Of a stretch of DNA of 33,120 nt, positions 1 to 33,120 are shown piece after piece. Under the pieces are notes generated by a model that was not told where the DNA came from, did not search any database, and was given only the letters and a program-made list of their open reading frames with translations. The stretch is from Acidobacteriaceae bacterium (GTDB lineage: Bacteria > Acidobacteriota > Terriglobia > Terriglobales > Acidobacteriaceae): positions 1 through 33,120 of the forward strand of contig DAIDGW010000270.1 of assembly GCA_027452245.1 (NCBI GenBank), in the 5' to 3' direction. The stretch's first letter is position 1. Each line of letters starts with the position of its first letter. A program made the translations under genes and the position numbers.

Positions 1-3
1 TGA

Positions 4-342
4 TCAGATTTTCAGGCGTTGTTCGTTCTTTACTTGGGCTCGGAGTACATCGCTGATTAACGAGCAGGCTTGCTTCACTTCTTTGATCGCAAGGAAACAA
101 TGAACCTGTTTGCCCTCACGTCGAGTGCCCACAACTCCGGCTGCCTTCAAAACGGCCAAGTGTTGCGAGAGGTTGGCTAAAGAGATCCCAAGTCGTTCGC
201 GTATTTCCGATACAGGGCAGTCGCCCTTGGAAACCATGTCGAGAATCTTGAGACGAACCGGATTGGCAAATGCCTTACAAATTCCTGCCCGTCTCTCATA
301 CAGTTCTTCTTCTAGTTGCGCCTTAGCTGGTTGCCGTTTCAT
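4..342 (-). CDS. ArsR/SmtB-family winged-helix transcriptional repressor
   Basis: This is a 112-residue protein with the compact ArsR winged-helix fold. The early helix has the family motif AFANPVRLKIL (residues 24-34), and the recognition helix region reads SLANLSQHLAVLKAAG (54-69), followed by a short wing and a C-terminal dimer helix. ArsR proteins usually repress their own operon and release DNA on metal binding or thiol oxidation. Cysteines are at 22, 42, 82 and 93. The classical arsenic ELCVC motif is absent, so thiol or redox sensing is as likely as metal sensing; that is inference. A Shine-Dalgarno run AGGGGGAT precedes the ATG at 342. It is the last gene of the minus-strand cytochrome operon, 27 bp after the cytochrome b gene, which suggests autoregulation of that operon. 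Confidence 0.9.
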   Translation of the reverse strand: MKRQPAKAQLEEELYERRAGICKAFANPVRLKILDMVSKGDCPVSEIRERLGISLANLSQHLAVLKAAGVVGTRREGKQVHCFLAIKEVKQACSLISDVLRAQVKNEQRLKI

Positions 343-369
343 TTCGAGATCCCCCTCGGCACAGACCTC

Positions 370-993
370 TCATGGTTCCTCCTGAGTATGATAGCCCGTG
401 ATCATCGCCCGAAGAAGGCTGCCGAGTGTTGGTCCCGTCGTCGCCAGATAGAGATGGCCGACCAGGAAGGCTAAGAAGAGGTAGCTTCCAAGTGTGTGCA
501 GCGGGGCCAGGACCCACAAGCCCCCGAGGCGGGCGATCAGTATCGGCCAGAGGTCTGCTCCCCAAAGCAGAACTCCCGTCACGATCTGGAACGGCAGCAG
601 AACATTCAGCAGCAGCAGGTACGTGATCTTCTGCAGGGAATTCAACTTGCGCCTCGGGTCTGTCTCTAAAGGATGTTTCTCCCCCTGAAAAATTCCATAG
701 AAATAGAAATGCGCCTGACGAATGGCTGCGTCCGTGAAATCGTCCATACGGGGCAGGAAGTGATGGTACTTTTCGGCGGTTGCGTGATAGAAAATGCCTA
801 GAAAAGCATTCACCACCAAAGCAACGCCAATCCACGTATGCCATCGCACCGCATTGGCCATCGAACCCAGAACGCCAAAACGATCCGGATAGTGAATGGC
901 AAAACCGGTAAGGATCAGGAACCCAATTCCCGCCGCTTGTAACCAATGCCAGATCCGTTCGTGGAGCGAGTACAAAACTGGAGTCGAGGTCAC
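370..993 (-). CDS. Cytochrome b561/formate-dehydrogenase-gamma-like membrane subunit
   Basis: A 207-residue integral membrane protein with four hydrophobic segments (roughly 17-36, 52-70, 123-144, 162-186). Histidines in or beside them at 11, 16, 52, 70, 166 and 180 suit a di-heme b-type quinol-oxidising subunit of the Ni/Fe-hydrogenase/formate dehydrogenase/thiosulfate reductase cytochrome b type. The reading frame stays open upstream, but GTG at 993-991 is preferred as start: it follows GGAGGAAATC and overlaps the TGA of the upstream octaheme gene (992-990) as GTGA, a classic translational-coupling arrangement. The protein therefore probably assembles stoichiometrically with the octaheme cytochrome and passes quinol electrons to it. 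The b+c gene pairing resembles in layout the CbcBA-type quinol oxidases of Geobacter. That comparison is from memory of gene order, not alignment. Confidence 0.85.
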   Translation of the reverse strand: MTSTPVLYSLHERIWHWLQAAGIGFLILTGFAIHYPDRFGVLGSMANAVRWHTWIGVALVVNAFLGIFYHATAEKYHHFLPRMDDFTDAAIRQAHFYFYGIFQGEKHPLETDPRRKLNSLQKITYLLLLNVLLPFQIVTGVLLWGADLWPILIARLGGLWVLAPLHTLGSYLFLAFLVGHLYLATTGPTLGSLLRAMITGYHTQEEP

Positions 994-3101
994 GATTTCC
1001 TCCGCAATAAACGAAGACTGCCGTGTATCAGGCTGAACACGAAAGCACCGGCGACGCACAACCACCCCAGCCCTTCGATCCACGGCACCCTGCTATAGCC
1101 GCTCACATAAAAAGATTGCAGCAGAACTCGGTTGTCGAAGGTTGGTTCCTTAGTCCGGAAATCAACCACCTTCAAGTTCTTACCGCGATACACGACCGGC
1201 ACCCCGCTCGGCAGAAAGGAGTCCAGAACCACCGGCCGCGCCAATATGCTCTTTTTACTGTGACATGCCGCACAATCCCGCAACGCCTGTTGTTTACCCA
1301 CGATGCCATGCGTTGTGGCCCAGGCCACGACCTCGATTCGCAACTCGGGATCGCTAACCCCTGCATAGGTCTGCAAAAGCTGTTTCACTAATGCGATCTT
1401 TTCGGGAGTGTCATAGACCGCTTGTGGCAGATCGATAATGCCGTCCTTGTCGGCGAAGGTTTTCAGAATCTCCGGACGGTACGGCCACTCGCCTTCCTTG
1501 GGCAGAGCAGTGAAGAACGCCTGCTGCATTTGCCACGTGAATACCGGCCGCCCCTTGGTCTTATCAAACCAGTAAACGCCGGTGATCAGGTTCGTCGGAC
1601 GAATCTGCAGATTCTGATGTTTGTCCGCCGTCGGAATGTAGGCGGGACGATAACCGGAAATCTCCGATTCAGGATCGACGATGGATCCATCAATCCCCCG
1701 GTACGTGATCCGGCTTCCGCCCGTATCCATCAGAAATCCCCAATCATCACTGCGATACGCCCAGAAGTGAACTGCGGGAAGATGGCAGACCTGGCAGGCG
1801 AGTGTGCGCAGATGCGTCGCCTTATACGGGAGAAAAGCGTGTACCTTCTCCGCATCGTGGCAATCGCCGCACGCCCGCATCGTGTTGATGCGCGTCAGAT
1901 TCACCGTTTCCGGGGGAATATTGCCGCGGGCGAAATTATGATCCGGATGCCTCAGGTACTCCGCTAGGTCGATTCCGGCCGGTTTGTAGCGAAGATTTTT
2001 CTTCGTGTCTTCCTGGATCATTCGCCCGGGATTATTCGGCGAGAAGTGGCAATCAATGCATACCATTCCCGCCGCCGCATGCACGTCCCACGGGAAGTTC
2101 ATCTTTTCTTTTCCCACGATATTCGGCGACACGGTGTCGCTGATCTTGGCGCCGTTGTAGACCCAACCGCATTTTTCCGTGCCCCGCATGATATCTGCGT
2201 GTTGGATCGGCTGAATTGTGGTTGCGTTTCGGGCCGTGAAACCGTGGCATTGGCTACAGTTCTCGAGCGTAGCGTCGGAGAGATCGATTGCGTCCTGCTT
2301 CACGCTTCCGTCCGGGTTGAAAGCTTCGCGATTGTAGGTGAACCCTTCGCTTTCCTGTCGGACCACGATACCGGTTTCGACCAGCGTCGCATTGTCCGCC
2401 CAGCGGAAGTTTCCCGCGGCCATCTCCTTCTTGCGGTCACCTCGGCTAGCCTTGGGAACATGGCACAAAAAGCAGTCCGCTTCGGCGATACCACTTTTCT
2501 GCCAGTCCCACGGCACCACCTGCCCTTTTTCTCGGTCGCGAATCGTGTAGCTCGGGTCATACGGCCCGTCGGGCTTGGCATCAGCCGTAAGAAATCGCTT
2601 TCCGTGCAGGTCGTACTCCGAGATTCCTCCGCCGGTATGGCACCCGCCACACTTGGTCAGCCACTCCGGTTGGCTCATATCAGCATCCGACGGCTCTTCT
2701 ATCCCCACCGCCGTCAGTTGCCGGTTGGGAATGATCGAAAACTTCCCGAACATGCCCGGCGATGTATTGAAGGCTGGAGCGCCATGCGACGTCAGCAGCG
2801 CCCGGTCCATTTCATTCTTGCCTTGCTGAAAATGGAAGCTGTTGGCGATGTAGTCGTAGTCGTGACAATCCCCGCCGCAGCTCTGGCGTGTGCTGATGGG
2901 CTTCCCGCTCCTCAGCACGTTCTCTCCCGTTTCGTCTTTCAGCACAATGCGCGGATGTACCAACTTCTGTTGCTCACCCCTGGTCGGATTGGACGATGCC
3001 GGCCCAGGCTGGGATGGTTGCGCCCAAGCGGGTGCGCTCAATAATGCAACCCCGATCACAAAAGAAAGCTGCCTGTCTCTCGATCCACGATGACGACGCA
3101 T
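990..3101 (-). CDS. Octaheme c-type cytochrome, periplasmic with C-terminal membrane anchor
   Basis: A 703-residue exported protein. The N-terminus (1-27, ending PAWA) is a Sec signal peptide. Seven canonical heme motifs are visible: CGGCH 151, CFLCH 210, CSQCH 282, CIDCH 348, CGDCH 411, CQVCH 436 and CAACH 610. An additional CX3CH-like site, CGGDCH, lies at 75-80, giving eight potential hemes. A hydrophobic segment at about 672-694 followed by RLLRRKS anchors the C-terminus in the inner membrane, leaving the heme domain in the periplasm. SD AGGAGAGG precedes the ATG. The gene lies 72 bp after the monoheme cytochrome gene and is coupled to the cytochrome b gene, so it probably receives electrons from quinol via that subunit. 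It could be an electron conduit or a terminal reductase of the tetrathionate/nitrite/hydroxylamine reductase kind; the sequence does not decide. Confidence 0.88.
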   Translation of the reverse strand: MRRHRGSRDRQLSFVIGVALLSAPAWAQPSQPGPASSNPTRGEQQKLVHPRIVLKDETGENVLRSGKPISTRQSCGGDCHDYDYIANSFHFQQGKNEMDRALLTSHGAPAFNTSPGMFGKFSIIPNRQLTAVGIEEPSDADMSQPEWLTKCGGCHTGGGISEYDLHGKRFLTADAKPDGPYDPSYTIRDREKGQVVPWDWQKSGIAEADCFLCHVPKASRGDRKKEMAAGNFRWADNATLVETGIVVRQESEGFTYNREAFNPDGSVKQDAIDLSDATLENCSQCHGFTARNATTIQPIQHADIMRGTEKCGWVYNGAKISDTVSPNIVGKEKMNFPWDVHAAAGMVCIDCHFSPNNPGRMIQEDTKKNLRYKPAGIDLAEYLRHPDHNFARGNIPPETVNLTRINTMRACGDCHDAEKVHAFLPYKATHLRTLACQVCHLPAVHFWAYRSDDWGFLMDTGGSRITYRGIDGSIVDPESEISGYRPAYIPTADKHQNLQIRPTNLITGVYWFDKTKGRPVFTWQMQQAFFTALPKEGEWPYRPEILKTFADKDGIIDLPQAVYDTPEKIALVKQLLQTYAGVSDPELRIEVVAWATTHGIVGKQQALRDCAACHSKKSILARPVVLDSFLPSGVPVVYRGKNLKVVDFRTKEPTFDNRVLLQSFYVSGYSRVPWIEGLGWLCVAGAFVFSLIHGSLRLLRRKS

Positions 3102-3173
3102 ATATAAGTGACCTCTCCTGAGTGCCCCGGGCTGCCGGGCGATGGTGCAAAATAACTCGACACCGGAAGAGCC

Positions 3174-3515
3174 TTACTTTCCGCAGGTTTCCGGTTGCGG
3201 AGAATCAGCAGCATGATTAATCAGGAATGTCGACGCATCGAGCAACTGATCAGGAGGCAAATACTTGCTCAATTGTTCTTTGCCGTGATTATGAGTTCCA
3301 GCGGCAAAATAGGCCCGCCACTGCGCCATGGTTTTATTTAAGGGAGTCAGTTCTCCTCCTACAGCGCCTTTCGTGTGGCACTGCCGGCAGGTGTCTTTGA
3401 AAAAGTGGCGTCCTTTGGTCTCACTTCCTTTGGGCGCAGCCAGCACTCCGAAAAATACTCCCGCCAGCGCAACCATAAGCAGTATCAGCAGCGTGAATTT
3501 GATGAAGCGCAGCAT
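3174..3515 (-). CDS. Small membrane-anchored monoheme cytochrome c
   Basis: A 113-residue protein with an N-terminal hydrophobic helix (about 4-27) that is probably an uncleaved anchor, followed by one heme-binding motif CRQCH at 43-47 and a short helical domain with the pattern GGELTPLNKTMAQW. An ATG six codons upstream is in frame, but the ATG at 3515 is chosen because GGAGGAG lies five bases before it. No methionine ligand is obvious except M63. It is the first gene of the minus-strand cytochrome operon and probably carries single electrons between the octaheme cytochrome and another periplasmic partner. A second cysteine near the C-terminus (C111) lies outside any heme motif. Confidence 0.85.
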   Translation of the reverse strand: MLRFIKFTLLILLMVALAGVFFGVLAAPKGSETKGRHFFKDTCRQCHTKGAVGGELTPLNKTMAQWRAYFAAGTHNHGKEQLSKYLPPDQLLDASTFLINHAADSPQPETCGK

Positions 3516-3820
3516 GAAAACTCCTCCAGGCAATTCGATATTTTCGAAAGCTGCTCAACCATAGCTGTAAGCTTTATCCCAAATCTGTGATGGAGGACAC
3601 ATTCAGCCCGCAAAATGTCGACACTTAGAGTCGCGTTCTTAAGTGCTTGCGAAATTGCGAAACTGTGATGAAGGACACTGACGTGTCCTTTTCTTCTCCG
3701 GCAGCATGAAATCGCCATGCTCCGAGAAGGACACCCTACTCACCCTGACCCGCATGGCCCGGCCTCTCGGAACTTCACGCCGAGCATGCCGTGAATTTCA
3801 TAGGAAGGAAGGAATTCATC
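3516..3820. promoter_or_regulatory. Divergent control region between cytochrome operon and porin gene
   Basis: This 305-bp gap separates the minus-strand cytochrome operon from the plus-strand porin gene, so it should hold both promoters. It contains a near-identical direct repeat, CTGTGATG(G/A)AGGACAC at 3585-3600 and 3663-3678, and a third AAGGACAC at 3727-3734. The second copy forms a perfect dyad, AAGGACAC-TGAC-GTGTCCTT (3671-3690). Repeated motifs around a dyad suggest an operator, possibly for the ArsR protein or another regulator. I see no convincing -10/-35 pair. Confidence 0.5.
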
Positions 3821-5716
3821 ATGCGGAAGCTTCTCTTGCCAGCACTGGTGTTTCTGCTCAGCACGGGGCTCTGGGCGCAGACGCCAACGGCTCCAGCCGA
3901 CGATTCGGCTCAACTTCGTCACGAAATTGAGCAGCTCCAGAAAACCGTCAACTCACTCGAACAGCGGCTCAATTCCTCGCAGAACGCAACCTCCAACAGC
4001 GCACCGGGGCACAACGTTCCCAACGCGCCCTCAGCAGCGTCCCAAAATGCAGTGAGTTCCAGTTCGGGAACGCCAGTAACCACTCAGGACACAACTGTCG
4101 CCGACCTGCAGACCAGCGTCCGCGACCTCAACGACCGCATGAGTCAGGTGGAGCGCAAATCTCTTCGCGATCGCTTGCAGTGGGGCGGAGACTACCGCTA
4201 CGAAACCCATCTCATTCGCGGCAACATTCCCAATCACTACGACGGCATGCAGTTGCAGAACCTTATGGTGAATACTATGTGGTTGTTCACTCCGCCGTCG
4301 CAGGGCGGTCTTGGCCTCGCCTTCAATCCCAATATGCTCAGCCAGATGACCCCAACTCAATTCGCCGGATTCGTCAGCGGACAGGTCAGGCAGAACTATG
4401 GCCAGTATCAATACTTCACCAATAATCTCACCTTCCCGGCTTTGAAGCAGTCCGTCGGGCAGTTTTCGCCGCAAATGCAGCAGATGTTGATGAACTATCT
4501 ATCGCAGGTCCCGGGTGTCATGCAGACGGCATACACGGCAAACAGCGATACCTTGATGACCAACCGTCTTCGTTTGCGGTTCGAATCCCAGGTCTCCGAC
4601 AACATCAGCTTCGGCGCTCGCCTCAGCATGTACAAGGTATTTGGCGATTCGACCGGCATCCAGATATTTGATGGGCAGCCCACCTCGCTCGCCATCGACG
4701 GCACCACCGTCGGCGTACCCAGTGGAGACATGGTTCGCGTGGAGCGCGCCTATTTCAGTTGGAACCATATCGGAGGTTCGAATCTCTACCTTTCAATCGG
4801 CCGGCGTCCCTCGACCGATGGCCCCCCGCTCAATTACCGCGATGACGAACCCCGCGGCGGCACTCCCTCGGGCGCGCTCATCGATTTCCAATTCGACGGT
4901 ATCACTGCCGGTTACAACGTCAGTGAAACCATGACCCTGCGTGCCTGCTATGGGATGGGTTATTCCTCCGGCTTCGGCAACGGGAACTTGCTTCAAACCC
5001 CGGCAGACCGCGTGAAGTCCGTCCATTTATTCGGCGGCAACATGGACATCTACAGCACCGACAAGACCTTCATTCAGGCGACGCTCGCCCGCGCTTGGAA
5101 CGTCACCGACGGCTTTGATGGATTGACCGTCCTGCCCAATGATCCTTTGACCGGCGCTCCGGTTACGGCTCCTGTCGTGATGCGGTATGCTCCCTCAGCT
5201 AATCTCGGAGCTATCGATCTCTACGGCATCAACCTGCAGAAGAAGTTGGGAGATTTCGACATGTTTGTCAGCGGGAACTGGTCTTCCACGCGTCCCAATG
5301 GGCTCACCACCCCATTCGGCGGATTGATGAGCGACCCGTTCCAGAGCCCCGTCAATCGCGATGGCCAAATGTATTACCTGGGCCTCCGCTATAGCCTTCC
5401 CAAGGACGACGGCCGGACTAAAATCGGCTTCGAGTTTAACCACGGAAGCGAGTACTGGTTTAACTTTGCCCAGGCTGAGGACGATATCATCGCTCCGAAA
5501 ACCGACACGCGCGGGGATGTCTACGAAAGCTATGTCACGCATCGCGTGCATGATCATTTCCTGATCAAAGGCAGCTTCATCAACTACAACTATCTCTGGT
5601 CGGGTTCGGGTTGGCAGGTCGGCGCTCCCAAGCGCCTGAATTCGAACCCAATCTTGGCATTTCCTACCTATGACACTGCCCGCATGTTTACCTTGGGATT
5701 GATCGCGGAATTCTGA
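3821..5716 (+). CDS. Outer-membrane porin-like beta-barrel protein with N-terminal coiled coil
   Basis: A 631-residue exported protein. Residues 1-19 are a Sec signal peptide (ending LWA). They are followed by a short coiled coil (about 29-52), an Ala/Ser/Asn/Pro-rich linker, a second heptad stretch (about 93-115) and then a long region of alternating aromatic and polar strands starting at about 118 with LQWGGDYRYETH. The protein ends ...GLIAEF; a terminal Phe is the usual outer-membrane barrel signal. The arrangement resembles DUF3373-type putative porins found beside multiheme cytochromes in Geobacter and relatives (family assignment from memory). ATG at 3821 is chosen over an upstream in-frame GTG at 3791 because AAGGAAGGAA precedes it. 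Being divergent from the cytochrome operon, it may be its outer-membrane partner; a strong terminator follows. Confidence 0.82.
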   Translation: MRKLLLPALVFLLSTGLWAQTPTAPADDSAQLRHEIEQLQKTVNSLEQRLNSSQNATSNSAPGHNVPNAPSAASQNAVSSSSGTPVTTQDTTVADLQTSVRDLNDRMSQVERKSLRDRLQWGGDYRYETHLIRGNIPNHYDGMQLQNLMVNTMWLFTPPSQGGLGLAFNPNMLSQMTPTQFAGFVSGQVRQNYGQYQYFTNNLTFPALKQSVGQFSPQMQQMLMNYLSQVPGVMQTAYTANSDTLMTNRLRLRFESQVSDNISFGARLSMYKVFGDSTGIQIFDGQPTSLAIDGTTVGVPSGDMVRVERAYFSWNHIGGSNLYLSIGRRPSTDGPPLNYRDDEPRGGTPSGALIDFQFDGITAGYNVSETMTLRACYGMGYSSGFGNGNLLQTPADRVKSVHLFGGNMDIYSTDKTFIQATLARAWNVTDGFDGLTVLPNDPLTGAPVTAPVVMRYAPSANLGAIDLYGINLQKKLGDFDMFVSGNWSSTRPNGLTTPFGGLMSDPFQSPVNRDGQMYYLGLRYSLPKDDGRTKIGFEFNHGSEYWFNFAQAEDDIIAPKTDTRGDVYESYVTHRVHDHFLIKGSFINYNYLWSGSGWQVGAPKRLNSNPILAFPTYDTARMFTLGLIAEF

Positions 5717-5725
5717 AACCTCAAA

Positions 5726-5754
5726 GAGGGCTGGTCCATCCAGCCCTCGCTTTT
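5726..5754 (+). terminator. Rho-independent terminator after porin gene
   Basis: A perfect 9-bp stem, GAGGGCTGG / CCAGCCCTC, with a TCCAT loop is followed by GCTTTT. It starts ten bases after the porin stop codon, so the porin gene is probably monocistronic. Confidence 0.9.
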
Positions 5755-5831
5755 GCGCAATAGCAATCCATCGTACCCAAACAAGCTGAACCATCTGTCC
5801 GTTCCCATAGCTGGGATCATCGCGGCACAGA

Positions 5832-5837
5832 TATAAT
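5832..5837 (+). promoter_or_regulatory. Possible -10 element of the amidohydrolase gene
   Basis: An exact TATAAT lies 41 bp upstream of the amidohydrolase ATG and downstream of the porin terminator. No good -35 hexamer is seen at 16-18 bp, so the assignment rests on the -10 and position only. Confidence 0.35.
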
Positions 5838-5878
5838 TCCCCTCCAGTCCTGTTAACCTCCACCACCGAGGCGACCTC

Positions 5879-7645
5879 ATGGTATCTGTCCGCAAACGTG
5901 CGTTGATATCTTCACTCGTGGTTCTGGCTTGGCCTGCTATTTCTGTGGCCCAGAATCCCAAGGTCGACCTCCTGCTGCTGCACGGTCACATACTTACAGT
6001 GGATGCGAAAGACTCTGTCGCCGAAGCTATCGCCATCCGGCACGGCGTGATCGTGAAGGTTGGCACCGACGCCGAGGTGCTGGCCTTTGCCGGCAATTCA
6101 CGGGGCCTCACCACCATTGACCTGCGGGGGCGTACCGTGACCCCCGGTTTGATCGATACCCATGCGCATATTGCCGATGCCGGTGTCGACGAACTCTATT
6201 CCGTCACTCTTTCTGACGCTGGTTCGGTCTCCGACATCGTTGCCCGCGTGAAAGCCAAAGTCACCACGACCAAACCAGGGCAATGGGTCACAGGCTCCGG
6301 ATGGGACGAGGGCAAGCTTTCTGAACATCGCTTCGTGACTGCTGCCGATCTGGATGTCGTTTCTCCCCATAATCCCGTCTGGCTTACCCACACCACCGGA
6401 CACTATGGGGTTGCCAACACGCTGGCTTTGAAGCTTGCCAACATCACTGCCACGACGCCCGATCCCCCTGCCGCCACGATTGACCGCGATGCCCAGGGCC
6501 TCCCCACCGGCGTGCTCAAGGAAGAAGCTGCTATGCGGCTTGTCACCCATTTGATTCCGGCCGCCACGCCGGAGCAGATGCGCAACGGCATTTTTCACAT
6601 TCAGGACGAACTTCATCGTGAAGGCATGACCGCCGTCAAAGATCCCTTGATCCAGCAGATCCATTGGGACGCATACAAGACTTTGCTCGATCAGGGAAAG
6701 CTGAAAGAGCGCATCTGCGTGCTCTGGGGCGCTGGTTCCACGCTCGATTCTGCGCGCAAGGCCCTGGCAGAAATCAACTCCGTGCCGCGCCTGCCGGCTT
6801 CTCTGGGGGACGACCGCCTTCTTTCCTGCGGCGCCAAACTTTTCATGGACGGCTCGGGCGGCGCGCGTACCGGATGGCTCTACGATCCCTGGATGCGTAA
6901 CGGTACTGCACTGGATACCACCACTTCTGGCGCTCTGAATGTCGGTTATCCACAAATCGACCCTATGACCTATCGCGAGATGGTTCGCCTGCTGCACGAT
7001 AATGATGTGCCCGTTGGCACCCACGCCGTCGGGGACCGTGCCATGGACTGGGTCGTTGACACCTATGCACTCGTTGAGCACGAGCTCCCGCATGCCGGTT
7101 TGCGCCACAGCATCATTCATGCCAATCTGCCCACTTCGCACGCCCTGCAAGTGATGGCAGATTTGCAGAAGAATTACGACGCCGGTTATCCCGAAATGCA
7201 GCCCGAGTTCCTGTGGTGGATCGGTGACACCTATGCCGGAAATTACGGACCACAGCGCGATCACAGGCTTGAACCATTCAAAACTCTCCTGTCCCGCGGC
7301 ATCCTCTGGTCTGGAGGTTCAGACTTCTTCGTCACTCCCATCCCGGCTCGCTATGGACTCTGGGCCTCGCTTGCCCGGGAAACGCTGAAAGGAACCTACG
7401 GGCCGCATCCCTTTGGCACGGCGGAATCCATCGATATCCATACGGCCCTGCGTAGTTACACGGCGTGGGGTTCGCGCCAGATGTTTCTGGAAAACAAGAT
7501 CGGCACGATCGAGGCAGGGAAGAGTGCCGACATCGCCGTCTGGGACCGCGACCTCTACTCGGTTCCCACCAGCCAAATCAAAGACATGAAGTGCCTGATG
7601 ACGATGGTCAGCGGTGAAGTCGTCTACCAATCCCCAGAATTCTGA
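5879..7645 (+). CDS. Secreted amidohydrolase family 3 protein (YtcJ-like)
   Basis: A 588-residue protein. It begins with a Sec signal peptide (about 1-24, ending SVAQ), so it should act in the periplasm or outside the cell. The metal-dependent hydrolase fold is shown by GLIDTHAHIADAG (HxH at 95-97), KLFMDGSGG (K320), THAVGDRAMD (H382), a further His at 414 and SGGSDFFV (D482). The C-terminal composite domain ends with the usual KSADIAVWDRD stretch. YtcJ-type enzymes hydrolyse amide or imide bonds, but the substrate cannot be read from sequence. SD GAGG lies eight bases before the ATG. It follows its own probable promoter after a strong terminator and is convergent with the next gene 38 bp away, so it is likely a single-gene unit. 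Confidence 0.88.
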   Translation: MVSVRKRALISSLVVLAWPAISVAQNPKVDLLLLHGHILTVDAKDSVAEAIAIRHGVIVKVGTDAEVLAFAGNSRGLTTIDLRGRTVTPGLIDTHAHIADAGVDELYSVTLSDAGSVSDIVARVKAKVTTTKPGQWVTGSGWDEGKLSEHRFVTAADLDVVSPHNPVWLTHTTGHYGVANTLALKLANITATTPDPPAATIDRDAQGLPTGVLKEEAAMRLVTHLIPAATPEQMRNGIFHIQDELHREGMTAVKDPLIQQIHWDAYKTLLDQGKLKERICVLWGAGSTLDSARKALAEINSVPRLPASLGDDRLLSCGAKLFMDGSGGARTGWLYDPWMRNGTALDTTTSGALNVGYPQIDPMTYREMVRLLHDNDVPVGTHAVGDRAMDWVVDTYALVEHELPHAGLRHSIIHANLPTSHALQVMADLQKNYDAGYPEMQPEFLWWIGDTYAGNYGPQRDHRLEPFKTLLSRGILWSGGSDFFVTPIPARYGLWASLARETLKGTYGPHPFGTAESIDIHTALRSYTAWGSRQMFLENKIGTIEAGKSADIAVWDRDLYSVPTSQIKDMKCLMTMVSGEVVYQSPEF

Positions 7646-7683
7646 ACCACATACCCTTCGGGGCTGCGATCTCAACGATGCGT

Positions 7684-8865
7684 TTACAAGTGGAGGGCCG
7701 GGGCGATCCCGGTGTCAAAACCAAGCGGGAGCGGCGCACCGCCTTCTGTCAGAGAACCATTCCCGGTGTTGAAATGATAAAAATGCAGGCTTTGGTCGCT
7801 TACCAGCATGGCGTACACGATCTTCCCGTCTGGACTGAATGCAAAGCCCGGAGTCTGCGATGTCATGGGCAGCGAGTAACCCGTATCTGCGATCCTTTTC
7901 AGGGCCAGATTGATTCTGGCAACATGGACGGACTGACTGGCCGGATCAGTCAGGAATAGAAATTTCCCGCTCTTGTCGAGTTGCACATTGGTCGCGGTGG
8001 CGCAGGCGCTCAGCATTCCTATGGTGCAATGGACCAGTGGAGTTTTCGGGTTCGCAACATTGGCATATATGTTCAGATAGTTCTCACTGGGACTTGTACC
8101 GTTCTGGTACTGGGCAACAAATACCGGTCCCAGCACAACTTCCCCTCGTGAGCTGAGACTCAGAATCTGCCGGTCGGCTCCCAACGTGCCATTGTGCTGA
8201 TCGATTGCGCGTTGCCGATACACAATCCCGCTGGCCTCGTTTGACGTATCGTAGAGGACGCTTCCGCTGGCATCGAAGCCGTAAAGAAATGCCGGCCAGA
8301 TTGGCGCTGGTCCGTAAGTGCCTTGCACACGCGCATTTTCGACCAATGTTCCTGCACCTTGCAGAACACTGAAGAGCCGAATGGAGGCCGTGTACTGATT
8401 ATTCGAATTCGTGACCTCGAGCATGTACGCAAATCGTCCGCTGGGATGCATGTTGAACTGCGACAGTGAATTTGCATTCAATACCTGCATCGCAGGACCC
8501 TGCGGAACTCCTGATGCGTCGGTTACGAATACAGACAAATGCTGGATACTCTGCCCGTCGGACCAAACTGCATAAACATAGTTGTCGCGTGGCGATGGAT
8601 CAAACTGCAGAAGCTGTTCCCCACTCCCGGTAAGAGTGAGGGGTTGTTCCAGAGTTGTCGCCGTAAGGGTTGCCGGATCAATAGAGTACGTCACCACCAT
8701 TCCACTGTTGATGACATAAAGAATCTCATTACTCGGTTGAGAGCTTGATGACGGGCTATTCGAACTGCCACAACTCAGCAGGAGCGCAAAGCCCATCAGG
8801 CACGCTACTGCCAACGCCAACCGCTTGGCGCTTTGTCTGGCAACGGATTGAGACCAGGCCACCAT
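7684..8865 (-). CDS. Lipoprotein with beta-propeller (lactonase/YVTN-like) repeats
   Basis: A 393-residue protein. A signal sequence ends in the lipobox LLSC (lipidated Cys at 32), followed by a Ser/Pro-rich tether. The rest shows repeating blades of the type LYVINSG, YVYAVW, GRFAYMLEV, GKFLFLTD, GKIVYAML, spaced about 45-60 residues apart, typical of six- or seven-bladed propellers related to 6-phosphogluconolactonase-like and YVTN proteins. No catalytic residues can be assigned, and a binding or scaffold role is as likely as enzymatic activity. The SD is weak (GAAAG immediately before ATG). It is convergent with the amidohydrolase gene; an unrelated 560-bp spacer lies upstream. Confidence 0.82.
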   Translation of the reverse strand: MVAWSQSVARQSAKRLALAVACLMGFALLLSCGSSNSPSSSSQPSNEILYVINSGMVVTYSIDPATLTATTLEQPLTLTGSGEQLLQFDPSPRDNYVYAVWSDGQSIQHLSVFVTDASGVPQGPAMQVLNANSLSQFNMHPSGRFAYMLEVTNSNNQYTASIRLFSVLQGAGTLVENARVQGTYGPAPIWPAFLYGFDASGSVLYDTSNEASGIVYRQRAIDQHNGTLGADRQILSLSSRGEVVLGPVFVAQYQNGTSPSENYLNIYANVANPKTPLVHCTIGMLSACATATNVQLDKSGKFLFLTDPASQSVHVARINLALKRIADTGYSLPMTSQTPGFAFSPDGKIVYAMLVSDQSLHFYHFNTGNGSLTEGGAPLPLGFDTGIAPALHL

Positions 8866-9425
8866 CTTTCAGTTCTGATCGCCTCCGTCAATGACTGCCA
8901 GTGCCGGACTTACCCGCGAACCGTTCCCCGAACGTAAAGCACGCTCGAGGTATGTTCCATCCGGTGATCACAGCATTTCCTCGGTGATTCCGGCCCATGT
9001 TCTGGATGGTCGGTATTGTATAGCCGAGCGCCATGGGCATTACACTCAATTATTCTTTTTACGAAAACGTAACAAACGGCAAACCGGGCCAATGACATGA
9101 AGAATCTGCAACTTGTATTGGATTCCCGATTTGGGCCGCACGATTCTTTCTCCGGTTGGATGCCACTCGTTCTGTTTTTATAGAACACAATACGGATATC
9201 TCGTGACCAGCAAGGGGCAGGCCGAAGGCCAAAATCGCTCTACGGGGCTACAAACCGCGTTAGCCTCAGTTGCATACAATACAGCAGTACTGTATCTGTA
9301 TGTACAATCGCCTCAAAGTCGCGTCCAGTGGAGGGTTATGGCGCAATCTGGCCCGAGAATCAGGGAGGTCGCGGTTTGATTGCGTTGCTAAGTCGTTGAA
9401 AACACGAGGATGGATGGGGCGCTCT
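8866..9425. other. 560-bp intergenic region without a convincing gene
   Basis: No reading frame here has a plausible start signal, family motif or hydrophobic pattern. The stretch separates two minus-strand genes and should hold the promoter of the propeller lipoprotein. Two small dyads are visible: TTACG-AAAA-CGTAA (9059-9072), and the one at 9279-9295 listed separately. It is more AT-rich than its neighbours in places. Confidence 0.6.
9279..9295. promoter_or_regulatory. Small palindrome, possible operator
   Basis: ATACAG-CAGTA-CTGTAT is a perfect 6-bp inverted repeat. It is followed by a further TGTA/TACA pair (TGTATGTACA). TACTGTA half sites occur in LexA and BlaI-type operators, but no such regulator gene is nearby and the right half does not match a full LexA box. 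Confidence 0.3.
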
Positions 9426-10355
9426 TCACTGTTGCGCTGCGGGCACCCGTTTGGTCCCTGAAAGTTCTTCGGCGGTCTGCTGGATGTCGGGCTTGGCGAA
9501 CTCTTTAAAAAATCCCCAACTCCCGTATTTGCTCTGCAACTCCGGCAATACGGCCGCAACTAAAGCATCTCCGGTTTTACCAGATCTCTGCGCCTGCCCG
9601 ATATCGCCCCGCAAGTCTTCAAGGTAGCTTTGGAACGCTTCGACCTCCTGCGCGGTTCCCAGTTCGCCATGTCCGGGCACGAATTTCGCCGCTCCATAGC
9701 CCAGCATGGTGTCCAAGGTCTTGACCCAGGTTCCGGTGGTGGCGTCGGTCAGGTTGGGAATGTGTTTGTTCCAGAACAGATCGCCGCAGAATAGAACGCC
9801 TGCGTCCCGAATATACACAATCGAATCTCCGCCGGTGTGTCCGGGATGGGATCGCACCTCAATTTTCCGCGGCCCTAGGTAGATGTCGACGCCATCTCTG
9901 TAAACCACATCCGGAAGTTTCAGGGATTCCACGCGCGCTTTCATCGCCGGGGGGATCGTGTTTCCCCACCACTTCAGATTTTCGGTGCGCATCCAGTCGC
10001 GCACGTTGCGCTGTGCCAAAATGCTCGCTCCCGCCGCCGCGAACACATCATTTCCGTTTACATGATCGAGGTGGTAATGCGTATTGACAACGAATCGAAT
10101 CGGCAACGGCGTAATTTTTCGGATCTCGTCCAGCAGTTCCTTCGCTGCCCCGGGATCCTCAAACGTGTCAATGACGAGGACTCCATCGTCGCCCACAACG
10201 AATCCGGCATTGGCGCCGGCCTTGCCCTCATCGGTACCAATCGCTGCCCAGACGCCATTGCCCAGGTTTTCCAGTTTGAAATCAGGTGTAGTGGCAGCAA
10301 GCACTATGCTACTCAAAACAATCACCAGCAGGCCCGCTTGCAATGTCTTTCTCAT
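9426..10355 (-). CDS. Exported metallo-beta-lactamase-fold hydrolase
   Basis: A 309-residue protein with an N-terminal signal peptide (about 1-21). The binuclear zinc site is complete: HYHLDH (H93, H95, D97, H98), HPGHTGGD (H173), FCGDLFW (D192) and VPGHGELG (H229). The length and spacing fit the cyclase/glyoxalase-like or subclass B3-like metallo-beta-lactamase superfamily; a genuine antibiotic-hydrolysing role cannot be claimed from the motifs. No Shine-Dalgarno is visible; instead TAGTAT lies about 10-15 bases before the ATG, compatible with a very short or absent leader. It is 75 bp downstream of the end of the phosphorylase gene's coding strand unit and may or may not share its transcript. 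Confidence 0.87.
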   Translation of the reverse strand: MRKTLQAGLLVIVLSSIVLAATTPDFKLENLGNGVWAAIGTDEGKAGANAGFVVGDDGVLVIDTFEDPGAAKELLDEIRKITPLPIRFVVNTHYHLDHVNGNDVFAAAGASILAQRNVRDWMRTENLKWWGNTIPPAMKARVESLKLPDVVYRDGVDIYLGPRKIEVRSHPGHTGGDSIVYIRDAGVLFCGDLFWNKHIPNLTDATTGTWVKTLDTMLGYGAAKFVPGHGELGTAQEVEAFQSYLEDLRGDIGQAQRSGKTGDALVAAVLPELQSKYGSWGFFKEFAKPDIQQTAEELSGTKRVPAAQQ

Positions 10356-10430
10356 AGTCGCGAAATACTAACACGATCTATACGATGCTCCGCACGCTGG
10401 GGGGACAGTTCCATGGGCGGACGTAGCGAT

Positions 10431-13037
10431 CTACGCTGCTTTGTCCTTGACTGCCGGTTCGTCTGGCCACCGGATCAATCCGGGGAGAAAGCGCCGCGTC
10501 TCATCTGCATGGAACGGCCGCACACGAACGGTATAACCATTGCGTCCGCTGCATTGGCAGGGTACCCCTTTGGCCTCATAGATTTGCGTGCCGTTTTCCT
10601 GTCCTGTGCACTGCATCAGAATACTTGCTGCACAGGTGATCTGTCCGTCTGAGTTCAGGCGTCCTAGATAAAGTTCCACAGCCACGTCATCGGGAGCGAG
10701 GTTGCCAAGGTGCACTCGAGCCTGAACGCGGATCTGATCTCCGACCCGGATGTCGTTCTCACGAATTGCATCGACATTCTTTACAGCCACATTGCTCCAC
10801 TCAGCGGCGACGCGCCCCAACCATGCAGCGAGAGCTCGGGCCTTTTTGGCCCCGTCAGCCAGCAACCGCTGGCACCGTCGGTGTGCTGCCGTGTAAAAAT
10901 CGGTCGTATAGTCCTTTACCATCCGTTGCGCATTAAAGGAATAGGACAAGGTCCCGATGGAAGATTTCATGTAGCCTATCCAGCGGCGGGGCAGCCCGTC
11001 GAGATTGCGTTCATAGAATGCCGGAACAATTTCGGATTCCAGCAAGTCATAGAGGGCGGCCGCTTCGACCTGGTCCTGGTATTCCTGCGTCTCGTACTTC
11101 TCCCCCCGTCCAATCGCCCAGCCCACGAAACTCCCTCTGGCAGCAGCATACTGCCAGGCCTCATCCCACCAACCATCCAGGGTACTGAGGTTGAGAGCGC
11201 CATTGGCCAGGGCTTTCATCCCACTGGTTCCGCTGGCTTCAAGGGGCCGCATCGGAGTATTGAGCCAGACGTCACACCCTTGCACCAGGGCTCGCGCTAC
11301 CGCCATGTCATAGTCTTCCAGGAAGACCAGGCGGCGGCGAAATTCCTTCTGCTGCGCGAGTTTCATGATCTGTTGGATCAACGCCTTGCCGGCCTCATCA
11401 CGAGGATGAGCTTTGCCGGCGAAAAGGATCTGCACCGGCCGCCCGGGCTGGTTGAGAATTCGTTCGAGACGAGCTGTGTCCCGGAGCAACAGCGTGGCTC
11501 GTTTGTAGGTCGCGAAGCGGCGCGCGAAGCCAATGGTCAGCGCCGCCGGATCCAGTACCTCATCGGCGGCATCGATGGTGGAGCGGGGAGCGCCGCGCCG
11601 GACCAGTTGCGACCGCAAGCGTCGTCTCGCGAATGCGACCAGGCGTTCGCGGCGGCGCTCGTGAGTTCGCCAGAGCTCTTCTGGAGGAATGGAATCGACC
11701 CGCAGCCACAGCTTGGGATCGGCCTGATTTTCGCGCCAATGTGGGCCTAGGTAGCGGTCGTACAGACGATTCATTTCATTTGAATTCCAAGAGCGGAAGT
11801 GGACGCCATTGGTGACATGGCCGATTGGAATTTCATTGACTGGCACCCCGGGCCAAAGGCCCTGCCACATTTCCCGGCTGACATGGCCATGCAGCTTACT
11901 GACACCATTGCTCACGGAAGCCATGCGAAGAGCGAGAACGGTCATGCAGAATTGCTCAGAGCTGTCGGCGTGGTTCTGCCGACCTAACGTGAGAAAATCG
12001 CTCATTGCCAGCCCGAGGTGCTGGGCAAAGTTCCCCAAATACCGCTCGATCAGAGATGGGGGGAAGTAGTCGTGTCCTGCCGGAACGGGAGTATGCCCGG
12101 TGAAGATCAGTCCCGCAGAGGAAATCTCCCGAGCTTCCCCAAAGCTCAATTTGTGTTTTTCCATCAACTGACGAGTCCACTCCAGTGACAAAAACGCGGA
12201 GTGGCCCTCATTCATGTGATAAACGGACGGTTCGATTCCGAGCGCTTGCAAGGCAGTGCATCCCCCGATGCCCAGCAGAATTTCCTGTTTGAGACGCATC
12301 TCCAGATCGCCGCCGTAGAGTTGGTCAGTGATCTTTCGATCGCCGGGACCATTCTCAGGAATGTTGGTGTCCAGCAGAAACAGAGAAACGCGGCCGACCG
12401 ACACTCGCCAGATTTGAGCGCTTACCGGGCGGCCGCAAATATCTACCTGGATGTGGAGGGCGCCGCCGTCTGGCTGCTTTTCGAGAGTCAAAGGAAGATT
12501 CTGAAAATCGTTATCTGCGTAGGATTCCTGCTGCCATCCCGCTGCGCTGAGATATTGGGAAAAGTAGCCCTGCTGGTACAACAGCCCAACGGCGACGAGA
12601 GGGATCCCGAGATTACTGGCAGATTTCAAATGATCGCCGGCCAGGATTCCGAGGCCACCTGCAAATATAGACAAGCATTCGGTCAAGCCAAATTCCGCGG
12701 AGAAATAAGCTACACGAAGCCCTTCAACGCTGGTGTGGGTGCGTTGATACCATGTGGCTTTCGACGCCAAATACTCATCAAGCTGGTGAACCTCTTGCTC
12801 CACTTGCGCGAGAATCGTCTCGTCCTGGGCTGCGGCTTCTAGCTGAGATTGATCCAAGGCTCCAAGCAGCCGGACCGGATTGTGCCCGGTGGACTCCCAC
12901 AACTCACTATCCAAGCGGCGGAACAGTTCGATGGAATCGTGGTCCCACGTCCAGCGCAGGTTATAGGCAAATCGGCGCAGTCCGCTGAGAGGTTCAGGGA
13001 GGGCGGGAACAACATTGAAGATATGAATGGCTTTCAT
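10431..13037 (-). CDS. glgP: Alpha-glucan (glycogen/maltodextrin) phosphorylase, GT35
   Basis: An 868-residue cytoplasmic enzyme that releases glucose-1-phosphate from alpha-1,4-glucans. The N-terminus (NVVPALPEPLSGLRRFAYNLRWTW, positions 8-31) is the DUF3417-type lead of the shorter bacterial/archaeal phosphorylase subfamily. The active-site region EYxAEFG-like AYFSAEFGL (111-119), the YHMNEGHSAF motif (274-283) and the pyridoxal-phosphate lysine K609 in EASGTSGMKALANG are all present. SD GGGAGG lies seven bases before the ATG. No other glycogen gene is in the window. The divergent neighbour is the feoAB operon, and the shared spacer contains CRP/FNR-type dyads, which would fit carbon-status or redox control of glycogen breakdown. 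Confidence 0.93.
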   Translation of the reverse strand: MKAIHIFNVVPALPEPLSGLRRFAYNLRWTWDHDSIELFRRLDSELWESTGHNPVRLLGALDQSQLEAAAQDETILAQVEQEVHQLDEYLASKATWYQRTHTSVEGLRVAYFSAEFGLTECLSIFAGGLGILAGDHLKSASNLGIPLVAVGLLYQQGYFSQYLSAAGWQQESYADNDFQNLPLTLEKQPDGGALHIQVDICGRPVSAQIWRVSVGRVSLFLLDTNIPENGPGDRKITDQLYGGDLEMRLKQEILLGIGGCTALQALGIEPSVYHMNEGHSAFLSLEWTRQLMEKHKLSFGEAREISSAGLIFTGHTPVPAGHDYFPPSLIERYLGNFAQHLGLAMSDFLTLGRQNHADSSEQFCMTVLALRMASVSNGVSKLHGHVSREMWQGLWPGVPVNEIPIGHVTNGVHFRSWNSNEMNRLYDRYLGPHWRENQADPKLWLRVDSIPPEELWRTHERRRERLVAFARRRLRSQLVRRGAPRSTIDAADEVLDPAALTIGFARRFATYKRATLLLRDTARLERILNQPGRPVQILFAGKAHPRDEAGKALIQQIMKLAQQKEFRRRLVFLEDYDMAVARALVQGCDVWLNTPMRPLEASGTSGMKALANGALNLSTLDGWWDEAWQYAAARGSFVGWAIGRGEKYETQEYQDQVEAAALYDLLESEIVPAFYERNLDGLPRRWIGYMKSSIGTLSYSFNAQRMVKDYTTDFYTAAHRRCQRLLADGAKKARALAAWLGRVAAEWSNVAVKNVDAIRENDIRVGDQIRVQARVHLGNLAPDDVAVELYLGRLNSDGQITCAASILMQCTGQENGTQIYEAKGVPCQCSGRNGYTVRVRPFHADETRRFLPGLIRWPDEPAVKDKAA

Positions 13038-13285
13038 CGGGGTACCTCCCGGGCATGACAGCTCGTCTTCCTAAGAATCTCTGTGATCCCACAGCAGTCT
13101 AGGTTAACCGTGAGTGGGCAATCTGCGTCACTGCTGCCTGACATTCTGGCCTGCTCTACGACGAGTCGGTCCTTGCGTTGAATCGCAGGAAGTGTACGCT
13201 CCGATTTTCCAGGCACTGATAGCAGCCCCCGGATCCGTCATGGGGATAGACGGTTTCAGGCTAAGCTGATGATTCATGATCGTCG

Positions 13286-13299
13286 GTGATTCCCATCAC
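13286..13299. promoter_or_regulatory. CRP/FNR-type dyad, site 1
   Basis: GTGATTCCCATCAC is an exact GTGA-N6-TCAC dyad, the core of the E. coli CRP consensus. It lies about 250 bp upstream of the glgP start and 170 bp upstream of feoA. Binding is inferred only. Confidence 0.45.
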
Positions 13300-13402
13300 T
13301 CCCAGATTGCGGATCTGAAGCAACTGGCTCGCTAGATGAAGAGTGCCATTTCGCCGTGCGGGTTCCGGCCGCGGTTTTCCGCATAGAGCGTCACTCGGCT
13401 CC

Positions 13403-13416
13403 GTGACTGATGTCAC
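13403..13416. promoter_or_regulatory. CRP/FNR-type dyad, site 2
   Basis: GTGACTGATGTCAC is a second exact GTGA-N6-TCAC dyad, followed by A as in TCACA. A further GTCAC at 13391-13395 forms another inverted pair with its left half. It lies about 40-50 bp upstream of the likely feoA start, an activator-like position. Confidence 0.5.
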
Positions 13417-13448
13417 AGAACATCTTTTTGCGATAAGGCAAGATGAAA

Positions 13449-13465
13449 ATGAAATGCAATTTCAT
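13449..13465. promoter_or_regulatory. 17-bp palindrome at the feoA start, possible iron-responsive operator
   Basis: ATGAAAT-GCA-ATTTCAT is a perfect inverted repeat of 7-bp arms. Its outer TGA...TCA and AT-rich core resemble Fur-family boxes, though it is not an exact match to the E. coli Fur consensus. It overlaps one candidate feoA ATG (13454) and abuts the next (13466). Confidence 0.45.
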
Positions 13466-13753
13466 ATGACGACGCTGCCAGTTCCGCCAGCAGGGGAAAC
13501 TCGGGTTCACGAAAAAATTATATCTTTGGATAAAGCTCCCAGAGAGGAAGCGGTCGAGGTGCTTGAGATACCTCAGGGACAACGGGCAAGACGATCCCTG
13601 GAGCAGGTTGGGATTCGCATTTACGAAAGGGTGCGAGTTCTCCGGGCCGCTCCCTTGGGTGGTCCGGTTCTCATCGAAGTAGGCGGCAGCCGTGTGGCAT
13701 TGGGGCGTTCCCTGGCGCGGCGAATCAAAGTCCGTCCGATTGGGAGCCATTGA
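13454..13753 (+). CDS. feoA: FeoA-domain protein of ferrous iron uptake
   Basis: A 99-residue cytoplasmic protein whose residues 24-95 match the SH3-like FeoA domain: an opening strand ISLDKAP, a central RRSLEQVGIRIYERVRVLRAAPLGGPV-type core (in pieces: RRSLEQVGI, ERVRVLRAAP) and the closing SRVALGRSLARRIKVRP. FeoA supports FeoB-mediated Fe(II) import. The start is uncertain: the frame is open further upstream, and ATG codons at 13454 and 13466 both lack a good Shine-Dalgarno; the earlier one is listed. The stop codon directly abuts the feoB GTG start, so the two genes form one translationally linked operon. Confidence 0.82.
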   Translation: MQFHMTTLPVPPAGETRVHEKIISLDKAPREEAVEVLEIPQGQRARRSLEQVGIRIYERVRVLRAAPLGGPVLIEVGGSRVALGRSLARRIKVRPIGSH

Positions 13754-15730
13754 GTGGAAACTACGCATGAGCCGCACTCTTCCAGGGCGGATCTTACGCA
13801 CATCTCTTCCACTCGGGCGCATCAGCCGACCATCGCTTTAGTCGGCCAGCCCAATTGCGGTAAGAGCACGATCTTCAATCATGTAGTCGGGTATCGTTCA
13901 GAAACAGCGAACTTTCCCGGAAGCACCGTGGAAATCTCGCAAGGGCAAGTGCGAATAAATGGGACGAGTGTCCGTCTCCTGGATGTTCCCGGGATTTATT
14001 CGCTCACCTCTTCGAACCCTGCCGAAGCCGCAGCGAAAGAGCTTCTTCTGAGTACTGACGTGGACATCCTCATCAACGTCTTGGACGCGTCTCTGCTCAG
14101 CCGCAGTCTTGAACTCACACTGGAGTTGTGCGAGTTGGGGATCCCGATGATCGTCTGTCTCAACATGATGGACGATGCTGAGAGAAAAGGTACTTCGATT
14201 TCGGTAGAGAAGCTTTCTGCCAGACTCGGCGTGCCCGTCCTCACCGCAATCGCATCTCACGGGCAAGGAATTCAGCAACTTTTTCACTATCTCCGCAGCA
14301 ACACTGTGAGTTCCCCCGCCGTTCCGCAGCAGTGGAGTCGCGATATAGAGGACGCTGTCAGTAAGGTGCAATCTGCTATCGAAGCGAACGATCGAATGGT
14401 GCTATGGCATTCCAGATTTGCCGCCATAAAGCTTGTAGAGGGAGATATAGATTTTTTGGCAGTCGCCCATGACGCCTTGCTGCGGATCGCGGAAAAGTCC
14501 CGTCATGACTTGGAGTCGGCCCGGGGAAGAAACGCAGAAGCCATCATTATGGCAGAACGCCATGATGGAGCCATGCGCCTGTTTGAGGAGGCCGCTGTCG
14601 TTGGCCGACCGCATACAGACCCTCGCCTGATTATCGACAGCGTGCTCACTCATCCGATTTGGGGATATGTATTTCTAATGGGGATTTTCCTGGGATTATT
14701 TTGGGGCGTATTCGGCGTTGGTTCTATTTTGGAGCGGCTCCTCACGCCAGTATTTGCGTCTGTATCGACACGTCTGGCTGGGTGGGCGGGTTCGAGCATG
14801 CTGGGACAAGTATTGGTGCGGAGTCTCTGGGATGGATTTGCCGGCGGCGCCATGATCGTGCTCCCGTACTTGATCCCATTTCTATTCGCGCTGGCAATTT
14901 TGGAAGATGCCGGCTACCTGCCCAGAGTGGCGTACCTGGTGGATGGCTTTTTACACCGCGTCGGTCTTCATGGGACCTCGGTTCTGCCACTGATTCTGGG
15001 ATATGGCTGCACAATTCCGGCCTGCATGGCCACGCGCATCCTGCCGTCCAGAAGAGATCGCTTCATTGCCAGTGTCTTGGCAACGCTGGTTCCGTGCGCT
15101 GCGCGTTCCAATGTTATTTTTGCCCTGGTCGCGTTCTACTTAGGACCGGGCTGGGCATTGGGAGTCTTCGTCTTCAACGCAGCCGTTGTCGTTCTCTCAG
15201 GGTGGATCATGACGCGCATCTGGCCTGAGGTGAGTCCCGGCATGGTGCTGGAAGTGCCCCGCTACCAGATTCCCTCTCCCAAGGTGATGACGCGAAAAGT
15301 CTGGTTCCGTCTGCACGAATTCATGGTGCTGAGCTGGCCATTGCTGATCGGTGGCAGTGTGGTTTTGGGCTTAGCAGAACATTGGCATTGGGATCATTGG
15401 ATCACCTGGACGCTCTCGCCGTTGACTAACCTGCTTGGCCTGCCGGTTGCCGTTGGTACAACCCTGGTTTTTGGTGTGCTGCGAAAAGAATTATCCATGA
15501 TCATGCTGCTGCAAGCGCTCGGAACCACTACTGTGAGCAAGGCTATGGCTCCTGGCCAGATTCTGGTGTTCACCATTTTTGTAACCTTTTATATCCCGTG
15601 TCTTGCCACCATTGCCACGCTCGTGAAGGAAATCGGCAGGAAGATGACAGCGATTGCGATCGCGTACTCGTTTGGAATCGCTACTGTGCTGGCAATCGCG
15701 ACGCGACTGGCGTTTTCCGCTTTCCGCTAG
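13754..15730 (+). CDS. feoB: Ferrous iron transporter FeoB
   Basis: A 658-residue GTP-dependent Fe(II) permease of the inner membrane. The N-terminal G domain has G1 GQPNCGKST (31-39), the switch region FPGST (54-58), G3 DVPG (77-80), G4 NMMD (137-140, where NKxD/NxxD is usual) and a G5-like AIAS (165-168). The membrane part has the two gate regions, the first containing GYGCTIPACMATR near residue 420 with its conserved Cys, and about eight to eleven hydrophobic segments. It is shorter than E. coli FeoB (773), as in many non-enteric versions. Start GTG at 13754 directly follows the feoA stop and is preceded by GGGAG seven bases upstream. Confidence 0.95.
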   Translation: METTHEPHSSRADLTHISSTRAHQPTIALVGQPNCGKSTIFNHVVGYRSETANFPGSTVEISQGQVRINGTSVRLLDVPGIYSLTSSNPAEAAAKELLLSTDVDILINVLDASLLSRSLELTLELCELGIPMIVCLNMMDDAERKGTSISVEKLSARLGVPVLTAIASHGQGIQQLFHYLRSNTVSSPAVPQQWSRDIEDAVSKVQSAIEANDRMVLWHSRFAAIKLVEGDIDFLAVAHDALLRIAEKSRHDLESARGRNAEAIIMAERHDGAMRLFEEAAVVGRPHTDPRLIIDSVLTHPIWGYVFLMGIFLGLFWGVFGVGSILERLLTPVFASVSTRLAGWAGSSMLGQVLVRSLWDGFAGGAMIVLPYLIPFLFALAILEDAGYLPRVAYLVDGFLHRVGLHGTSVLPLILGYGCTIPACMATRILPSRRDRFIASVLATLVPCAARSNVIFALVAFYLGPGWALGVFVFNAAVVVLSGWIMTRIWPEVSPGMVLEVPRYQIPSPKVMTRKVWFRLHEFMVLSWPLLIGGSVVLGLAEHWHWDHWITWTLSPLTNLLGLPVAVGTTLVFGVLRKELSMIMLLQALGTTTVSKAMAPGQILVFTIFVTFYIPCLATIATLVKEIGRKMTAIAIAYSFGIATVLAIATRLAFSAFR

Positions 15731-15829
15731 CTCCGTCGACAAAATTCGCTGGCTATTGTAAGAAGGCTGGAAGGGCAACTTGCGGGAACCGCAGGAAACT
15801 GCCAGCATGGAAGGCTCGCAAGACTCACT

Positions 15830-17098
15830 ATGACTCCTTTTTTGCAGCAGCTGGCGCGTTCCCGGTCTGTCAATGGTCAGCGCGGGATTTACTCGGTGTG
15901 CTCCGCGCATCCTTATGTGCTGGAAGCGGCCATGCGCCGTCATCTCTCAGCTGACGGTCCATTGCTGGTCGAGGCGACTTGCAACCAGGTAAATCAGTTC
16001 GGCGGCTACACAGGCATGAAGCCGGGAGATTTCCGCGAACTCTTGCATCGCATCGCGGTGCGCGCGGGCTTTTCCCGGAATCGGCTGCTCCTCGGTGGAG
16101 ATCATCTTGGCCCTTTTCCCTGGCAGCACCTTCCTGCGGATCAGGCCATGAGCAATGCCTGTGAGATGGTCAGCCTCTTCGTTCACGAGGGCTACCGCAA
16201 AATTCATCTCGATGCCAGCATGGCGTGTGCAGATGACCGTCATCCCTTGCCGAACATCGTGATCGCGGAACGTGCCGCAAAATTGTGCGCCGCCGCAGAG
16301 CAGACCGACCAGCGGGATGAATTGGTCTACATTATCGGGACGGAAGTTCCGACTCCCGGTGGGTCAGGCGAAGAGACAGAGTTTTCGGTCACCACTCCTG
16401 ATGACGCGGAACAGGCATTGCGCGTACACCGTCAGGCATTCTCGACGGCCGGCTTGGATCATGCCTGGAATCGAGTCATCGCTCTCGTGGTTCAGCCCGG
16501 TGTGGAATTCGGCAATGAAAGCGTGGAAGATTACGAGCCTGAAAAAGCTGCGCTGCTCTCGGCATTGCTGGAGCGTCATCCCGGACTGGTGTTCGAAGCA
16601 CATTCGACGGACTACCAGCGGCCGCAGGGGCTTGCGGCATTGGTTCGCGACGGATTTTCAATTTTGAAAGTAGGTCCCGCGCTGACTTACGCCATGCGCC
16701 AGGCGCTGTTTGCACTGGCTGTAATTGAAGACGAGTGCGTCTCGCCTGGGCAAAAGTCGAATCTGCGCCAGCGAATAGAAGATGTCATGGTGAAGAATCC
16801 GGGATACTGGCAGAAACATTATCCGGGATCGGCCGACGAGCAGCACCGGTTGCGGGTACACAGCTACTCTGACCGTATTCGCTACTACTGGAATGATCCC
16901 GAAGTGAAGGCCGCGGTTGAATCGCTGCTTGCGAACCTGGAATGTTGCGGAATTCCGGAAACCTTGTTGAGTGACTATCTTCCTGTCCAATACCAGAAGG
17001 TCCGTGGCGGCACTCTCGAAAACAAAGTCCTGCCTCTGGTCTTCGACACCGTTGCCGAAATGCTGGAACCATATATCGCAGCCTGCCGCGTGGGATAG
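15830..17098 (+). CDS. GatZ/KbaZ-like tagatose-bisphosphate aldolase subunit
   Basis: A 422-residue cytoplasmic protein of the D-tagatose-1,6-bisphosphate aldolase non-catalytic subunit family. Family-typical stretches are GIYSVCSAHPYVLEAA (19-34), LVEATCNQVNQFGGYTGM (45-62), LLLGGDHLGPFPW (86-98), KIHLDASMAC and VYIIGTEVPTPGG, then FEAHSTDYQ and LKVGPALTYAMRQALFAL near the C-terminus. In enterics this subunit stabilises the catalytic GatY/KbaY protein. Neither that partner nor a tagatose kinase, phosphotransferase system or galactitol gene is present here, so its role in this organism is open; it could act alone on another sugar phosphate. It starts 99 bp after feoB with only a distant GGAAGG as ribosome-binding site, so co-transcription with feoAB is possible but unproven. 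Confidence 0.87.
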   Translation: MTPFLQQLARSRSVNGQRGIYSVCSAHPYVLEAAMRRHLSADGPLLVEATCNQVNQFGGYTGMKPGDFRELLHRIAVRAGFSRNRLLLGGDHLGPFPWQHLPADQAMSNACEMVSLFVHEGYRKIHLDASMACADDRHPLPNIVIAERAAKLCAAAEQTDQRDELVYIIGTEVPTPGGSGEETEFSVTTPDDAEQALRVHRQAFSTAGLDHAWNRVIALVVQPGVEFGNESVEDYEPEKAALLSALLERHPGLVFEAHSTDYQRPQGLAALVRDGFSILKVGPALTYAMRQALFALAVIEDECVSPGQKSNLRQRIEDVMVKNPGYWQKHYPGSADEQHRLRVHSYSDRIRYYWNDPEVKAAVESLLANLECCGIPETLLSDYLPVQYQKVRGGTLENKVLPLVFDTVAEMLEPYIAACRVG

Positions 17099-17116
17099 CG
17101 GCTGCTTGTATGCTGC

Positions 17117-17923
17117 TTACTGAGTCTGAGCGACAACAGACGCAGCGGGCCTCACGTTGCGTTCATCCCCTCTGGCTTCCGCCCGCAGTCTAAGAACGTC
17201 GGCGACGATCCACGCCGCTCCGGCGATCGAAAGGTTTTCCGCATTCCCCGCCCAATTGTTGATGTCGTGCGGATTGGCAAGGACGATTGGGAGCCACACC
17301 AGCAAGCCAAAGCCCACGATCATCGCCGTAAGTAATCGGGACGCAAGAAGCGAAAGGTGTCCCGAAAGCATGGCAATGGCGGCGAAGCCAAACGCAAATG
17401 TAGTCGCGACGGCCCAAAACATCTGGCCTGGAGGAATCCAGTGCGGAACGTACCTCGCCGTCGCGGAAAGGTAAAACAGTTGCTCCAGCATGAAAGAGAC
17501 TACGCAGATTCCAAACCCGGTGTATCCCACACGCGCCAGTTGAGGCGACCATTTCGAGTCATCGCGGTCAAATAAGGAATAGACGATCAGCGCTCCGGCG
17601 ACTTGGGAAAACTGTTCAAAGAAATTCCCCCAGCGATCATAGACGTGCGGTTCTGCAATGATGCGCGGAACCCAGAACAAGGCAAAAGCAAAATACAAGG
17701 TTCCTAATGTGACCGCGCCCACCCGTGCGGTTCGAGGCCATTGCACCGCCAGGCCTCCGAAGATTTCAATCATTCCAGTCAGATCGGCCAGTGCTGCTTG
17801 GTGCGGCAGATTAAGCGCCTGAATCTGCTGCCATCCGTTAAAGTCATGCCAGAAGAGCGTGACACTGCCAAACAGGATGGCAGCCAGCCCAAAGATGTGA
17901 CGGCCAAGATTCGTCGCTTTCAT
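17117..17923 (-). CDS. DoxX-like multi-pass membrane protein
   Basis: A 268-residue hydrophobic protein with about eight predicted membrane spans (for example around 7-23, 40-55, 62-82, 98-112, then four more in the second half). This looks like two DoxX-type four-helix halves in tandem. DoxX-family proteins are often linked to redox or small-molecule processes, but no enzyme activity can be assigned. The frame is open far upstream, overlapping the preceding gene, but ATG at 17923 is preferred: it starts 14 bp after that gene's stop and is where the hydrophobic homology-like part begins (KATNLGRHIFGLAA). The ribosome-binding site is weak (GGAT), consistent with coupling to the upstream Cys-rich gene. 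It converges with the GatZ-like gene 18 bp away. Confidence 0.75.
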   Translation of the reverse strand: MKATNLGRHIFGLAAILFGSVTLFWHDFNGWQQIQALNLPHQAALADLTGMIEIFGGLAVQWPRTARVGAVTLGTLYFAFALFWVPRIIAEPHVYDRWGNFFEQFSQVAGALIVYSLFDRDDSKWSPQLARVGYTGFGICVVSFMLEQLFYLSATARYVPHWIPPGQMFWAVATTFAFGFAAIAMLSGHLSLLASRLLTAMIVGFGLLVWLPIVLANPHDINNWAGNAENLSIAGAAWIVADVLRLRAEARGDERNVRPAASVVAQTQ

Positions 17924-17937
17924 AAAATCGGATCCAA

Positions 17938-18216
17938 TCAGCGCGCGAGCATCTCGCGGTTGGCACGTGCCCAGTCGCTGTCGCTCGGCACCGGCTTCAG
18001 CGGCGGACCACCCTGTGTTCCGCAGGCGCAAGGCCCTTCCATCTTGGCTTCTGTCATGCAAGAGCAAGACTTCGTCCGGAGGCATGCGCAGACATACACC
18101 GTGCTGGCAGGCGTCGTGCTTGCGGAAGCAGAACGATCCTGCGATTCGCCGGAGGGAAGAAATGCGAGTGCGGATAACAGGGTTAGAACCGCACAAAGTC
18201 TGATTGGGAGTCTCAT
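17938..18216 (-). CDS. Small exported protein with three CxC motifs
   Basis: A 92-residue protein with a clear signal peptide (basic start, hydrophobic core 6-20, cleavage probably near residue 25). The mature part has six cysteines paired as CxC at 43/45, 51/53 and 63/65, spaced CxC-x5-CxC-x9-CxC, followed by a Gly/Pro-rich turn and a polar C-terminal helix ending REMLAR. CxC clusters commonly bind Cu(I), Zn or similar metals, or form disulfides; here this is inference. I do not recognise the family. The frame extends upstream, but ATG at 18216 has AGGAGAG six bases before it and starts the signal peptide. It heads an operon with the DoxX-like gene, diverging from a MocR-type regulator. Confidence 0.75.
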   Translation of the reverse strand: MRLPIRLCAVLTLLSALAFLPSGESQDRSASASTTPASTVYVCACLRTKSCSCMTEAKMEGPCACGTQGGPPLKPVPSDSDWARANREMLAR

Positions 18217-18259
18217 TCGGTCTCTCCTGACCCTGAGTCTGCAGTCATTCTGCTCCTGC

Positions 18260-18310
18260 AAAGTGGTCTTTCCAATATCCACTTTATGACATTCTGATAT
18301 AACCACCTTT
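18260..18310. promoter_or_regulatory. Repeated CCACTTT-type motifs, probable MocR operator
   Basis: Three copies lie in the 112-bp divergent spacer: AAAGTGG (18260-18266, inverted), CCACTTT (18279-18285) and CCACCTTT (18303-18310). The first two form a 7-bp inverted repeat with a 12-bp gap; the last two form a direct repeat about 24 bp apart. MocR/PdxR regulators are known to bind such repeat sets between themselves and a divergent target. A -10-like TATAAC (18298-18303) sits between the copies for the plus-strand gene. Confidence 0.55.
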
Positions 18311-18328
18311 AGACCGGGTTTCATTGCT

Positions 18329-19798
18329 ATGGCAGGCCCTATCCCTCCGATCATTGCCGTCGATCGCCGCATACGCAGACCGTTGCACGGGCAGATATAC
18401 GACGCCTATCGGGAAGCCATCGTGCACGGAATGTTGCACCCCGGGCAGCGCGTTCCATCGACCCGGAGCCTCGCCTCCGACCTTGGGATCTCGCGCATTC
18501 CAGTTCTGGGTGCCTATGCTCAATTGATTGCGGAGGGATATTTCGAGGGCCAGGTCGGCGCCGGCACCAGAGTGTCGAAATCGCTTCCCGATCAGTTGGT
18601 GCAGAGGGGTTCGCGGCACTCTGACAATCCGGCAACTCGGAGAACAGCGAAAGACGCAAAACTCTCATTGCTCCCGATACCAATTCAAAATCCTCACTGG
18701 AGTCGCCAATATGGCGCATTCGCGGTGGGACAAGTCGCATCAGAGCAGTTTCCGTTCCGCGAGTGGAACAGGTTAATGTCGCGCCGTTGCAGAAACTCGA
18801 GCGCCCGATCGCTCGACTACGGTCACCCGATGGGCTTGAAAGATTTACGGGAAGCGCTCGCATCTTACCTGAGAACGTCGCGCGGCGTTCGCTGCGAAGC
18901 AGCGCAGATCATGATTGTCAGCGGGTCTCAGCAGGGACTCGATATCGCGGCGCGGACACTTCTCGAGCCTGGCGATCGCATCTGGATGGAGGAGCCCGGA
19001 TATCGGTACGCACGGTACGTTTTTGCCTTAAATGGCTGCCGGGTCATTCCCGTTCCAGTGGATGACGAGGGGTTGAATGTCGCAGCCGGGAAACAGCGCT
19101 GCCCGGAAGCACGTGGTGCGCTGGTCACTCCCTCTCATCAGTATCCTCTGGGAATCACGATGAGCGCTTCGCGCCGTATGCAGTTGCTCGATTGGGCAGC
19201 ACGCTCGGGATCGTGGATCCTGGAAGACGACTATGACAGCGAGTACCGCTATGAAGGGATGCCGATCTCATCCTTGCAGGGCCTCGACACGAGTTCTCGC
19301 GTGATTTACGTCGGAACCTTCAGCAAGGTCCTGTTCCCATCTCTGCGACTGGGATACCTGGTCATTCCTGCTGATCTCGTCGAGCGATTCCTGGCGGTAC
19401 GGCTCGCGATGGACATCGCTCCGCCAACTCTGTATCAGGCTGTCCTGGCCGATTTCATCGCAGAGGGTCATTTCTCGCGGCACATTCGAAGAATGCGAGT
19501 GCTTTACCGTGATCGGCGGAATGCCCTGGTCGAACACCTTGAAACGGAATTGCGAAGGCCGGTCCAGATCCGCGGGGAACAGGCAGGTATGCATCTTTGC
19601 ATTCTGCTGAATGGATTGTCAGATCGTGAAATCGTCAGGCGCGCGGCCCAGGCTAACTTATGGCTCGCTCCCTTGTCCTCTTGCTATGCCGCCAGCTCTG
19701 TGCGGCAGGGCTTTATCTTGGGGTTCGGCAGTATTGCCGTGAGTGAAATGGGGAGCGCGGTGCGCAAGCTTCGCGCCCTTCTAGGGACAGGCTCGTGA
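18329..19798 (+). CDS. MocR-family (GntR HTH plus aminotransferase) transcriptional regulator
   Basis: A 489-residue fusion. Residues about 15-85 form a GntR-type winged helix (RPLHGQIYDAYREAI, then VPSTRSLASDLGISR as the helix-turn-helix). A basic linker (about 86-125) leads to a fold-type I aminotransferase domain. The cofactor-binding residues are visible: SGSQQGLD (198-205), TPSHQYPLG (267-275), EDDYDSEYRY (299-308) and the PLP-binding lysine K333 in YVGTFSKVLFPSLRLGY. MocR proteins sense PLP or amino compounds and usually regulate a divergent gene. Here that would be the CxC-protein/DoxX operon. No Shine-Dalgarno is seen before the ATG, so initiation may be weak or from a very short leader. 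Known effectors of relatives (PLP, GABA, taurine) cannot be assigned. Confidence 0.92.
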   Translation: MAGPIPPIIAVDRRIRRPLHGQIYDAYREAIVHGMLHPGQRVPSTRSLASDLGISRIPVLGAYAQLIAEGYFEGQVGAGTRVSKSLPDQLVQRGSRHSDNPATRRTAKDAKLSLLPIPIQNPHWSRQYGAFAVGQVASEQFPFREWNRLMSRRCRNSSARSLDYGHPMGLKDLREALASYLRTSRGVRCEAAQIMIVSGSQQGLDIAARTLLEPGDRIWMEEPGYRYARYVFALNGCRVIPVPVDDEGLNVAAGKQRCPEARGALVTPSHQYPLGITMSASRRMQLLDWAARSGSWILEDDYDSEYRYEGMPISSLQGLDTSSRVIYVGTFSKVLFPSLRLGYLVIPADLVERFLAVRLAMDIAPPTLYQAVLADFIAEGHFSRHIRRMRVLYRDRRNALVEHLETELRRPVQIRGEQAGMHLCILLNGLSDREIVRRAAQANLWLAPLSSCYAASSVRQGFILGFGSIAVSEMGSAVRKLRALLGTGS

Positions 19799-20074
19799 CA
19801 TCCATTTTGAGCTTACTTGAACGGAACAACCCTGCTTACGTGCCTTCGGGAGTGGAAACGGAATTCCTTGCAGATGCGCTTGCAATTCGCTGATCACTTG
19901 GTAGGTTATGTGCCACCCGGGGGGTCGGGAAGAAAAATTGTGAACCTTTGCCGGCGACGATAAATCCAAAGCCCGTTAGCTCGGTAAACAGGTACCCCCG
20001 GTCGAGCCGTCGTAGGAATTACTATTTGAAAAAGGGGGGCCTGGTATCGAGTTGCTGGTTCAACACATCGAGAT

Positions 20075-21748
20075 ATGTCTACTTGGCCTACACCCAGCGC
20101 GCTAGATGCTTCCACGCAAATATTCCCAACTCTGACCTCCGCACACATCAATCGAATACGTTCGCTCAGCAAGTTGCGCCAGGTTGAGTTGGGCGAAATC
20201 CTGTTTCGTCCGGGAGACACGGAAGTGCCGTTTTTCGTGTTTCTCTCGGGAGGCATGGAGATCGTTCAACCTGACGTTGCCGGGGAACGCCTCATCACAA
20301 CCCATTCTGCCGCTTCGTTTACCGGCGAACTAAGCATGATTTCCGGACAGCGGTGCCTGGTGTTGGGGCGCGTCACGGATGCGGGAGAAGTACTCGAACT
20401 CAGTGCAGACGGTCTGCGCAGTCTCATCGCACGGGATGCCGAACTCAGCGAAATCATAATGCGGGCCTTCATTCTTCGCCGCGTCGCGCTCATTACCAAT
20501 CATCTCGGGAACGTCATTCTGATGGGCTCGCGCCACTCCGCCGCAACCTTGCGCCTGCGCGAGTTCCTCGGCCGCAATGGACATCCTTTTACGTACATTG
20601 ACTTGGATAACGACAAGGCTTCCCAGGAATTGCTGGATCGGTTTCAAGTCAAGCTGCAAGATGTTCCGGTCGTGATTTGCAATGCTAAATCTGTGTTGAA
20701 GAATCCGTCGATTAAGGAGTTGGCAGACTGCCTTGGTCTAAATGTCAACGTCGGAGGTTCGCAAATACTGGATCTGATTATCGTAGGAGCCGGCCCGTCG
20801 GGACTGGCGGCCGCGGTATATGCCGCTTCCGAGGGTCTCGACGCGTTGTTGGTCGAAACCGAAGCTCCCGGCGGGCAAGCGGGCTCCAGTTCGAAAATTG
20901 AGAACTACCTTGGATTTCCCACGGGTGTGTCCGGACAAGAGTTGGCGTCGCGCGCGATTACGCAAGCACAGAAATTTGGCGCCAAGATGATGGTGGCTCG
21001 TAGCGTTACCAAACTGGAATGCAGCCATCGTCCGTACAGGGTCATTCTGGACGACGGCCGCGCCTTGTCCGCGCGCGCCATAGTCATTGCGACCGGGGCG
21101 CAGTATAAAAAACCCGATATCGCGAATCTAAAGCGGTTTGAAGGATTGGGCATCTACTATGGCGCAACCTATATCGAGTCCCAATTGTGTGCGGACGATG
21201 AAGTGGTGGTGGTGGGAGGCGGAAATTCTGCCGGCCAGGCGGCTGTTTTTCTTTCCCAGTCGGCGCGAAAGGTTCACATGCTCGTGCGTTCGGCCGGGTT
21301 GGCCGATTCCATGTCGCGGTATCTCATTCAGCGTATTGCCGAAAATCCAGTGATCGAGCTGCATTTCTGCACCGAGATCGTAAGCCTGGAGGGGAATGCC
21401 AAGTTGGAACGGGTTGCGTGGATCGACAAAAATACAGGGAAACGCTCAACTCACGACATTGAGCATGTATTCATTATGGCTGGAGCCTCTCCTCGCACCG
21501 ACTGGCTGCGTGGATGCCTTGCGCTCGACGATAAAGGCTTCATCATGACCGGAAGGGATTTGGATGCTCAAAATGTTACGTCCCCAAATTGGCCGCTTCC
21601 CCGCGCTCCATACATGCTGGAAACCAGTCTTCCTGGCGTGTTCGCTGTAGGTGACGTGCGTTCAGGAAATGTAAAACGTGTGGCCTCGGCTGTCGGTGAA
21701 GGTTCGATTTCCGTCCACCTCGTGCACAGAGCTCTAGCCGAACTCTAG
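20075..21748 (+). CDS. cNMP-binding, glutaredoxin-like and thioredoxin-reductase-like fusion flavoprotein
   Basis: A 557-residue three-part protein. Residues about 15-135 resemble a cyclic-nucleotide-binding domain (LRQVELGEILFRPGD, FFVFLSGGMEI, FTGELSMISG). Residues 150-222 look like a thioredoxin/glutaredoxin fold (LREFLGRNGHPFTYIDLDND, VPVVIC) but with SRHSA where CPxC is expected. Residues 230-557 are a pyridine nucleotide-disulfide reductase: FAD site IIVGAGPSGLAAAVYA, NADP site VVVVGGGNSAGQAA (377-390), ATG motif and C-terminal GVFAVGDVRSG. At the place of the thioredoxin-reductase CATC it has YYGATYIE, so neither redox-active cysteine pair exists. Activity as a thioredoxin reductase is therefore unlikely; electron transfer to another acceptor is possible. 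Ribosome-binding site weak (GAG). Confidence 0.85.
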   Translation: MSTWPTPSALDASTQIFPTLTSAHINRIRSLSKLRQVELGEILFRPGDTEVPFFVFLSGGMEIVQPDVAGERLITTHSAASFTGELSMISGQRCLVLGRVTDAGEVLELSADGLRSLIARDAELSEIIMRAFILRRVALITNHLGNVILMGSRHSAATLRLREFLGRNGHPFTYIDLDNDKASQELLDRFQVKLQDVPVVICNAKSVLKNPSIKELADCLGLNVNVGGSQILDLIIVGAGPSGLAAAVYAASEGLDALLVETEAPGGQAGSSSKIENYLGFPTGVSGQELASRAITQAQKFGAKMMVARSVTKLECSHRPYRVILDDGRALSARAIVIATGAQYKKPDIANLKRFEGLGIYYGATYIESQLCADDEVVVVGGGNSAGQAAVFLSQSARKVHMLVRSAGLADSMSRYLIQRIAENPVIELHFCTEIVSLEGNAKLERVAWIDKNTGKRSTHDIEHVFIMAGASPRTDWLRGCLALDDKGFIMTGRDLDAQNVTSPNWPLPRAPYMLETSLPGVFAVGDVRSGNVKRVASAVGEGSISVHLVHRALAEL

Positions 21749-22102
21749 AAGCCTCAAAGGGGCACTCCGCCAGTCGCCAGTTAACTCCGCCCCCCCCCGC
21801 GAGGCCTGTTTCCAGTCTCCCCCCCGCGAGGCCTGTTTCCAGCCTCCCCCCCCGCGAGGCCCGTTTCCAGCCTCCCCCCCGCCGTAGCGCCGAGCGAAGC
21901 CTCTTATCTCACGTGTTTTCAATATCATGCATTCTTGGTTCATTCCCCGATGGTTTTTACGGTAGTCGCCGTATTGCTCCTGACAAGGTTCATACCAGAT
22001 AACTAAATAGCGTAAGCGTAAGTAGCCGCAATTGAGACCAGGTTTGACCGCTCGCAGACGCTGGTTTGAACAAATCAGACCACGTTTGGAGGGTCACGAC
22101 TT
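21749..22102. other. Intergenic region with poly-C tandem repeat
   Basis: No gene is supported in this 354-bp gap. Its first third is the minisatellite listed separately; the remainder is ordinary non-coding sequence leading to the GGAGGG ribosome-binding site of the next gene. Confidence 0.6.
21785..21881. repeat. Minisatellite of about 27-28 bp units with C7-C9 runs
   Basis: The core GCGAGGCC(T/C)GTTTCCAG occurs at 21799, 21826 and 21854, each preceded by a run of 7-9 cytosines, with a fourth run of seven Cs at 21874-21880. Units differ mainly in homopolymer length, as expected from slippage. It lies just after the flavoprotein stop codon. Confidence 0.9.
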
Positions 22103-23371
22103 ATGGGTGTCTCCCCTTCGTCCCCCGCAAGGACGATTCGCCTGGCACGCACCTTGGCAATAGTGCCTGTTGTTTCACTGATCCTGTCTGGAGTTACTCT
22201 GGAGTCAGGATGCGGAATGAGCACCGCGCAAACTCCTCCAAAAACTCCTCCGCCGACGCAACCCAGCTATCCTTCGGTTCCACCGGTTTCAAACACATGG
22301 TCACCGTCGACGAGTAATCTTCCCGCGCCCGCGGCCAATACCACGATTCCTCCACTACTCACTGGAGAGAGTGACTTCCCGTTGACCGTGTCGAATCCTC
22401 AGCCGAACGCTACCGTGACTTCACCGGTGAATGTCGTCGCATCGGCAACGCCCAAGAACCCGATCTTTTTCATGCGCGTCTACGATCTGAACAGTAACGA
22501 TCCGACCAACAGTATTTCCGACTACTTCACATTCAACAATTCGATCAATGCTCAGATTTTTCTCGCTCCCGGGCCGCACACGCTGCTGGTCATGGCGCAA
22601 GACAAGCAGGGTTATATCTCGGCCACTCCAGTCAAGATCACGATCTCTTCGCAGGCCCCGAGCACTGGCGGAAAGACCGTCATCAGCGGAATTCAAGGCA
22701 TGCCGGGATGGCAATCCTGCGGCGGATTGTTTCCTCCGAACTCGGGACGAGCAGGGCAGATCTGCGCTGCCGGCGGCGGAACGCCGACTTTTTCTCTTAC
22801 CCAAAATCAGGCGACGCCCTCGCTCGACGGCAATTCAACGAAGTTCAGTATTTCCTCCACCGGCCCCGACACACCTTGTGCTGGGTACTGCAATGAGCTC
22901 AGCTTCAACCCCGTAGCGGGCGGCAACAACGTCAGCCACTTCCTCTATGACGTGTATTTCTACATCGACAACCCAAATGCAGCGCAGGCTCTGGAGTTTG
23001 ATACCAATCAAACCTTCGGAGGCAATCGCTGGGTCTGGGGTTCGGAATGCAACTTCAAAGCGGATGGTGTCTGGGACATCTGGAACGACGCTCCCAATAC
23101 TGGATGGGAGCCGACCAATATTCCATGTAAGGCAACGGACTTTCAGCCCAATACATGGAATCACCTCATTTGGGATGTGCAGCGCAACGGAAATATGGTG
23201 CAGTACAACACTCTGACGATCAACGGTACGGTCTATCCGGTAAATACAACCTATCCGTACCAGCAGGATTGGACCTTGGAGGAAATTGATGTGGCATTCC
23301 AGATGGACCTGGACGAGGTGGGGACGCCGTATAACGTGTGGCTGGATAAGATGAACTTGACGGCGTACTAG
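22103..23371 (+). CDS. Secreted Ig-like domain protein, paralogue 1
   Basis: A 422-residue exported protein. The N-terminus (about 1-37) is a signal sequence ending ESGC, a poor lipobox, so lipidation is uncertain. A Pro/Thr/Ser-rich tether (about 42-90) leads to an Ig-like domain (about 92-190) with PNATVTSPVNVVASA and GPHTLLVMAQDKQGYIS. The C-terminal half (about 195-422) is rich in aromatic residues and looks like an all-beta, lectin-like or laminin-G-like domain (TPSLDGNSTKFSI, VSHFLYDVYFYIDNPNAAQ). It shares this whole layout with the next gene. SD GGAGGG lies nine bases before the ATG. The function is unknown; surface binding or adhesion is a guess. Acidobacteria carry many such proteins. 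Confidence 0.8.
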   Translation: MGVSPSSPARTIRLARTLAIVPVVSLILSGVTLESGCGMSTAQTPPKTPPPTQPSYPSVPPVSNTWSPSTSNLPAPAANTTIPPLLTGESDFPLTVSNPQPNATVTSPVNVVASATPKNPIFFMRVYDLNSNDPTNSISDYFTFNNSINAQIFLAPGPHTLLVMAQDKQGYISATPVKITISSQAPSTGGKTVISGIQGMPGWQSCGGLFPPNSGRAGQICAAGGGTPTFSLTQNQATPSLDGNSTKFSISSTGPDTPCAGYCNELSFNPVAGGNNVSHFLYDVYFYIDNPNAAQALEFDTNQTFGGNRWVWGSECNFKADGVWDIWNDAPNTGWEPTNIPCKATDFQPNTWNHLIWDVQRNGNMVQYNTLTINGTVYPVNTTYPYQQDWTLEEIDVAFQMDLDEVGTPYNVWLDKMNLTAY

Positions 23372-23498
23372 TGCGAAGCCGTCTTCCAGTTGGCAGTGGA
23401 CTGGAAGGCATAGAACAGGAGCTTGTAGTGATGGCAGTTCTGACCGCTCAGGGCGCTGCTCGTCGCACGGCTGTTCTCCGGCGATTGGGAGGTCATGA

Positions 23499-24617
23499 AT
23501 GCGGGGCATTTGCCTACGCCCAAGTCGAGCAAGATTGTGGTTTTGGGGATCATTGTTGCTGGTGGCAATCGCTGCGGTCCTGGTGAGTTGTCAGGGCTTG
23601 CCGTCGAATGTGGCGAATTGCCCGGTTACGCCAGTTCCCCCCGCGAATACGTCGGTGGTTCCGCCTGCACAAGAGCCTCCGCCGCAGGCCCTGTGCGGAT
23701 TCCCAGTGCAATTCACGAGCCCTGCGGTCAACGGACAGACAGTCACATCTCCCGCGCTGGTCATTGCCACTGCCACGCCACCGGATCCGATCTATACTCT
23801 GCGGCTTTATGTAGACGGAAAAGCCGTACTGTATTCTTTCACCACCAACGTCCATCAGTACGTCTGGATGGCAAACGGTCCTCACACGCTTGAGATTGTC
23901 GCCGAGGATACCGCAGGCTATATTGCGACCGTTACCCAGCAGGTTGTCGTTACTTCGCAAGGGCCGGGCGTAAGCGGAATCCAGAACATGTCAAACTGGA
24001 TTTCCTGTTCGGCGGCCTTCACCTCCGGTGCGACCTGCGCCGCGGGACTGGGAGTCGCGAAGTCCAGTCTCACTCGTCATCAATCCACGCCGTCTCTTGA
24101 TGGATCTGCCACAAAATTCAGCCTGGCAGGAAACCACGCCTATTCCAATGAGCTCTACTGGAATCCTCTCGGCGCCGGCAACAGCGTCAGCCACTTTACC
24201 TACGATCTTTACTTCTATATCGACGATGCCAATGCGCCGCAGTCATTGGAATTTGACGTGAATCAGGCATTCGACAATACCCGCTGGACCTGGGGAACGC
24301 AATGTGACTTCAACCAGACCGGCAAATGGAATGTGTGGGATGACCTGCATGGAGTCTGGGTTCCGATACCCGTTCCTTGCAACCGGTTCCCCTCAAAAAC
24401 ATGGATTCATCTCGTATGGCATTTCGAGCGAGTCGGCAACCAGGTGCATTACATCGATGTGGATGTTGCGGGAACCGATTACATGGTCGATCAGTATTAC
24501 ACTTCGCAGCCGCAGTGGTACCAGGAAGAGGTCGACATCGCGTTCCAGATGGATGGCAATTACAAACAACAACCATACAATGTCTGGCTGGATGAAGTAA
24601 GTCTGGATGCGTATTAG
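23499..24617 (+). CDS. Ig-like domain lipoprotein, paralogue 2
   Basis: A 372-residue exported protein with a good lipobox LVSC (Cys 31), a Pro-rich tether, an Ig-like domain (FTSPAVNGQTVTSPALVIA, GPHTLEIVAEDTAGYIA) and the same C-terminal all-beta domain as its upstream neighbour. The matches are obvious by eye: SGIQNMSNW against SGIQGMPGW, TPSLDGSATKFS against TPSLDGNSTKFS, VDIAFQMDGN against VDVAFQMDLD, and both end PYNVWLDxxxLxAY. A second ATG four bases upstream opens another frame, but GGGAGG is placed six bases before this ATG and this frame has the lipoprotein features. The gap to paralogue 1 is 127 bp, so the pair is a tandem duplication and probably co-transcribed. Confidence 0.85.
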   Translation: MRGICLRPSRARLWFWGSLLLVAIAAVLVSCQGLPSNVANCPVTPVPPANTSVVPPAQEPPPQALCGFPVQFTSPAVNGQTVTSPALVIATATPPDPIYTLRLYVDGKAVLYSFTTNVHQYVWMANGPHTLEIVAEDTAGYIATVTQQVVVTSQGPGVSGIQNMSNWISCSAAFTSGATCAAGLGVAKSSLTRHQSTPSLDGSATKFSLAGNHAYSNELYWNPLGAGNSVSHFTYDLYFYIDDANAPQSLEFDVNQAFDNTRWTWGTQCDFNQTGKWNVWDDLHGVWVPIPVPCNRFPSKTWIHLVWHFERVGNQVHYIDVDVAGTDYMVDQYYTSQPQWYQEEVDIAFQMDGNYKQQPYNVWLDEVSLDAY

Positions 24618-24633
24618 GTTTTGGATGAGCTTC

Positions 24634-24647
24634 GCGTCTGAAGACGC
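24634..24647. terminator. Short hairpin between convergent genes, possible weak terminator
   Basis: GCGTC-TGAA-GACGC sits exactly between the lipoprotein stop and the CysQ stop codon. The stem is only 5 bp, but TTATTT follows on the plus strand, so weak termination is possible. Confidence 0.35.
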
Positions 24648-25457
24648 TTATTTCTCGCTCAGCGAAGTAGCGCGAAGAAACGGATCAACGGCTGCCAGCA
24701 GTTCGTCTTTCATCAGCGGACCACAGGCCAGCAACCCGCTCAGCAGCGGGTTGCTGCGATTCGCAACCAGATCTTTCTTTTCCAGAGTGCTGACGAACCC
24801 TCCGCCACTCGTGACCAGTGCGGCGCCCGCGACCACGTCCCATTCATTCTTGGGAGTGAGCGTGAATGTCGCGTCTGCCAGCCCGGCCGCGACCAATGCC
24901 AGCTTGTAAGCGACCGAGCCCATGGCTTCGGTTTTGAACGGAGCGCTGGCAAAATCCCTCCACTCGCCGCGCTTCACTTCGCTGCGGCTTGCCAACACCC
25001 TTGCGCCGTTCAGCGACGCCTTCTGACTGCAACCCGCCGGCTTGCCGTTATAAAGCATTCCTGCATCAGCTGCGCCGAGGAAACTTTCCTTTGTCGCCGG
25101 ATTGTAAATGCCTCCGGCTACAGGTTTTCCATTCTCGACGAAACCAATCGACACGCAGAATTCCGGCAGTCCTTCCACGAATTCTCGCGTGCCGTCCAAG
25201 GGATCGACCACCCACACTCGTTCGCAACCGAGACGCGAGAGATCGTCGGCGCTTTCCTCCGAGAGCCATCCTTCGCCCTCGCGCAGCAGATTCTTTCGCA
25301 TCACGCTATCGACTGCGCGGTCTGCTTCTGTAACCGGATCATGTCCAGCCTTGAATTCGGTTTGTACTTTGCCCGGTGTGAAACGGCTGAAAACTTCGCG
25401 GGCTTCATCGAGCGCAGCTTGAATGCGCTCCAAAATGTCGGAATAGGAAGATTTCAT
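24648..25457 (-). CDS. cysQ: 3'(2'),5'-bisphosphate nucleotidase (CysQ-like, inositol monophosphatase fold)
   Basis: A 269-residue phosphatase. The metal-binding motifs of the lithium-sensitive phosphatase superfamily are complete: LSEES (E67, E68), VVDPLDGTREF (84-94) and WDVVAGAALV (near 206). DPLDGTREFV is typical of CysQ, which removes the 3'-phosphate of PAP, the by-product of PAPS use, or recycles PAPS. It follows the TauE-like permease gene by 12 bp in the same direction and the SAT/APS-kinase gene beyond it, so sulfate activation is its likely context. Inositol monophosphatase activity is a less likely alternative. No clear ribosome-binding site precedes the ATG, which may mean coupling to the upstream gene. 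Confidence 0.88.
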   Translation of the reverse strand: MKSSYSDILERIQAALDEAREVFSRFTPGKVQTEFKAGHDPVTEADRAVDSVMRKNLLREGEGWLSEESADDLSRLGCERVWVVDPLDGTREFVEGLPEFCVSIGFVENGKPVAGGIYNPATKESFLGAADAGMLYNGKPAGCSQKASLNGARVLASRSEVKRGEWRDFASAPFKTEAMGSVAYKLALVAAGLADATFTLTPKNEWDVVAGAALVTSGGGFVSTLEKKDLVANRSNPLLSGLLACGPLMKDELLAAVDPFLRATSLSEK

Positions 25458-25469
25458 GGGATTATTTGC

Positions 25470-26246
25470 CTAGAGTACAGGCCACAACATTCTGGCGCCC
25501 GTCAGGAACAGCAGCGTGCAAAGAATGCGCCGCAGCCATAACATCGGGACTTTTGTGGCCAGGTGAGATCCGATCAGGCCCCCGGGAATCGATCCCACCA
25601 GGAGCGACAAGACAAGCCTGGAATCCACGTTTCCCAGATGGAAATGCAGCATCCCCGTCACTCCCGTCAGAATTACGGCATGGACCACGTCCGTGCCTAC
25701 ATTCACCTTGGGTGGATAACTGTAGAACAGCAGCAACAGCATCATGATGATGCTGCCGGAACCCACCGAAGTCATTCCCACCAGGAACCCGGCCAACAGT
25801 CCGATCAGAACCATGCCGGCGATGGACTTCATTGTCGGGGGACGATGAACTACCTTTTCTTCGATGCGCCGTTGAAACAGCAGCATGAGCGGCACAACAA
25901 TCAACAAAATCCCTACCGCGAATTTGATGAAGTCATTCACTCCGCTGCCATAAATCCTGCGGATATGTGTGAGTAGAGCGATTCCCGCCAGTGACCCGGG
26001 AACGCTGCCGACGGCAAGAGCCATGACTACTTTTCGCCGGACCGTCCCTCTATTCAGGTGCAGCAGGCTCGCCGGAACTTTCGTGAAGAAGTTGAACAAA
26101 GCGTCAGACCCTACCGCCACAATGGCGGGAATGCCAAGGCCGTAAATCAACACGGGCAGCAACAGCACTCCACCGCCCACGCCGGTCATGCCAATCAGAA
26201 TCCCGACGATGAATCCAACGATACCCTTCAGTGCCAATAGTTCCAT
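25470..26246 (-). CDS. TauE/SafE-family membrane permease
   Basis: A 258-residue inner-membrane protein with about seven or eight hydrophobic segments. The two family repeats are marked by GIVGFIVGILIGMTGVGGG near the N-terminus and GLLAGFLVGMTSVGSGSI in the middle, each with the glycine-rich turn of TauE/SafE transporters. The family exports or imports sulfite, sulfoacetate, taurine-derived anions and possibly sulfate. Being placed between the sulfate adenylyltransferase and PAP phosphatase genes (gaps 39 and 12 bp) argues for sulfate or sulfite as the substrate, which is inference from context. The ribosome-binding site is a modest GGCAGG. Confidence 0.88.
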   Translation of the reverse strand: MELLALKGIVGFIVGILIGMTGVGGGVLLLPVLIYGLGIPAIVAVGSDALFNFFTKVPASLLHLNRGTVRRKVVMALAVGSVPGSLAGIALLTHIRRIYGSGVNDFIKFAVGILLIVVPLMLLFQRRIEEKVVHRPPTMKSIAGMVLIGLLAGFLVGMTSVGSGSIIMMLLLLFYSYPPKVNVGTDVVHAVILTGVTGMLHFHLGNVDSRLVLSLLVGSIPGGLIGSHLATKVPMLWLRRILCTLLFLTGARMLWPVL

Positions 26247-26285
26247 CGCGAACCTGCCACGTTTGCTCTTGTTGTTGCCTGGCTG

Positions 26286-28028
26286 CTAGGCTCTGGCTCC
26301 GTTGACGCCGATGAAGCCTTCGCGCTCCAGGTGCAGGATGATTTCCTGCGCCGCCTCTTCCGGAGACAGTTCCCCAGTGTTGATCGTCACCTCAGCATCG
26401 GCTGGCGCCTCGTACGGATCCGAAATCCCCGTGAACTCCTTCAGGATCCCGGCCCGTGCCTTGGCATACAGTCCCTTGCGGTCGCGTTGCTCGCAGACTT
26501 CCACCGGCGTTGCGACATGCACCAGGATGAATCCGCCGAAGGGTTCGATCAGCTGACGAACGTGTTTTCGTGTCGCGTCGTACGGAGCAATCGGTGCGCA
26601 AATCGCGATTCCACCGTTCTTCGTGATCTCCGATGCAACGTAGCCGATGCGGCGAATGTTGATGTCGCGATGCTCTTTCGAGAAGCCCAGCTCCGATGAA
26701 AGATGCTTGCGCACCAGATCGCCGTCCAGCAAAGTCACCGGACGTCCTCCGACTTCCAGGAACTTCGTCAGCAGCGCATTCGCGATCGTGGACTTGCCTG
26801 ATCCCGAAAGCCCGGTGAAGAAAACCGTCACTCCCTGCTGCGACCGGGGCGGAAAACTCCGGCGCAGTTCGTGCACCACCTCCGGATACGTGAACCATCC
26901 GGGAATGTCACGCCCTTCGTTCAGGCGTTGCCGTAGTTCCGTTCCAGAGATGTTCAGCACGCGATCGCCGTTCTTTACTTCGTCGTCTGGAACGTAGCGG
27001 TCCTGCGCCTCGAGGTAGACCATCATGTTGAAAGGCACCATGGTGACCCCAATATCCGCCTCGTTCTTCTTGAACAGCTCTTGCGCTTCGTACGGTCCGT
27101 AGAAGGGCTTGCCGTCCGTGTCTTTTCCCGGACCCGCATGATCGCGGCCGACAATAAAGTGCGTGCATCCGTAGTTCTTGCGGATTAGCGCATGCCAGAT
27201 TGCCTCCCGCGGCCCCCCCATGCGCATGGCCAACGGCAACAATGACAGCTTCTGCGTGCCCTGCGGATATTTCGAACCCAGCAACTGATAGCAGCGGACG
27301 CGCGTGTAATAGTCCACGTCTCCGGGTTTCGTCATGCCCACCACCGGCTGGATCAGCAGATTCGCTTCCACCTGCTTGGCGGCGCGGAACGTCAGTTCCA
27401 CGTGTGCCCGATGCATTGGGTTCCGCGTCTGGAACGCCACCACACGACGCCATCCTAAGCGCGCAAATTCTGCCCGCAACTCGGCCGGCGTCAACCGCAG
27501 CGTGCGAAAGTCATAATGCGACGGAAGCTGCAGGCCTTCGACCCGTCCGCCGATGTAAACCGGATTCGCCTTGTTCATGGTGTAATCGGCGCCCGGATGA
27601 GCAGAACTGGTGCTGTTGAAAACTGCCTTGGCCTCCGCTTTGCGATCCGGTTGCCAGATCTCTTCTACATGCAACACCGCTAGCATCACGCCTTCGGGAT
27701 CGCGCAATGCCACCTTGCTGCCAACCTTCAGCTTCTTGGAAAATTCCTCCGTCACATCGAGCGTGATCGGCATGGGCCAAAGCAGCCCACTCGCCAGGCG
27801 CATGTTTTGGCACACACCCTCGTAATCGGCACGCGTCATAAAACCGCGCAGCGGAGAAAATCCTCCGTTCAGCAATAGCTCCAGGTCACACAACTGGCGC
27901 GCGGTCATATCCCACGAAGGCCATTCTTTGGAGTGAGCCTTCAGTTCAGCTGCGCGTTCTGGTTGGACGATGAGTTCGGTCAGTTCTCCGCCGTGGGGTG
28001 AAATCAAATGGCTGGTTGAAGCAGTCAA
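26286..28028 (-). CDS. Bifunctional sulfate adenylyltransferase/adenylylsulfate kinase
   Basis: A 580-residue cytoplasmic enzyme that makes APS from sulfate and ATP and then PAPS. Residues 1-395 are the ATP sulfurylase with QTRNPMHRAH (200-209), the nucleotide loop GRDHAGPG (294-301) and FNMMVYLEA. Residues 398-580 are APS kinase with the P-loop GLSGSGKST (406-414), LLDGDLVRKHL and the substrate region GFSKEHRDINIRR. It is a single-chain enzyme rather than the CysDN type. The start is TTG at 28028: AAAGGA and AGGAGG lie just upstream and no ATG gives a full N-terminus. It heads the operon with the TauE-like and CysQ genes. No PAPS or sulfite reductase is in the window. Confidence 0.94.
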   Translation of the reverse strand: MTASTSHLISPHGGELTELIVQPERAAELKAHSKEWPSWDMTARQLCDLELLLNGGFSPLRGFMTRADYEGVCQNMRLASGLLWPMPITLDVTEEFSKKLKVGSKVALRDPEGVMLAVLHVEEIWQPDRKAEAKAVFNSTSSAHPGADYTMNKANPVYIGGRVEGLQLPSHYDFRTLRLTPAELRAEFARLGWRRVVAFQTRNPMHRAHVELTFRAAKQVEANLLIQPVVGMTKPGDVDYYTRVRCYQLLGSKYPQGTQKLSLLPLAMRMGGPREAIWHALIRKNYGCTHFIVGRDHAGPGKDTDGKPFYGPYEAQELFKKNEADIGVTMVPFNMMVYLEAQDRYVPDDEVKNGDRVLNISGTELRQRLNEGRDIPGWFTYPEVVHELRRSFPPRSQQGVTVFFTGLSGSGKSTIANALLTKFLEVGGRPVTLLDGDLVRKHLSSELGFSKEHRDINIRRIGYVASEITKNGGIAICAPIAPYDATRKHVRQLIEPFGGFILVHVATPVEVCEQRDRKGLYAKARAGILKEFTGISDPYEAPADAEVTINTGELSPEEAAQEIILHLEREGFIGVNGARA

Positions 28029-28371
28029 TTTCCTTTGCCTCCTGCGTTTTGTCTTCTATGTCTACTGCCTTTGTAGCCTATCGCCAGGATTATTATGCGA
28101 TCCGTTTGGCAGGCCGCTGTAGGTTCATGCAGAAAATCTGGTGGGGAGGAAAAATTCTACGTATCGATACTGTTTGTAAAGACTATCACTGAATGCGCCG
28201 TGATTGGGGAATTGTTTGCTTTCTTTTCGTCAAAAACATGGAAGCAATCTTGCAGCCGATTCGGTGACAAGCGCCTTGCGCAAGTTCCGCTGTTTCAATC
28301 GCTTTCAGCGGTTGCAAATTCCTTCACTGTGCAAGTTTTTGCGGGAAGGGAATTGCTTTTCTCTCTCTCCC
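28029..28371. other. Intergenic region upstream of the sulfate operon
   Basis: No gene is supported in these 343 bases. The part next to the sulfate adenylyltransferase gene should be its leader and carries the promoter-like sequence listed separately. I see no SAM or other sulfur-related riboswitch core. Confidence 0.55.
28154..28180 (-). promoter_or_regulatory. Possible promoter and palindrome upstream of the sulfate operon
   Basis: On the minus strand, TTTACA (28180-28175) and TAGAAT (28159-28154) each match five of six consensus bases, though at a short 15-bp spacing. Between them lies a perfect palindrome, GTATCGATAC (28161-28170), in a position where a bound repressor would block transcription. 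Confidence 0.35.
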
Positions 28372-29226
28372 TCATTCTCGCGAAATCGTCACTGCCGCCG
28401 CGTAGCCCGGATCCAGATCAATGCGTTGGATGTACCAGCCAGAGGCGTCTTCAGGCTCCGGACGAGTGTGTAGACTAACGGGCCGACCGCTTGTAAAAGA
28501 AACATCGAATTGATGCAAGGGATGCGACAGGCCTTCGCCCAGCGCCTTGATGAAAGATTCTTTCAGCGTCCAGCATTGAAAAAATGCCTGGAACTGTTCC
28601 GCAACTGGCAGACTGAAAAGTTCCTCCTGCTCTCTGGATGAGAAGAATCGCCGGGCAATCGCCGCGATATCGAAATCGGTTCGAATCTTTTCGACATCCA
28701 CCCCAATTCTTTCGTGCCGCGTCACTCCGATCAGCGCCCGCTCGCCTGAGTGAGATACGTTAAAGGCGATCTCCGCGATTCCTTCCAGTTCCGGCTTGCC
28801 CTTTTCTGCATACGTAAACCGGAGCTTGCCGGGATCAAGGCCCACATACGCGCCCACAAGCATCCGCAGCAAGCCGCGCGTGTTTGAATAACGTTGACGA
28901 TCTTGCTCGAAGTGAAAGCGCGCACTGCGCGCCCGTTCGTCATCACTCAAATACCCATGCCACGGAGCCGGTGCGTTCGCTATAGCCGCTAAATCAACTA
29001 TCCAGCCATGAGTGCTCTTTTCGGGCAGTGATAAGCCGGCATCGATGAAAAAATCAACACTCTCAATACGCTGCACCGAGACTGGAAAATCATTCTCCAC
29101 CGGATCGTCTATATCGTAGGGCGACAATTTGTTAGCCACCAGCCGCAATTCAGCAAGACTAACGCATTCGTGAGTACTTCCAAACCCCACACAATCGTCG
29201 CCTCTGCTAAGCTGTGTAACGACCAA
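28372..29226 (-). CDS. 4'-phosphopantetheinyl transferase (Sfp type)
   Basis: A protein of up to 284 residues that transfers the phosphopantetheine arm from CoA to carrier proteins. Family motifs are present: RGLLRMLVGAYVG (117-129), FNVSHSG (155-161), the Mg-binding IGVDVEKI (174-181) and WTLKESFIKALGEG (219-232). Numbering uses the longest frame, which opens at a TTG with no ribosome-binding site. The real start is uncertain: no in-frame ATG exists before the domain, and GTG or TTG codons around residues 34-43 are alternatives, for example the TTG preceded by GGTGG eight bases upstream. No polyketide or peptide synthetase gene lies nearby, so the target carrier proteins are encoded elsewhere. 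Confidence 0.85.
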   Translation of the reverse strand: MVVTQLSRGDDCVGFGSTHECVSLAELRLVANKLSPYDIDDPVENDFPVSVQRIESVDFFIDAGLSLPEKSTHGWIVDLAAIANAPAPWHGYLSDDERARSARFHFEQDRQRYSNTRGLLRMLVGAYVGLDPGKLRFTYAEKGKPELEGIAEIAFNVSHSGERALIGVTRHERIGVDVEKIRTDFDIAAIARRFFSSREQEELFSLPVAEQFQAFFQCWTLKESFIKALGEGLSHPLHQFDVSFTSGRPVSLHTRPEPEDASGWYIQRIDLDPGYAAAVTISRE

Positions 29227-29822
29227 TTACCAAAGCCCGGGGAAACAAGGGCCTCTTCTTGCCTATTGTTCAACTCGTTAGCAGACTACTCCTGCCCACT
29301 TTCGGAAAAATTTCTTTTGAAAAGCAGCCGAAATCGGCCAGATTCGCGCCAGTTGGAAGCCGTTATGCACTCGGGTAGATCGTGTAATTTGTTCAATCCA
29401 AATGCCTAGATGCTGTACTTTCGTCTAAGGTGTAAACCCGACGGAAGAGGCAGCCCTGTGGGAATCTTTCTGCCGACCTGATCCGACGGCTGGCCTGAAG
29501 CATAAGCGAGCCGAATCACAGGCTTTGGCGCGAGAGCCAAGACCAAGGCCCCCTAGCCAGTCCAGACTACTCGGAAGTCCCCATTTTTCGCGCCATTTGT
29601 TTAGGTACTTACGACTACAGCATCTCGAATCTAGTGTCCCGAAGTCTCCCGTTTCCCACTCTGGATCTCCAATTTTTCCCGGCAAGGGCTTGTGGAAATT
29701 ATTGTTCTCCCCATCACAACCTTTTGCCTCCAGAGTGGCATGTTGGGTGCTATCAGCTATGGCAACAACGGCTGCCGCTCGATCCTGGGGCGTCGGCTAG
29801 TAACGACCTAAAGGGGGACCTC
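29227..29822. other. 596-bp non-coding region upstream of the LuxR-type pair
   Basis: No gene is supported. The middle carries three consecutive stem-forming elements on the plus strand: GGCAG/CTGCC (29449-29474), CGGCT/AGCCG (29487-29513) and TTTGGC-GCGAGA-GCCAAG (29524-29541). It may contain a structured RNA, but none that I recognise. The promoter-like site at 29736 lies nearer the gene. Confidence 0.5.
29736..29751 (+). promoter_or_regulatory. Candidate sigma-54 promoter
   Basis: TGGCATGTTGGGTGCT matches the RpoN consensus TGGCACGnnnnTTGCW with two mismatches. The essential GG (29737-29738) and GC (29749-29750) have the correct 10-bp separation. It lies about 70 bp upstream of the first LuxR-type ATG, giving a plausible leader of about 60 bases. 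Confidence 0.5.
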
Positions 29823-30113
29823 ATGAAGGATCAGCCCGTTCGGTTGGGCCCGCGTGAACAGCAGATCGTCGAGTTGCTTCTGCAAGGCTGTGATAACGCA
29901 GAAATCGCGCGTCAGCTCAACATGGCGAGGAGAACCGTGAAAGCCCACTTCAACCGGTTATTTCTTCGCTTTGGCATCACCGGCGGCATCAAGCGAGTCA
30001 AACTCGCAACCCTGTTGTATCGGAGGCAAGAATGTCAGCAAATGAACGATACGGTACACGTGTCCCAAATGAACGTGAGCAACGAGTCATCCAGCTTGTC
30101 GCTCAAGGCATGA
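29823..30113 (+). CDS. Small LuxR-type HTH protein 1
   Basis: A 96-residue protein consisting almost only of a LuxR/GerE DNA-binding domain (residues 8-66: LGPREQQIVELLLQG, then NAEIARQLNMARRTVKAHFNR as the HTH). No receiver or ligand-binding domain is attached. SD AAGGGGG lies six bases before the ATG. The last 28 residues fall in the beginning of the next gene, read in another frame, and look non-domain-like. An in-frame opening upstream exists but lacks a start signal. Function is probably DNA binding, alone or with the neighbouring paralogue. Confidence 0.8.
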   Translation: MKDQPVRLGPREQQIVELLLQGCDNAEIARQLNMARRTVKAHFNRLFLRFGITGGIKRVKLATLLYRRQECQQMNDTVHVSQMNVSNESSSLSLKA

Positions 30114-30265
30114 AGAACAGCGAAGTTGCACGCGAGATCGGAACCACCGAACATGTCGTGAAAAATTACCTTCGGGTGATTTACGACAAGCTGGGTCTGT
30201 GGAACCGGGTGGAACTCGCTCTGTGGTATGAGTCTCGCCAGTTGAATACCTTGCTGGCGAACTAA
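30032..30265 (+). CDS. Small LuxR-type HTH protein 2
   Basis: A 77-residue protein that again is a bare LuxR-type HTH (residues 12-70: PNEREQRVIQLVAQG, then NSEVAREIGTTEHVVKNYLR). It is visibly related to its upstream neighbour: both have REQ, a QG turn, N-x-E-x-A-R and end near RQ. It has its own strong ribosome-binding site, CGGAGGCAAG, five bases before the ATG, located inside the upstream gene, which it overlaps by 82 bp in the -1 frame. The overlap implies co-expression. It is followed by a large inverted repeat and a convergent gene. Confidence 0.82.
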   Translation: MSANERYGTRVPNEREQRVIQLVAQGMKNSEVAREIGTTEHVVKNYLRVIYDKLGLWNRVELALWYESRQLNTLLAN

Positions 30266-30290
30266 GGCGTCGTATTCATCCGCAATAAAT

Positions 30291-30377
30291 CATAGAACGA
30301 TCGCGGGAATCTCCTGCGGTGCTCCATTAGCGGCATTGCAGGAACTTCCCGCAACTCCCTGCTCGTCTCGTTCTATG
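30291..30377. repeat. 87-bp nested inverted repeat between convergent genes
   Basis: Outer arms CATAGAACGA (30291-30300) and TCGTTCTATG (30368-30377) are perfect over 10 bp. Inside lie GCGGGAA (30303-30309) / TTCCCGC (30346-30352) and CCTGC (30313-30317) / GCAGG (30338-30342). The element fills the gap between two convergent genes and ends one base before the stop of the next. It may be a bidirectional terminator or a small mobile-type hairpin. No U-tract and no target-site duplication is seen. Confidence 0.8.
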
Positions 30378-30378
30378 C

Positions 30379-31710
30379 TCACTGACAACCGAAGGCGGGA
30401 AGGTTCCGCAGGCGTTCGCCTGCGCCGGCCACCCCCTTGCGGGCGGCTGCATACAGGAGTAGTCGCCCTTCATCGCAGCTTTTCGCCACGCCGTCGCCGT
30501 GCAGATACAAGTCTGCGAGCATCAGTGTCGCAGGACCATTCTGTTGACGGACCGCCTGCCACAGCCACTTGGCGGCCTCTCTGCTGTCACGTGCGCGGCC
30601 GTTGGTCCCATCCAGGAATGTCTTGGCCACCGCGAGATCCTGACTGCCTGAGGTCGCATCGCCCGAGTCTCCGGCATTCGCCGCCACCGCGTCTTCAGCG
30701 GCACCTGACGATTCTTTCCCACGCTTTCGCGAGTTCGCCGCTTTGACTGAACTCTCGCCCGCAGTCTTCTCGCGCTCCAGAAGCGACGCCTTCTCGGGAG
30801 GTTCTGCTTTTTCCCCCGAACCCTTATCAGCCGAGCCATCGGAATTCCGGCTGGCGTTTTCCCCATTTGTGCCTGCGCCGCCTGCCTCTGGTTCTGCTTT
30901 CGTCGATGCTGCCGCATCGTTCGGCCCTGCCTCCCCCCCGGTTTGTGCCGGAGCCGATACTGCAGGCAGCAGTTGCGCCTCACCAGAAGCAGCGCGCATG
31001 CTTTTCCATGCCATGTAGACCAACCCGCCAATAAGCGCCGCCAGTATGATCCCGACATAAATCCGAAAGCGATAGGAGACCGGCTTATATTCCGAAAACA
31101 GCATCGGAACTCCATCGGACGTTTCCCTTGATGCTTCCGGTTCCACGAAAACATCTTGCCTGCGGTACTGGTATCGGGAATCGCTATACGCGCTGAAAAT
31201 TGGCCTCTCATCCACCATTTCAGAGGCTGCTTCTTCCGGATCTTCAGTTTGATTGGAATCTTCGGAGAACGCCTCCTGTTGATACCCGTCCCAATCTGTC
31301 TCTCCAGTTTCCGCCCCTGGCGATTCCTCCTGCAGGAAAGAATTTTGCAGGGGTTCTCCGCACATTCCGCAAAATCTCTGGACGAGCGGATTCAATTCTC
31401 CGCACGAGTGGCATACGGAAACATGCTCTTGATCTTCTTGTTCGGCATGTTCGATGGGCTCTTCTACCGCTTCCGTCGTGCTCTTGAATTCCGAAGGCCC
31501 TCCGCTCCGCGCGGAGTTTTGCGGCATTTTTTCCTCCTGCAGTTCACGCCGCAATGCTTGGATAGCCTCGTGGCGTTTCTCCGGCAGGGTCGTGAAGTAG
31601 ACCTCGGCCCACCGCTCCAGATTCTGCGAAAGAATTGGATCGAGCAGCGGATTGATCTCCGCCGAAGCAGGTCTGTTCTCAGGTTGAGGATTTTGTGTTT
31701 GACGCGCCAA
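30379..31710 (-). CDS. Zinc-ribbon, single-pass membrane protein with C-terminal Sel1-like repeats
   Basis: A 443-residue protein. A zinc ribbon CxxC-x10-CxxC (C100, C103, C114, C117) is followed by an acidic stretch, one membrane segment (about 217-235), a long Ala/Gly/Glu/Lys-rich low-complexity linker (about 245-350) and a C-terminal region with Sel1-like helical repeats (AKWLWQAVRQQNGPATLMLADLYLHGDG, in pieces AAKWLWQAV and LMLADLYLHGDGV). Sel1 repeats mediate protein contacts. The N-terminal ribbon would be cytoplasmic and the repeats periplasmic, judging from the basic residues flanking the membrane segment. Function unknown. It lies 90 bp after the zinc-ribbon/GAF gene in the same direction and shares its architecture in outline. 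Confidence 0.8.
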   Translation of the reverse strand: MARQTQNPQPENRPASAEINPLLDPILSQNLERWAEVYFTTLPEKRHEAIQALRRELQEEKMPQNSARSGGPSEFKSTTEAVEEPIEHAEQEDQEHVSVCHSCGELNPLVQRFCGMCGEPLQNSFLQEESPGAETGETDWDGYQQEAFSEDSNQTEDPEEAASEMVDERPIFSAYSDSRYQYRRQDVFVEPEASRETSDGVPMLFSEYKPVSYRFRIYVGIILAALIGGLVYMAWKSMRAASGEAQLLPAVSAPAQTGGEAGPNDAAASTKAEPEAGGAGTNGENASRNSDGSADKGSGEKAEPPEKASLLEREKTAGESSVKAANSRKRGKESSGAAEDAVAANAGDSGDATSGSQDLAVAKTFLDGTNGRARDSREAAKWLWQAVRQQNGPATLMLADLYLHGDGVAKSCDEGRLLLYAAARKGVAGAGERLRNLPAFGCQ

Positions 31711-31800
31711 TGTATGTCTCCCTGCGAAGCGGCGTCAGCTAAGTTGCACTCGGCCAGTGCGAGGTTGTCGGTTGAAAGAGACCCTGTAACTGCTTACCTG

Positions 31801-33120
31801 TCAATTACATGCCCTGCGCGACGCGGGTTGGAACTGATCCAATTGGGCATCTCGCTGGCTCGTATACTTCCCGTCGGGCGTCTTTCCATAGAGATCGCTT
31901 CCGGGGCAGTAGTACAAGGCGGTATGTACATCGACCCAAACCTTGGCGTCCGGATTCCCTTTCGGGGACTCTACCTCTGGAGCTTCGGCCAACCCCAGAC
32001 TGATCAGCATACGATCAAACATCGAAAGACCCGCGTAAGGATCGGGTTTCTTATGCACCACCGCGGTCGTCGATCCGCCTGTGACCACGCCCGGATTCCC
32101 TGACAATATCCCCCATTTAACCACTGCAGCCACCAGAATGACAGCCAGCGCAAGATAGATATCGCCCCGCCGCGTTCTCCAAAATGCGGCAAACGCCGTC
32201 TTCCCCCCGGAAATTGAGAGCTGTTCCAGATATTCGCGTGCCTGTGCAGCCGATCTCCACGGATCACCCTCAACTGGTACCAATGCCGCAGCAGCCTTAT
32301 GATCCGTCTCGTCTTCGTCCTTCGCCTTGCTCGCGGAAGCTTCCTGCTCTCCTTCGCTGGCGTCGCGACCCTCACCGGCGCCCTCCCTTTCGAGCGAAAG
32401 CGAAGGGATTATGTCTGGCTCCTCCTCGTTACTGCTTGAAACCTGATCCTGGGAGAGTGAGGCCAGTTGCTGCACAAGTTCCAAAGGCAAACCCTCGTCT
32501 GCGCTAGTCGAGGCTGATTCATGTCTTGCACTCTCAATGGGCTGGCCCTTGCTCGCTATCCCAGGCAATTCGGAGAGGTTCTCTCGTGGGGTCCCGCAGT
32601 TTCCGCAAAAGTGTTCGTTCTGCCCCATTGTGTTGCCGCATTTCCCGCATACATAGACATCTGCTCCCGAGGTTGAACCGGAGCTCTTGCCTCCCTCTCC
32701 CGCCATCGCCGCCAAACTGGGTTTCAGCTTTTCCAGCGCCTCCAGCATCGATGCCCGCTCTGTCGTGAGGCTCTTTTTCCAACTCTGCTGTTCCTCGCGG
32801 GTTAGTGCCTCCGTCACCAGTCCCGCCATCAACTGGCAACTATGCAAATCCTGATCGGTGAACGCCCGCGTTTTGCTGAAATATAACTCCAGAGCGCCTG
32901 CGACTCCGTTCTCGTGATAAACCGGGACGGCGATTAGAGACTCGATCCCGCGGCGCTCGCACTCCGTGCCGTCGAGCAAGAATTCAGGGTGGACATCCTC
33001 ACACCGAAATGCTTGCCCCGTCCTGAGCGCGCTGAAGCCGAGCGCTTTCTCCATCGGGACTGTCGTGCCTGCCGCTAGCGCCGCTGTTCCCGTCACCGCT
33101 TCGTAGCGAATGCTTTTCCC
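31801..33120 (-). CDS. GAF-domain, zinc-ribbon membrane protein (5' end outside window)
   Basis: A partial gene: the frame is open to the right edge, so the N-terminus is missing (the GTG at 33096 is not taken as start because GAF-like sequence continues before it). About 439 residues are visible. They begin inside a GAF domain (up to LVTEALTREEQ, with AVPVYHENGVAGALELY), then a zinc ribbon CxxC-x10-CxxC about 158 residues in, a Ser/Glu-rich linker, a membrane segment (GDIYLALAVILVAAVVKWG) and a C-terminal module with VWVDVHTALYYCPGSDLYG and KYTSQRDAQLDQFQPA. That tail is a short domain seen in many acidobacterial proteins (from memory) and recalls metal-binding Ada-like tails. A sensor or signalling role is inferred from the GAF domain. 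Confidence 0.78.
   Translation of the reverse strand, partial: GKSIRYEAVTGTAALAAGTTVPMEKALGFSALRTGQAFRCEDVHPEFLLDGTECERRGIESLIAVPVYHENGVAGALELYFSKTRAFTDQDLHSCQLMAGLVTEALTREEQQSWKKSLTTERASMLEALEKLKPSLAAMAGEGGKSSGSTSGADVYVCGKCGNTMGQNEHFCGNCGTPRENLSELPGIASKGQPIESARHESASTSADEGLPLELVQQLASLSQDQVSSSNEEEPDIIPSLSLEREGAGEGRDASEGEQEASASKAKDEDETDHKAAAALVPVEGDPWRSAAQAREYLEQLSISGGKTAFAAFWRTRRGDIYLALAVILVAAVVKWGILSGNPGVVTGGSTTAVVHKKPDPYAGLSMFDRMLISLGLAEAPEVESPKGNPDAKVWVDVHTALYYCPGSDLYGKTPDGKYTSQRDAQLDQFQPASRRACN

Follow-up and report, generated by a model that had tools for sequence, protein, structure and literature searches.

The window analysed here, a stretch of 33,120 nucleotides that makes up a whole contig of an Acidobacteriaceae bacterium, carries a rare and probably borrowed set of genes for respiration without oxygen (Table 1). 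On the minus strand, the genes for a monoheme cytochrome c, an octaheme cytochrome c, a b561-type subunit and an ArsR repressor follow one another with gaps of 72, -4 and 27 nt, and a gene for a DUF3373 porin diverges from this run. All five genes were confirmed as real, so the operon facing a barrel gene that a first-pass annotation had described is present in full. The porin passes its family cut-off (PF11853/DUF3373, 331.7 bits against 26.1, E 9e-99), as does the ArsR protein (NF033788, 79.2 bits against 55); the Pfam matches of the monoheme cytochrome lie under the curated cut-offs. Judged from sequence, the locus more likely serves to reduce a small substrate, probably a sulfur species, in the periplasm with electrons from quinol than to act as an extracellular conduit, because the octaheme protein appears to be a relative of octaheme tetrathionate reductase (OTR) and because the neighbours of DUF3373 and monoheme cytochrome in Acidobacteriota are OTR or PhsA/PsrA-like enzymes. 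On the same grounds, of the roles that the annotation had offered, the preferred one is a periplasmic enzyme reducing a sulfur or nitrogen compound.

Table 1. Features of the respiratory locus (positions counted from the first letter of the window).
Feature	Position	Strand	Remarks
ArsR/SmtB-family repressor	4..342	-	last gene of the run; NF033788
Cytochrome b561-type membrane subunit	370..993 (ORF 370-1083)	-	PF01292, E 7e-26
Octaheme cytochrome c, putative OTR relative, C-terminal membrane anchor, 703 aa	990..3101	-	8 heme motifs; hhalign
Monoheme cytochrome c, C-terminal motif HAADSPQPETCG	3174..3515 (ORF to 3533)	-	one CXXCH; likely ATG 3515
Divergent intergenic region, palindrome at 3671-3690	3534..3820	.	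candidate operator only
DUF3373 outer-membrane barrel	3821..5716 (ORF from 3791)	+	PF11853; likely ATG 3821

By profile comparison, the octaheme protein is a divergent relative of OTR (TIGR04315; Shewanella oneidensis, PDB 1SP3). All eight hemes stand in the OTR register and four further histidines are invariant in 38/38 aligned sequences, some with starts picked by simple rules and maybe too long (L039, L068); DVH and CHIP-type motifs are also shared. Alignment of the octaheme profile with OTR by hhalign gave a probability of 99.9 and E 5.1e-31 over 330 columns, and a control decaheme profile of two sequences gave E 3.7e-8 over 73 columns. The eight motifs counted earlier stand only if the first, CGGDCH, is included as CX3CH; the count of CXXCH is seven. 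Relatives carry CX2CH, CX3CH or CX4CH at this place, so a heme very probably sits there. We rejected the idea that CX3CH is an oddity, as ImcH is also described with it in an excerpt of PMC6295460. The TIGR04315 model failed its cut-off (33.8 bits against 375, residues 339-444 only), closely followed by other multiheme models (TIGR04314 25.0, ExtN 22.7, ExtO 22.6), and found no match at E 1e-20 in a search of the window's own genome. Against PDB, the sequence had no match and the profile only weak ones, the best being a myosin light chain (E 0.042). In the proposed check by structure, 1SP3 was the sole Foldseek match with E <0.001 (E 7.3e-4), from a predictor whose input alignment already included OTRs, and the weak model (pLDDT 67.3) superposed poorly on it (TM 0.20/0.29, rmsd 13.8). 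A first AlphaFold run with 16 sequences (pLDDT 49.6) was discarded.

The window protein also departs from OTR, which has about 470 aa against 703, by its C-terminal anchor, its b561 partner and, past heme 4, a missing K(R/H)G motif. This motif is present in 22/22 OTRs and 6/6 distant relatives and in 0/10 window-type proteins, in a region where the alignment is ambiguous. Its lysine is Lys153 of 1SP3, the ligand of the catalytic heme. In the 38-row alignment, whose placement is unsure here, the OTR lysine lies opposite Glu or Leu and the adjoining RG opposite Met or Asn; the WxxxG motif lies opposite Tyr or Trp, and a lysine, K310, is close by. Comparison across the changed motif can test what OTR-like enzymes really reduce.

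The octaheme protein and b561 form a strict pair. The likely GTG start of b561 (993-991) lies behind GGAGG, and its overlap with the octaheme stop codon TGA spans 4 nt (GTGA; junction GGAGGAAATCGTGA), which bears out the translational coupling noted at first sight; in relatives the junction reads ATGA, or TAGGAGG then ATG (by eye for L035). Octaheme followed by b561 was found in 11/11 loci whose DNA covers that stretch, and the distant L043 has both as one protein. The C-terminal anchor also proved sound, as residues 674-699 are hydrophobic and the predicted model has a helix there (673-699). Loci L037-L040 have the pair without monoheme cytochrome or porin in the DNA available for them, and the octaheme gene is next to the porin in three loci only (window, L035, L047).

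In L073, L098, L099, L101 and L116, OTRs with a C-terminal anchor are accompanied by a b561 gene and, as in the window, the set comprises monoheme cytochrome, DUF3373, anchored octaheme and then b561; unlike the window, these octahemes are shorter and OTR-type, and all genes lie on one strand. Also, the three of these octahemes examined (L098, L099, L101) keep KHG, in contrast to the window protein. Another near system is CbcBA of Geobacter sulfurreducens, a presumed quinol oxidase in which a multiheme cytochrome with a C-terminal anchor and a b-type subunit are encoded in one operon. The window has this layout too, and the CbcBA likeness suggested earlier is one of layout. The multiheme subunit of CbcBA has seven motifs against eight, and the window pair has a DUF3373 module alongside. 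If quinol-coupled, the window octaheme would combine traits of OTR with those of CbcBA-type quinol oxidases.

DUF3373 is a family of unknown function. In the literature searched we found no description of the gene-context pattern given below; one paper tabulates the family among trait predictors, another among outer-membrane pore families. Our survey of 396 Acidobacteriota genomes gave 70 DUF3373 loci, for which counts by genus are added because the loci are not independent (24 come from one genus). This monoheme cytochrome lay within 1 kb in 63/70 loci (32/36 by genus), and a reductase within 3 kb in 69/70 (36/36 by genus), the reductase queries being drawn from the surveyed loci themselves. 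These reductases were PhsA/PsrA-like molybdoenzymes, OTRs or window-type octahemes (2 loci). The PhsA/PsrA-like type was the most frequent, adjoining monoheme cytochrome and DUF3373 in 37/70 loci, and two further loci had both PsrA and OTR. As a check on the OTR part of the tally, an independent search with the OTR model listed 70 OTR matches, of which 30 lie within 3 kb of a DUF3373 hit by a count made by eye; 7 of the 30 score above the OTR cut-off. The three PhsA/PsrA-like examples compared had thiosulfate reductase PhsA as their best match; such PhsABC/PsrABC-type enzymes use molybdenum, not heme, unlike the window octaheme. In the window's genome, the best match to them has 29% identity and is located elsewhere. 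In the porin tree, made without the short or fragment porins L052, L066, L096 and L100 and with L035 added, the reductase types are interleaved.

Porin and monoheme cytochrome form a module that relatives pair with OTR or PhsA/PsrA-like reductases, and in the window the octaheme protein with b561 fills the reductase place. The idea of a single respiratory locus is upheld, since the genes are far from rarely together: the octaheme-b561 pair is strict (11/11) and the monoheme cytochrome-porin pair conserved (63/70). The near-fixed order in which DUF3373 occurs beside a terminal reductase and a single monoheme cytochrome in this survey gives it a testable role, and the family is a possible marker for sulfur-compound respiration in Acidobacteriota. 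More tentatively, DUF3373 and monoheme cytochrome may be an outer-membrane and periplasmic module dedicated to the respiration of dissolved sulfur species in Acidobacteriota and serving three unlike reductase classes, the third being the window octaheme, b561-coupled, membrane-anchored and lacking the OTR lysine motif, with its own chemistry; we regard this as somewhat doubtful.

The ArsR gene places the window beside loci with other reductases. Its product is 50%, 53% and 54% identical to the orthologous ArsR proteins that close the L051, L052 and L056 cassettes, so that its combination with this porin is not the novelty it had seemed, and orthologues were found with both other reductase types. 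The model of the sulfur-sensing repressor BigR scored below its cut-off (NF040642, 54.9 bits against 155). A palindrome (AAGGACAC-TGAC-GTGTCCTT) occupies positions 3671-3690 of the divergent region; we rejected it as the ArsR operator, as it was not seen upstream of L051, L052 or L056 and as a perfect 8-bp inverted repeat also arose in 54/2000 single-base shuffles of the region.

The best explanation of the whole, to which we give about an even chance, is a complete and probably laterally gained cassette for anaerobic respiration. The b561 subunit, judging by its family, would oxidise menaquinol in the inner membrane and pass electrons to the octaheme protein anchored alongside, which would act as periplasmic reductase of a small, dissolved compound. 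The neighbours of the module suggest an inorganic sulfur species as the most likely substrate (tetrathionate, thiosulfate or polysulfide). In an acidobacterium, otr is reported to have increased 36-fold under tetrathionate on day 8 (PMC8528874). The DUF3373 barrel could provide passage through the outer membrane for substrate or product, the monoheme cytochrome may be a small periplasmic carrier of the same module, and ArsR would keep the run off until substrate or product is present.

Extracellular electron transfer, in which octaheme and b561 would be a CbcBA-like quinol oxidase and a mere relay through monoheme cytochrome and barrel to acceptors outside the cell, is rather unlikely. The layout is that of bc-type quinol oxidases, described as good markers of this process in a passage of PMC12977616, and the missing K(R/H)G motif would suit a relay protein. 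However, the neighbours of DUF3373 are usually OTR or PhsA/PsrA-like genes, the barrel stands beside the monoheme cytochrome only, without an MtrA-like multiheme partner, and MtrA/MtrB-like genes occur near DUF3373 in 2/70 loci only (L055, L070). The porin-cytochrome conduit suggested at first is thus not borne out, and such loci of porin plus multiheme cytochrome should not be annotated as conduits without further evidence. The octaheme protein would instead act on nitrogen compounds if it followed OTR in reducing nitrite and hydroxylamine, an in vitro activity given in part of PMC4484225; this is improbable given that the commonest neighbours of the module, in the three examples compared, match thiosulfate reductase PhsA best.

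A metalloid or metal reductase (arsenic, selenium, tellurium) marked by ArsR seems quite improbable. Beside ArsR itself, the octaheme protein has its weak ExtN and ExtO matches, distant octahemes adjoin ArsR (L012) or an LMWPc/ArsC-like gene (L044), and AztC-like zinc-binding genes adjoin the octaheme in L033, L036 and L048. Nevertheless, ArsR-family proteins sense many signals, the ExtN and ExtO scores are far under the cut-offs of 200, and none of the window genes that were scanned could be recognised as an arsenic gene. We hold it very improbable that the reaction runs in reverse, a sulfur compound being oxidised with b561 feeding its electrons into the quinone pool, as the OTR and PhsA/PsrA-like relatives are known as reductases, also by their family names. 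B-type partners may work in either direction, and CbcBA is predicted to be reversed in syntrophic sulfate reducers in an excerpt of PMC10553843.

The probable lateral gain of the cassette is suggested by the absence of true octaheme homologues and DUF3373 from 36/36 genomes of the same genus. Plasmids yielded no relative of octaheme or porin, and viral contigs none of the octaheme. Contamination of the bin is unlikely, because positions 14,000-33,120 match 27/27 same-genus genomes searched, GC stays between 0.52 and 0.59 across all 2-kb steps, and the outermost 141 bp on either side recur without a mismatch at ends of two other contigs in this assembly, C109 and C158. What counts against a clean bin is the phosphorylase located at 10.4-13.0 kb, with a best identity of 49% in the genus. 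Past the overlap, the genes of C109, as read from translations, are DNA glycosylase-like and acyl-CoA catabolism-like rather than respiratory.

Here respiration related to that of octaheme tetrathionate reductase (OTR) occurs in a variant form, inside a modular pattern built around the outer-membrane barrel DUF3373 (PF11853), a pattern of which no description was found in the literature searched. The observation of a respiratory locus in the first-pass annotation stands. Gaps within the minus-strand run, from the monoheme c gene to arsR, are 72, -4 and 27 nt, and the octaheme and b561 genes are coupled, as GTGA is common to the stop of one and the start of the other, with GGAGG ahead of the overlap.

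Gene layout of the cassette in the window
Feature	Position	Strand	Remark
Monoheme cytochrome c	likely 3515-3174	-	predicted start
Octaheme cytochrome	3101-990	-	7 CXXCH + 1 CX3CH
Cytochrome b561	likely 993-370	-	predicted start
ArsR repressor	342-4	-	
DUF3373 barrel	likely 3821-5716	+ (divergent from the minus-strand run)	predicted start

The window is one entire contig of a draft genome, and its terminal 141 bp on either side (1-141 and 32980-33120) are found again, base for base, in the terminal sequences of contigs C109 and C158 of the same assembly, as expected of assembly overlaps. Provided that the C109 overlap marks the true neighbour, the cassette seems complete, since C109 carries catabolic genes past arsR (named by reading translations). 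A perfect palindrome, AAGGACAC-TGAC-GTGTCCTT (3671-3690), and more AGGACAC copies lie between the divergent genes. The window also holds a sulfate-assimilation-like cluster (24648-28028; inositol-phosphatase family, TauE-type exporter, ATP sulfurylase/APS kinase).

DUF3373 was above cut-off in 70 of 396 Acidobacteriota genomes (73 at E 1e-3), and all 70 loci were inspected. A monoheme c gene lies within 1 kb in 63 loci, upstream on the same strand in 62 and divergent in the window; the misses comprise three porins at contig edges (L096, L103, L106), three loci with no match (L063, L064, L109) and L111, where the gene is 4.9 kb off. In 69/70 loci there is a reductase gene no more than 3 kb away: PhsA/PsrA-like molybdoenzyme in 37, OTR in 28, both in 2 and the octaheme in 2 (window, L047), with L036 and L048 scored as PsrA-like; the sole exception, L110, is at a contig edge. 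Counted per genus, the figures are 32/36 for monoheme c and 36/36 for a reductase. Six of these OTRs hit TIGR04315 with E values of 1.4e-82 to 1.8e-92, below the curated cut-off, which 7 of 30 DUF3373-linked matches in the model search do exceed, and the OTR alignment finds the Shewanella structure 1SP3 at E 5.5e-127. Three PsrA examples had PhsA (PRK15488) as best match, below the curated cut-off. At L055 (2049-6562) and L070 (2896-7376), genes for a decaheme MtrA/DmsE-like protein and an MtrB-like member of the GSU2204 family lie next to OTR and DUF3373.

The octaheme itself is kin to OTR. Profile comparison gave probability 99.9 and E 5.1e-31 over 330 columns spanning hemes 2-8; against the high background of heme motifs, the match goes beyond these motifs alone, as a two-sequence decaheme control was far weaker (probability 95, E 3.7e-8, 73 columns). 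In an alignment of 38 proteins (22 OTRs, 10 of the window type and 6 distant relatives), every one of the eight hemes is conserved without exception, as are four other histidines. The AlphaFold model built with this alignment (pLDDT 67.3, pTM 0.70) retrieved only 1SP3 below E 0.001 in Foldseek (TM 0.20/0.29, rmsd 13.8). K(R/H)G follows heme 4 in 22/22 OTRs, 6/6 distant relatives and 0/10 window-type proteins; alignment at this position is ambiguous, with a lysine close by. The lysine of the motif, residue 153 of 1SP3 as counted on the alignment match, is a ligand of the catalytic heme. Heme II of OTR is named catalytic in PMC4484225. The CX3CH is the first heme motif (about 2864-2881); among relatives this motif is CX2CH, CX3CH (window, L036, L048) or CX4CH (5/6 distant relatives: L012, L043-L046).

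The b561 gene lies directly behind the octaheme in 11/11 loci covering that stretch (window, L033, L035, L036, L037-L040, L041, L047, L048), and the two are fused as one protein in the distant L043. In the window, L035 and L047 the octaheme has monoheme c and porin as its neighbours; in L036 and L048 a PhsA/PsrA-like operon intervenes and the pair is about 5 kb or more distant, and neither gene was present within the DNA examined around L037-L040. In L033 the octaheme is on a 5.1-kb contig, and the porin of the same genome is on another, next to a PsrA-like gene (L061). An AztC-like zinc-binding protein gene directly precedes the octaheme in L033 (1234-2154), L036 (10910-11836) and L048 (10909-11835). 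L040 (7892-12881) carries NiFe-hydrogenase-subunit-like genes, judged from start sequences, then octaheme and b561. In L049 (3321-5488) a distant octaheme homologue occupies two reading frames, of 128 and 594 aa, behind an alginate-export-type barrel gene.

Of the two functions first proposed, a periplasmic reductase is favoured over a conduit for extracellular electron transfer. Most likely, menaquinol would pass its electrons through b561 and the octaheme to an acceptor dissolved in the periplasm; DUF3373 would be the door through the outer membrane, monoheme c a probable carrier and ArsR, with its presumed ligand, the switch. A sulfur substrate is suggested by the usual enzymes beside DUF3373 and by the tetrathionate-induced acidobacterial otr, raised 36-fold at day 8 and not significantly at day 1 in PMC8528874, from whose main text the word "porin" is absent.

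Octaheme matches at E 1e-3 or better occurred in 26/396 genomes, and were strong and long in nine of these, including the window's own; the G195 match is a 57% fragment. A one-genome-per-species scan gave four loci, one of them new (L035) and three apparently already found, their contigs having the same lengths as earlier ones. Identity to the window octaheme is 64-70% in close relatives and 34-36% in a second group (L037-L040). Neither a true octaheme homologue (one weak match, 112 residues, G020) nor DUF3373 was found in 36/36 same-genus genomes searched. Being missing in the genus yet found in distant families suggests lateral gain. No GC step was seen across the window.

When reductase type is mapped as a label onto a 67-row porin tree, 15 changes are needed, against a minimum of 4 and a shuffled mean of 25.9; reductase types therefore cluster, yet with frequent switches. 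Each of the three octaheme-linked porins falls on a branch of its own. The window porin is sister to the PsrA-type L051 of the same family (100/100), followed by the OTR-type L056 and L057. Further ArsR-family genes by DUF3373 loci, at 24-30% identity, are not orthologous to the window ArsR; orthologues (50-54% identical) are present in the L051, L052 and L056 cassettes, in the downstream position that arsR also occupies in the window.
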